From contig JAYKKM010000382.1 of the NCBI GenBank assembly GCA_035772405.1, positions 179,001 through 243,000 on the forward strand: a DNA stretch of 64,000 nucleotides. The letters are read 5' to 3'. A program made the translations under genes and the position numbers. The stretch comes from Chrysogorgia sp. JL179-B06 (taxonomy: Eukaryota > Cnidaria > Anthozoa > Scleralcyonacea > Chrysogorgiidae). Position 1 is the first letter of the stretch; every line of letters starts with the position of its first letter. The notes beneath the pieces were generated by a model that did not search any database, was not told where the DNA came from, and saw only the letters and a list, made by a program, of their open reading frames with translations. Below, one piece after another: positions 1 to 64,000 of the stretch.

Positions 1-254
1 AAGTATAAAGAGTAAATGCAAGCATGGGCCCATGTTGCACTCTGCTGACCTTTTTCTTACTTAACATGCCTCTAAATCAGTGTTGCGAGACAAGTTGCAT
101 GAAAAATTGCACAGTGTAACAGCGCCTTTAGTGTTCATCCTCTGATTGTGGCTCATTCATGAAAACAGTGAAACAAATTTGTATACGTGGTATTACATGG
201 TGAATTTCCTAACCGGGTAACGTGAAGATCTTATGGGATAGGATGGTGGTGATC

Positions 255-816
255 AGGGTCTTAGCCCGCCAGCCGTCCAGTCGTCTTTTGGACGGCCAGT
301 TTCGATTTAAGACGGCCAGTTGATAATGACGGCTTTTGGACGGCTATTTACTATTTTGACACCTTTTGGACGGCCAGTAAGAAATCTAAAGGACACCTTT
401 CGCTACTCTAGTATTTTTGGTAGCTTTATTAAGTGAAATCGGCCATCAGCGAAACATTTATCGTGCACATGTATTTTGACATTCACAACCAACGCTGTTG
501 ACGAGTTGCGACGATTCGTCAAATATTCGTATTATTTGTCGGCTATTCGTACTATTCGTCTATTATTCGCACTTTTTGTCGATTATTCGCACATTTTTGT
601 CGCCTATTCGTACTATTCGAAGCCTCTTAAGTCGTGATTCTTGTCATGAATAATGCACGAGAATGAATCGTAATAATTTAAAGTTACAATGTTAGCCTTT
701 AGAATACCCCTTGACAGTGGGATTCCCGGAAAATATGCAACTCCCCCCGTCCAGGGGTATTCTGGCCCGCGATGGCCAATTTGGACAGCCAAGTTTCAGA
801 TCCTGGCTAAGACCCT
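255..816. repeat. Foldback-type repeat with GGACGGCCAGT motifs
   Basis: The 12-bp ends AGGGTCTTAGCC (255-266) and GGCTAAGACCCT (805-816) are inverted copies. The interior repeats GGACGGCCAGT-like words several times (about 290-380). No coding potential was seen. It could be a MITE, but no target duplication was identified. Confidence 0.35.
518..680. repeat. Dispersed ATTCGTCGATTATTCGCAC repeat, copy 1
   Basis: A stretch of ATTCGTC/ATTCGCAC words followed by a unique tail ending in TTGTCATGAATAATGCA. It recurs in direct orientation at about 4362-4540. Both copies lie shortly upstream of CARS1 exons, so this may be an old local intron duplication. Confidence 0.6.
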
Positions 817-1035
817 CGTGGCGATGATTATAGCGTTAGGATTAGGTTAGGATTACGATTATAGGGTTAGGATTAGATCCAGTATGGATCCATTATATCC
901 GATAAGATGAAGTACTTACCAATTTCTGATGCAAATCAGCACTATTCTCTTACCAAACTACAAATATTGATTTCCTTTTGTTTGTCTTTGTGAATTATTA
1001 TTGAGGTTTTGTTTAATATTTGATATTTCTTTTAG

Positions 1036-1076
1036 GGTCGCCCTGGTTGGCATATTGAATGTTCCGTAATGGCCAG
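1036..1076 (+). CDS. CARS1: CARS1 exon ([10 protein letters not shown])
   Basis: A TTTTAG acceptor precedes GGTCGCCCTGG and the exon ends before GTATAG. It encodes [13 protein letters not shown], the conserved segment after the first catalytic half of class I CysRS, and ends with two bases of a split codon completed by the exon at 4598. Confidence 0.9.
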
Positions 1077-4000
1077 GTATAGTACGCTAGGTGTATCCAT
1101 TGTAATTTTTAAACTGAATAATTCCGATACCCACAAAACAAAGGCTGGACATAATTTTGAGCCGTTGTTCGTGATTAATGTACTAAAGCGAGTGGGAATG
1201 GTGAATTAGCGTTTTGGTTTGGTACTTATGTACAGACCTCACAGTCGCTCAATAAATAATCATTATTATATGGCACAGGTTACTTTCGGTAAAACGGCGC
1301 GCTGTGATTGGTGGCTGACGTGGCGAGATTTCTCCGTAATGACCGTGCGCATTATGAAAATTGTTAATGCCTTGTCAACAAAAACAAACTCAAAATCCTA
1401 AAAAATATATATTTATTTGCCTTAAAACTAAACAAAATACTGAAATGAGCCACGAAGCACATTCAGACAGTGAATTTTATTATCCTAAAGAGCAAAAATC
1501 GACGGATAAATGCTAGTCACCGTGGTTGGTATTTTGAAAATAATTAAACAAGCGGGGATATTGGTATGAAAAGTTAGTTGCGGTTGTATTGATTTTTGTA
1601 ATAAGAAGTCCCATATAATAAGCTACTAATTAACCTCGACCGTTCGATCATTATACGGTAAAATATCAAACCAAGGACTTGTTGTATTGACCGAGCGATT
1701 TCGTCAATACAGCAAGGCCGAGATTTGATATTTTACCGTGAAGACCTCACTCTCGGTTAATAAGTAGTTAAAGTGCCCATAACCTCAAAATGTTTTATTG
1801 TCTTGTTTGGAAGAACTTTTAAAATGATAAAGTAACTTCTTTTGAAGATTTTCGTTTCTTTGCTTTCTTTTTGAGATGTATCAGTTTGTTTGATATGCAA
1901 ATGTCTGGAATTTCGTCAGATATGCATAATGACTTATTGGACTTTTCATTCTCGAACGAAATCCTTTAAAATCAAGAAGTTTGGTGTTGTGGGAGAAACG
2001 CACACACGTGTTATTCACACTTTAATGTTTTTATTTCATGAACGCAAAGATATATAACATTCTCTGATAACTCATTATGCATGTGTGACGAAATTCCAGA
2101 TATTTGCATATCAAACAAACTGATATATCTCAAAAAGAAAGCGAAGAAGTGAAAATCTTCAAATGAAGTTACTTTATCATTTTAAAAGTTCTTCCAAATA
2201 AGACAATAAAAAATTTTGAGGTTAGGGGCACTTTAAAGGGATATGGCAATAAACATTATTTTTGCCTTTCTGATAAACAAACGGTCATACGATGGTAATC
2301 CAAGTGAAAAAAACTACTCTGCTGCAAAACATCATCACTAATTTCCACAAATAAATATCTTATTATGCGCCATCTTGTTTTAATACATTACCTAATTAAC
2401 ACGACGTCAGAAGCAGGGTAAACATGATGAAACTTTCCTTTCTGGTACCTGAATTTATGTGGTATACTTTTAAAAGTATTGTGGTTCAATTAAGAAAGAA
2501 AAACATCCACAAAAATCTATACGTGAAAGACCTATATACGTGAAATTATTGCTGACTAAAGTTTTCACTTTACCCTGCTTGTGACGTCACACGCATATCA
2601 AAAAATTATCCAAGATGGCGGATCATGGTGGAAAACAGGAATGTCTTTTGTCGAAATTAGTGATGATGTTTTGCACAAGAGTCGTTTTATTTTCTTGGAT
2701 TACCCGGCAATTTGCAAATAAGAAAGGCAAAATAATTTTTATTGCCATATCCCTTTAATAATTGAAAATGCGAATGTAAATTATTTGCGATACAACACTT
2801 CCATTGAAGTTAGGGAGCAATAAAACGTGATTTTTGAACGTAAACTTCACTAATGCTTTTTCTTAATCAATTAACAAGGAGCAAAAAATTAAGAGCATTT
2901 TTTTTGAAAAGTGCCGAAAAAAACTCTTTCCTGTCCGGCTGAAAAACATCCTTGTTCTATTGATATCTCGGGAAATATCCATAACTGTTGCGAAACCTAT
3001 ACCTTTTCTGAAAGCCTAATAAACCGGCTGTTACCAATGCTTTTAAATTTTCCGAACAAGACACATTATGTTAATATAAATTAGCATTAATTATCAAAAA
3101 TCAGGTTGAAAAACTTCCATTTTTCTAGAAAAGACCATCTTGCACGCCCGCTTAGCATCATGAAAATTCAAAATGCCACCAATCGCAGAGTTGTTTATGA
3201 AATCAAATCAAACTTGGCGTGTGAGTGTACCTCATGTGCCTGGCGCTTGTCGAATTTCAATTTTTAACCTTGCGTTACCGTGTGCCGTGTTTTTCGATTG
3301 ACGACCTCCGCGGTCTTCTATGACCCCTTTTGACTGGGCCGGTCAGGAAAGAGTTAAGGTCTACAACCTGATAACATTTTCATTGTCGCCACGTACCTAT
3401 AAGAACAAGTTTTGTGATTGGTTGATTAAAACAATAAAACAATAGAATGAACCACAAAGAAACCAATGACAAACCCCAATCTCCTTTGTTCCATGCAGCC
3501 AATCACAAAACCTGTTCATTTTAGGTACGTATACTTACCGCATTTTCAGGATATGTAGACAGACATTCCTTGTACTTATCCTTATTCACGGTTGATATGT
3601 TAAAATGTTTTTTTAAATTCACGGTTGATATGTTGTGGTGCGCCCAAAGAAGATGTATGCCATTATCTTCTTATATGTCCTCGCTTTGCTGCTCTGCGCG
3701 ACATAATGTTTGGCTCCATCGTGCAAAGCACAGGCCATGTGTGGAATAGAATAAATTCATTTGATCGACTTAATATTTTATTGAACGGCTTGTCGACCCT
3801 AAATTATGATGCTAATGTTAGTATTTTTCTTGCCGTTCAAGCTTTTATAATAGCATCTGGTCGTTTTGATTAATAATTTGAAATCACTTGTAAATATCAC
3901 TGCAGCTTTATTCATTTATTTTTTCTTTTCCTTCGTGTTTGTATTATGTGTAGTTATATTTACTTGTTTTTTGTTGTTTTGCTTCTAATTCGTGGTTTTA

Positions 4001-7000
4001 TTTCTTAATTGTAAGTTTACGTAAGCCCTCTCGATGAGCTTGTAGCTCTTAGGGTAAATGTAATGAACAAATATGGTTTAAATAATAAAAAAATATATGT
4101 TAAAATGCGTCTGAAATTTCGCGAATTTCCCCGTGGATCGAGAATGAATATGCAAACAGCATGGTCAGCGGTTGGCTAGAGTTTCGACACGAATTCAGTA
4201 CATTCTCTCATTTCGTATGATGATATTCATTATAGAACTCATGCTAACCCCAAAAAACTTAGATCCTAACCAACCCTAACTCCAGCCTGATGAGTTTTCT
4301 AACCCCAAACCCCCGATGTAAGTATCTTCATAACCCTAACCCCCGGCTGTATTTTAAATCTATTTGTCGTACTATTCGTCGATTATTCGCACTTTTTGTC
4401 GATTATTCGCACATTTTTGTCGACTATTTGCACTATTCGAAGCCTCGTAAGTCGTGATTCTTGTCATGAATAATGCAGATTTTATTGTTGTTGACTCTTT
4501 GAATGTGTTACGAGAATTCATCTTGTGCATCGTAATTTCAAAATAATGCTAATACTTTATTTTATGTTTTCTATCCTGATATTTGGTGATGTTTTAGCGA
4601 TGTTCTTGATTGTCCTATTGATATTCATACTGGTGGAGTTGACTTAAAATTTCCTCATCACGACAATGAACTAGCTCAAGCTGAGGTAATCTTATTTTTG
4701 GTCGTGTTTTATTGGGATCAACAGTTTTTTGGTTCTTGTTCGAAAAATAGGTTCGCGATACGAACATGTGGGTTATTTACTGGACAGATACAGTAAGTTA
4801 TGTCTCGAGTAAAACTATACTTAATGGACTGGAAAAGCGAATATTATCAGGCCCGCGAAAGGCGAGAGAATTTGACGACGATTTCCTGCTTCGCAAACAT
4901 CTGAAAAAAACTGCTTACCTTTCAAATATAGACCAGAAACCTAGACAGCTTCCAATTTTAGCACGAGGAAGTGGAAATGCTGAGATATTGTCCCCCCCCC
5001 CCCCCCCCCACGAAGGAAACAAGTACATTACGGTCGGCGTTAGATCATATAGAGTTAACGTACAGTCCGCGTCTTTGGGACGATGTTTTTTAGTATAACC
5101 ATAGAAAATACAGCCGGGCGTTAGGAAGATACTTAAGGTGGGGGTTAGAAAAGTGATTAGGTAGGGGGTTTATAAGTAGCGCTATGGTTATACTAAAAAA
5201 CATCGTCCCAAAGACGCGACTGTACGTTAACTCTATATGATCTAACGCCGACCGTACGTGATGACGATTCCCGACAGTCTGAGTTGCGCAATTGTAATTT
5301 CATGAATGAACCCCTCAATCAGGATGCATCATGACTATATGGGTACCACTGACCGCGATACCCACAAAAATTATTGCCCAGCAAATTATTTTCAGAAGAG
5401 GCATGAGGTTGAATAACAAGAAACAATAATTTAGTGTAGTTTATATTATTATTAGATTTTTCACTCTTATGTGAACGGAATACCCCAACAGGCTAGAAGC
5501 CCAATTTATAGGGGTATATATATATACAATTTAAAGTCGTTATCCGAGAAGACATAAAACATAATAGATTTCAATAACTGGTGCTTCGTTACTAGACAAG
5601 TAACATCTTCATAATGAAAGGAATTATTTACAATCAGTGAGCCCTGAATCACTGTGATTGTAACGCCATATTTGTTTCTAAAATATAACGTCAATGATTC
5701 ATCTAAAATATAACGTCACTGAGCATTATGCCTAAGAAGCTGCCCTACTTTCTCGCACGAGGAACTAGATAATTTATTTCGACTAATTTCCATCCAAAGA
5801 GCACTCACAACAGCTATCACTATGTGAGTGCCATCAAAACAACTCCACTGCCGATAAAGAAGCACTCAATTACGTCATATTTTCAAAATCATCAACATTT
5901 CAACTTCGAGTAGTCATATCTTCTTAACTAAATTGATAGAAAGGCTGAAACTTTGGGAATAAACTAAAGTCAGTAAGATATTTCTATCAATTCACAATTC
6001 AAATACGCCCTCTCAACCTGATTTTTTTCGTTTGAACCAATCGAGACTGTCGGCTTCGAAAAGAAATTCAACAAAAAACGTCGAGTTTAGTAAAAAATAA
6101 AAATAATAATGACTCTAAGATATGTCTTCTTTCAATTAAAAGACAACACGAATAACTTATAAAAAGATTAAAAAGATATTTACGGATGAGTTCACTAAGG
6201 GAATTTCGTGCTTCAAAAAATAGAAGGTACTAGATATCATCGACCTAAACCATAGTCAATCGAGATATGGTCTGGAAACTCGGCAAACTTCAAAGCGACT
6301 ATAATGAGCTACGTTTTGATGTTGAACCGTACCTTACACCGTGCACATCCTTTTTTTTAGGTTTATTAATATTTAAACAACACGGTTGAGCGATTAAACC
6401 CAAACGATTATATTGGATGATTGCTTCATTATACTAAAATACAATAGGTTCAGTGACCGTACACCGTGCACAAAATTGCATAAAGACGAACAAAAATATA
6501 GAACAAACACTTTAGCTGAGTTTCCAGACCATATCTCGATTGACTATGCCTAAACCAGGTGCTCCAACAATCAGTCATCCACGTGTCAGCGGTACATTAA
6601 ATTTCCGGTCGTTTTCAATGTGGGTCTTCTACATCATACGATCGGACATACCTGTATGATGATATACAGTACATCATAGAACTGCTAATCCCAAAACAAC
6701 TTAGATCCTAACCCTAACCCCCGTCTTAAGTGTCTTCATAACCATAACCCCCCCCCCCCCCGACTGTATTAACCATATTTTGGTTTCGAAAAAATAAAGA
6801 AATAATGTCTTAAATGTGAACCTCTATGAAATGAACAGATGAACAGAAGACCCGCGTTGAAAACGACCGGAAATGTAATGTACCGCTGACACGTGGATGA
6901 CTGACTGTTGGCGCACCTGGTTTAGGTCGATAACATTTAGTACTTTTATTTTAAAAATGGCGGACTAAGAGCGCAATGCATTATGGTTGACACTGACTCT

Positions 7001-10000
7001 TTGTTGATGCAGTCTTTTCCACCTGTAGGCTCACTACTCTGCTAATCAATGGATTAACTATTTTCTCCACGCTGGACATTTAACTATTGAAGATTGTAAA
7101 ATGTCAAAATCTCTAAAGAACTTCATAACAATTAAGGTATGCAACGGTAGGACCTTAAAGTGTCTATAACATCATTTTATTGTCTTATTTGGAAGAACTT
7201 TTAAAATGATAAAGTAACTCCACTTAAAGATTTTTGCCTCATAGCTTGTTTTTTTATATATTTCAGTTTGTTTGATGTGCAAATGTCTGGAATTTCCTCA
7301 CACATATATAATGATTCACTGGAGATAATATTAAAATTTGATAATGAGATAATATTAATATTTTGATAATATTAAAATTCACTGGAAATAATTCACTATC
7401 ACTTTCATTCGCAAATGAAATCCTTTAAAATCAAGAAGTTTGGTGTTGTGGGAGAAACAAGCGCACAAGTTATTCATACTTTACTCTTTTCATTTCATAA
7501 AGGCAAAGACATATAACATTCTCTGATAAGTCATGATATGTGTGATGAAATTCCAGCCATTTGCATATCAAACAAATTGAAATAAACAAACAAAAATCTT
7601 CAAAAGAAGTTACTTTATCATTTTAAAAGTTCTTCCAAATAAAACAATAAAACATTTTCACGTTACAGGCACTTTAAAGGACATTGGCAACACAAATTAA
7701 GTTTGTCTAATATGAAAGAACTCGTAAAATGATAGAGTAACATCTTTTACAACTTTTCCGTATTTTACTTCGTTTTTGAAATATTTCAGTTTGTTTGATA
7801 TGTAAATGAGATGGTCTCTGACGTCAGGTGCAGGGTAGAGAATTTTCCCTCATTCAAATATTAGTTGAGATATAAGACATTTTTTAAAGAGTGTAAATTT
7901 TCTACCCTGCACCTGACGTCAGAGACCATCTCATTTACATATCAAACTGAAATATTTCAAAAATGAAGAAAAATACGTAAAAGTTGTAAAAGGTGTTACT
8001 CTATCATTTTACGTGTTCTTTAATATTAGACAAACTCAAATTTTGTTGCCAATGTCCTTTAAAGTTTTTAATAGAAATAGGCAACATTGGGTACAGCCAC
8101 CATCACCCCCTTTGCTACGCCCTGTGTAAACGGCATGGACCTTTGGTAACGCTATTTCATTTTTCTTTAACTTATTCAACAGGACGCTCTGACTAAGAAT
8201 TCAGCACGACAAATTCGCCTAGCATTTCTTTTACATTCCTGGAACTCCACACTCGATTACAGTGAGAATGTTCTTAAAGAAGCTGTTCAAGTTGAAAAGT
8301 TATTCAATGTATGGTTACAATTTGTTTTTAATAAAAAGGGAGCGCTCATTATTTATGGCTGAGTTAAATAAGTGTTTAACTCTTGCCTGTCCGGCCCAGT
8401 CAAAAGGGGTCATAGAAGACCCCCGAAGTCGTCAATCGAAAAACACGGCACACGGTAACGCAAGATTAAAAGTTGAAATTCGACAAGCGCCAGATTTGAT
8501 TTTATAAACAACTCTGCGATTGGTGGCATTTTGAATTTTCGTGATGCTACGCGGGCGTGCAAGATTTATGATAACATAATGTGTCTTGTTCGTAAAATTC
8601 AAAAGCGTTGGTAACAGCTGGTTTATTAGGCTTTCAGAAAAGGTATAGGTTTCGCAACAGTTATGGATATTTCCCGAGATATCAATAGAACAAAGAGGTA
8701 GTGCAGCCAGACAGGAGAGAGTTAATGTCTATAGTTATAATAATTGTGATACGATATAAAACATATATATTCCATGTTCAAAGAAATGGTCAGGTAAAAC
8801 CTCTTGTTAAATAATATTTTAAGACATATTTTCATGTTTATAAACAGTAACACAAACTTTAACTTCCTTAGAATATTGTAATGATCTCGTAGTATATGAA
8901 CCAGTATTTAATACTACAAATATCAGATAAATATCTAAAGTTATATGATAAGAGCAAGGACGAGACAGTAGGCAAAGGGCGTATATACATATATGATAAC
9001 ATGATTAAACGTACCCGGAAACCGGAGGAGGATTTGTGGAAGATCTTCACAAATAATTTCCCAACGTAACCAGGTGATAAATCAGACACAGTTTGACGCT
9101 ACTCTGGCTTAAAAAGGTTTTTTGAACGTAACTTTACAAGTTACTGTCCATGACCCAACGTTTCGACACTCCAATCTAGTGTCTTCGTCAGGGGTGATCG
9201 TTGTAAAGATAGGATCCCTATTTATACCGTCAGAGAACCGATGATGAAGTTATCTATTAACAAGATGCAAATAAGCTTCTGGTAATAACCACCGTCTTCG
9301 CGATTCGATTGGGCTTGGGCGCTATTGATATACCAAGCCTCCAGACAATGTCTCTGATGGTACCACAGATTAGTGACCATTACCAGGTTATTACCAGAAG
9401 CTTATTTGCATCTTGTTAATAGATAACGTCATCATCGGTTCTATGAGGGTATAAATAGGGATCCTAAACTTACAACGATCACCCATAATGAAGACACTAG
9501 ACTGGAGTATCGAAATGTTGGGTGCCAGAGTAGCGTCAAACTATGTCTGATCTTCACAAATCCTCGCAACATGTTATGGTGCACTGTATTAGTTTTTACT
9601 ACCATAATTACTGACGAAATATTATTTGTCTTGTTTGAAATCCTTTTGGGAATGATTACAGACTTATTAACCAAGTGTGAGGTCTGTACTGTTTAGTATT
9701 TGCCTGGTTTTCTTACAGACCGAGCGACGAAGGAGAGAGATTTGTGCGATAAAACCGAAGGAAAATACTTTCCAGTACAGACCGAGCAAATATGTGGCTT
9801 TTGATTAATTTAATTTTCTGTTTTAACGCTGCTTCGTCTTGAACTTCTTCAGATGCTGCCGTTACCTCTTCACTAATAGTAGTATGTTTCGCCTCATTTT
9901 GCATCAGTTAGGCATTTATTTTCTGTGCTTTTAGATGATTGAAAACTTTAAAGAAAAGCGATAGTGATGTTCCAGCACATTTTATTTCTCGGTATTTTCA

Positions 10001-13000
10001 ATGAAGATGTCTAGCTCTCTTTTATTTTCGTGTAAATCTACTCAGAAATTTTCCCGCCAAAACTTACCGATCCGGAGATTGCCTTCGGTATTGTCTTCGC
10101 AGCCTATATAGCCTGGTTTTCACGAGCGACGCAAGCACATGAGTCCTTATTTCACAGTGAAAACAAGCTCAACGCAAGCGCAAGTACTGACGCAAGCGCA
10201 AGTACTAACGCAAGCGCAAGTACTAACGCAAGCGCAAGTACTGACGCAAGCGCAAGTACTGACGCAAGCGCAAGTACTAACGCAAGCGCAAGTACTAACG
10301 CAAGCGCAAGTACTAACGCAAGCGCAAGTACTGACGCAAGCGCAAGTACTAACGCAAGCGCAAGTACTAACGCAAGCGCAAGTACTAACGCAAGCGCAAG
10401 TACTAACGCAAGCACAAGGGTCTAAAAGTTTCCTTTTCCTTGTGCGTTGTGATCGTGAAAACCGAACTCAACGCAAGCATAACGGAGTTTTGGATATCTA
10501 ATTACGTATGGCCAATCAAGATACTCGTTCTAGGTCCCTCGTAAAGCCGCGCGCTGTCATGCGAATACAAGATGGCAGAACTGCAGAAAGATTGACGACT
10601 GGTAACGTAACGCAAGATAACACAGCGATAACAAGATAACGAGAGACATTCTCGTAGTACTAGATATAGTAATTATAATGTAGTCTGTTATACTAGAGAA
10701 ACTGAAGGGGGCAGAACTTTTAGCGTTATTACCAGTAAGTTATGGAATAGCTTACCGTTGCCTTTAAGAAAAAGTCAATCTGTTGGGTCTTTTAGACATG
10801 GTTTATGGAAACTTAAATTTGATGAACAACAAGTTTTATCTCATTTTATGTAATTAAATAATTTTATCCTGTATAATATATTTTTATTTTCTTGTATTTT
10901 TTGTATTCTTACTAGTATTTGTAATTGAGGGCCACAAGTTTGTTAGCTTTATAGTTATTTAGTGTTACCGTCTTGAAATAAAGATTTTACTTACTTACTT
11001 ACTTACAGCATGCGGTTAGTTTTCACTTGACGCATAGCTCCAGCCTTGTGCTTATGTTTACGTTTGTGTCGCTCGTGAAAACCAGGCTTATAGACTGTGA
11101 GGTCAATATCGTAGATTCTAGACCTCTTAGTAACCAATCAGCGTGCGGTATTTGGCGTATAGACCTGAAAACGAGCTCAGCCATATTATGAAGCATTGTA
11201 TACAATACTGGAACAAAAGTTGCTTCTTCCGTCTTCAGGTGTGGTATTCAGCACGAATGAAAATGGAAGAAGCAATATGCGAAACGTCCTGCCACAAAAA
11301 CAACCAGGCTCAAGAATAGAGAAATTCCAAACAGTCATTAAAAACACCGAACCGACAAACAACCCTATTATTTTGTGTTTCTGCTAGGATTTTTTCCTCA
11401 TTGTCAAGGATATATTACGCAAACCGGAAGCGACATCACCTTCTGCGCACAATTACCACAACGCAGAGAAAGAACTTCAGAAAAGGTAAACGGGAGCCAA
11501 CTTCACGGGGATTATTATTATACTAGAAATGTATGTAAGAAAATGAAATGTTGAGCATTGTGTGCCGGATTAGGGTTGCGCGCGGCCCGCGGCACATTTT
11601 CAGCGCAGGGCCGTTTGCCTAAGTTGTGAACAAACAAGATTGAGCTGGGGTGTCAACGGACGGTCAAATTGTGCTCCTATTTTGATATTTTGAATTGATC
11701 TCGTGACTCCCTTAAAATATTGTTGACAGTACTAAAAATATATATGGTTAAAGGTGCAGTCCAGTCCGTTCTGCGCATGTGTGATATTTCAAACGTTGGG
11801 GACCCCATATTTCAACACACTTTAATGAAATAGATTTGCGACAGTTCGAAAGTGAGTATTCGTCAAAGGTGGCGAAGACGCGAGTGGTAGTTAAATATAT
11901 TATCCATATTCAGGAACAGAACAGCTTCTTATAACAACGCTTTTTAGGCGGAAAAGCTCAAGCGTGTTAAAAAAATCCGCAATACTTCATGTTCAATGTT
12001 TATATAATGCAATGTAAACAAACGATGTAAACAGAGACGTGGACATGCACAGAACGGAATGGACGGCACCTTTAAGCTTTTCTAACTTTTGTCCACCACG
12101 CCTTTAAATGCCTCGTGCGTGGTTACAAAAAAAGAAAATACAAAAGTTAAAGTGCCACTGTGATCAAATTTTTGGTATATCGAATTTCTACATATTTATA
12201 AAGAGCATGGTGTTCTTACTTAACTTGCCAAATTTCAAGCATTTGCGAGGAAGGGAAGTCGCCTTTTCAGACTGTTTTTATACGAGATTATATATGGCCG
12301 CCATTACTCGAACATGTTCCGGACGCTTAGGTTGCGATTAGAGGAAGTGCCGTCAAAAACACAACTCATGGCTAGTTGTGTATGAATATAAAGCTACTTG
12401 GGGAAAACTTTCTATTGTTACTTGTCGTATAATTTCCATAACGCTTTGTCACGTGTGGAGTCTCTGACGTCACAATCACATACTCCGCTGTGGAATCGCG
12501 GGCTCGTCTGGAACAAGTTTTGAGCAATGGCGGACAAAATTTCAGCGACTTTGCAGGTTAAATTTATTGTGATAGAATGTTTGTTGTTCATTTCTTTGGC
12601 AAATGCGAACATTTATTAACATAAAATGATCTTCTGTAACAAAAAATGCCAGGAAACGTAATGTGATATTTCGTCGCAGGGGCACTGTAAACTAGTTAAA
12701 AATTAGCGACCACCTGAGTACGCGTTCCATTTATGAATCATATGAACATTCACAATTATTGTCAGTTCGCAGAAGCCGTGAAAATCATGACCGTCAAAAT
12801 CATTATGCTTACGAGACTTTTTAGTAGCAAAATCATTAATAAGTGACTACAAATCAATGTTACGTAGAAACTCGTGCTCCACACTAAGCAAAGTAAGACT
12901 ATTTAAAGTGCATATAACGTCTGTGGGAATTTAACATATATGTAATCTATCGATTCTCCTGAGAAAAATTGTAATATATCTTGTCAGCTGAAAATTTCAT

Positions 13001-16000
13001 CATATAGACAGATGCCCGCTATGACATCATTTCCGTCAACTTTAACAGCAAAAAAGTCTATGAAGATGAAATTTTCAGCTGACAAGATATATTACAATTT
13101 ATCTCAGGAGAATCCATAGATTACAAATATGTTAAATCCCCACAGACGATATAGGCACTTTAATCGCGTTTGAGTTATATATGATCGAAAGTCGTATCTT
13201 TCTTTATGCGCCGAAGTTTAGAGAAAGATCGCTAACCGAACTGTTCGGGATCATGAGTCACAATGCGCAAAGTGATCACAGGTTTATTGCGGTATCCTTG
13301 CGCACGCTTGCAGCGTGCGGGGCCCAGAAAGCGCAGGGCCCGCGGCATGTGCCGCCTGTCATAGAGTTAATCCGGCCCTGATTGTGTGTAGATGTTTCCT
13401 AATGATTGATTTTCCACATGTTTCAAATGATTGATTTTCCTGAACATAGTGATGATTATTTTCCTTTTTCTAACAATTACAACATTAAGAGTACAGTGAT
13501 CTTTTAGTGTATCAAAATTCTGGGGAACGAAAAGAAAGATAAACCCACACTTTCACGAAATCACTTGAAAAAGTTACAAATAGTCTTTAGTGTCGATGCC
13601 CGAGTCAGATCACAGAGCCTTAGCCAAACTCAAGGTTTTTATTTCAAGCACATAACATCTTGTTGATATATAATGTTCTCTCACATGCATCTCATCACTA
13701 TCAAATATTCAATAAAAACACCTCAATCACAGTTTCCAACACACTCCGCCATGTTCTTTCAGTAATGAAATACATGTAAATGAAATTGTGGTTACAAAAA
13801 TGTATGTACTATCATAACAGAACAAAGAAATTTAAAGTTTGTTAAGTTATTAATTGTTTCTCAGTTCTGGAAGTCTTCAGCGATTTCTTGGATGCATTGC
13901 CGAAGATATTCTCTGCGTCAAGTTTTAGTTGATGGGCTTCTGACACTGTGGTCGTCGACATAAAGACTGCGAAGGATCTCTGCAACGGTCACTGAAAGTC
14001 GGTCGCACCAACTCTTCAGATATCGCTTGATGACTCCCTCCAGCAGAATAGGGGAAGAGGCCAGCCCAAACAGTACACAGGTGAATCTCAGACTTTGGAC
14101 TTCGGACGAGTTCACGTCGCACGATCTTTCTGTAATACCTGTAATACCGCACGATATTTCTGTAGATCTTTCAATACGATCTTTCTGTATATATCCCCCG
14201 CTAGGGCGATCATGTGGAATCGGGCTAAGACGTCCCACAACTTGTTCTGATGAACCAGTCTTGGATTCATGCAGTCGTTGAGAGACGGTTCCCATTCGCT
14301 GCTCGGGCGAAACAGGCGTATACCACCCGTATAATCTGGTGCTCTCGGCCCGTTCCTTGATCCCGGATCGGTGTGGCATGCAGAATTCTCTTCCAACAGC
14401 TTATTGTGGCGCAAGTTCAACCACCACCAGCTTGCAGGACAGCTTGCTCTCGCAGGTGAAACATAGCTTCTTTCCATAAGAATATGATCCTTGCGCTCGG
14501 TTGGGGAAGACACTTAATTATCGCAGTTGTACGGCCGATGTTCGCTGCTATCACAATAAACACGCTTGGTTGGTTCGTGGGAACACTTCGCAACGTCGCT
14601 GATTTTACTAAGAAACTGAATGTTCATAACTTTCATGCACCGCACGATCCTATGATAAACACCGCTGGTCATACGTACTAGGTGTTCCAAAAATCATCGT
14701 GAAATTTTGGCATACACAGCACACAGGAAACCCGACACAGGAAGATTAGCGTTGCTGCTTAGCAGCAATAATATTTTTAGCAGGGTAAACACTTCTTAAA
14801 CCTGTTAATAAAACTGCTATTAATGTACAGGCGAGGCTCTTTTACAGTAAATTTTGAAGCCGTAACTACAGTATGAAACCACTGCGAGGTATAATCTCGT
14901 CAACATTGTGGTATTTCTTGTCTTTCAAATTTTTCTTCAAATTTGTTTTGTTTAGCTTTCATGAAAAAAAGTCCCAGGTTCATAATGCTTTGTGTGGTAA
15001 GTATTTTCAATTCTGTTATCTTATTAAAGAAAGTATCTTAATTCGAGTATTATTGTAGCTAAGTTCAAAGTTCAAAGTTATCCAATGAAAATACTCGAAA
15101 CGTTGCACGTGGATACCACCAAACTAAAGAACATGGTTCAAGTTAAATGTTGTCACCATAGTAACAGCATCCAAACCTCTCCGTTCCCATACAGAAGTCT
15201 TCATTTCCCGCCATTGCAACCAACGTTTTCGATTTCAAAGTTGAGTATTACATTGGAAAAGTTATTCAAAAAGTTATTGAGAACTGCCAATGAGTGAAAA
15301 TAAATTATTTTGTTTTAGACACTAGGAGGCATTGAAACTAATCTGTTACTATGGTGATAACATAACTTGAACCATGTTTCTTTAGTATACATGCACGTGC
15401 AAAGTTTCAAGTGATTTGATTGGATAAGTTTGAAGATATACACGAATTTTAGAATTGCCACAATGTTGTTTGCCTACTTTGACGTCAACCTCGTTCCCAG
15501 GGCCTTATCTCCGCTCCCCCCGGTGGCTGGCGGGGAGCGGATGTAAGGCCTTGGGAACGAAGTTGCTTTGACGTCATCATATGTCATTAATATATCACAT
15601 TCAACTGAATACCTCGAGGACGAAAATAGATATCGACGAACTGCCAACGCCATTCTTCATCATTTGAAGTGTCCTTTCAAACAATACATTATCATTTTGG
15701 GGGTTATAGTGGCACTTTAAAGTGCATATATCACGAACACCATTTTTTTTCTAAAAATCAACCGTAATGAGACGATTCGAATGATATATAATCATACTTG
15801 CACCAAATAAAAAATTTCAGAGATATTTTGCATCAAAAAGCCGAAAAATAAATATGGCCGGGAAAAAAAAGTCTGAGTTCTAATAAGGCTTGTGACGTCA
15901 AATCGGGAACGGAAGTGTTTTTGACTGGTGTTATTTTACTTGTTTTTATCGAAGCAAGTGTTCACAAGTGTAGAAAAATGCCTTCGCGATGCGTTGTATT

Positions 16001-19000
16001 CGGGTGTTCAAACACTCCAGACCTTGAAGAAGGTATAGCACTACACAGGTTACCTTATGCTGACGATCTTAGACCAGTAGCAGTAGAAAGACGCCGGCAT
16101 TGGATAAAGTTTGTGAAGCGCAAACGCGTAAAGTGGGAGCCTTCTAACAGCAGTTGCGTGTGTTCGAAGCAGGACATGAAAAAACTATCCCGTGGCTTAA
16201 AAAAGACGATATAGGCGTAATTGCGTATCCATCCGTATGCGATGAGGAAGATGAAGAACTTTCGGGCAGAGCGATACGACGCAAGGTGAGAAAATATCAT
16301 GCATATTAAACCACTATTATTACCTTACTGCGTAAAAATTGACTATGTAACAATAAACATACATCCACTGAAAGCAGCCTGGTGTATATAATTTATAACA
16401 TTGTTACAGTATATGTTCTTTTAATTTTAGAATCTACTCTATATGAAAAAGTAAAGAAGACTTTGACTAACAAAAGATTAGTGAATGGAATCAAGAAGGC
16501 ATCTCCCTTGAACCAAACAAGCATCCTTGAGGGATTTCATTCCGTTTTAAATAATTTTTCCCCAAAGATGCTTGCTTACTCATACACTCATTGGAATGTA
16601 TGTCAGGTAATGAATTATAGATCTTTTCTTGAATTTGTTCACTACAGTGTTATTGTGTTATGATATTGTGTCATGCTGTCTGTACGTAATGATAAAATAA
16701 TTTGCAACAAATAAAGAAATATGTTTTGTGATTCATATATTTTTCAGACATACATGTATACTAGCTGTTATACATTTTAATGACAATATTAACCGAGGTC
16801 AAAAAAATTCATTGGATGGCTCAGAACAGGTGTCTGTGATTTATCCCAAATTTGAGAATGGGGAAGCCACTGTCAGAAGTGTGAAAGTTAAACTAAATTT
16901 TGGTAAGTAAAAATAGTCTCATTAACAAATATTATTTTACGCATTAAAATCATTTTGATTGCCAAAAAAGAGTATTAATAGGGTTGTAAATGACCTCTGC
17001 ATCAACAATATTTACAAATATGCCTAATATTTGAAAAAAACAACACTTATCAAGGGAATTCTTATGAATTGATACGTGTAAAATCATTATGTATTATAAC
17101 ATTTGATAATTGTAGTGTTTTATTTGTTGTATTTGGTATTTTATTGATTTTAAGGTTACATTCAAGACATTTATTTGACATTCCTTGATGCTCAGAAGAA
17201 AAACCTTCTGGAAAATGAGGCCAAAATATTAAAAGAGATGACACCTGAACCCATGCCATGAACACCATGTTAACCAAACAACCAAAGGATGAAGCAATTA
17301 AAAAAAGAAAAGAAAGAAAACTCATGGTTGTGGAAGAGGTTCCCCAACAACACCTGGTAAAGTTTCTAATAGTTTCTATTTCAAAATCAGTTAATTTCTT
17401 TTAATAATATCACCCCCCAAAAAGTAGTCCCAAGCAAAACTACTTAAATTACATTAAAAAGATAAGTTAACAAATGTAATGCCAAGTGACAAGTTTGGTA
17501 ATTACTGAAATATTTTAACAGACTTCAATCTTTTTGTCATTTTAAAGTATCTCAAGTTCAAGACAATGACATACCACAAAGAACAAAAGCAAAGCCTCAC
17601 TGTACAGTGTGTCACAATCCAATGAAGGGGCACAAATATATACTAAATTGTCCAAGGAACAACAAAAACAACTAATTGAATGTAATATTTAACCAATGTT
17701 ATTTAATAGATAATTAGAGGCCAGTTCAGTGTTATTAAATACATTGCAGTCAGTTATTTGTAGCCCGAAGCTGAATGCAATATATTTAATGTCGTCTGGC
17801 CGAAGTGATTATCTGTTATAATTACTAACCCATGTCAAATCCCATAGTTCACTACTTCACTTTCTGCATTATATCACGATTTCATCCACCATTCTCTGAC
17901 ACCTATTTAATAGATAATTTGACTGAGGCCAACAGCATTATTAAATGTATTGCAGTAAGCAATAAACCGTCCCCATTTTCCTGAGATATTTTGAATAATA
18001 ACCGCCATTGGACTAAAATCGTTGATATAATGCAGACAGAGAACAATGGGATTTGATATGGGTTAGTAATCATATATAATTATTCTGTTTATTCATCATC
18101 TTCAAAACCTTTAAACTCATCCCCATTTGTTATGAACGTTGTTCGAATTGCATAATAGACACATGCTGGCAATGGAATTCTCACTTTACCCAAAGTTCCA
18201 TAAACAAGTTGTGTAAACTCTCTGTATGCTATTGATCTTAAGAACCTAAAAACGTTTGTAAGTTTGTGTTACAGAACTATTATTAAATATTAAAGTGCAA
18301 GCAAGGGACCAACATGGTTTCTCAAAGTTCAGGAATCAGGATTTGAGTGAAAAACATTGATTCAATACTTTATAATAATAAATTATCTTTCTACTTACGC
18401 CTCCTCTGAACCACTTTGGCGATATCTTCGACGATCTTTCGTCTTGTATTTCGAGGCTGATGGTCTTAACGACCATTTTTCTAAACGATTTACACGAAAT
18501 TCTGGATGATGTGTTATACACGAAGGAGGAGTTTCGACATCTTGGAGAACTTCGTCAGATTGCAATGCTTCAATGCATTTTTCAATGTCTTGACAGCACT
18601 GAGCTTCGTATACGTTCTGTAGCATACTTGCAGCATACTTAGGTTACAATTTTTACATTTACACCTAAAATAAAACAGGAAATAACACAATCATTTACAT
18701 GACAGGTCAGAATATATAAGAGGTGAAGGTGTAGAATTGTACAGAGAATCGGCTGAAACACGAAAAAACTTACCAAAGTGTTACAGAAACTTTCCCGTCT
18801 AACCTTTCCTGGAGTGCATCAACACGAATAGCCTCAAGCTCTTGTTTGTTTTTATAATTTTGAACCAAGGCACGACAGCAGAGTTTTCCCCACGTGTGTT
18901 GTCTGAAGGTGAGTCTTCTTCTTCGATTTCTTGCTCGTAATCGTACATTTGGCTCACGTCCGAATTCTCAGATGTTGAACTATCGGATCCAGAAGTAGAC

Positions 19001-22000
19001 ATTGCCCCAAAACACAGAATTTTGCACAGCCTTTCTCAAAGGAAAACAATAAGAATTTGTGCGACAAAATTACTTCCGTTCCCGATTTGACGTCACAAGC
19101 TTTATTCGAACTCAGACTCTTTTTTCCCGGCCATATATTCAAAAACAGTATTTTTGGCATGTTCGGTGCAAAATATCCCTGAAATTTTTTATTTGGTGCA
19201 AGTATGATTATATATCATTCGAATCGTCTCATTACGATTGATTTTTAGAAAAAAAATGGTGTTCGTGATATATGCACTTTAAACAATAGCTATTGCCTGA
19301 AAAACTGAAATTTCTATTTTCAAATCTACTTTCTTGTTTTAAAGACTCTGTGGATACTCCAACGGCGTTACTTCACATGCAAGCGTTGGTTAAACAAACT
19401 AATATTTATGTCGCCTTGAAGAAACAGGCAAACCAATCATCCAACCACAAGCTCCTGGAGAATATTGCAAAGTACATAACTGATATGCTACGGGTATGTC
19501 TTTATAAGTAGTTGAACCTTTGTGCATTAAACAACGTTAAAGGGGAACTGTATACCCCAAAAATATATTACTTTGATGATGACGTTATCTATTAACAAGA
19601 GCAAATAAGCTTCTGGTAATAAACCACCATCATCGCGATTCAATGGGGCGTGGGCGCTATTGATCAGCCGCGGATTAGTGGTAATAATTTTGGAATTTTC
19701 CCACGCAATCTCATGGTAGGTTACGCACGCGCGCTTCGACAAAGCCGAATTTTCCTTTTTTGAAAAGAAAACAGCCTTTTGGTGAAAACGCGTATGAAAC
19801 TTATTGAAGTGTCGAAACGTTGGGTCATGGACAGTCAGTTTGGAAACGTTTAATGTGTTTTATCATTAAAATAATACTTTTCTTTCCTTGTATCGATCGA
19901 CACTTGATGATTTTTTTTAAATTTTCGTTCGAAGTGCTCTTTCACTGATGGTAGTGCCATGTGTTTGCCAACGTGTTCCACTATAGTTGAGCAGGATATG
20001 AAACTATAGCCTGGTTTCCGTGTAGCCTTTCGTATCGCACATTGTGCGTTCGAAGACAACATGCGATATATATAATAAGATATATATATAACTGATATTA
20101 TAAAAACATGTTTTGCCGACTAACTTTTTGATGACTCCCCCTTGCACCTTGTATTATTTCTGGGTAATTTTCGAAAGCACCCCCTCAACCTACTGTTGAA
20201 AAATCATGACCCTCCTCAAAATCACCACAGTGCTCCCCCCTCTAGATAAATTCTGAACCCTCCCTAATCTGATTGATTTAGATTTTTGGCGCCAACGAAG
20301 GTCAACAGTCTATTGGGTTCCAGACCTCTAGTTCCTCGGTCTCTCATAATCACGAAGACATTGCGTTGCCTTACGTGGAGCTTCTTGCTGACTTCCGAGA
20401 GCAAGTTAGAAATATTGCCAGGCAAGAAAAAGTTGGCAAAATACTAAACCTTTGTGATGATTTAAGAGACGAAGGTTTACCTAACCTCGGAGTCAGGTTA
20501 GAAGATCAAGAGGGTGAGTAGAATGTATAAATAACCAAGATCTTTATAATCTACAGGGAAGCTTCACCATATGCACTTATATATGTATTTCATATAAGGT
20601 CATATAGGAAGATCATGGGAAGAGCAAATACATTGCCCTGATGAGTACAGTTTGGATACCCCATTTAACGGTTAGCCGATGGGGCCTGCTGGATCGGCCC
20701 ACTCCGGCACCCTGCGGTGAAATTCATTCTTTTTGGTCATCATCGTTCGCAGCTGAATTCTGTCCAGTCCATTTTCCCACTTTGTGCCAGCGACCTTTCA
20801 TGTTTTTTCTTTGGTCTTAGCGAAAAGCATCTGCTTCTGTGGCATGTAATTCTCCATTCTAACCACGTGACCCAGTCGTTTGAGCGTCTGTGCTCAGTCA
20901 AACGTGTCCAAGCGACCAGCTTTTGTGATCATATATACATCGTTAATATACACAATCGATACATGGACGATCGTCAAGCTTGTATCCTCAGAAAAATGGA
21001 CAGGAATCGAACCTGCAACCTTCTGATTGCCGGTGAGACGCTCTAACCATTGAGCCACCGAGACTCAGATGGAGAGCGAAGGTTACAATTATTTCGATTG
21101 ATATATGTACTGCCTATGCGGCAGTCACTATACAGCTTGGATGTGTTAATATATACAATGTTGTAGTGAATGCGAGAGAACTCTGAGTAGACAGACGATA
21201 CGTAGACGATCATCAAGCTCGTATCCTCAGAAAAATGATTCTGAGTCTCGGTGGCTCAATGGTTAGAGCGTCTCACCGGCAATCAGAAGGTTACAGGTTC
21301 GATTCCTGTCCGGGACTCAGAATCATTTTTCTGAGGATACGAGCTTGACGATCGTCCATGTATCGTCTGTCTACTCCAAACTCTCCCACATTCACTACAG
21401 CAATGTATATATTAATACAATATACACAATGTTGTAGTGAATGTGGGAGAGCTCTGAGTAGACAGACGATACGTGTTACAGGTTCGATTCCTGTACGGGG
21501 CTCAGAGTCATTTTTCTGAGGATATGAGCTTGACGATCGTCCACGTATCGTCTTTGGTAAAATTTTGATCGTAGTGGCACTTTAACAACATTTCCTTGTC
21601 ACCGGGCCATTTTAAACTTCTTTTTTTTTTGCCTAAGTCGATGTTTTTTTCTTAACTTGTTACAGAAAACCAATCATCTGTTATAAAATTTGTTGATCGA
21701 GACACGCTTTTAAAAGAAAAACAGCAACAACTTGAGGTAACTTATGCCATGTTTTTTGAATATTTTGAAATTATCAATGCGCTTATGCTCCTGAAACCTC
21801 AGAGCAGTTCTAAGTAGAGGTAAAATGAGTACGTGTTGTCGCTCATTTACTTCCGGTTATGCTGAGCACACCAGTTTCTAGTTTAACACTTGAAAATTAT
21901 TTTTTTAGGAAATAGAAACGAAGAAACGAGAAAAAGAAGAAGCTAAGATGAAACAAGAAAAAGAAAAGGTTTGTGTTTGTTTGAAAATAGCGACCTTAAA

Positions 22001-22621
22001 GGCGCAGAACAGCGAAACACTTGATATAATTAACCTCTGATTAGAGATTAATTATAGACAGACAGACGGACGGACGGACGGACGGACGGACGGACGGACG
22101 GACGGACGGACGGATTGATTGATTGAAATAACATTAGTTTTATCAATAATAGTAACAGTTAAATCAGTAATACCCCCATGGTCTTCGCTAAAAAAATGAT
22201 CATACAGATGTTCGCCAGGAATGTTCCTTTGTCCCTTGCCATATCTACAAAGACTGCTTTTGTGGTTGTTAAATCTCTTACGAAACGTTGTAATGGTACT
22301 GCCAACATACTGTTTATTACATTTAGTACACGATATCAAGTACACGACACCGGAAGAGTCGCAATCAAAGGAATGATTAATTACAACACGTGAGGGCTTC
22401 TGGACATATAAATTGGATTGTTTTATTCCCAAAGGACTTAATCAACGTGATTTCTTTTAATTTTAATTTTTATCTGTCTCCTTCTTATTTTAAATTCTAA
22501 TTTATTCATATTTGTAAATATTTAAATAGCTGGTGCGCTTTCCTCTGGTTATTGAACCTGAAGAAGGGGCAGTGCCCCGAAACGTTGTTCATTAAAGATT
22601 TTTAAACGTTCCTTTTGAAGA

Positions 22622-22655
<34 letters not shown>

Positions 22656-25600
22656 CAAAATTATTTTTTGAAATTTTAAAATTATTAAAAAATACAATCA
22701 AAACTAAGTAAATCATTGATTAAAGCTGGTACAGATAACAGTTGAATCAAATCTTTTTTGAACCATTTCAATGATGGTTGCTCTTTTACTTCATCCGGTA
22801 ATGAATTCCACAGTTTTGCACCAGTAAAGGCAAAACTTGAATTATAATCGGTTCTATTTTTCGGCAGTTCAAAATTTAGCTTAGATTGACGAAGATTATA
22901 ATCGTTTAAGCTACTACTAAATGTGAACATTTCTGATGAAAAAACTGGTGCAAGGCCATGCACTATTTTCTACATCATAATAGCTTTTTGTTTTAGTCTC
23001 GTTTCTTTAATACTCATACATTCTAATTCAGTCAAAATTAGCGAAGCTGATTTTGATAAAGGAGCACCCGTACCTGTAATTATGCGAGCTGCCCTATCTT
23101 GAAGTACTTGCAGTTGTTTTTACAGACAGACGGACGGACGGACCGACGGACGGTTGTATGGAGCTGAATGTTGGAGTTTGACCGAGCATCTCCTTTGAAA
23201 ACTTAGAAATTTCCACCATAGGTGTCTGAGAGCGATGTGTCGAGTAAATAGAAGACATACTCGTGAGCACAGAATCTAGACTGGTATTTTGTTGAAGAGA
23301 CTTTCATTGAAATCAATCGACACACACATCTGCAAACAACAACTGCGTTGGGCTGGCCATTTTGTCCGAATGCCTTCGTCACGGCTACCAAGGAAGATGT
23401 TATCTTCGTGGATACGATCAAAGAGACCCAGACGGGCACCTCAATATACGTATGGTCGCTCTCTTTACAAAACTCTGAAGAAAGCAAACATAGAAATCGA
23501 CAAATGGCTCTCGACAAAGCAAAGTGGAGGGACATGACTAAAGACTTGAATTTATAACTTGTTTTTATATGCGCTGTGATCTTTGTAGAACCTAGCTCTG
23601 CAAAGCCTATTCCCTTGCTTGTGAAGGTATATGTCTGTCTGTCTGTCTGTCTGTCAAGTACATATATGAAAACATTTGCCAGAAAGCATTCGTCCAAACA
23701 CAAACGACCGCACATTGTACACGACCGGACATTGTACCACCCCGTCAAAGGGGGCGAGAGGATTAACAATGGTATATACAGGCAACAGTTTGTTGTAATA
23801 CCAAATATATAATAGCCAATCAGAAGCGGCGTTATATTAAATCTACAGTATGTTACGACAGCCAATCAGAAGCGGATTGATATATTAAATCTATGTTACT
23901 ACAGCCAATCAGAAGCGGTGTTATACCAAATATATGTTATGAGAGCAAATCAGCACGGCGTTATATCTATGTCATAATAAAATGTTCTCATTATAAACCA
24001 TCCTCGTTATTTTTATCTATTTTAGGCTGCGAAAATGGCCAAAGCTCAAGTACCTCCATCAGAGATTTTTAAAAATGAAACTGATAAATATTCAGCATTT
24101 GACGAGCAGGTAGCTTCTGTGTTATACATTGATTTTGTACTTCGTGTTTTTATGAGTGAGATTGACAACTTGAATAGTTACCACTTTATTATTATACTAG
24201 TTGTGTGTATTTCTTGCTATAGGTTATTATTTATTTGATATCTAATGAAAAATCGGGGCGTGGTTGGAAAAAATCTTAATATGCACTATATGTACAGCAG
24301 TTCATGTTGTGACGTCAAAACACCACCTCGAATTGTTCGACTTTAAACTAAAATAAGGTTAGAGTTTGTATTAGGGTGACGGTTAGTCTTAGGATCAGGT
24401 TTGACTTTGGGTTAGTTTTATACCTAGAAAGTAACCAAATAGTGTTAGCCTGCGAACCAGGCGTTTAGGGGTTGTGGGCCGAGCACTGGGTCGAGGGTGG
24501 ATGTGACGCCTGCACGAAAGACTCATGTTTTTGGATTTCTACGTCCACCAGAAGACGCTAAATTCTGATTGGCTAACTCAACTCATTAGTATTCAGGTGT
24601 TTCCTGTCAGGAAATAAACATTTAAAAATGGCGACTTTAGAAAACCAGTGTTGGTAGATTATTTTCTTTCGAATGCTTTAACCGACCTTCAGTTCGTTGC
24701 TGGTCGTAGCTTTAAATTAAAACAGGAACAAAAAGTTGCAACGAGGGAGCTGCTGGCAGGAAACGATGTTTTGATGGTATTACGAACGGGATTTGGCAAG
24801 AGTTTGATCATGGATTTAGTAGATTTACCAGACGTTCGTGCGAGCGCGTGATTATCAGTCGGCAGGGGAAGTAGCTATTATTGTGATTTCTATCTTGTCT
24901 ATGTCTTCAGGTGTTTCAACAGTGCTCTCTGGGCCTTCGGAGAATTCCTTCGACGTTTCAGAACAAAGAGACTTACGGCTATAGACGTATATAAGTGATG
25001 GTTTCTACGTTGTCTTGCCTATGAAATTTCTTGACCAAATACCATTCTGGAGTTACGGTGTTCGGTAGTCAGATGTCGCTTCATTTTATCAGGGCTATTG
25101 ATGTTATCGGTTGCAAGTGGAACATTGCTGTCTCCTTCTTTCGCATGTGTTAATACTGATTTAATAAAGTTATAAAGTTCAAAAGCATTTCTTATTTTTT
25201 TCTGCCGCAAGACCTACTAACCCGCTGGGAGAAAGTTTCACTGCGTAGTAATGCAAAGCCGATTGATTCACAAGCCTCAGCCAGAATCAACTCTGTGCTT
25301 CAATGTCTACACGATTGCTTGAATAAATTTTCAAAATAAATCTTGTTTCTACCAGATGCAGTCAAGCTTTTTACGGAGTTTCAGACATGGATATTTCACG
25401 ATTCTGCCCCAAGTGAAATGTTTTAATCATTGAGGAAAGCCCTCTAGTCGCTGATTAGTTGTTTTTGACAGTTCTTCATGTGGGCGGAAATACAAAAACA
25501 TGGGTCTTTCTGGCAGGCGTTACCTCCCCCTCCGCACTTCGCCTTTCCGCATTCCACCTCCACCTAACGCCGCCACGCAGGCTAAATAGTGTTGAAATTT

Positions 25601-28600
25601 GTGACATAATGATATGAACTGCTGTACAAATAGTGACTCCCAGTTTGATTTAACTTGTGTGGTTATTAGGTGGTTATTGAGGGGTTAGTGTGTGTTTATT
25701 GAGTGTTTATTTGGTGGTAATTGGATGGTTAAATCCTTTTAAACTTTAGCTACTGAGTTAAACCGGTTGTATATAAAAGTGTAGTTGGCGTTAAGTGATA
25801 GATAAAATATGAGCGTCCGATTTTTATATGATATACAAACTCGAGCCGAAGACGAGCGTTTGTATATCAGATAAAGATCGACGCGAATATTTTATATGGT
25901 TTATCAAATAAATACACATATATATGTTCATATCTATCTACTATCTTGAAGATACAAGCTGTTTTAGCTGAGGAAATCGAAGGAAAAGTTTATCAGGATG
26001 AATCTTTATCCGATTTAAAACCTCCGTCGTGCCAGTGATTTCCTTTTTTCTTCTTTTTGAATTATTAATGAATGTGATAACTGTTGTTGTGAAATTCATT
26101 AATAATTCATGAAGAAAATTCAAAAAGAAATTAATATTTAATCAATATCTGTAAATTCGGATACAACATTCATTAATAAAAAATCAATGCTTTATAGAAA
26201 CTAATAATTAATTAATTAATTAAATAAATGAAGATAATTCAAAATAAATAAATATTTAATCAGCATCTTTAACACAGGATAAAACTTACTCAAAATGGGC
26301 TTTTTCGGAGTTAAAATAATTTATTTGTACCGTTTATACAACTTCCAAACAAAGTATTTATATATTCTATTCATTTTACAAGTCCGTTAAAACATTCGCG
26401 GTCGATGTTTACTGGCAGTTACAACGGCTTGCCATTGTAACTGCCCATGCACAAACATCGGCCGCTCATGTTTTAACTACTTCTTAAAACATAGTTAACA
26501 ATGGTCTCGGGGTATCGTTAACTTTCCAAAATATAATAAATAATGGCGGTTTTTTTGGACAATTTTACCACGAACAACTAAAGCAACAACAGAACCGCTT
26601 TCCGAGAGTTTTCAACCAGTATGTTAATTTGGTAATAGCTGTTCGATGTAGAGCTCCGTAAGAGATACAGGTTTGGCATGAGAGAGTCAATCGTTTATTT
26701 CGCAAAACTTTGAATCCTGGCTATTAAACCAATGATTCAATTTCTGCATGCTCTTCGCTTTTATGCATTGGGAAGTTTTGTGCAAGTGATAAGCGAAACG
26801 TTTGTGAATATATTCTGAATGTCAAAAGCAAAGATGGTCAAGACTATATGGAATAAATAGCAAAGTGAAAAGGTAGTAAACTGCCAAGATTTTTAATAAT
26901 GAAATACTGACATTTCGAGTGGAGACCTTCATCTTGATCTGATGAAGATCTTACTCTGATGGTCTTACTCTGATGGTCTTACTCTGATGGTCTTACTCTG
27001 ATGGTCTTACTCTGATGGTCTTACTCTGATGGTCTTACTCTGATGGTCTTACTCTGATGGTCTTACTCTGATGGTCTTACTCTGATGATCTTACTCTGAT
27101 GGTCTTACTCTGATGGTCTTACTCTGATGGTCTTACTCTGATGGTCTTACTCTGATGGTCTTACTCTGATGGTCTTACTCTGATGGTCTTACTCTGATGG
27201 TCTGATGGTCTTACTCTGATGGTCTTACTCTGATGGTCTTACTCTGATGGTCTTACTCTGATGGTCTTACTCTGATGGTCTTACTCTGATGGTCTTACTC
27301 TGATGGTCTTACTATGATGGTCTTACTCTGATGGTCTTACTCTGATGATGGTCTTACTCTGATGGTCTTACTCTGATGGTCTTACTCTGATGGTCTTACT
27401 CTGATGGTCTTACTCTGATGGTCTTACTCTGATGGTCTTACTCTGATGGTCTTACTCTGGTGGTCTTACTCTGGTGGTCTTACTCTGATGGTCTTACTCT
27501 GATGGTCTTACTCTGATGGTCTTACTCTGATGGTCTTACTCTGATGGTCTTACTGTGATGGTCTTACTCTGATGAAGGTCTTACTCTGATGGTCTTACTC
27601 TGATGGTCTTACTCTGATGGTCTTACTCTGATGGTCTTACTCTGATGGTCTTACTCTGATGGTCTTACTCTGATGGTCTTACTCTGATGAAGGTCTTACT
27701 CTGATGAAGGTCTTACTCTGATGAAGGTCTTACTCTCATGAAGGTCTTACTCTGATGAACGGCTCCGCTCGAAATGTCAGTATTTCGTTACTAAAAATCT
27801 TGGCAGTTTACTGCCAAACTGCCTTTTCACTTTGCTATATATTCAAAACGCAGCACTACTTTTTAATATATGGAATCTCTCTTTGTTTGTCACATCACTG
27901 CCTAAAGTTAACCTTTTCGAAAAAGGTTCAAAAAAATATTACGGCAAAATTTCAAAGTATTTCACGCACCCCAGTGTTTAATTATCGTAGCACAAAATAT
28001 TAAAACTGTTGCTCAAATCGCAAACTTTGCATATACAAACGACATGTTTAGAATAGTTATAAATATGACATTATATATACTAGTCGTTAAAGGTCGTATA
28101 TATAACATCGGGGAATTTAACATATTTGTAATCTATGGATTCTCCTGAGAAAAATTGTAATATATCTTGTCAGCCGAAAATTTCATCTTCATATACTTTT
28201 TTGCTGTTAAAGTTGACGGAAGTGATGTCATAGCGGGTATCTCTAAACAGGTTTTCATGTAGACAGATACCCGCTATGACATCGCTTCCGTCAACTTTAA
28301 CAGCAAAAAAGTCTATGAAGATGACATTTTCGGCTGACAAGATATATTACAATTTTTCTCAGGAGAATCCATAGATTACAAATATGTTAAATTCCCACAG
28401 ATGTTATACGACCTTTAACGTAGGAGGTAGTTAACCACAATAATTACCACAAAAATTGGCGAGAAGCATGAAGTAGTCATGACATAACAAATCAACTCTT
28501 GGTTGAAGAGAGATGCTTCAGGAACCATGGAACCTGGCAGAATGACTTGGTTGGCACAAATGCTAGAGCATTTCATAGTTAGTAGAAGGGATGGTTTGGA

Positions 28601-29924
28601 AGGTCTGCAAAAGTTATTGTTCACATTCACGGTCACTGAACGTATTGTATTTTCTGTATAATGAAGCAGTCATTCAATAACAACGTTCAGATTTAATTAG
28701 TGTAGTCGTTGTGAGTCCTTCGCCGTCACGTGTACATAGAATTTCCTTTCTCCAACCAATAACAAACACTTTCTCCAAAACAATAACATGCCCGTTGCGT
28801 CATCTTGAAACGTCCAAACCATCCCCTTCTACTAACTATGAGCATTTATAAAGAGACAAGATATGCAAGTCACATTCGCACTGAAAACTGCAGATCATTA
28901 TTATAGCTGAAATAGTTATCGGAAAATGTTTGACTAGTTTGTGGTTTTTACGCCGCCTGCCCCCTCGCCGACATTTTTCCATCAGATTTGGGATAATTAC
29001 ATAATTACACAAAATAATTTCCCCTAAATAGACCACAAACGTGACTACATCATCTTCATGGGTAATCTCAAGCAATGAAAATATTTCAAGATTTAGTTTG
29101 ACGCTAATCTGGCTTTAAAAAATGGGTTTTGCGGTTGTTCTGTATGTTCAAGGGATTACGGAACCAATTAAAATAATCTGAGGTAGTTTCAACGTAAAAG
29201 GTGCTCTCAAAAACCTTTCTTGACGTTGGGTCATATTTTTGCAAAACCTAAGGATCGTATTGCGAAGGAACACAGGAAAGACGCTATTTATTCTATTCAG
29301 TGCAATGACTGTGATGAGGAGTACATCGGTCAGACTAAACGTCAGTTTCGTGCGCGTTTAAAAGAACACCAAAAGGCTGTTTTCTTTTCAAAAAAGGAAA
29401 ATTCTGCTTTGTTGGAGCACGCGTGCGTAACCTACCATAATATTGCATGGGAAAATTCCAAAATTATTACCACTAATCCGCGGCATATCAATGGTTTATT
29501 ACCAGAAGCTTATTTGCATCTTGTTAATAGATAAGGTCATCATCGGCTCTATGAGGATATCAATGCGGACCCTAACTTTACAACGATCACCCCTGATGAA
29601 GACACTAGATTGGAGTGTCGAAACGTAGGATGATTCACAGTAATTTTTAATGTTACGCTAAAAAATTTTTTAAAGCAGAGTAGCGTCAAACTATGTGTGA
29701 TTTATCACCTGGTTGCGTTGGAAATTATTTGTTGAATTCCAAGATTTAGGTACATGGTAAAAAAATTGAACGTAACTGGTATTTTTTGTCTTTTTTAGGG
29801 CATCCCAACTCTCGATAAAGATGGCGAGCCAATTAGTGCTAAACAGTTGAAAAAATTGAAAAAACTTTATCAACAGCAAGAGAAATTATATAATACTGTG
29901 GGGCCTGGTGCCAGTAAAAGCTAA
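1036..29924 (+). CDS. CARS1: Cysteinyl-tRNA synthetase, cytosolic type, 3' part of gene (11 exons in window)
   Basis: The enzyme charges tRNA-Cys with cysteine in the cytosol. Exons recognised: 1036-1076, 4598-4685, 7029-7136, 8183-8308 (perhaps to 8371), 14956-14996, 19345-19493, 20282-20513, 21666-21736, 21909-21968, 24026-24109 and 29799-29924. All but the end of the fourth join in phase with GT/AG borders. Seen in order: [10 protein letters not shown]; the zinc/adenylate segment ending [23 protein letters not shown] followed by the class I signature KMSKSLKNF; the anticodon-binding helical region ([20 protein letters not shown]); and a Lys/Glu-rich C-terminal extension typical of eukaryotic cytosolic CARS. 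Stop at 29922-29924, with AATAAA about 90 bp downstream. N-terminal exons precede the window. Introns of up to about 6.6 kb are filled with transposons. Family assignment is secure; exon edges are good to a base or two. Confidence 0.93.
1077..1621. other. Intron sequence, nothing recognised
   Basis: No coding similarity, RNA gene or clear repeat structure was seen. The short open frame at 1219-1401 has no recognisable content. Confidence 0.5.
1622..1767. repeat. Short foldback
   Basis: Inverted arms CTACTAATTAACC... and ...GGTTAATAAGTAG enclose a nested pair: ACGGTAAAATATCAAA near 1654 against the complement ending in TTTGATATTTTACCGT. Almost the whole stretch folds on itself, so it is a probable MITE relic. 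Confidence 0.6.
1772..2232. mobile_element. TTAA-flanked MITE, AGTGCC family, copy 1
   Basis: Long terminal inverted repeats (roughly 190 bp) begin AGTGCCCATAACCTC and end GAGGTTAGGGGCACT. They are flanked by TTAA at 1768-1771 and 2233-2236. There is no coding capacity. Related in its ends to the copy at 7159-7673. TTAA duplication plus AGTGC ends resemble the autonomous THAP element at 15721, so mobilisation by a Kolobok-type transposase is likely (inference). Confidence 0.8.
2237..2754. mobile_element. TTAA-flanked MITE, AGGGATATGG family
   Basis: Ends AGGGATATGGCAATAAA and its complement TTTATTGCCATATCCCT. TTAA at 2233-2236 is shared with the neighbouring MITE, and TTAA at 2755-2758 lies on the other side. 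The interior is largely self-complementary with no open frame. Confidence 0.8.
2934..3353. mobile_element. MITE with CTCTTTCCTGTCCGG ends, copy 1
   Basis: Terminal inverted repeats CTCTTTCCTGTCCGGC / GCCGGTCAGGAAAGAG. TTAA follows on the right (3354-3357); the left target copy is degraded. An inverted, diverged copy lies at 8380-8721 and a fragment at 38967-39060. Confidence 0.7.
3595..4107 (+). mobile_element. 5'-truncated LINE (non-LTR retrotransposon) tail with target-site duplication
   Basis: The insertion 3608-4094 is bracketed by the 13-bp duplication ATATGTTAAAATG (3595-3607 and 4095-4107). The open frame 3625-3873 begins with a C-x2-C...H...C reverse-transcriptase-tail motif ([16 protein letters not shown]) typical of the C-terminus of CR1/Jockey-like ORF2. 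A 3' UTR and an A-rich tail (AATAATAAAAAAA) follow. This is a dead-on-arrival copy. Confidence 0.8.
4362..4540. repeat. Dispersed ATTCGTCGATTATTCGCAC repeat, copy 2
   Basis: Direct copy of the 518-680 repeat, including the GTCGTGATTCTTGTCATGAA tail. It is preceded at 4239-4350 by CCTAACCCC-type words of the kind also found at 6690-6770 and 42250-42300. Confidence 0.6.
4598..4685 (+). CDS. CARS1: CARS1 exon ([17 protein letters not shown])
   Basis: Encodes the conserved DIHxGGxDLxFPHHxNE block that lies beside the catalytic zinc and adenylate site. Acceptor TTTTAG, donor GTAATC. It starts with the last base of a codon split from exon 1036-1076. Confidence 0.92.
4992..5009. repeat. Poly-C tract
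   Basis: Uninterrupted run of about 18 C residues. A second, shorter run lies at about 6749-6761. Length is uncertain in any assembly. Confidence 0.8.
5030..5255. mobile_element. MITE with about 75-bp inverted arms
   Basis: The arm starting ACGGTCGGCGTTAGATC is repeated inverted at the right end (GATCTAACGCCGACCGT). The arms extend inward to GATGTTTTTTAGTATAACC. A short G/T-rich centre separates them. Target duplication unclear. Confidence 0.7.
5256..6235. other. Intron sequence, nothing recognised
   Basis: A+T-rich stretch without a recognisable gene. The - strand open frame at 5506-5694 shows no known motif. Confidence 0.45.
6236..6935. repeat. Composite (nested) foldback
   Basis: The outermost short arms near 6236-6253 and 6917-6935 share CGACCTAAACCA. 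Inside are two further inverted pairs: 6253-6284 with 6513-6546, and 6551-6619 with 6857-6926. This reads as one foldback that acquired a second one. Confidence 0.55.
7029..7136 (+). CDS. CARS1: CARS1 exon with KMSKS signature
   Basis: Acceptor CACCTGTAG, donor GTATGC, phase 0 at both ends. Encodes [13 protein letters not shown] and the class I KMSKS ATP-binding signature ([13 protein letters not shown]), intact. Confidence 0.95.
7159..7673. mobile_element. TTAA-flanked MITE, AGTGCC family, copy 2
   Basis: Ends AGTGTCTATAACATC / ...TTACAGGCACT, flanked by TTAA at 7155-7158 and 7674-7677. The inner arms (GGAAGAACTTTTAAAATGAT) match those of the 1772-2232 copy. Confidence 0.8.
7678..8058. mobile_element. 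TTAA-flanked MITE, AGGACATTGG family
   Basis: Ends AGGACATTGGCAAC / GTTGCCAATGTCCT. TTAA at 7674-7677 is shared with the preceding MITE, and TTAA at 8059-8062. Almost entirely palindromic, with TGACGTCAG near the middle of each arm. Confidence 0.8.
8183..8371 (+). CDS. CARS1: CARS1 exon with uncertain 3' end
   Basis: Starts after CAACAG. It encodes [19 protein letters not shown] and continues to EKLFN at 8308, where a GT occurs. In the next frame, bases 8358-8371 read AELN plus two bases (AA) before GTGTTT. These two bases complete exactly the split codon opening the exon at 14956, and AELN matches the family sequence just before that point. I infer either one longer exon with a 1-base shift between about 8309 and 8350 or a small unfound exon. 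Clear up to 8308, tentative beyond. Confidence 0.75.
8380..8721. mobile_element. MITE with CTCTTxCCTGTCCGG ends, copy 2
   Basis: Inverted relative to the 2934-3353 copy. TTAA at 8376-8379 and 8722-8725. Its left end starts nine bases after the putative CARS1 exon end at 8371. Confidence 0.7.
8726..9069. other. Intron sequence, nothing recognised
   Basis: No gene or structured repeat seen; A+T-rich. Confidence 0.4.
9149..9203 (-). ncRNA. Hammerhead ribozyme candidate (PLE-associated)
   Basis: On the - strand the core reads CTGACGA, then helix II GACACT / AGTGTC around a 7-nt loop, then GAAA, then C-G and TT. Helix I is ACCC before the core and GGGT after it. All invariant CUGANGA and GAAA positions are present. 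Helix III is minimal (A-U and C-G), as in ribozymes described from Penelope-like elements. Activity is not shown. Confidence 0.65.
9476..9527 (+). pseudogene. Degenerate hammerhead motif
   Basis: Mirror copy of the 9149-9203 motif. The CTGANGA box is changed to ATAATGA and GAAAC to GAAAT, so the catalytic core is lost. Confidence 0.6.
10171..10416. repeat. 18-bp minisatellite (ACGCAAGCGCAAGTACTA)
   Basis: About 14 tandem units of ACGCAAGCGCAAGTACTR, differing mainly at one A/G position. The unit shares ACGCAAGC with the adjoining foldback arm. The open frames across it on both strands are simply translated repeat. Confidence 0.9.
10680..11007 (+). mobile_element. LINE 3' end with TTAC-repeat tail
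   Basis: A frame ending at about 10850 reads [19 protein letters not shown], the 'LWNSLP' C-terminal motif of CR1/Jockey-type reverse transcriptases. A 3' UTR follows, then a simple (CTTA)n tail at 10990-11007. Only the last ~55 codons remain. Confidence 0.75.
11088..11751. other. Intron sequence, nothing recognised
   Basis: A GC-rich patch (11570-11620) occurs but no gene or repeat was recognised. Confidence 0.4.
11752..12071. mobile_element. TTAA-flanked MITE, AGGTGCAGTCC family
   Basis: Terminal repeats AGGTGCAGTCCAGTCCGTTC and (imperfect) GGAATGGACGGCACCT, with TTAA at 11748-11751 and 12072-12075. Confidence 0.75.
12151..12686. mobile_element. Probable TTAA MITE, AGTGCCACTG end
   Basis: Left end TTAA then AGTGCCACTGTGATC; right end GCAGGGGCACT followed by GTAA, a mutated TTAA. 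The inverted repeats are weak and old. Confidence 0.5.
12907..13159. mobile_element. TTAA MITE with ATTCTCCTGAG palindrome, copy 1
   Basis: Nearly whole-length palindrome beginning AGTGCATATAACGTCTGTGG and ending in GGCACT, with TTAA at 12903-12906 and 13160-13163. A second copy of the family is at 28091-28414. Confidence 0.8.
13160..13879. other. Intron sequence, nothing recognised
   Basis: No gene seen. The open frame at 13181-13381 lacks any known motif. Confidence 0.4.
13890..14510 (-). pseudogene. BEL/Pao LTR-retrotransposon reverse transcriptase relic
   Basis: Two overlapping - strand frames together cover an RT domain. One carries [19 protein letters not shown] and IALAGDI (the Pao-type 'ALAGDI.KAFLQ' area). 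The other carries [19 protein letters not shown] and the catalytic box YVDD. Frame changes and a small internal repeat of the AGATCTTTCTGTA type interrupt it. No LTRs, integrase or gag were found, so it is a short inactive fragment inside a CARS1 intron. Confidence 0.8.
14956..14996 (+). CDS. CARS1: CARS1 exon ([13 protein letters not shown])
   Basis: Acceptor TTTGTTTAG, donor GTAAGT. One base completes a split codon, then [13 protein letters not shown], then one base leading into the exon at 19345 to give ALCDSVDTP. It matches the family block FYDKK...ALCD. Confidence 0.85.
15068..15432. repeat. Foldback repeat
   Basis: Left arm (about 15068-15170) and right arm (about 15341-15432) are imperfect inverted copies sharing GAACATGGTTCAAGTTA-type sequence and CACCATAGTAACAG. 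Probable MITE. Confidence 0.65.
15491..15560. repeat. GC-rich hairpin repeat
   Basis: TCGTTCCCAGGGCCTTATCT and AAGGCCTTGGGAACGA are inverted around CTCCCCCCGG...CGGGGAG. It is flanked by TGACGTCA words on both sides. Confidence 0.7.
15978..17675 (+). pseudogene. THAP-domain transposase-like gene, frameshifted
   Basis: Five exons are inferred: 15978-16285, 16431-16606, 16748-16902, 17155-17356 and 17548-17675. Exon 1 starts [12 protein letters not shown], a THAP C2CH zinc finger (C-x4-C, then [11 protein letters not shown] and a CVCS segment). Exon 2 has [20 protein letters not shown] and exon 3 has [14 protein letters not shown], blocks I recognise from uncharacterised THAP proteins of cnidarians and fish. 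The last exon has a small C-x2-C...H...C zinc knuckle ([12 protein letters not shown]). Frame breaks occur near 16170 (end of the THAP finger), at the exon 2/3 junction and near 17260. The role is inferred to be DNA binding and transposition of the surrounding element. Catalytic residues were not identified. Confidence 0.75.
18089..19002 (-). pseudogene. P2X7 C-terminal (ballast) domain protein inside transposon, frameshifted
   Basis: Three - strand exons: 18774-19002, 18399-18664 and 18089-18244. Exon 1 begins [15 protein letters not shown], is acidic, then (after a frame change) gives a coiled-coil-like [17 protein letters not shown]. Exon 2 opens with a C-x-C-x2-C cluster (CKCKNC), then CCQDIEKC and CITHHPEF. 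Exon 3 has [32 protein letters not shown] and FKGFED. This is the Cys-rich pattern of the vertebrate P2X7 cytoplasmic domain (AYR...lPsC..w.IR..F...GF). No channel segments are present. A direct 11-bp duplication near 18620-18640 shifts the frame after the first cysteines. Function in the element is unknown. Confidence 0.75.
19345..19493 (+). CDS. CARS1: CARS1 exon (anticodon-binding helices)
   Basis: Acceptor TTTTAAAG, donor GTATGT. Encodes [17 protein letters not shown] and [14 protein letters not shown], the helical region after the KMSKS domain. Confidence 0.93.
19574..19836. mobile_element. Penelope-like element fragment (GIY-YIG end plus half ribozyme)
   Basis: On the - strand 19590-19785 encodes [14 protein letters not shown] and [14 protein letters not shown], the end of the GIY-YIG endonuclease frame seen intact at 29247-29534. 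At 19808-19836 on the + strand GTGTCGAAACGTTGGGTCAT is the 3' half of the hammerhead; the CTGANGA half is missing. Confidence 0.7.
20282..20513 (+). CDS. CARS1: CARS1 exon (IFGANEG...[10 protein letters not shown])
   Basis: Encodes [32 protein letters not shown] and [18 protein letters not shown], the conserved C-terminal helical domain of eukaryotic CysRS. Phase 0 start, phase 1 end, donor GTGAGT. Confidence 0.95.
20514..20940. other. Intron sequence, nothing recognised
   Basis: No gene or repeat recognised apart from a short open frame (from 20717) that runs into the tRNA-like repeat. Confidence 0.4.
20998..21064 (-). pseudogene. tRNA-like repeat, copy 1 (truncated)
   Basis: On the - strand it has GTCTCGG, the D arm GCTC/GAGC, and a B box GGTTCGATTCC. 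The 3' acceptor strand is missing. It is followed by the same CTGAGGATAC...GACGATCGTCCATG arm as the 21191-21370 element. Confidence 0.65.
21191..21370. repeat. Foldback element with a complete tRNA-like core
   Basis: Arms CAGACGATACGTAGACGATC...CTGAGTC and GACTCAG...GACGATCGTCCATGTATCGTCTG are inverted copies about 50 bp long, enclosing the tRNA-like sequence 21245-21316. Related half copies lie at 20940-21064 and 21460-21555. Confidence 0.75.
21245..21316 (+). pseudogene. tRNA-like sequence (anticodon-position GGC)
   Basis: A 72-nt cloverleaf: acceptor GTCTCGG/CCGGGAC, D arm GCTC/GAGC, T arm ACAGG/CCTGT with TTCGATT loop. The anticodon loop CCGGCAA has C instead of the invariant U33 and the stem has a mismatch. 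It is therefore more likely a tRNA-derived (SINE-like) sequence than a working tRNA-Ala. Confidence 0.65.
21475..21555 (+). pseudogene. tRNA-like repeat, copy 3 (T arm plus right arm only)
   Basis: TTACAGGTTCGATTCCTGTA is followed by the right foldback arm ending near TATCGTC. The 5' tRNA half is deleted. Confidence 0.6.
21666..21736 (+). CDS. CARS1: CARS1 exon ([14 protein letters not shown])
   Basis: Acceptor GTTACAG, donor GTAACT. Encodes [19 protein letters not shown], the start of the charged C-terminal extension. Confidence 0.92.
21909..21968 (+). CDS. CARS1: CARS1 exon (Lys/Glu-rich)
   Basis: Twenty in-phase codons, [20 protein letters not shown], between TTTTTTAG and GTTTGT. Matches the charged helix of the cytosolic enzyme. 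Confidence 0.85.
22059..22114. repeat. (GGAC)n tetranucleotide repeat
   Basis: About 13 GGAC units. Shorter GGAC runs occur at 23130-23154 and a TGTC run at 23632-23656. Confidence 0.9.
22120..22432 (-). pseudogene. Penelope-like element GIY-YIG endonuclease fragment
   Basis: The - strand frame shows [20 protein letters not shown], the GIY-YIG nuclease core (GxVY...YVG), preceded by a CDSS segment and followed by [12 protein letters not shown] and [12 protein letters not shown]. In PLEs this domain lies C-terminal to the reverse transcriptase. Here the RT is absent and the frame runs into the GGAC repeat (poly-RPSV), so the piece is truncated on both sides. Confidence 0.8.
22550..22595 (+). 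ncRNA. Hammerhead ribozyme candidate, complete core
   Basis: Core CTGAAGA (22558-22564), helix II GGGGC/GCCCC with AGT loop, GAAA, then CGTT. Helix I is TGAAC immediately before the core and GTTCA immediately after. All conserved positions fit CUGANGA...GAAA...UH. It lies on the strand opposite to the adjacent GIY-YIG fragment. Confidence 0.75.
22623..22656. repeat. AT dinucleotide microsatellite
   Basis: (AT)n run with one TTT interruption, at the 3' tail of the adjoining - strand LINE fragment. Confidence 0.85.
22680..23125 (-). mobile_element. LINE fragment (RT C-terminus), - strand
   Basis: Reads [18 protein letters not shown], one stop, then [28 protein letters not shown] and [15 protein letters not shown], the C-terminal 'NRAARVITG...YNLR...GAKLWNSLP' series of CR1/Rex-type reverse transcriptases. 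Truncated at the 5' end. Confidence 0.8.
23138..23558 (+). mobile_element. LINE fragment (RT C-terminus), + strand
   Basis: Reads [13 protein letters not shown], then [31 protein letters not shown], then (after a shift) [14 protein letters not shown]. This is the 'LRWAGHVxRM...RLPR...WR' tail of RTE/CR1-like ORF2, with at least two frame breaks. Confidence 0.75.
23811..23975. repeat. Short tandem repeat, about 55-60 bp unit
   Basis: Three to four units containing AGCCAATCAGAAGCGG and TATATTAAATCTA, increasingly diverged to the right. Confidence 0.7.
24026..24109 (+). CDS. CARS1: CARS1 exon ([19 protein letters not shown])
   Basis: Encodes [20 protein letters not shown], matching the conserved 'PPSEMF..ETDKYSKFDE' of the cytosolic enzyme. 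Acceptor TTTTAG, donor GTAGCT. Confidence 0.95.
24645..24851 (+). pseudogene. RecQ-like helicase N-terminal fragment
   Basis: Reads [40 protein letters not shown], then [19 protein letters not shown]...LL.G.DVL..L.TGFGKS is the helicase motif 0/Walker A of RecQ-family DNA helicases. The frame stops just after Walker A, and no DEAH box or helicase C domain follows, so internal sequence has been deleted. Confidence 0.7.
25019..25346 (-). pseudogene. Second (convergent) gene remnant of the helicase element
   Basis: - strand sequence carries [15 protein letters not shown], [14 protein letters not shown] and [13 protein letters not shown] segments, and similar segments occur on the + strand of copy 2 (36840-37075). 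I do not recognise a family. Frames are broken in both copies. Confidence 0.5.
25800..25905. repeat. Foldback
   Basis: ATATGATATACAAACTCG and CGAGCGTTTGTATATCA form the inner stem, with ATAAAATAT/ATATTTTAT outside. Confidence 0.6.
26386..26477. repeat. Foldback
   Basis: GTTAAAACATTCGCGGTCGA and TCGGCCGCTCATGTTTTAAC are inverted, with CAGTTACAA/TTGTAACTG inside. Confidence 0.65.
26933..27755. repeat. 14-bp minisatellite (GATGGTCTTACTCT)n
   Basis: Roughly 57 tandem units of GATGGTCTTACTCT with rare variants (GATGAAGGTCTTACTCT at the right edge, GATGATCTTACTCT, GGTGGTC). There are no unique spacers, so it is not a CRISPR-type array. Confidence 0.95.
27745..27785 (+). ncRNA. Hammerhead ribozyme candidate at the edge of the minisatellite
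   Basis: CTGATGA (27752-27758), a short helix II (GGC/GCT with one G-U pair), GAAA, then TGTC. Helix I is TACT before and AGTA after. Core complete; helices II and III are weak. The counterpart at 26915-26945 (- strand) has AAGATGA and is broken. Confidence 0.45.
28091..28414. mobile_element. TTAA MITE with ATTCTCCTGAG palindrome, copy 2
   Basis: Starts AGGTCGTATATATAAC and ends GTTATACGACCT, with TTAA at 28087-28090 and 28415-28418. The internal palindrome matches 12907-13159; the outermost bases differ (AGGTCG versus AGTGCAT). Confidence 0.8.
28566..28847. repeat. Foldback with 34-bp arms
   Basis: GAGCATTTCATAGTTAGTAG... at the left and ...CTACTAACTATGAGCATTT at the right share an inverted arm that also includes GGATGGTTTGG. 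Confidence 0.55.
29247..29534 (+). pseudogene. PLE GIY-YIG endonuclease domain fragment
   Basis: Reads [40 protein letters not shown] (split here), then [19 protein letters not shown] and [16 protein letters not shown]...YIGQT and R..RLKEH are the GIY-YIG core and downstream helix; the CxxC pair preceding YIG is typical of PLE nucleases. The reverse transcriptase part is missing. The strand matches the adjacent ribozyme candidate. Confidence 0.8.
29583..29640 (+). ncRNA. Hammerhead ribozyme candidate (PLE-associated)
   Basis: CTGATGA (29593-29599), helix II GACACT/AGTGTC, GAAA, CGTA. Helix I is less complete (ACCC against GGAT) than in the 9149-9203 copy. Core intact. Confidence 0.6.
29799..29924 (+). 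CDS. CARS1: CARS1 terminal exon
   Basis: Encodes [20 protein letters not shown], then [11 protein letters not shown] and a short tail ending ASKS and TAA. This matches the 'GLPTHDxxGxELSKGQxKKLxKL...QEKLY' C-terminus. AATAAA at about 30012. Confidence 0.95.
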   Translation, partial: GIPTLDKDGEPISAKQLKKLKKLYQQQEKLYNTVGPGASKS

Positions 29925-30020
29925 ACTGTGCTTAGAAAATTAATTAAAGAAAATACTTATATGTTTTATTGTTTATGTTTTTCTTTGTCTTTACTCCATT
30001 TTTACTATGAATAAACCCCT

Positions 30021-31660
30021 CGCCCGGCGCGAAGCGCCGGCCGAAGGCCTGAGGGCAAGGACTAATATCGACCGGCGTTTAGTCCCTTATCACGGGAAAT
30101 GCAAAACTAGGGAATCTGATCTAGCATCTAGTTTAATTTTATATATTCAAGATCAACGGCCCATGCGCGGCATCGGAGAATTTGGCCCTGGTAACTAGAT
30201 ATGGTAAATATCCGCATTTGAATTAATATTTAAATTGAAACCGTCACATGATTGCGAAAATTGAAACGGTATTCAAAGTGGTTTTTTTTTCAGATATAGT
30301 TTTTTGAAAAAGTGAGTTTGACAAATTTATTGCTATGGATAAACAACAAGCAGGCGGCAAGAACAAAACCGTGAAACCGAGGAGCAAAAGGTAGAAAGAC
30401 TACGGAAAAAAGGAGAGCGACAAAAGATATAATTACGGCAATACCAGACCATCAAAATTCAAAACAAGTCATATTCCGCACAAAATCAGCGGATGCAGTA
30501 AGGTTTGATTTGAACAAACACTGATTTCATGCCGAAACTGTAGAATGTTGTAGTGTTGACGGACAAGCTAGTTTTATTTTGAAATATTCATCTACGCCTA
30601 TGGATACAGGATATTTTGCTCGGACACGAATACAGGTAAATAAATTAGTATTCTCAAATAAAGCTCATAATAATACACTGTGAGTCTGTGTTGAGCGAAG
30701 GCCCTTTCGTTTTAACTTTTAAGTGTCTATATATTTGCAAGACAGGGGATAGTAAACAAGGCGTTCGTTCCCAACCCGTGATTTCCGGTCGAGTTAGATA
30801 AACATTAATCATCTGCCTTTTCAGCATAGTTTTTTGGTTAGGGTTAGTAATTTGGTTAGGTTTAGTATTTTGGTGATATTCAGATTAGCATTTCGTTGAA
30901 TTCTAAAAGACTACCGCCTTACTGCTACCGTACGAATAGGCACTGGCTTCACTACTTTATCGTTTATTACAATAACTCTTTGATTGTCTTGAGTGACGAA
31001 GGGCTTTCGCTCGAAGCGTTGAATGTCTGAGACCTGTTACACACTATTTTGGCAGTGCACCAACCTTTAAAGTACCACTACGATGAAAATTCATCCCCGT
31101 CTTTTAGATTTTCTTTAGCATAGAATAGTATTTCAGGATCGAAAGTGATCATCGGTGTAAAAAAACACTAAAAAATGGTATTTTGAAGTAAGTATTTTGA
31201 GCTCTGAAATCACTATTATTTAGGCCACCATTACTAAAAACGTGTTCCAAGTGAGCCCGCAATTTGTCGAAAATATAAGGATTCTTTGCGGTTTTTCGAC
31301 ATTCAGGGTGAGTAAATATGATCTTTTAGACATACATTTTCATTTAAGGTTCTAATGAATTTTCATTTAAGGTTCTTTATTTACGTGCCCGTAAACGGAC
31401 TTCGTCAAGCTATATTTACGGCAGTCTCCTAGAATTCAATGAAATGCTGACTATAAATATCTTGTTGTTTTACCCTTTTATATGTCTTTCATGTGACAAC
31501 ATGCTGTATATTTGTGAGATTTTATTCTCACAGGAACCATTGACATTGTGTTTGAACTGACTCAATTTATATATAATATATACATTATTTTGTTAAATTT
31601 ACTTTTTTTAAGGACATAATATAAAATCCAAAAGAAGCATTTATAAGGTTATATCATTTA
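30021..31660. other. Intergenic sequence with a GC-rich hairpin and a decayed hammerhead
   Basis: CCGGCGCGAAGCGCCGG (about 30022-30038) is a perfect hairpin just past the CARS1 end. At 30988-31030, GTGACGA, GGGC/GCTC, GAAG and CGTTG resemble a hammerhead with two core positions changed. No gene was recognised. Confidence 0.5.
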
Positions 31661-31661
31661 T

Positions 31662-34600
31662 ATAGAAATTGTTGATATTAAAACAAGACGCCCGCTAGGC
31701 GTAACTCAGGCTACTTTAGCCTGTGCAGGCTAGGGCTATACTTTAGCATATTGAAGACTATGCAACAAGCTAAACAGCTTGAAGAAACATTATTTCTTCC
31801 CAAAACCAACATTTTGAACCAGAAACATCTTTATAATTTTAGCGCATAATTTGAGCATGCTCGCCTCATTTAGGGGCCAGTCATTATTTATGGATATACT
31901 GGATCGGGTAAAATTCTAAACGTTCCGAGATGTAACTGTCTTACCAGTGTGTAAATGCACCAGCCATGCAACTTTCAAAACAACATGCATTTCCATATTT
32001 CATATCGGATGTGCCCATGATCTCACAAAAGGATCAACCAATTCACCAATTATGCTTGTTTGGACATGCAGGTTTCAAAAATGTTATTCCCTGCTAGTGC
32101 GGATCAAGCAAATATTTGAATTAATAGTTTTAAAATATTCCCAACCCAGTAAACCCTAATAACGACCAGTCCCCCTTAGTGTTGGACAATTGACAAATTA
32201 CAGTGATGTCATGATTAGCGAGCAAACTCAGATACCGAGCCAGGACAAAAATCAATAATCAAGGACAGTTTGAAAGGTGTGTACAATGTAGCTGGCTGCG
32301 CAGACCAACTAACATGCAGTTGGAAAACAACAATTTATTGGAGTGGATCTGGATTGGAGTTGGTTTAGGGCGACATGAGGTGTTCATTTGGGTTATATTA
32401 ACTATGTTTGTATTAAGCATTCATATATAATAATATATGAACAATCAATACACAACTAGCTATATAAATAGGTCAACGGTGTATTAAATTCACGTTGCAA
32501 ACACAGGGTGCCCATCTCAAATTTATTATTTTTATTAATTTTTTTTTATTAATTTTTTTTTTCTAAATATGTGAGAATGCTAGAAATCGCCATTATTGTG
32601 TCTCAAGTATGCTGAATATGTAAGAAATCGCAATTATTGTGTACCCTCGTTTCCAGGACACGGGATGCTGGCGCAGCCACGGAGGCTGTGTCACATGCCT
32701 CAGTTTTTCAAAGACTGTTGGGGCCATATCTCGACCCCAAAAAAATAAAAACACCGAAACCTAGACTCGGCTACCACAGTAGCCCGAGTAATTACTGTAC
32801 CAAAAAAACTAGAAACCAGGTTCCTTGAAATGTACAGCTGATCTACATGTTAATTATCAATACCCTATTTAAGTCGCTTTTTCAAAGAGCCCCAAAAACT
32901 AACAATTATGTGTACTATAAGCTAAAATAAAAAAAAAGGTACAATAAATCAAAACAAGTTAAATACAACACTTTCGGCGTATTTTCGCTACCCAAGTAAG
33001 TATAAGGATTATGATTTTTTGTCTGCCAGAAACATGAATTATCTTAAGTGATAAAAATCTTTTATTTATGAGATTGCCGATAACAATTATTTAATTATTG
33101 GAATTTGGAAATTAAAGCATCCTTGGGACCCAGTTATTGTTTATGCCTAATGGCAAAGTTAAAATTACAATGCTTGTGTACTCCTCAACCGAACTAATGC
33201 AATATACAAGCTGTGCCAAACTTATCTTTTTCTAGTTTTAAATCTACATATAGTATGCTAATCTACTATGCTGTTTTCGAACAAAATTTGCAATTAAACT
33301 GCAGTCAATTCCCTATTCGGCACGCGTTCTGTAACGGCTAATATTTCACACTTGGCTTGTAGATGTTAACAGAAAAATCCAGTAGACACATGTACGCATA
33401 CAAAAAAATGCAATGTACTTTTAGAAATTGTTGATATTAAAACAAGATGCCTGCTAGGCGATACCTCAGGCTACCTTAGCCTGTGCAGGCTAGGGCTATA
33501 CTTTGGCATATTGAAGACTATGATGCAACAAGCTAAACAGCTTGAAGAAACATTATTTCTTCCCAAAACCAACATATTGAACCAGAAAAATATTTATAAT
33601 TTTAGCGCATATATAATTTGAGCATGCTCGCCTCATTTAGGGCCAGTCATTATTTATGGGGATATACTGGGTCGGGTAAAATTGACCCAGGGTGATGAAA
33701 TATTTTGCCCTCATTACTACAAGCTATGAAATTTTATTATTAATTTCATCAAGTGTAACACACAAGAAGTATAACACACAATAAAAAGTGTATAATAAAA
33801 AAAGTGCAACACACAATAAGATGAGCACAAGCACACATAAAAAAATGTTTGCATTTTTAGTGAGACAGAAAAAACAAAACCATAAATTTTCTTCTTACAG
33901 TATTTCTGTTCATGTGTGAAAATAGAGCGGGTCAAGCAAATATTTGAAAAAATAGTTTTAAAATATTCCCAACCAATTGACAAATTACGTGATGTCATGG
34001 TTAGCGAGCAAACTCAGATACTGAGCTGCAGCTTGCCTCCATGTAATCAAGGACAAAAATCAGTTTGAAAGCTGTGTACAATGTATCTGGCTGTGCAGAC
34101 CAACTAACATGCAGTTGGCAAACAACAACAATTTATGTTGGGTGAGGGACAATGAAAAATACATGGCTGCACAAGATGTCACTGCAAAACCAGCGAACAA
34201 TAACAAACACTTCATCGATTGGAGTTGATCTGGATTGGAATTGGTCTGGATGTCAGACACGAGGTGTTCATTTGTATTAAGCATTCATATATAGTAATAT
34301 ATGAACAATCAATACACAGATAGCTATATAAATAGGTCAACAGTGTATTAAATTCATGTTGCAAACACAGGGTACAATAAACGGTACAATAAATCAACAA
34401 GTTAAGTACAATACTTTAGGCATACTTTCCCTACCTAAGTAATTATAAGGAATATGATTTTTTGTCTGCCAGAAACATGAATTATCTTGAGTGATAAAAA
34501 ATCTTTACATTTCACAATTTATGAGATTGCGATAACAATTATTTAATTATTGGAATTTGGAAATTTAATACAGCATTCTTGGGAACTTTATTGTTTATGC

Positions 34601-34860
34601 CTAATAATGACAAAGTTAAAATTACAATGCTCGTCTACTCCTTATAACAAAACCAATGCAATATGTCAGCTGTGCCAAGCTTATCTTTTTCTAGTTTTAA
34701 ACCTACATGCTACTATACTATGCTGTTTTCAGAACAAAATTTGCAATTAAACTGCAGTCAATTCCCTATTCGGCACACGTTTCTGTAACGGCTAATATTT
34801 CACACTAGCCTTGTAGATGTTAATAGAAAAATCCAGTAGACACATGTACGCACTGCGTAC
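31662..34860. repeat. Diverged tandem duplication, two units
   Basis: Unit 1 (31662-about 33420) and unit 2 (about 33421-34860) share, in the same order, TTGATATTAAAACAAGA, CTCAGGCTAC...GCAGGCTAGGGC, GAGCATGCTCGCCTCATTTA, GATGTCATG.TTAGCGAGC and GTCTGCCAGAAACATGAATT. Large indels separate them. No coding sequence was recognised in either. Confidence 0.8.
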
Positions 34861-35188
34861 CTATTTTTTTAATTATCCGAGAACCATATAGCATTGTCAT
34901 ATGAGCTATTCTGCATTCTATTTAAGGTTACAGGATACCCTAGAACTTTAAAAACTTCATTTTTTCTTTTTTACATATATTTGACCAGGAAAAATGTTAA
35001 ACAAATAACTTTAAAATTGAACGAGTTATCAAGGAAAACACTTTCCGAGGTCTATAAGTTTTGCGGGAAAATTTGACAGCTCAGCCGGAAGTCGAGTCAG
35101 CCGACAGTTTGTTAATTTCATATCATAACATGCGATTTTCGACACGTCTTGCTTTCTGAACTCTCAATATCTTCATCGTTAAAATACT

Positions 35189-35773
35189 CCGCATCATAAG
35201 TCTAAAAGTGGTAAAAAGAATCAAAGTCCTTTTTGCCGAGGTCGAAAGAAACTCAAAACCTGCAAGAAAACCAACGAAGGACGTGTTTTTCCAGATGAGA
35301 GAAAGAATTGTTTAGCCCAAAGTGACTTGGGCTCGTATTTCCAACAGGATGCACAATGGCCCGAGCTTTTTCCAGACAACAACGATGAAAGTTGTTCGCG
35401 AAGCGAATCAAAATTGAACGAAAGTATGGAAAGCTTGAGGAAAAGAAAAGCTGCGGAACCTGATTCAGAATCGTTTAGCGACTCCGACTCATCAAGTGGT
35501 AGTGAGGATGAGAGTACCACCTTTCAACCAACTGTTGGACGTTATATTGTTGATCCTGAATGTGTACAAGTCATGCTTGACAACTCAGCAGTGTGTAAGT
35601 GTTGTCATAGCCCACTACACATACTCGAAAAAGCGAAATCGAGGCAAGGATTAGGAGCAAAATGGATTTTTTGTTGTACAAGCGATACTTGCGTTTCACA
35701 TAAAACGCGCGCTTCAGTGTTCTGGACAAAAATATACAGTGAACGCCTGTTCTGTTGTATCTTTCATCACTGA
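35189..35773 (+). pseudogene. Transposon protein N-terminal part with CxxC...CxxxxC zinc motif
   Basis: The frame lacks a clear ATG and opens after a stop near 35186. It holds basic KSGKKNQSPFCRGRKK, an acidic serine-rich stretch (FSDSDSSSGSEDES), then CKCCHSPLHILE and GLGAKWIFCCTSDTC. The two-cysteine-pair layout resembles the 'Mutator-like transposase domain' family of invertebrate proteins (recognition from memory, moderate). Truncated shortly after the zinc motif, where it overlaps the opposing frame. Confidence 0.5.
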
Positions 35774-35941
35774 CAGTAGTTTTTCTTTGTAGTCCACTGA
35801 CTCCCTTGTATCAGTCGAACCCTGACCATCCTTTGCCTTTCGGTTGTTTTTGCAGCGCTTTTTTGGCGAGCGTTCCTTCCTTTTGTTTTGGCCCGCAGCT
35901 TTTTGCTTTCGCTTCGGCATGACTGCTACGTGTTTGATCGA
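35730..35941 (-). pseudogene. Second convergent gene remnant, basic protein
   Basis: - strand frame with an internal ATG at 35941: MPKRKQKAAGQNKRKERSPK, very Lys/Arg-rich, then a short mixed tail. The open frame extends upstream to 36067. Could be the N-terminus of a nuclear protein. No family recognised. Confidence 0.4.
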
Positions 35942-36624
35942 TGACGTGCAATTACCGGAGCAATCTCTTTCGCACTTCCTCTCATAATTAAATAACACGT
36001 TCGCCGCACGCTGTGATTGGTAGAAAGTAGCAGTGGGCGGAGAATCGGAAAGCAGAGAAACTTTCAAAATCCATTTTCAGGCACATGAATTTTGAGCCAT
36101 ATACACGCATTAAAAAGAGAACGTTACGCGCGCGTTTTGACCGAATTTCCTCAAACTTGCACACAGTGTAGGTGTATCTCTTGGCTATAAAACGGTGTTC
36201 GCGAAATTAACCAAGTTATGAGCTTTTTGTTGTCCATTAGTTGCAATACAACACACGTCGGGAAAGATTATGCTCTAACAATTTAACCCCCAAAGCAACA
36301 AAAAAATGCGAACACCGTTTTTGAGAACAATCTTCGAGAAGTGTAAAAATGATAGTTTCACAGGTCTTTAGTGAAACCTACGCTTAACGTTGATCGCGGC
36401 GCAAAGGTTCGAAAATTTTAAACTTGCGGGGATATCTAGAAACGTTCTAACTTCTTGTTGTATTTGATAACACCATGTTATGCTTCGTCTTCCTGGCTAC
36501 ATTCACCGAAAATTTGAGAGAAATTGGATAAAAATTAGCCGAGTAATAGCAGATCTCCTAAAATGCGTGCGTAGGGTATCCTGTAACCTTAACGAACTTG
36601 TATAGTGGCTGCAGCCATTTCGAT

Positions 36625-37640
36625 AGTCTGCGTGGCGGCGTTAGGAGGGGGGAGGGAGCGCCTGCACGAAACACCCATGTTTTTGGATTTCCGCCCACAT
36701 GAAGAACTGTCAAAAACAACCAATCAGCGACTAGCGAGCTTTCCTCAATGATTAAAACTTTTCACTTCGGGCCGAATCGTGAAATATCCATGTCTGAAAC
36801 TCCGTAAAAAGCTTGACTGGATCTGCTGGAAACAAGATTTATTTTGAAAATTTATTCAAGCAATCGTGTAGACATGGAAGCACAGAGTTGATTCTGGCTA
36901 AGACTTGTGAATCAATCGGCTTTGCATTACTACGCAGTGAAACTTTCTCCGAGCGGGTTTGTCGGTCAGACAAAGAGACAGCAATTTTAATGTTCCACCA
37001 ACCGATAACATTAATAGCCCTGATAGAATGAAGCGACATCTCACTGCCGAACATCAGAAGGGGATTTGGCCAAGAAATTTCATAGGCAAAACAACGTAGA
37101 AACTATCACTTATATACGTCTAGCCGTAAGTCTCTTTATTCTGAAACGTCGAAGGAATTCTCCGAAGGCCGAGAAAGCACCGTTGAAACACCTGAAGACA
37201 AAGACAAGGTAGAAATCACAATAATAGCTGCTTCCCCTGCCGACTGATAATCACGCGCTCGCACGAACGTCTGGTCTATAATCAAACTCTTGCCAAATCC
37301 CGTTGGTAATACATCAAAACATCTTTTCCTGCCAGCAGCTCCCTCGTTGCAAATTTTTGTTCCTGTTTTAGTTTAAAGCTGCGACCAGCAACGAACTGAA
37401 GATCGGTTAAAGCTTTCGAAAGAAAATAATCTACTAACATGGTTTTTCTCAAGTCGCGATTTTTAAATGTTTATTTCCTGACAGGAAACCATGAATACTA
37501 ATGAGAGTTGAGTTAGCCAATCAGAATATAGCGTCCTCTGGTGGACGTAGAAATCCAAAAACATGGGTCTTTCGTGCAGGCGTTCCATCGTCCCTCACCC
37601 CAGTCCTCGGCCCCCTCCCCCAATCCCTAAACGCCTGGCT
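36625..37640 (-). mobile_element. TIR element with RecQ-like helicase fragment, copy 2
   Basis: Inverted relative to 24447-25583: starts AGTCTGCGTGGCGGCG and ends ...ACGCCTGGCT. On the - strand (about 37230-37440) it encodes the same [19 protein letters not shown] stretch. The Walker A now reads PTGFGKSLI after a 1-base deletion. No target duplication is visible; the right end abuts the T arm of a tRNA-Leu fragment. Confidence 0.7.
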
Positions 37641-37664
37641 TGGGTTCAAATCCCAACACTGCCA
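37641..37664 (+). pseudogene. tRNA-Leu 3' fragment
   Basis: TGGGTTCAAATCCC and ACTGCCA correspond to the T arm and acceptor end of the tRNA-Leu copies downstream. The downstream flank (ATTTTATTTTATTACAAG...) also matches theirs. CCATTTCGAT on the far side of the helicase element (36615-36624) resembles the variable arm, so the element may have split this tRNA. Confidence 0.5.
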
Positions 37665-38310
37665 TTACTAATTTTATTTTATTACAAGATGACATGGCTT
37701 GAGTAATTCTAGAGATGGATGGAATGAAATGTATTACATGATGCGAATACGGGTTAAATTTTATACAAATGTGGAAATAACTCATCGTGTACCAGTTACA
37801 TGATGGGAATATGGATTTAAATGTTAGGTAAACGTAGATAAGAATATAATATTATAATTTATCGAGGAAATTAATGACATATTTTTGACAATGATAATTT
37901 GGATGGATTTTTAATGCTTTGCAGAAAAGAGCTTACCTTACGTTATCCATTGACGTGAGAGTTATTTTTGTTATTTTGTAAGCATTGGTAGCGTGGCCGA
38001 TTTGTCTAAGGTGCTGGTTTAAAGCACCAGTCAATTCGATGGCGTGGGTTCGAATCTCACCGCTGCCATTGCTCATTTTATTTTATTGACATTACCGTAA
38101 ATTATTTTTCTTAATTAATTCTAGAGATGGTCAGGAATGAAATGTATTACATGATGCGAATACGGGTTTAAATTTTATATAAGCGTAGAAAGAACTCACC
38201 GTGTACCAATTACATGATGGGAATAAGGATTTAAATGTTAGGTAAACGCAGAAAAAACTCGCACTAAAGCATAGCAATGTCACGAGAACTATAGCGGATA
38301 AAGTATTACA
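37665..38310 (+). repeat. Tandem ~330-bp unit carrying tRNA-Leu
   Basis: After each tRNA-Leu 3' end the same tail follows: AATTCTAGAGATGG, GAATGAAATGTATTACATGA, TGCGAATACGGGTT, TTACATGATGGGAAT, AAATGTTAGGTAAACG. Two full units and the start of a third. Confidence 0.75.
37987..38068 (+). tRNA. tRNA-Leu-like gene, altered anticodon loop
   Basis: Acceptor GGTAGCG/CGCTGCC, long variable arm, T arm with GGTTCGAAT: class II tRNA-Leu layout. The anticodon stem CTGGT/ACCAG encloses TTAAAGC, placing AAA at 34-36 where tRNA-Leu would carry AAG, and the D loop has lost its GG. It is probably a decaying copy. Confidence 0.6.
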
Positions 38311-38314
38311 AATT

Positions 38315-38398
38315 GGTAGCGTGGACGAGTTGTCTAAGGCGCTGGTTTAAGGTAACAGTCATTTCGATAGGGTGCCGGGTCGAATCCCACCGCTGCCA
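38315..38398 (+). tRNA. tRNA-Leu-like gene (AAG)
   Basis: Same acceptor GGTAGCG/CGCTGCC. Anticodon loop TTAAGGT gives AAG (leucine), but the 3' anticodon stem AACAG has one mismatch and the T stem (GCCGG/CCCAC) is weakened. The flanking ~330-bp unit is tandemly repeated with the copy at 37987. Functionality doubtful. Confidence 0.6.
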
Positions 38399-38966
38399 CT
38401 ACTCATTTTATTTTATTGAGGTGGTAGAAAAGGCGAGCGAGGGGATTATTGCGGATTCGTATTTTAGGTTTAAGCTTAAGTCTGCTTCACACGAAAGCAT
38501 AATCATAATGACAAGACAAAAGGCAATACAAAGGAATGAAGTCAAGCCTTTCGACATAACCATAATCATTAGAAGCATAAGCCAAGCATAAGAAGCATAA
38601 GGCAAGAGCAAAACAAAAGAGGAAGCAAAGAAAAATTATCGTTGTTTTGCCTTCGTACGTCCCAGAGAAAACGTCGTGCTTTGTTTTCGTTGCCTATGTT
38701 TATGTCACTCGTGTGAACTATTAGGCTTTGATAATGTTAAGCACATGTAATTTACATATCCACTCTCGTCCAGGAAAACGGACATTCCTGCCAATAACAA
38801 GAACGCTCTAAATTCAGCTCTCTTGGCATCTCAGACTCTGTTGTGTACTTTTGCTTTACTAAACAGAAATAGCTAGTAAATACAATTACTGTTGTTTACA
38901 TGCGTCAAGTCTTTCTAACATCACAGTAACCTTCTTTCGCGTTATGTAGTTTATGTATATACCTTT

Positions 38967-39060
38967 GAGTTTCGCAACAGTTAAGGTTATTTCTAAAGAT
39001 ATCAATTGAACAAAGAGGTGGTTCAATTTTGGATGTTTTTCAGCCCATCAGGAAATAATT
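38967..39060. repeat. Fragment of the CTCTTTCCTGTCCGG MITE family
   Basis: TTTCGCAACAGTTAAGGTTA...TATCAAT and GAACAAAGAGGTGG match the inner right part of the copy at 8380-8721. Confidence 0.5.
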
Positions 39061-40110
39061 ATAAATGGACAAAAAGCACTGACTATTAACTTAAAGGACG
39101 GAAGTCGCTCATAAGAGTTATATCTTGTGTATTCTTTTGTGTAATTATCATCAAAGCGAGATAGATATGTTGTGTTTGGATTTTCAAATGAATAAGACGA
39201 AAAAAAGGAATTTCACTTAATCACATACGTCTATCACATATGTCTTAATCACACTCGTCCCATGCCTCTTTCGGCTTTTTTCGTCTCGTTTTTTTTTTGC
39301 AAATAGAAATGTTTAAAAAGAGATATCTCCGAAAGAAAAAACGACCTTATTATATACATGGGAAATTACATCATTCTGTTGGTCGTGAGAAGTAAAATTA
39401 TTTAAATAATTGTGAGAAGAGTACAATCAATGGTAGCATGAAAACAAAAACTCAAAATGGCTGTCATTTGCAATGGATTTATTTTTTATTCATTTCTCAG
39501 CCTTGGTTTATATAATACTATAGCTATAATTGGAAATGTTTTCTTATGTTGGCCTTTGTGCCGTTGCCATCGTCTCGAATACGAAGCCCAAAGCACAACT
39601 TAACTTCAGAGGTTAAACACACAGACTAATGTTTATTTTATATATCAATCATTTATATGTAAATGTTTATCAAGAATTTACTACCATAAAAGGACTATAA
39701 ATATTACAGGATATGAAGTTATCAAAGTCAGTTCTTAATCGTTTGTTATCGGAATGCCTGCGACGCAAGTGACGCAGTTCTGAGTGTTCTTATCACAAGT
39801 GTCACGGTTACAATTGTTTTATTAAGTGTTAATAAAGACAATTGGGTTAAAGAATATCAGAGCACATATTCTAACTATAGTTATAATTGGAAATTATATT
39901 GAAATTTCTTGACAAAAATGCAGATTCTTTTTTAACTGGAAAAGACGTAATTTTATTAAGGCATCAATTAATGCGGTGTTTAGAACTTGTTATTCACTAA
40001 GTATTAAAATTTACACACATTTTCAAATACAACATGGCAGTATAAATCCTTATTTACACTGCCTTCACACTAATACCCATACTGAGAACCAATTTTGTAT
40101 CTTCTATCCA
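39061..40110. other. Intergenic sequence, nothing recognised
   Basis: No gene, RNA or repeat recognised in this interval downstream of the MFS gene. Confidence 0.4.
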
Positions 40111-40207
40111 AAAAAAACTGTCCAGGATTGGCACTTTAAAAAGTACGGTTTTTCTGCCTTCTAAGAACCTCTGTCGTTCAGCATTATTAAAGACGATAAA
40201 ACATTGA

Positions 40208-43200
40208 TTACTCACTTTCCGAGTCAATATCGCCAACATGCTCGTACTCCTCAACGTTTCCTTCCATTATATATGCAGTAAATAATGCCAGAATGACAGT
40301 GGTAGCAATAGAGTTATAAAACAGAGTTTGTTTTGCTCCAATTAAATTGAAAAATAATCCCATAGCTGTACCGCCGACTCCAAGTCCAAAGGCAAAAGAC
40401 AACTCTGTCAGTCCTTATAAAATAAAAAAGAAAGAGATCAGAAACAATCAAGACAATGCTGTATTCCATTTACAACTGAATAAAAAGTGATTTCGTTTCT
40501 TTTTTCTTCCTGAATTATTGATATCATATATGATACATATTATCAAAATCGCGGTGGCCATCTTGGAGAAACCATCTGCTCTCTGTAGTTTCTGTCAAAG
40601 AGGAGTGGTAATTTGTATGCTAAAGAACACGAAAGCCTTCCACCTGCACTGATTCATTTTGGCATATTGATAAAAAAAAACAAATATTCGCTGTCGGCTA
40701 TAGTAAAACTATTTATAGAATAACATGTATGCTACGCAGGCTCTGATTGGTCAATACCTGTGTTTGGATCAGACCATACAAACACGGAAATTTCCCACTA
40801 AAAATGTCCTTAAGTTTTGCTACTCGTTCTTTCGTATTATTTTATAAAATAAATAGCTGATGGTTTTCCCGTGTTTGGATTCTGTGATCCAAGCACTGGG
40901 AAGTTGCTCGTCTTTCGAAAAACTAAAAAAACACTCGCCTAGCGACTCGTGTTTCTCTACGCTTTTCTCCAGTCTCGCAACTTCCCGCGTCTTTGAATCA
41001 CAGTATCCAAACACGGAAACCATTTCTTTAATAGCTATTCTGTTTCCGTCCTTTACAGAGACGCCGAGCCTTCTTGAACTTCTTCTTTGTCTTTGTCTTC
41101 GTCTGGATAATTGAACTCGTTTTCCGAATGTTCACTATATTTGTTAGCTTCGCTTAATTTTCAGATCTCGAGCCTTCGGGTCTCTGTATAGTAAAGAACG
41201 GAATCCGAAACGACCGAAACCGGTGATCGAAACGACCGAAATCGCCGAAATATGCATTGACAAATCTCGTTTATGTCACGCTTATTTGTCACGATTCATT
41301 GGCACTGCTCGTTGTAATATTTTAAATTTCCAAATATATATTTATACACATTTGTACTATTTAACAATTAGACAACAAGAACGAGTTGTATATTGTCTAT
41401 AGTGATTCATTATGGCATATTAATAAAAAAAGACAAATATTCTGTGTCGGCTATAGTAAAATTATATTCCGTGGTCGCAACAAGTGGTTCCGAAGGTCAT
41501 CTCTCCAATATGGCGGTCGTGACCAACTTCCAGCTTCAATTTCAGAACAATAGATGTTCTAACTAGTTTCTTATGCAGGTTATAGAGGTATTATAGTAAT
41601 ATAGTCTTCAACCTCGTCAATCATCAACACAGTGCGCACGCTCAGGACTAAATTAATCCCGCAAGCGTTATGTCTTACGTCCGCGGAAAATTTTTTTGGA
41701 TCACTTTCCATGGGAAGCCATCACCCGATGGAAATTACTTTTATCCTATCCCGAACCTCTCATCTTTACCCTAACCCCAGCCTAGCACTGGGTTTCAAGT
41801 ATACCCAATTTATAGGCCAACGTGAGAGAGAATGCTTGTGGGCTGCACATGCGCAGTCAAGGTCCCCAAAAAAGTGATCCCAAAAAATCACCCATTCCGC
41901 ACGTTTTATAAACCAATACATTATTGGCATTATTTTAGCATTGTAACCAATACGTTATTGGATTGCAATACGTCACTAGTCTATTAATTTAGGACCCGGG
42001 TGTGGGTTAGGGACGGAGAAAATACGGCCGGGAAGTTCAGGTTAGAAAACTCGCTAGCCCGGGGAGTTAGGACCTTTGTTGTTTTTGGGTTGGTTACAAT
42101 CCAATAACTAATAATTGGTTACAATGCTAAAATAATGCCAATAATTTATTGATTACAACGTTCGGAAAGGCTGCAAAAAATAATTTTGCCTTACGTTAAC
42201 CTATAAGTTCAAACAATATCATCTATGTGACAAACCCACATCGCAGATTTAGTTCTAACCCTAACCCCCCGCCTAGAGTTCAATCCTAACCCCCCGCCTA
42301 GAAACTATAGATTAACCAAAAACATAACGTTTGTGTGATTAATTTAGTCCTGCTCATGCGCACTCTGTGGTTGATTTGCGTGGTTGAAGACTATATTTCG
42401 CCCACTATAATACCTCGATTATACGTTGGTATATGATTGATTATTTTTGTTTGCACTCGATATTTTTTGTATTTCCTCTACCATGCAAAAGCATTGACCA
42501 ATTTCTCAAATATCGAAAGCATCAATAATTTTTATTTCCTTACCTAATACTACAGCAGAAGAGGCCTTTGATCCGGTTTTTGAAAAATGGACGTTTACCG
42601 CTGAATACGAAAAAGCATATGCTGCCGGATGGAAAAAATCGATAACCAAGATTACCCAGGGTAGTTGAAGAAACGACAAAGAAATCTCGCAAACTGCGAA
42701 GATAAATAGGGCTATCGCCATGGTTCGAAGATCACCAAGTCTGTTTATAAGCTTTCCTGCCGAAAGAAACCAGATTACTGCAAGAGGTCGACGAATTAAG
42801 CCTGCAACCGCCATGACTTTCGGGCTTCCAGAAAGCGTAGCGATGTACCAAAACTCCCAGTAATATTGAAATGAATAACAGCAGCCAACATAAAAAATAA
42901 TGAACAGAATGAACATATAGTGTCTGCTAAATACGACACTTTTCACTTCGGCCCAGTTGATTACACGATGTTCGAGATATTCAAAATAGATCCATGGGAG
43001 AGCAACGAGCGACAAACTCGTAGTAATTGCTACGATTGGAAACGCTACGAAGTATCCATATATGACTTTACCACAAACTGTGTTCTTTACGTACGAGGCG
43101 ATCATGCCGACGGCAAACAAAGATATACAACTTCCAATTTGTCCCCAACCAAAGTACGAACCGTATTTCGCTCTCTCTTTCTTGAGGTGAGTCATGACAG

Positions 43201-43810
43201 CGACGTTATACAGCGATATAGTGGATATATTCAGGATGAGGTATAGCCCTCTAATCAAAACCATCAGCAGAAATACGAATGAATAACTCGAGACATATGC
43301 TTTCCGTTTCAATGGGTTCCATGTTCGGTTCACGAGGAAAGACTGATTACCTGAGACTGAGATGACTGAATGCTCTTCTGTTAATTTCAAACTTGGAGTA
43401 TTCTTGTATGTTTTGATTGACCTGAAATCGGAGATATTTTTAACCCACAAGGTTGTGTTCAAGAAGTTGTTGGTGTCAATATTTAAATAATCACTTTGTG
43501 TTGTATCACAGGTGCCGTGTATGATCTTGGGCAGCATTGTAAGAGGCACCAACGACAGCAGAATAAGTACAAGAAGGCATACAAATAAAACCAATTTTCT
43601 TGCTCGATATCGATCAGCTAAAACTCCAATGAGAGGTACAAATATAACATGCGCTCCGCCGAGAGTTGTGAACCCGATTTGTTTTGCAGTGAAGCCTAAT
43701 TGCTTCAGGTACAATGCATAATATTCCTGAAAGGTCACCAAACTTGACAAAAGGAAGAAAATAATCCATCTCAACGCAACGGTTTTCAACGACCACGAGA
43801 ACGATACCAT
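40208..43810 (-). CDS. MFSD6-like major facilitator superfamily transporter (two exons)
   Basis: Multi-pass plasma- or organelle-membrane transporter of unknown substrate. Exon 1 (43810-42544) encodes about 422 residues: start MVSFSWSLKTVALRWIIFFL, a motif-A-like loop GVLADRYRARK between TM2 and TM3, a large loop (about residues 100-165) with several N-x-S/T sites, then further TM helices including YGSYFGWGQIGSCISLFAVG and SAGKLINRLGDLRTMAIALF. It joins in phase (donor GTAAGG) to exon 2 (40413-40208), which supplies GLTELSFAFGLGVGGTAMGL, the last TM helices and an acidic tail ending DIDSESE. Combined length (about 490 aa) is shorter than vertebrate MFSD6. The intron (2.1 kb) holds foldbacks. 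Terminal-exon copies recur upstream at 45.6, 51.8 and 62.7 kb. Assignment to the MFSD6/MFS_1-like group is by motif recognition. Confidence 0.85.
40867..41016. repeat. Foldback (CGTGTTTGGAT arms), original locus
   Basis: CCCGTGTTTGGATTCTGTGA... at 40867 and ...TCACAGTATCCAAACACGG at 41016 form about 40-bp arms. The same foldback is carried in blocks E1 (46209-46360), E2 (52400-52551) and E3 (63304-63422, with an internal deletion). Confidence 0.75.
41587..42417. mobile_element. MITE with ~75-bp arms, containing a nested foldback
   Basis: Ends GAGGTATTATAGT and ACTATAATACCTC, inner arms ATATAGTCTTCAACC/GGTTG AAGACTATAT. A second inverted pair (TGGCATTATTTTAGCATTGT and ACAATGCTAAAATAATGCCA) lies inside at about 41930 and 42120. 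In the MFS intron. Confidence 0.7.
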
Positions 43811-44151
43811 GTCAGGTTTATATCAAAGATACCTTGTTATGCCGAAATTTGCGGTGTAATTGCTTTCCAACGAAAGAATGTTTGTTTCAGATTTGCATAA
43901 ATATCTTGTCACAACTGAATGCGTAGCTAACGACGCGGGGTGACTGGAAATTTGTTAAACGACAACGAAAAATCTATATAATATCTCTGCTATATTGGTG
44001 CGAGATATTTTTCCATATCAAAAACTTAATATTGAGACATCTGATCACTTCTTGTTTCATGATGCAAAATAGCAACTTCAGGTCATTAAAAGCATATTAA
44101 TTGTTGGCATACACTATTAAGTTACGGAAATAATATTATAAGTGATTGCAT

Positions 44152-44223
44152 GACAGTTGAGGTTGATTAGTGATTAAATATACCCGAAAGCTGAGGGAGG
44201 TTTAATCACTAATCAACCGTTAA
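44152..44223. repeat. Foldback
   Basis: GGTTGATTAGTGATTAAA and TTTAATCACTAATCAACC are inverted around a 25-bp loop. Confidence 0.65.
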
Positions 44224-44481
44224 TGCCATGCTATCACAGTGTCGTGTATGATGCTTGAGACGATAGGCACGCTTTTAGCCAATTCAACAAGTTCAAATGG
44301 AATAAAACTTTATGAGTTGCTATTAATGGTTATTGGGGATTCGATAATTGTCACTTCATCTCTTGTTAGTTATTCTATTGAAATGTTTTAGAGTAGTTGT
44401 ATTAGCATATATATAAGCTGAGGAGTAGCGTGTTTGGTACTGTATATGATATACAGAACGCGTATACTAGGCTCTCGGCAA

Positions 44482-44558
44482 CGGCTTCCGTAGCTCAGTG
44501 GTCAGAGCACTGCACTAGCATCGCAGGGGTGCGGGGGTTCAATTCCAGCCGGAAGGCC
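44482..44558 (+). pseudogene. tRNA-Ala-like sequence (AGC)
   Basis: CTTCCG/CGGAAG acceptor core, D arm GCTC/GAGC, anticodon loop CTAGCAT giving AGC, and a B-box-like GGTTCAATTCC. The T stem is poorly paired (GCGGG against CCAGC). More likely a tRNA-derived repeat than a working tRNA. Confidence 0.55.
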
Positions 44559-44639
44559 TTGAAGTTTGCATTTTTCGCTGGTCCCGTTGAAATTTTCCTT
44601 CACCATAAATCCTTATAATATATAAACCTTAGATTTTAT

Positions 44640-44950
44640 AACTCTTAAAATGTATGTATTCCAACACTCGAAATTTTCCTTCACCATAAATCCTTAGAAT
44701 ATATAAATCCTTAGAATATATAAATCCTTAGAATATATAAATCCTTAGAATCCTTAGAATATATAAAAATATAAAATCCTTAGAATATAAATCCTTAGAA
44801 TATATAAATCCTTAGAATATATAAATGCTTAGAATATAAATCCTCAGAATATATAAATCCTTAGAATATATAACAATCCTTAGAATATAAAATTAGAAAA
44901 TATATAAATCCTTAGAATATATAAATCCTTAGAATATATATATATATATA
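44640..44950. repeat. AT-rich minisatellite (CCTTAGAATATATAAAT)n
   Basis: About 15 imperfect 16-18-bp units ending in an (AT)n run. Short forms of the same array begin blocks E2 (51073-51140) and E3 (61975-62045). Confidence 0.85.
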
Positions 44951-45005
44951 TATATATAGTAAGAACAAAAGAGACGAACTTTGGTTACTTCATTTAAACT
45001 TTATT

Positions 45006-45066
45006 TCACTACAGATCTGTTTCGTATGGAAAGCTATATTAGCTTACCACACTCATCAGGTGAGTA
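45006..45066 (-). ncRNA. Hammerhead ribozyme candidate, block E1
   Basis: Read on the - strand: helix I TCAC, core CTGATGA, an extended helix II of 13 pairs (GTGTGG-TAAGCTA against TAGCTTT-CCATAC, one mismatch), GAAA, helix III CAGATCTG, UA, then GTGA closing helix I. Every conserved position is present; the strongest single hammerhead in the window together with its E2 and E3 copies. Confidence 0.8.
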
Positions 45067-45554
45067 TTGCGACTGGTGTTACAAAGCGGAAACTTGATAT
45101 TGTATTGATATTGTATTGATATTGAAACTTGATATTGTATTTTATATATATATATATATATTATAAAAAGAAAGACAAAAAGACAAACTTGATTACTCAT
45201 TTGAATTTTAAATTAATATATTCGTAGTGGAATGACAGGTTAATCCATATTGATTCGTAAAGTGCTCATCAATAAAGGAGCGTGGGAAGCCTCGCATGTC
45301 GATTTGACCCACGAGAAACGTCATATGGACGTTTCTCTGGAGAACCCCACCCCCCTTAGGAACGTCATACATAGTTATCGAAATGTTATTGTGTATATAA
45401 ACACTGCAAAACTACCGTTAAAGCCTAACGTCTTCAAAGAGTACTTTCTACTCTTTAAAAAAAACTGTCCAGGATTGGCACTTTAAAAAGTACGGTTTTT
45501 TTCCCTTCTAAGAACCTCTGTCGTTCAGCATTATTAAAGACGATAAAACATTGA

Positions 45555-45760
45555 TTACTCACTTTCCGAGTCAATATCGCCAACATGCTCGTACTCGTCA
45601 ACGTTTCCTGCCATTATATATGAAGTAAATAATGCAAGAATGACAGTGGTAGCGATAGAGTTATAAAACAGAGTTTGTTTTGCTCCAATTAAATTGAAAA
45701 ATAATCCCATAGCTGTACCGCCGACTCCAAGTCCAAAGGCAAAAGACAACTCGGTCAGTC
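45555..45760 (-). pseudogene. Orphan copy of MFS terminal exon (E1)
   Basis: Same acceptor (CTTATAAG) and open frame as 40208-40413. Differences from the original are few: the TM end reads TSYIMAGNVDEY instead of TAYIMEGNVEEY. No matching first exon is seen within the window upstream on this strand. Confidence 0.8.
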
Positions 45761-46715
45761 CTTATAAAATAAAAAAGAAAGAGATCAGAAACAATCAAGA
45801 CAATGCTGTTCCAATTTACAACTGAATAAAAAGTGATTTCGTTTCTTTTTTCTTTCTGAATTATTGATATCATATATGATACATATTATCAAAATCGCGT
45901 TGGCCATCTTGGAGAAACCATCTGCTCTCTGTAGTTTCTGTCAAAGAGGAGTGGTAATTTGTATGCTAAAGAACACGAAAGCCTTCTACCACTGATTCAT
46001 TTTGGCATATTAATAAAAAAGAAAAATATTCGCTGTCGGCTCTAGTAAAACTATTTATAAAATAACATGTATGCTACGCAGGCTCTGATTGGTCAATACC
46101 TGTGTTTGGATCAGACCATACAAACACGGAAATTTCCCACTAAAAATGTCCTTAAGTTTTGCTACTCGTTCTTTCGTATTATTTTCATAAACGAAATAGC
46201 TGATGGTTTTCCCGTGTTTGGATTCTGTGATCCAAGCACTGGGAAGTTGCTCGTCTTTCGAAAAACTAAAAAATCACTCGCCTAGCGACTCGTGTTTCTC
46301 TACGCTTTTCTCCAGTCTCGCAACTTCCCGCGTGTTTGAATCACAGTATCCAAACACGGAAACCATTTCTTTAATAACTATTCTGTTTCCGTCCTTTACA
46401 GATACGCCGAGCCTTCTTGAACTTATTCTTTGTCTTTGTCTTCGTCTGGATAATAGAACTCGTTTTCCGAATGCTCACTATATTTGTTAGCTTCGCTTAA
46501 TTTTCAGATCTCCTCGAGCCTTCGGGTCTCTGTATAGTAAAGAACGGAATCCGAAACGACCGAAACCGGTGATCGAAACGACCGAAATCGCCGAAATATG
46601 CATTGACAAATCTCGTTTATGTCACGCTTATTTGTCACGATTCATTGGCACTGCTCGTTGTAATATTTTAAAATTCCAAATATATATTTATACACATTTG
46701 TACTAATTTAACAAA

Positions 46716-46803
46716 TAGACAACGAGAACGAGTTGTCTATGAGCAGATAGGGCGAAGCCCGAGTTGACTATCTGCTCATAGACAACGAGGGCGAGTTGTC
46801 TAA
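46716..46803. repeat. Palindrome in block E1
   Basis: TAGACAACGAGAACGAGTTG and the GAGCAGATAG/CTATCTGCTC pair fold around GGGCGAAGCCC. Copies at 52907-52994 (E2) and 63778-63865 (E3). Confidence 0.8.
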
Positions 46804-47516
46804 TTGTTTTAGTATCAACCATAAACAACCTTTCTAACATTTTTCCAAATTTTCAGATAGTTTTACCTTTTTGTTTGTAGTAGTCTCAACATTCAAAATG
46901 TAGAGTTGCTGATGACACATGATAAACAATCGCTCACAAAAAACGAGATTGTAATTACTTTGATTCACATTTGGTATAGATATACTCCATAGGCAAAAGC
47001 GAATTCATTTTCTTATTCGAAAATGTCAAAACTGAACAATTTTCCATTACTTTCGGGCCAATGTTTTCATGATTTCGTCACTCGTATATAAATTTTAGCG
47101 GACGCTATATGTTTGGACTAGATTCCAGGTTTGGCCGTGAAGCTTGAATATGTCGTGGCTTCTGATTGGTCAGGATAGGAATATTCCAGCATAAGAAGGT
47201 TTGTGATTGGGTAACGCTACTCGCCGTCTATCACCAATAGACAGTGAGTAGCTCAGTCAATCATAATGCCGAATTTGTTTTTTGGTTTTGGAGTAGGTAA
47301 TGGGAACCACAATGATGTCCTCAGTCCTGTATATGTAAATGTAGAAAACTATGGGGACGGGGATTGTAACAATAAGCGCATTTAGCCACTGACTATAATA
47401 CGTATCATATTGCAACGCGCGCTGGACATGCAGTGTAAACTGAATAAAAGGTATGAATAAAATACAGAAACAGAGAGTAAAGATGCGTATAATTGTATAG
47501 TGCATAGCATAACATG

Positions 47517-47573
47517 CGGGATAACCCTGTACGCATTTCGACCTTTATTGGTCTCTTCAGCAGGGTATCGGGT
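47517..47573 (-). ncRNA. Hammerhead ribozyme candidate, block R1
   Basis: - strand: helix I CCCTG, core CTGAAGA, helix II GACC/GGTC with AATAAA loop, GAAA, TGC, GTA, then CAGGG closing helix I (extended by GATA/TATC beyond one bulged T). Core complete. Helix III is minimal. Confidence 0.75.
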
Positions 47574-47965
47574 TGGCAGTTGATGTTTTTAAGTTGGAAG
47601 ATAAATAATAATGCGCGGAGTAAACAAAATATGCGTGTAACTGTAAGGAAAGAAAATTTAAGTGATTGCTTACCAAAGTGTTGTTTGTTAGGGAAAGTCC
47701 AACGCGTCGTGCCATGAGTGTAGGGTTGAAAGGCTGTCGTAGTTAAAAGGTTCGTTCTCGATCGTTGTACTAGCTTGGGCTTCGTCAAATACAAATTGTC
47801 ACTGAGGGCGTTTATCAGTTGGTAAAACAGTATATACGTGAGTTGCGTCATTAGTTACCAGGTCGGTTGGTGTTTCATGTATCGGTCACCACATGAGGTA
47901 CATAGTCTTCCTTATTGTCCTGATTATCCCCACCTTCCCCGCTACGGGCCATCTACATCAACTTT

Positions 47966-48240
47966 TCTTGGGTTATAGGGTTATCTTAGTTATTAGTTAT
48001 ACTGCAGTTATATTAGAGTTATACTATAGTTATCTTAGTTATACTAGTTATCTTAGTTACATTAGTTATACTAGTTATCTTAGTTATACTAGTTATTTTA
48101 GTTATTCTAGTTATATTAGTTATTTTAGTTATATTAGTTATTTTAGTTATATACTAGTTACCTTAGTTACATTAGTTATCTTAGTTATACTAGTTATCTT
48201 AGTTATTCTAGTTATACATATTAGTTATCTTAGTTCATAG
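47966..48240. repeat. TAGTTAT-type microsatellite of block R1
   Basis: Irregular repetition of TTAGTTATAC, TAGTTATCT and TAGTTACAT. The long + strand open frame with SYLSYTSYLSY is translated repeat. Copies in R2-R5. Confidence 0.9.
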
Positions 48241-48842
48241 TTAATATTATTAATTATTCTTAGTTATACTGGTTTTCCACTCCTGAGGCGGCATTTCACT
48301 TCTGATAAGAACTCCTCTTACTTGCGTTCAGCTCTCGACATCCGGTTGTTCTCAGCACTCCAAAATTGCACAGAACTCTGCGCAACACTTACTACCAATT
48401 GGTAACCTATAGTATTAGTTATATAACAGTAGTTATCTTAGTTATATTAGTTACATTAGTTATACTAGTTATCTTAGTTACATTAGTATACTAGTTATCT
48501 TAGTTACATTAGTTATACTAGTTATCTTAGTTACATTAGTTATACTAGCTAGTTATCTTAATTATTCTAGTTATTTTAGTTACACTTGTTATCTTAGTTA
48601 TACCACAGGTTATACCAGTTATCTAAGTGGTGAGGGGGATTAGTCCGTGTGTTTAGGGGATAGTAAGGTAAATAACCGGAGTTTAAGATCGTAAGTATTG
48701 TAAGTTTAATATTACGTGTAGAATATGTAGATAATACACGAAGATATCAAAGCTAAAGGCCAACGGCATGTAATCTGCTCTTTATTTGGACAGTGCTTTC
48801 TACGTTGTGTGTCGCGTTGCTAAATTAACTGTCAAATAGCAA

Positions 48843-49326
48843 GACTGTACGGTGTAATAATGTAGAAGTTAAGGGGGAAGGGTTTAGCAGCAAAAGCTAA
48901 AGGCCAACGGCATGAAATTTGCTCTTTGGACAATGCTTAACACATGGTGTTATGATATTTGCGCTATTATCCGTCGGTTGTCAAAAACTATAAGTGTAGG
49001 TATGACTGTACGGTGTAATAATGTAGAAGTTAAAGGGGAAGGGTTTAGCAGCAAAAGCTGAAGGCCAACGGCATGAAATATGCTCTTTGGACAATGCTTA
49101 ACACATGGTGTTATGATATTTGCGCTATTATCCGTCGATTGTCAAAACTGTAAGGTGTAGGTATGACTGTACGGTGTAATAATGTAGAAGTTAAAGGGGA
49201 AGGGTTTAGCAGCAAAAGCTAAAGGCCAACGGCATGAAATATGCTCTTTGGACAATGCTTAACACATGGTGTTATGATATTTGCGCTATTATCCGTCGAT
49301 TGTCAAAACTGTAAAGTGTAGGTATG
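48843..49326. repeat. 161-bp tandem subrepeat, three units
   Basis: Units start with GACTGTACGGTGTAATAATG at 48843, 49004 and 49165 and contain AAAGGCCAACGGCATGAAAT and GTGTTATGATATTTGCGC. Diverged partial units flank them at 48752-48842 and 49584-49830. Also present in R3 and R4. Confidence 0.9.
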
Positions 49327-49896
49327 AGGTACAAAGTCTTCCTTATTGATGTGGCGTAATGTTAAATTTGTCACTTAATTATTAATGGCGTAATGTTAAA
49401 TTTGTCACCACGACAAAGTCACTATTTTATTAGTTATACTTGTTATCTTAGTTATACTAGTTATCTTAGTGGTAATTAAGGGGGTAAGTCCGTGTGTTTA
49501 GGGCATAATAAGGGAGATAACCGGGGTTCAAGATCGTGAGTATTGTTAATATACGAAGATTAGTTAGGTGTTGATAAATAAAAGCTAAAGCCAACGGCAT
49601 GAAATCTGCTCTTTGGACAGTGCTTTCTACATTGTGTGTCGCGTTGCTAAATTAACTGTCAAATAGCAAGACTGTAAGGTGTAATAATGTAGAAGTTAAA
49701 GGGGAAGGGTATAGCAGCAAAAGCTAAAGGCCAACGGCATGAAATTTGCTCTTTGGACAATGCTTAACACGTGGTGTTATGATATTTGCGCTATTATATC
49801 CGTCAATTGTCAAAACTGTAAAGTGTAGTGAAGTAGGGACTATACAATTGTGGCGAGCCTGGATTAGCTCTATCCTTTCGCTACAAGAGATATTCA

Positions 49897-51072
49897 TTGT
49901 TTTTTGGTTTTGGAGTAGGTAATGGGAACCACAATGATGTCCTCAGTCCTGTATATGTAAATGTAGAAAACTATGGGGACGGGGATTGTAACAATAAGCG
50001 CATTTAGCCACTGACTATAATACGTATCATATTGCAACGCGCGCTGGACATGCAGTGTAAACTGAATAAAAGGTATGAATAAAATACAGAAACAGAGAGT
50101 AAATATGCGTATAATTGTATAGTGCATAGCATAACATGCGGGATAACCCTGTACGCATTTCGACCTTTATTGGTCTCTTCAGCAGGGTATCGGGTTGGCA
50201 GTTGATGTTTTTAAGTTGGAAGATAAATAATAATGCGCGGAGTAAACAAAATATGCGTGTAACTGTAAGGAAAGAAAATTTAAGTGATTGCTTACCAAAG
50301 TGTTGTTTGTTAGGGAAAGTCCAACGCGTCGTGCCATGAGTGTAGGGTTGAAAGGCTGTCGTAGTTAAAAGGTTCGTTCTCGATCGTTGTACTAGCTTGG
50401 GCTTCGTCAAATACAAATTGTCACTGAGGGCGTTTACCAGTTGGTAAAACAGTATATACGTGAGTTGCGTCATTAGTTACCAGGTCGGTTGGTGTTTCAT
50501 GTATCGGTCACCACATGAGGTACATAGTCTTCCTTATTGTCCTGATTATCCCCACCTTCCCCGCTACGGGCCATCTACATCAACTTTTCTTGGGTTATAG
50601 GGTTATCTTAGTTATTAGTTATACTGCAGTTATATTAGAGTTATACTATAGTTATCTTAGTTATACTAGTTATCTTAGTTACATTAGTTATACTAGTTAT
50701 CTTAGTTATACTAGTTATTTTAGTTATTCTAGTTATATTAGTTATTTTAGTTATATTAGTTATTTTAGTTATATACTAGTTACCTTAGTTACATTAGTTA
50801 TCTTAGTTATACTAGTTATCTTAGTTATTCTAGTTATACATATTAGTTATCTTAGTTCATAGTTAATATTATTAATTATTCTTAGTTATACTGGTTTTCC
50901 ACTCCTGAGGCGGCATTTCACTTCTGATAAGAACTCCTCTTACTTGCGTTCAGCTCTCGACATCCGGTTGTTCTCAGCACTCCAAAATTGCACAGAACTC
51001 TGCGCAGCACTTACTACCAATTGGTAACCTATAGTATTAGTTATATAACAGTAGTTATCTTAGTTATATTAG
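49897..51072. repeat. Segmental block R2 (truncated)
   Basis: Nearly identical to the first 1,176 bp of R1, then switches abruptly (TTATATTAG) to the minisatellite start of E2. The same breakpoint is used at R5/E3 (61974). Contains a hammerhead at 50139-50195 (- strand). Confidence 0.92.
50139..50195 (-). ncRNA. Hammerhead ribozyme candidate, block R2
   Basis: Same sequence as the R1 motif, core CTGAAGA...GAAA unchanged. Confidence 0.75.
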
Positions 51073-51196
51073 AATATACAAATCCTTAGAATATATAAAT
51101 CCTTAGAATATATAAATCCTTAGAATATATATATATATATATATATATAGTAAGAACAAAAGAGACGAACTTTGGTTACTTCATTTAAACTTTATT

Positions 51197-51257
51197 TCAC
51201 TACAGATCTGTTTCGTATGGAAAGCTATATTAGCTTACCACACTCATCAGGTGAGTA
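51197..51257 (-). ncRNA. Hammerhead ribozyme candidate, block E2
   Basis: Identical to the E1 motif: CTGATGA, long helix II, GAAA, CAGATCTG, TA. Confidence 0.8.
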
Positions 51258-51745
51258 TTGCGACTGGTGTTACAAAGCGGAAACTTGATATTGTATTGAT
51301 ATTGTATTGATATTGAAACTTGATATTGTATTTTATATATATATATATATATTATAAAAAGAAAGACAAAAAGACAAACTTGATTACTCATTTGAATTTT
51401 AAATTAATATATTCGTAGTGGAATGACAGGTTAATCCATATTGATTCGTAAAGTATTCATCAATAAAGGAGCGTGGGAAGCCTCGCATGTCGATTTGACC
51501 CACGAGAAACGTCATATGGACGTTTCTCTGGAGAACCCCACCCCCCTTAGGAACGTCATACATAGTTATCGAAATGTTATTGTGTATATAAACACTGCAA
51601 AACTACCGTTAAAGCCTAACGTCTTCAAAGAGTACTTTCTACTCTTTAAAAAAAACTGTCCAGGATTGGCACTTTAAAAAGTACGGTTTTTTTCCCTTCT
51701 AAGAACCTCTGTCGTTCAGCATTATTAAAGACGATAAAACATTGA

Positions 51746-51951
51746 TTACTCACTTTCCGAGTCAATATCGCCAACATGCTCGTACTCGTCAACGTTTCCT
51801 GCCATTATATATGCAGTAAATAATGCAAGAATGACAGTGGTAGCGATAGAGTTATAAAACAGAGTTTGTTTTGCTCCAATTAAATTGAAAAATAATCCCA
51901 TAGCTGTACCGCCGACTCCAAGTCCAAAGGCAAAAGACAACTCTGTCAGTC
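51746..51951 (-). pseudogene. Orphan copy of MFS terminal exon (E2)
   Basis: Open throughout; tail TAYIMAGNVDEYEHVG. Its encoded protein matches that of the E3 copy and is intermediate between the original and the E1 copy. Confidence 0.8.
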
Positions 51952-53707
51952 CTTATAAAATAAAAAAGAAACAGATCAGAAACAATCAAGACAATGCTGT
52001 ATTCCATTTACAACTGAATAAAAAGTGATTTCGTTTCTTTTTTCTTCCTGAATTATTGATATCATATATGATAAATATTATCAAAATCGCGGTGGCCATC
52101 TTGGAGAAACCATCTGCTCTCTGTAGTTTCTGTCAAAGAGGAGTGGTAATTTGTATGCTAAAGAACACGAAAGCCTTCTACCACTGATTCATTTTGGCAT
52201 ATTAATAAAAAAGAAAAATATTCGCTGTCGGCTCTAGTAAAACTATTTATAAAATAACATGTATGCTACGCAGGCTCTGATTGGTCAATACCTGTGTTTG
52301 GATCAGACCATACAAACACGGAAATTTCCCACTAAAAATGTCCTTAAGTTTTGCTACTCGTTCTTTCGTATTATTTCATAAACGAAATAGCTGATGGTTT
52401 TCCCGTGTTTGGATTCTGTGATCCAAGCACTGGGAAGTTGCTCGTCTTTCGAAAAACTAAAAAATCACTCGCCTAGCGACTCGTGTTTCTCTACGCTTTT
52501 CTCCAGTCTCGCAACTTCCCGCGTGTTTGAATCACAGTATCCAAACACGGAAACCATTTCTTTAATAACTATTCTGTTTCCGTCCTTTACAGATACGCCG
52601 AGCCTTCTTGAACTTATTCTTTGTCTTTGTCTTCGTCTGGATAATAGAACTCGTTTTCCGAATGCTCACTATATTTGTTAGCTTCGCTTAATTTTCAGAT
52701 CTCCTCGAGCCTTCGGGTCTCTGTATAGTAAAGAACGGAATCCGAAACGACCGAAACCGGTGATCGAAACGACCGAAATCGCCGAAATATGCATTGACAA
52801 ATCTCGTTTATGTCACGCTTATTTGTCACGATTCATTGGCACTGCTCGTTGTAATATTTTAAAATTCCAAATATATATTTATACACATTTGTACTAATTT
52901 AACAAATAGACAACGAGAACGAGTTGTCTATGAGCAGATAGGGCGAAGCCCGAGTTGACTATCTGCTCATAGACAACGAGGGCGAGTTGTCTAATTGTTT
53001 TAGTATCAACCATAAACAACCTTTCTAACATTTTTCCAAATTTTCAGATAGTTTTACCTTTTTGTTTGTAGTAGTCTCAACATTCAAAATGTAGAGTTGC
53101 TGATGACACATGATAAACAATCGCTCACAAAAAACGAGATTGTAATTACTTTGATTCACATTTGGTATAGATATACTCCATAGGCAAAAGCGAATTCATT
53201 TTCTTATTCGAAAATGTCAAAACTGAACAATTTTCCATTACTTTCGGGCCAATGTTTTCATGATTTCGTCACTCGTATATAAATTTTAGCGGACGCTATA
53301 TGTTTGGACTAGATTCCAGGTTTGGCCGTGAAGCTTGAATATGTCGTGGCTTCTGATTGGTCAGGATAGGAATATTCCAGCATAAGAAGGTTTGTGATTG
53401 GGTAACGCTACTCGCCGTCTATCACCAATAGACAGTGAGTAGCTCAGTCAATCATAATGCCGAATTTGTTTTTTGGTTTTGGAGTAGGTAATGGGAACCA
53501 CAATGATGTCCTCAGTCCTGTATATGTAAATGTAGAAAACTATGGGGACGGGGATTGTAACAATAAGCGCATTTAGCCACTGACTATAATACGTATCATA
53601 TTGCAACGCGCGCTGGACATGCAGTGTAAACTGAATAAAAGGTATGAATAAAATACAGAAACAGAGAGTAAAGATGCGTATAATTGTATAGTGCATAGCA
53701 TAACATG

Positions 53708-53764
53708 CGGGATAACCCTGTACGCATTTCGACCTTTATTGGTCTCTTCAGCAGGGTATCGGGT
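53708..53764 (-). ncRNA. Hammerhead ribozyme candidate, block R3
   Basis: Same as the R1 motif; core intact. Confidence 0.75.
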
Positions 53765-56348
53765 TGGCAGTTGATGTTTTTAAGTTGGAAGATAAATAAT
53801 AATGCGCGGAGTAAACAAAATATGCGTGTAACTGTAAGGAAAGAAAATTTAAGTGATTGCTTACCAAAGTGTTGTTTGTTAGGGAAAGTCCAACGCGTCG
53901 TGCCATGAGTGTAGGGTTGAAAGGCTGTCGTAGTTAAAAGGTTCGTTCTCGATCGTTGTACTAGCTTGGGCTTCGTCAAATACAAATTGTCACTGAGGGC
54001 GTTTATCAGTTGGTAAAACAGTATATACGTGAGTTGCGTCATTAGTTACCAGGTCGGTTGGTGTTTCATGTATCGGTCACCACATGAGGTACATAGTCTT
54101 CCTTATTGTCCTGATTATCCCCACCTTCCCCGCTACGGGCCATCTACATCAACTTTTCTTGGGTTATAGGGTTATCTTAGTTATTAGTTATACTGCAGTT
54201 ATATTAGAGTTATACTATAGTTATCTTAGTTATACTAGTTATCTTAGTTACATTAGTTATACTAGTTATCTTAGTTATACTAGTTATTTTAGTTATTCTA
54301 GTTATATTAGTTATTTTAGTTATATTAGTTATTTTAGTTATATACTAGTTACCTTAGTTACATTAGTTATCTTAGTTATACTAGTTATCTTAGTTATTCT
54401 AGTTATACATATTAGTTATCTTAGTTCATAGTTAATATTATTAATTATTCTTAGTTATACTGGTTTTCCACTCCTGAGGCGGCATTTCACTTCTGATAAG
54501 AACTCCTCTTACTTGCGTTCAGCTCTCGACATCCGGTTGTTCTCAGCACTCCAAAATTGCACAGAACTCTGCGCAGCACTTACTACCAATTGGTAACCTA
54601 TAGTATTAGTTATATAACAGTAGTTATCTTAGTTATATTAGTTACATTAGTTATACTAGTTATCTTAGTTACATTAGTATACTAGTTATCTTAGTTACAT
54701 TAGTTATACTAGTTATCTTAGTTACATTAGTTATACTAGCTAGTTATCTTAATTATTCTAGTTATTTTTAGTTACACTTGTTATCTTAGTTATACCACAG
54801 GTTATACCAGTTATCTAAGTGGTGAGGGGGATTAGTCCGTGTGTTTAGGGGATAGTAAGGTAAATAACCGGAGTTTAAGATCGTAAGTATTGTAAGTTTA
54901 ATATTACGTGTAGAATATGTAGATAATACACGAAGATATCAAAGCTAAAGGCCAACGGCATGTAATCTGCTCTTTATTTGGACAGTGCTTTCTACGTTGT
55001 GTGTCGCGTTGCTAAATTAACTGTCAAATAGCAAGACTGTACGGTGTAATAATGTAGAAGTTAAGGGGGAAGGGTTTAGCAGCAAAAGCTAAAGGCCAAC
55101 GGCATGAAATTTGCTCTTTGGACAATGCTTAACACATGGTGTTATGATATTTGCGCTATTATCCGTCGGTTGTCAAAACTATAAGTGTAGGTATGACTGT
55201 ACGGTGTAATAATGTAGAAGTTAAAGGGGAAGGGTTTAGCAGCAAAAGCTGAAGGCCAACGGCATGAAATATGCTCTTTGGACAATGCTTAACACATGGT
55301 GTTATGATATTTGCGCTATTATCCGTCGATTGTCAAAACTGTAAGGTGTAGGTATGACTGTACGGTGTAATAATGTAGAAGTTAAAGGGGAAGGGTTTAG
55401 CAGCAAAAGCTAAAGGCCAACGGCATGAAATATGCTCTTTGGACAATGCTTAACACATGGTGTTATGATATTTGCGCTATTATCCGTCGATTGTCAAAAC
55501 TGTAAAGTGTAGGTATGAGGTACAAAGTCTTCCTTATTGATGTGGCGTAATGTTAAATTTGTCACTTAATTATTAATGGCGTAATGTTAAATTTGTCACC
55601 ACGACAAAGTCACTATTTTATTAGTTATACTTGTTATCTTAGTTATACTAGTTATCTTAGTGGTAATTAAGGGGGTAAGTCCGTGTGTTTAGGGCATAAT
55701 AAGGGAGATAACCGGGGTTCAAGATCGTGAGTATTGTTAATTGCTGCCGTAGGCAGCACACTAATCTTGACAAGGGTTATCTATGTCTCGTGCGACCTCT
55801 TTCCGCACCTATGTATAGTCAACGAGATCTCGATATATGTGAAAATTTCCTAGGCCGGTGGATGTTCAGTTTTATGACGTTTTGTGACGTAGTTTAGTTT
55901 GCTCTGGAACGAGATTGATAACATACTCCAGAGGGTTATTCGTTTTCACGGAAGTTGTACGGAATTAATGTTCGGAACTTGTCAACGCCACCACGAACAT
56001 GGTATTTTCTGATCACGCAACGCCATGAGGTGAGTCCTTTGGTGCTGTTGGGAATTTCAATTCATTTCAGTGAGGAGATATTCTGTTTGGAGAGGGCCTG
56101 ATCGCAGGTTAAAGGTAAGACGACTAAGATAGTTCTGTGTGCTTAGTTTTTCTTGTTTGTCTCGTGTGTACACGCAACTCAAATCAAACGAAGTCATTGT
56201 GCTCGTTAAAATCAAACCTAGCGAAGCCGGTGACATTTGACAGTTCTCGCCAAAGACAATACTCAATATTTACAAACGAAGGTTTGTGCCTGTTGCTCAA
56301 CAAACTTACATCTGTGCAGAAAAAAACCTTGTCATTACTTTACCTGAA

Positions 56349-57288
56349 ATGGGAGTGACAATCGATCAATATCGTGCCCGAATTGGTGGACACAACAACG
56401 TAAGAATCAAACAGGATTCAAGACCACTCGAAGAATAGAAACAGGATTCAAGACCACTCGAAGAAAGAATAGATATAATCTTTTCTGGAACAACATTGAT
56501 GTTAATTCAGTTGGTTGTAACAACCAGTATGCACATTTTTAGACGATTTACATATTCAGTCATAACATGACCAGTTCCTACGGTCAGTTTCGCTACTGGT
56601 GACAACTATGGTATTACTAGTATTGATGCAAATATTTTACTAAGTGTATATTTATATTTTCCAACAGCAAGTGATGGTGATGTGTATGTTATTGTTGCTC
56701 TGTTGTTGAGAATGGCAAATGATGTCGAAGAAAATCCTGGTCTCACAATATACGATGTTGTTCAACCTCGTACCAACAAGTGGAACATCCCACCATGTAC
56801 CCAGGGCATTTTCCCTCCACGGTGGAAGGTCGGCGAAAATGTCCCTGGGATCGGCTGGTCCATTCTATAATGCGATTGGCTTGTCATAAAACTCCAATTA
56901 ATTCAGCCGAGTATAATTTATTCATCTAAATCTGAATGCTGTCTTTAAATTGTACAGCAAATTAGAAGTGATAACTTTCACTAAATTGGATATATGCTTC
57001 TTCATACCTTTTGTAAGAGATAACCATGGATGTATGGTAAATTATTAATCTTGTTAGCTGCTTTTATGCCGACAAATGCTCACATGAACAACTCTGATTA
57101 TTTTTCAATTGTTCAGGTCAACCAGAAATTCTGGGTGTCATGTGACCAGCCGATCCCAGGGCCATTTTCGCAGACCTTCCACCGTGGAAGAAAAATGGGT
57201 ATGAGGTTGGATGTTGTTGACCCAAGTAAAACGATTTGTGCTGATTTTAGACAAGGCAATACAAAACAATTTAAACAAAATGTGCAAT
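56349..57288 (+). pseudogene. Helitron-associated ORF scraps with 2A-like motif
   Basis: Pieces in order: MGVTIDQYRARIGGHNN (56349-56438), a tandemly duplicated ~30-bp stretch causing a stop, then LLLRMANDVEENPGLTIYDV (56700-56759), then after the 447-bp insertion DVVDPSKTICADFRQGN (57210-57260) and a stop at 57288. DVEENPG matches the D-x-E-x-N-P-G core of ribosome-skipping 2A peptides, but the next residue is Leu (CTC) where function requires Pro. Non-functional remnant. Confidence 0.6.
56763..57209. mobile_element. 447-bp MITE nested in the Helitron-like ORF, 9-bp target duplication
   Basis: Ends CAACCTCGTACC / GGTATGAGGTTG with longer internal arms (CCACGGTGGAAGGTC, CCCTGGGATCGGCTGGTC and complements). 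Flanked by GATGTTGTT at 56754-56762 and 57210-57218. Excising it rejoins the ORF in frame at DVV. A 9-bp duplication suggests a Mutator-type mobiliser. Confidence 0.85.
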
Positions 57289-58175
57289 AATACATTATCA
57301 AATAACAAACATTAATGCATGGGATTCATCATTCCTAAATGTCACATTGTGTGTTGGAAATAACCTTTATACTTGTATAAGAATTATGTTAATAAAACCT
57401 TTTTGCTCTGATAAAATGTATTCTTTGCAATATAGTGACTCATTTGCCGGTGATTGGTTTATGGCAACTAACAATCCACCTTATTATTTTTGAAAATGCA
57501 CTCAATATTCTATTTTTGGAGTCTCGGTTAAACTATCAACATTGCTTGCCAACTGTTGATTGCAACACTGTTGCAATTTTTAAGACATCTGAAGGGAACA
57601 TCTGAAGGGATGTGTGCTAATAACCGTCGAAGGTAATAAATAACCTGGTATTTCTCGCTTTGGTAATTAATTATTGATGATTGAAAAAAATTTGTGACCA
57701 TAAATGCGATAACAAAGCAGTTTCCCCTACGGTTCTACCCGCGCCTCTTTACGTCGCCAATCTGTCTTGTAAAATATTGGAATTTCTTTGAAATGAGGCA
57801 GCACTTCACTTGCGATAGTAATTTCTAGTATACGAAGATTAGTTAGGTGTTGATAAATAAAAGCTAAAGCCAACGGCATGAAATCTGCTCTTTGGACAGT
57901 GCTTTCTACATTGTGTGTCGCGTTGCTAAATTAACTGTCAAATAGCAAGACTGTAAGGTGTAATAATGTAGAAGTTAAAGGGGAAGGGTATAGCAGCAAA
58001 AGCTAAAGGCCAACGGCATGAAATTTGCTCTTTGGACAATGCTTAACACGTGGTGTTATGATATTTGCGCTATTATATCCGTCAATTGTCAAAACTGTAA
58101 AGTGTAGTGAAGTAGGGACTATACAATTGTGGCGAGCCTGGATTAGCTCTATCCTTTCGCTACAAGAGATATTCA

Positions 58176-60798
58176 TTGTTTTTTGGTTTTGGAGTAGGTA
58201 ATGGGAACCACAATGATGTCCTCAGTCCTGTATATGTAAATGTAGAAAACTATGGGGACGGGGATTGTAACAATAAGCGCATTTAGCCACTGACTATAAT
58301 ACGTATCATATTGCAACGCGCGCTGGACATGCAGTGTAAACTGAATAAAAGGTATGAATAAAATACAGAAACAGAGAGTAAAGATGCGTATAATTGTATA
58401 GTGCATAGCATAACATGCGGGATAACCCTGTACGCATTTCGACCTTTATTGGTCTCTTCAGCAGGGTATCGGGTTGGCAGTTGATGTTTTTAAGTTGGAA
58501 GATAAATAATAATGCGCGGAGTAAACAAAATATGCGTGTAACTGTAAGGAAAGAAAATTTAAGTGATTGCTTACCAAAGTGTTGTTTGTTAGGGAAAGTC
58601 CAACGCGTCGTGCCATGAGTGTAGGGTTGAAAGGCTGTCGTAGTTAAAAGGTTCGTTCTCGATCGTTTGTACTAGCTTGGGCTTCGTCAAATACAAATTG
58701 TCACTGAGGGCGTTTATCAGTTGGTAAAACAGTATATACGTGAGTTGCGTCATTAGTTACCAGGTCGGTTGGTGTTTCATGTATCGGTCACCACATGAGG
58801 TACATAGTCTTCCTTATTGTCCTGATTATCCCCACCTTCCCCGCTACGGGCCATCTACATCAACTTTTCTTGGGTTATAGGGTTATCTTAGTTATTAGTT
58901 ATACTGCAGTTATATTAGAGTTATACTATAGTTATCTTAGTTATACTAGTTATCTTAGTTACATTAGTTATACTAGTTATCTTAGTTATACTAGTTATTT
59001 TAGTTATTCTAGTTATATTAGTTATTTTAGTTATATTAGTTATTTTAGTTATATACTAGTTACCTTAGTTACATTAGTTATCTTAGTTATACTAGTTATC
59101 TTAGTTATTCTAGTTATACATATTAGTTATCTTAGTTCATAGTTAATATTATTAATTATTCTTAGTTATACTGGTTTTCCACTCCTGAGGCGGCATTTCA
59201 CTTCTGATAAGAACTCCTCTTACTTGCGTTCAGCTCTCGACATCCGGTTGTTCTCAGCACTCCAAAATTGCACAGAACTCTGCGCAGCACTTACTACCAA
59301 TTGGTAACCTATAGTATTAGTTATATAACAGTAGTTATCTTAGTTATATTAGTTACATTAGTTATACTAGTTATCTTAGTTACATTAGTATACTAGTTAT
59401 CTTAGTTACATTAGTTATACTAGTTATCTTAGTTACATTAGTTATACTAGCTAGTTATCTTAATTATTCTAGTTATTTTAGTTACACTTGTTATCTTAGT
59501 TATACCACAGGTTATACCAGTTATCTAAGTGGTGAGGGGGATTAGTCCGTGTGTTTAGGGGATAGTAAGGTAAATAACCGGAGTTTAAGATCGTAAGTAT
59601 TGTAAGTTTAATATTACGTGTAGAATATGTAGATAATACACGAAGATATCAAAGCTAAAGGCCAACGGCATGTAATCTGCTCTTTATTTGGACAGTGCTT
59701 TCTACGTTGTGTGTCGCGTTGCTAAATTAACTGTCAAATAGCAAGACTGTACGGTGTAATAATGTAGAAGTTAAGGGGGAAGGGTTTAGCAGCAAAAGCT
59801 AAAGGCCAACGGCATGAAATTTGCTCTTTGGACAATGCTTAACACATGGTGTTATGATATTTGCGCTATTATCCGTCGGTTGTCAAAACTATAAGTGTAG
59901 GTATGACTGTACGGTGTAATAATGTAGAAGTTAAAGGGGAAGGGTTTAGCAGCAAAAGCTGAAGGCCCAACGGCATGAAATATGCTCTTTGGACAATGCT
60001 TAACACATGGTGTTATGATATTTGCGCTATTATCCGTCGATTGTCAAAACTGTAAGGTGTAGGTATGACTGTACGGTGTAATAATGTAGAAGTTAAAGGG
60101 GAAGGGTTTAGCAGCAAAAGCTAAAGGCCAACGGCATGAAATATGCTCTTTGGACAATGCTTAACACATGGTGTTATGATATTTGCGCTATTATCCGTCG
60201 ATTGTCAAAACTGTAAAGTGTAGGTATGAGGTACAAAGTCTTCCTTATTGATGTGGCGTAATGTTAAATTTGTCACTTAATTATTAATGGCGTAATGTTA
60301 AATTTGTCACCACGACAAAGTCACTATTTTATTAGTTATACTTGTTATCTTAGTTATACTAGTTATCTTAGTGGTAATTAAGGGGGTAAGTCCGTGTGTT
60401 TAGGGCATAATAAGGGAGATAACCGGGGTTCAAGATCGTGAGTATTGTTAATATACGAAGATTAGTTAGGTGTTGATAAATAAAAGCTAAAGCCAACGGC
60501 ATGAAATCTGCTCTTTGGACAGTGCTTTCTACATTGTGTGTCGCGTTGCTAAATTAACTGTCAAATAGCAAGACTGTAAGGTGTAATAATGTAGAAGTTA
60601 AAGGGGAAGGGTATAGCAGCAAAAGCTAAAGGCCAACGGCATGAAATTTGCTCTTTGGACAATGCTTAACACGTGGTGTTATGATATTTGCGCTATTATA
60701 TCCGTCAATTGTCAAAACTGTAAAGTGTAGTGAAGTAGGGACTATACAATTGTGGCGAGCCTGGATTAGCTCTATCCTTTCGCTACAAGAGATATTCA
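58176..60798. repeat. Segmental block R4
   Basis: Full-length, near-identical R block with one or two 1-base indels (for example near 58665 and 59966). Hammerhead at 58418-58474. Confidence 0.92.
58418..58474 (-). ncRNA. Hammerhead ribozyme candidate, block R4
   Basis: Same as the R1 motif; core intact. Confidence 0.75.
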
Positions 60799-61974
60799 TT
60801 GTTTTTTGGTTTTGGAGTAGGTAATGGGAACCACAATGATGTCCTCAGTCCTGTATATGTAAATGTAGAAAACTATGGGGACGGGGATTGTAACAATAAG
60901 CGCATTTAGCCACTGACTATAATACGTATCATATTGCAACGCGCGCTGGACATGCAGTGTAAACTGAATAAAAGGTATGAATAAAATACAGAAACAGAGA
61001 GTAAAGATGCGTATAATTGTATAGTGCATAGCATAACATGCGGGATAACCCTGTACGCATTTCGACCTTTATTGGTCTCTTCAGCAGGGTATCGGGTTGG
61101 CAGTTGATGTTTTTAAGTTGGAAGATAAATAATAATGCGCGGAGTAAACAAAATATGCGTGTAACTGTAAGGAAAGAAAATTTAAGTGATTGCTTACCAA
61201 AGTGTTGTTTGTTAGGGAAAGTCCAACGCGTCGTGCCATGAGTGTAGGGTTGAAAGGCTGTCGTAGTTAAAAGGTTCGTTCTCGATCGTTGTACTAGCTT
61301 GGGCTTCGTCAAATACAAATTGTCACTGAGGGCGTTTATCAGTTGGTAAAACAGTATATACGTGAGTTGCGTCATTAGTTACCAGGTCGGTTGGTGTTTC
61401 ATGTATCGGTCACCACATGAGGTACATAGTCTTCCTTATTGTCCTGATTATCCCCACCTTCCCCGCTACGGGCCATCTACATCAACTTTTCTTGGGTTAT
61501 AGGGTTATCTTAGTTATTAGTTATACTGCAGTTATATTAGAGTTATACTATAGTTATCTTAGTTATACTAGTTATCTTAGTTACATTAGTTATACTAGTT
61601 ATCTTAGTTATACTAGTTATTTTAGTTATTCTAGTTATATTAGTTATTTTAGTTATATTAGTTATTTTAGTTATATACTAGTTACCTTAGTTACATTAGT
61701 TATCTTAGTTATACTAGTTATCTTAGTTATTCTAGTTATACATATTAGTTATCTTAGTTCATAGTTAATATTATTAATTATTCTTAGTTATACTGGTTTT
61801 CCACTCCTGAGGCGGCATTTCACTTCTGATAAGAACTCCTCTTACTTGCGTTCAGCTCTCGACATCCGGTTGTTCTCAGCACTCCAAAATTGCACAGAAC
61901 TCTGCGCAGCACTTACTACCAATTGGTAACCTATAGTATTAGTTATATAACAGTAGTTATCTTAGTTATATTAG
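60799..61974. repeat. Segmental block R5 (truncated)
   Basis: Ends at the same TTATATTAG breakpoint as R2. Hammerhead at 61041-61097. Confidence 0.92.
61041..61097 (-). ncRNA. Hammerhead ribozyme candidate, block R5
   Basis: Same as the R1 motif; core intact. Confidence 0.75.
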
Positions 61975-62100
61975 AATATACAAATCCTTAGAATATATAA
62001 ATCCTTAGAATATATAAATCCTTAGAATATATATATATATATATATATATATAGTAAGAACAAAAGAGACGAACTTTGGTTACTTCATTTAAACTTTATT

Positions 62101-62161
62101 TCACTACAGATCTGTTTCGTATGGAAAGCTATATTAGCTTACCACACTCATCAGGTGAGTA
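62101..62161 (-). ncRNA. Hammerhead ribozyme candidate, block E3
   Basis: Identical core and helices to the E1 motif. Confidence 0.8.
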
Positions 62162-62648
62162 TTGCGACTGGTGTTACAAAGCGGAAACTTGATATTGTAT
62201 TGATATTGTATTGATATTGAAACTTGATATTGTATTTTATATATATATATATATTATAAAAAGAAAGACAAAAAGACAAACTTGATTACTCATTTGAATT
62301 TTAAATTAATATATTCGTAGTGGAATGACAGGTTAATCCATATTGATTCGTAAAGTGCTCATCAATAAAGGAGCGTGGGAAGCCTCGCATGTCGATTTGA
62401 CCCACGAGAAACGTCATATGGACGTTTCTCTGGAGAACCCCACCCCCCTTAGGAACGTCATACATAGTTATCGAAATGTTATTGTGTATATAAACACTGC
62501 AAAACTACCGTTAAAGCCTAACGTCTTCAAAGAGTACTTTCTACTCTTTAAAAAAAACTGTCCAGGATTGGCACTTTAAAAAGTACGGTTTTTTTTCCCT
62601 TCTAAGAACCTCTGTCGTTCAGCATTATTAAAGACGATAAAACATTGA

Positions 62649-62854
62649 TTACTCACTTTCCGAGTCAATATCGCCAACATGCTCGTACTCGTCAACGTTT
62701 CCTGCCATTATATATGCAGTAAATAATGCAAGAATGACAGTGGTAGCGATAGAGTTATAAAACAGAGTTTGTTTTGCTCCAATTAAATTGAAAAATAATC
62801 CCATAGCTGTACCGCCGACTCCAAGTCCAAAGGCAAAAGACAACTCGGTCAGTC
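62649..62854 (-). pseudogene. Orphan copy of MFS terminal exon (E3)
   Basis: Open frame with the same protein sequence as E2 (TAYIMAGNVDEY). Splice acceptor retained. Confidence 0.8.
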
Positions 62855-64000
62855 CTTATAAAATAAAAAAGAAACAGATCAGAAACAATCAAGACAATGC
62901 TGTATTCCATTTACAACTGAATAAAAAGTGATTTCGTTTCTTTTTTCTTCCTGAATTATTGATATCATATATGATACATATTATCAAAATCGCGGTGGCC
63001 ATCTTGGAGAAACCATCTGCTCTCTGTAGTTTCTGTCAAAGAGGAGTGGTAATTTGTATGCTAAAGAACACGAAAGCCTTCTACCACTGATTCATTTTGG
63101 CATATTAATAAAAAAGAAAAATATTCGCTGTCGGCTATAGTAAAAACTATTTATAAAATAACATGTATGCTACGCAGGCTCTGATTGGTCAATACCTGTG
63201 TTTGGATCAGACCATACAAACACGGAAATTTCCCACTAAAAATGTCCTTAAGTTTTGCTACTCGTTCTTTCGTATTATTTCATAAACGAAATAGCTGATG
63301 GTTTTCCCGTGTTTGGATTCTGTGATCCAAGCACTGGGAAGTTGCTCGACTTTCGAAAAAACTACGCTTTTCTCCAGTCTCGCAACTTCCCGCGTGTTTG
63401 AATCACAGTATCCAAACACGGAAACCATTTCTTTAATAACTATTCTGTTTCCGTCCTTTACAGATACGCCGAGCCTTCTTGAACTTATTCTTTGTCTTTG
63501 TCTTCGTCTGGATAATAGAACTCGTTTTCCGAATGCTCACTATATTTGTTAGCTTCGCTTAATTTTCAGATCTCCTCGAGCCTTCGGGTCTCTGTATAGT
63601 AAAGAACGGAATCCGAAACGACCGAAACCGGTGATCGAAACGACCGAAATCGCCGAAATATGCATTGACAAATCTCGTTTATGTCACGCTTATTTGTCAC
63701 GATTCATTGGCACTGCTCGTTGTAATATTTTAAAATTCCAAATATATATTTATACACATTTGTACTAATTTAACAAATAGACAACGAGAACGAGTTGTCT
63801 ATGAGCAGATAGGGCGAAGCCCGAGTTGACTATCTGCTCATAGACAACGAGGGCGAGTTGTCTAATTGTTTTAGTATCAACCATAAACAACCTTTCTAAC
63901 ATTTTTCCAAATTTTCAGATAGTTTTACCTTTTTGTTTGTAGTAGTCTCAACATTCAAAATGTAGAGTTACTGATGACACATGATAAACAATCGCTCACA

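What the first reader, a model, noticed from the sequence alone, without database searches (positions are those of the whole stretch)
15721..19278. A Kolobok-type transposon carries a P2X7 C-terminal (ballast) domain gene
A TTAA/TIR element encloses a THAP gene and, convergently, a three-exon gene with the Cys-rich P2X7 tail signature (CKCKNC, CCQD, AYREF, LPACVYYAIR, FKGF) and no channel part. If this is the element's own second gene, the cytoplasmic domain of vertebrate P2X7 could descend from a transposon protein. The link to Kolobok is established for THAP plus TTAA; the domain identity is motif recognition; the evolutionary reading is inference.
Basis: partly seen in the sequence, partly recalled or inferred. 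Interest (0 to 1): 0.88.

Follow-up and report, generated by a model that had tools for sequence, protein, structure and literature searches.

The report
Transposon gene behind P2X7's tail domain
A decayed jumping gene (a Kolobok-type DNA transposon) in this animal's genome carries a gene for the same protein domain that forms the inner tail of the vertebrate P2X7 receptor, all ten other copies found with both ends unchanged carry it too, and the receptor's tail therefore likely came from such a transposon, as a 2022 paper already proposed.

Summary
Window 15721-19278 is a TTAA-flanked element with long inverted repeats, a THAP/transposase remnant and, convergently, a three-exon P2X7-type ballast gene. 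This copy is dead: the exons with the two catalytic Asp are missing and the ballast gene has two frame breaks, one an 11-bp duplication seen in 8 copies. It is no passenger. But the core idea is published: Kojima & Bao 2022 (PMC9587614) call this protein KolX and propose P2X7 = P2X4-like channel + KolX. What the calls add: at least 150 P2RX7_C places in this genome, 96 within 8 kb of a Kolobok-like core, all 96 convergent (0.6 expected); a second TTAA/TIR family enclosing ballast genes; purifying selection (dN/dS about 0.07); and classes B-D, which resemble P2X7 more than the window's class A does. Transposon proteins lie on both sides of P2X7 in the tree; its exact sister is unresolved. How the ballast protein helps transposition is inferred. 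Verdict: new member of a known kind, with a strong test of a published claim.

The parts
15717..15720 (.). Left TTAA target-site duplication
   Evidence: Sequence; TTAA on both sides in 10 of 11 copies with exact ends, the 11th (L018) reads TAAA on its left
15721..15923 (+). Left terminal inverted repeat, starts 5'-AG
   Evidence: 89.7% identical to 19065-19278 inverted
15978..16214 (+). Transposase exon 1: THAP domain, frame broken where the HF of C2CH is expected; the exon continues in another frame (FEAGHEKTIPWLKKDDIGVIAYPSV) to about 16290
   Evidence: PF05485 8e-7; sibling L010 has the unbroken form, 1.4e-11
16433..16606 (+). Transposase C-terminal exon with the region of the last catalytic Glu (NQTSILEGFHSVLNNFSPK, motif reading); the exons with both Asp motifs, present in L010/L014/L023, are missing upstream of it
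   Evidence: Comparison with L010, L014, L023
16776..16904 (+). Further transposase C-terminal piece
   Evidence: tblastn
17154..17261 (+). Likely last transposase piece (GYIQDIYLTFLDAQKK...)
   Evidence: Open frame shared with L010 and L014
17817..18074 (.). Imperfect inverted repeat between the two gene ends
   Evidence: pairs I3 and I5
18089..18245 (-). KolX/ballast exon 3 (FLRSIAYREF...IPLPACVYYAIR...FKGFEDDE), holds the 7th Zn cysteine
   Evidence: splice AG read at 18247-18246
18399..18664 (-). KolX/ballast exon 2 (CKCKNC...CCQD...CITHH), broken by an 11-bp tandem duplication; holds six Zn cysteines
18774..19002 (-). KolX exon 1 (MSTSGSD..., acidic N-terminus), frame broken inside
19065..19278 (-). 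Right terminal inverted repeat
19279..19282 (.). Right TTAA target-site duplication

Best explanation
The feature is a decayed copy of a Kolobok-type DNA transposon (TTAA target site, long inverted repeats, THAP transposase) whose second gene, facing the transposase tail to tail, encodes KolX, a cysteine-rich protein of the P2X7 'ballast' family that likely serves transposition as an accessory factor. The window copy belongs to a deletion subfamily that has lost the exons with both catalytic Asp motifs and carries a broken KolX, so its spread would have depended on proteins supplied in trans by fuller relatives such as L010, L014 and L023. The ballast domain is under purifying selection in related elements of the same genome (dN/dS about 0.07 in class B), so it is predicted to do a job for the element. 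My committed, untested mechanism (which alone I put at about 0.3): KolX would sit in the transposition complex, held by a two-zinc core as in P2X7, and bind a guanine nucleotide and/or the element ends, as the almost entirely helical GTP-binding domain does inside P-element transposase. A vertebrate P2X4-like channel gene likely later acquired one such gene as its last exon, giving P2X7. The confidence below is for identity and ownership of the gene.
Confidence: 0.88

Rival explanations
1. The ballast gene is a one-off passenger: a host gene caught between the TIRs of this single copy.
For: Only that this copy has a broken ballast gene and that some Kolobok lineages encode only a transposase (PMC9587614 section 10).
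Against: All 11 copies with exact ends carry it, at 11 different places and each time convergent with the transposase remnant; the second TIR family carries it too.
Confidence: 0.02
2. Reverse direction: the transposons captured the domain from a host gene (a P2X7-, nanor- or ZCD-type gene), and P2X7 is not derived from a transposon.
For: The trees are unrooted and the P2X7 branch is long (about 2 changes per column); neither placing P2X7 outside classes B-D (p-AU 0.40) nor joining it with class A (p-AU 0.169) is rejected.
Against: Either of those placements still leaves transposon-encoded classes on two sides of P2X7 (A on one, B-D on the other; the A branch has 100/95 and 100/100). By Rump et al. 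no typical P2X7 was found in agnathans or cartilaginous fish, while the ballast domain is found from sponges on (PMC7016195). P2X7 is nearer to class B (35.0% mean identity) than class B is to the window's class A of the same genome (26.7%).
Confidence: 0.09
3. KolX is the element's own gene but acts outside the transposition complex, for example against host silencing or in regulating transposase expression.
For: Non-autonomous copies with broken KolX amplified (8 copies with the 11-bp duplication), so KolX is not needed in cis; nothing here shows physical contact with transposase.
Against: Convergent pairing with the transposase across divergent classes (96 of 96) suggests a tight functional link, but does not say which.
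Confidence: 0.3
4. The ballast genes are ordinary host genes with conserved neighbours, as the 'ancestral synteny' of Rump et al. 2020 reads.
For: Rump et al. report two markers linked to ballast (ZCD) genes from sponge to molluscs, arthropods and echinoderms (PMC7016195 section 11).
Against: Here the conserved neighbour is a transposase, the pairs are dispersed over many contigs, often in near-identical copies, and two families lie between TTAA-flanked repeats. The published markers may themselves be transposon genes (inference; their identities were not read).
Confidence: 0.03

Closest known systems
Kol0 lineage of Kolobok DNA transposons with KolX (Kolobok-1_XT type; Kojima & Bao 2022, PMC9587614)
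   Same: Two proteins, a DDE transposase and KolX; TTAA duplications; 5'-RR...YY-3' ends; KolX similar to P2X7 residues 476-595 with seven conserved Cys; cnidarian hosts reported
   Different: A family in an unnamed octocoral-like genome; the window copy is a dead deletion derivative; three-exon KolX. Whether this transposase falls inside the Kol0 clade was not tested
P2X7 C-terminal cytoplasmic ballast domain (PF20478, P2RX7_C)
   Same: Seven Zn cysteines, W before the first Cys, the AYR and LP/PSC...IR motifs, R546 and R578 equivalents
   Different: No channel; an acidic N-terminus in class A, a CXC-like module upstream of many class B genes; H547 equivalent absent in class A but present in classes B and C
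Nanor / ZCD proteins of metazoans (Rump et al. 2020, PMC7016195)
   Same: Short proteins ending in the ballast domain, no transmembrane part
   Different: Described as host genes with fewer than ten per species; here at least 150 places in one genome, 96 of them beside a listed Kolobok-like core
KolobokP / KolobokD / KolobokE (other Kolobok lineages with an accessory gene)
   Same: Kolobok transposase plus one accessory gene; in KolobokP the accessory gene lies on the complementary strand
   Different: Accessory gene is a nuclease there, a ballast protein here; no long terminal direct repeats in the window element

Membership tests
Kolobok superfamily | TTAA target-site duplication | tested here: met
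   TTAA on both sides in 10 of 11 copies with exact ends, TAAA on one side of the 11th
Kolobok superfamily | Termini 5'-RR ... YY-3' (not piggyBac-like) | tested here: met
   AG...CT in 11 of 11 (the copies were picked by exact ends, so this is one family trait, not 11 tests); criterion from PMC9587614 section 3
Kolobok superfamily | DDE catalytic core with C/DxxH signature | tested here: met
   Present in sibling copies L010, L014, L023 by motif reading; the window copy itself lacks both Asp-bearing exons
Kolobok superfamily | THAP DNA-binding domain in the transposase | tested here: met
   PF05485 8e-7 in the window, 1.4e-11 in L010; trait listed in PMC6004289 (passage)
Kolobok superfamily | H2CH zinc finger between second Asp and Glu | not tested
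   Not examined residue by residue
Kol0 lineage | Encodes KolX with P2X7-like ballast domain | tested here: met
Kol0 lineage | Transposase falls in the Kol0 clade of the DDE tree | not tested
   No named Kolobok transposases were fetched
P2RX7_C / ballast domain family | Profile score above curated cut-off | tested here: met
   27.6 vs 23.5 bits for the read-through; four proteins of classes B-D 94-132 bits
P2RX7_C / ballast domain family | Seven Zn-coordinating cysteines | tested here: met
   Invariant in the 6-sequence alignment with rat P2X7; seen by eye in the window exons. In the 49 genome ORFs the picking pattern already required six, and the seventh is present in 49 of 49
P2RX7_C / ballast domain family | Guanine-nucleotide site (R546, H547, R574, R578, K583) | tested here: inconclusive
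   R546 and R578 equivalents invariant; H547 equivalent in 38 of 49 B-D ORFs (absent in class D), absent from class A; nucleotide binding itself not testable here
P2X receptor | ATP-gated channel domain (PF00864) | tested here: not met
   No such match in the element's reading frames scanned
KolobokP | Long terminal direct repeats of about 450 or 660 bp | tested here: not met
   No direct repeat over 37 nt reported in 15500-19500

The most novel reading that the evidence does not exclude
The cytoplasmic tail of vertebrate P2X7 is a captured subunit of a transposition machine, and specifically of the CXC/ballast Kolobok lineage (classes B-D here) rather than of the KolX type in the window; its guanine-nucleotide and zinc sites, whose role in P2X7 is unexplained, are relics of a protein that positioned transposon ends, doing in trans what the built-in GTP-binding domain does in P-element transposase.
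Probability: 0.22. Interest if true: 0.82.

Novelty: new member of a known kind. Interest (0 to 1): 0.5.

Why it matters
The zinc and GTP/GDP sites of the P2X7 ballast are called of unknown significance in the abstract start of PMC9859053 (search listing only), and P2X7 is pursued as a drug target (abstract start of PMC12436592, same listing). If the domain is a former transposon protein, its biochemistry should be sought in DNA transposition, which can be tested with a transposon that still carries it. This genome supplies a rich natural series: four ballast classes, many with open frames, class B under purifying selection, and 96 of 150 listed places paired with a transposase core. It also suggests that the 'ancestral synteny' reported for ballast genes across animals may be the two-gene structure of a transposon (inference).

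Tried and rejected
Passenger and host-gene readings: rejected. piggyBac (also TTAA): rejected by the AG...CT ends and the THAP/DDE of siblings. Viral and GTDB collections gave no relative of KolX; phage records gave no match to the element. The single-sequence PDB search found nothing; the profile found P2X7 only weakly. P2X7 joined with the frog protein alone is disfavoured (p-AU 0.035). The position of P2X7 inside or beside B-D is unresolved (p-AU 0.40; joining it with class A p-AU 0.169). Rows dropped: 4 of 53 loci had no full ORF by the picking pattern (L046, L048, L069, L073); rows with identical domains were entered once (42 of 49); P2X7 rows are 7 of those listed. My text-based classifier left one class-B row (L047) as '?'. 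Scripts printed their results and then stopped with an error; therefore gives no class D value (no usable pair). The selection test covers the ballast domain only and is biased towards intact, high-scoring ORFs. TIRs were sought in L054, L059, L080 and L081 by a short-TIR script and not found, the far ends lying outside the fetched stretches in at least L080 and L081; ends came from comparing two copies. Copies with one mismatch in the end sequence were not fetched: that looser pattern gave 57 + 65 sites against 17 + 14 in the reversed control. Whether the lists overlap was not computed.

Literature: searches. Seen: PMC9587614 abstract, outline, sections 3 and 10, passages around sections 12 and 16; PMC7016195 sections 11 and 14 and passages; PMC6004289 and PMC7776569 passages; PMC9859053 and PMC12436592 search listing only. 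No second paper making the Kolobok-ballast link was seen in the listings of searches; one search also lists PMC9319628 with one mention of each word, which I did not read. The name CXC-like, the name hAT and the DDE motif reading are recalled, not from a call.
Full report
What is there. Window 15721-19278 is bounded by perfect inverted copies of AGTGCATATATCACG next to TTAA on both sides. The inverted repeats run 203 and 214 bp at 89.7% identity, the outer part nearly perfect. Exon 3 alone matches P2RX7_C below the curated cut-off (1.6e-3); the read-through of the three exons passes it (3.3e-6, 27.6 vs 23.5 bits). The closest proteins are from octocorals (Dendronephthya 54%, Paramuricea 50%), so the source is likely an octocoral or near kin; it is not named.

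State of this copy. It is dead. The exons with the two catalytic Asp motifs, which siblings L010, L014 and L023 keep, are absent, while the region of the last Glu (TSILEGFHSVL) remains (motif reading). The ballast gene is frame-broken in exon 1 and, by an 11-bp tandem duplication, in exon 2. That duplication is present in 8 of the 16 loci examined (the window copy, L009, L012, L013, L015, L016, L017, L020); the two-ended ones among them are 97.5-99.5% identical to the window copy. The four other two-ended copies (L010, L011, L014, L018), whose exon 2 reads on without it, are 94.7-96.2% identical. So a deletion subfamily spread after losing its own proteins, presumably helped in trans (inference).

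The genome (781 Mb, 522 contigs) holds 27 exact matches to the 15-base end, which form 11 inverted pairs and 5 single ends. All 10 other paired copies carry KolX pieces together with THAP and transposase pieces, convergently as in the window. Of the 5 single ends, 3 carry KolX (L019, L020, and L023 at a contig end), 1 has only THAP and transposase pieces in the 7.3 kb fetched (L021) and 1 has neither (L022). TTAA flanks both ends in 10 of 11; L018 reads TAAA on one side. Copies with a mismatch in the end were not examined. The passenger reading is refuted.

Beyond the window. A P2RX7_C search of the same genome scored 150 of 821 candidates; all 150 passed the cut-off, best E 2.9e-37, and 0 of 14 control genomes rang. 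Most of the 150 matches have no stop inside. Reading 53 loci gave 49 full ORFs, falling into three classes besides the window's class A: B (NLV..L.RLALELLRRQPA, then the ballast), C (YVFTP, MRHAAYRQYVMWQHG) and D (CPSCVV). The pattern used to pick the ORFs already demanded six of the seven cysteines; the seventh is there in 49 of 49, the RH pair equivalent to R546-H547 in 38 (not in class D) and the R578 equivalent in 48. Upstream of the ballast, on the same strand, 14 of 36 loci have an exon for a CXC-like Cys-rich module (typically MDESFTLDDIEQ... then C.CRG.CLRE.GRN.C.CK); three places are in that count twice (L027/L054, L031/L055, L040/L056), so it is 13 of 33 distinct places, all 13 of class B. 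Flanks were often only 1.5 kb, and splicing to the ballast exon is not shown.

Carriers. Two Kolobok-like transposase cores found beside such genes (in L059 and L054) were searched in the genome (135 of 775 and 138 of 809 candidates scored). Of the 150 ballast places 96 lie within 8 kb of a core (1.4-7.2 kb, median 2.4 kb), and in 96 of 96 the two genes are convergent; 0.63 pairs are expected by chance, and 96 of 195 distinct core places have a listed ballast nearby. For the other 54 no core was listed, at least partly because of the scoring caps. These cores hit no Pfam family; I call them Kolobok-like from the motif GDG..DSPG..AK, from their mutual similarity (L054 to L059, 31%, E 6e-35) and from their similarity to the window family's transposase: its first-Asp exon matches L058, L054, L057 and L059 at 8e-14, 5e-11, 1e-9 and 9e-5, and the exon before it at 8e-8 to 3e-5 (composition correction off; with the default correction the two pairs tried gave 5e-4 and 0.081). 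Comparing two class D copies gave ends TTAA+AGGAGCTATGTCACC. With up to one mismatch the genome has 41 such sites and 0 in the reversed control; they form 14 inverted pairs, of which 10 enclose a listed ballast, 8 a listed core and 7 both. For classes B and C the element ends were not determined. Separately, the class A exon-2 search scored 150 of 808 candidates, all matching; overlap with the first list was not computed.

Selection. Over the ballast domain of class B ORFs, 30 pairs with usable synonymous divergence give median dN/dS 0.07 (maximum 0.425; all 30 below 1; 323 pairs saturated), and three class C pairs 0.087. The sample is biased to intact high-scoring ORFs, but this is hard to explain unless the elements need the protein.

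Evolution. In a 68-row tree of the domain one branch (100/95) separates class A, its database relatives, the frog and the Montipora protein from classes B, C, D and P2X7; without the two long single rows the branch to class A and its relatives has 100/100. Mean identity is P2X7-B 35.0%, P2X7-A 27.0%, B-A 26.7%. The exact sister of P2X7 is open: holding B-D together without P2X7 costs 0.97 log-likelihood units (p-AU 0.40), and joining P2X7 with class A is not rejected (p-AU 0.169). Only mammalian P2X7 rows were used, the P2X7 branch is long, the columns are few (119) and the tree is unrooted. What stands is that transposon-encoded proteins lie on two sides of P2X7.

Known or new. Kojima & Bao 2022 (PMC9587614; passages) report that KolX of the Kol0 Kolobok lineage is similar to P2X7 476-595 with seven Cys, note cnidarian hosts, and conclude that P2X7 arose by fusion of a P2X4-like gene with KolX. 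Rump et al. 2020 (PMC7016195) had described the domain across Metazoa without the word transposon in the main text ('transpos' 0 occurrences), with fewer than ten genes per species and a conserved two-marker linkage. The core of this finding is therefore a new member of a known kind. The scale, the convergent rule, the second TIR family, the selection and the P2X7-like classes B-D were not seen in the passages I read, but I did not read either paper whole, nor their supplements.

How it works. Shown: domain, partnership, convergence, conservation. Inferred: KolX helps transposition. [quoted passage not shown] P2X7's ballast is reported to hold GTP/GDP and zinc sites (PMC9859053 listing). No call tests the proposal; class A lacks the H547 equivalent, which speaks against nucleotide binding in the window's class.

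Setting. The element lies in a gene with a cysteinyl-tRNA synthetase signature: a KMSKS exon at 7029-7163 matches tRNA-synt_1e (1.5e-10), and an exon starting about 65 bp right of the element matches DALR_2 only weakly (0.14) and no PDB chain. The identity of the second exon is partly recalled.

Noticed in passing
window 7029-7163 and 19347-19493 (+): Exons of a likely cysteinyl-tRNA synthetase gene; the transposon sits in its intron, about 65 bp before a 3' splice site (tRNA-synt_1e 1.5e-10; DALR_2 0.14).
   Followed up: partly
window 40110-64000: Large recent tandem duplication: blocks of 4.7-5.2 kb at about 99.6% identity (47275-52459 = 58176-63364; 44880-49550 = 51069-55741).
   Followed up: partly
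window 26931-27759: Short-period tandem array of about 0.8 kb (several offsets differ by 14 bp).
   Followed up: no
window 42506-43822 (-): 438-aa open frame that looks like a multi-pass membrane transporter beside the tandem duplication (by eye).
   Followed up: no
window 20998-21059, 21245-21317, 37987-38068, 44484-44557: Four tRNA matches, one on the minus strand.
   Followed up: no
G000:C422:594307-750473: Six listed ballast ORFs on the same strand within 156 kb, each with one TGA; the one read (L060) is class B: an array rather than dispersed copies.
   Followed up: no
G000:C47:1429235-1432609 and C315:132128-135497: Short (3.37 kb) TTAA/TIR elements with an open ballast ORF but no listed transposase core: the ballast gene seems kept while the transposase is lost.
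   Followed up: partly
L016 1586-3274 (-): A copy of the focal element with a second transposon inside it; its ORF looks hAT-like (recalled motif).
   Followed up: no
L055 2656-3027, L056 969-1373 (+) and 11 other places: CXC-like Cys-rich module exon upstream of class B ballasts, possibly their DNA-binding N-terminus.
   Followed up: partly
protein P0033 (Exaiptasia, 415 aa): A ballast protein with a long extra C-terminal region containing a C2H2-like stretch (by eye).
   Followed up: no
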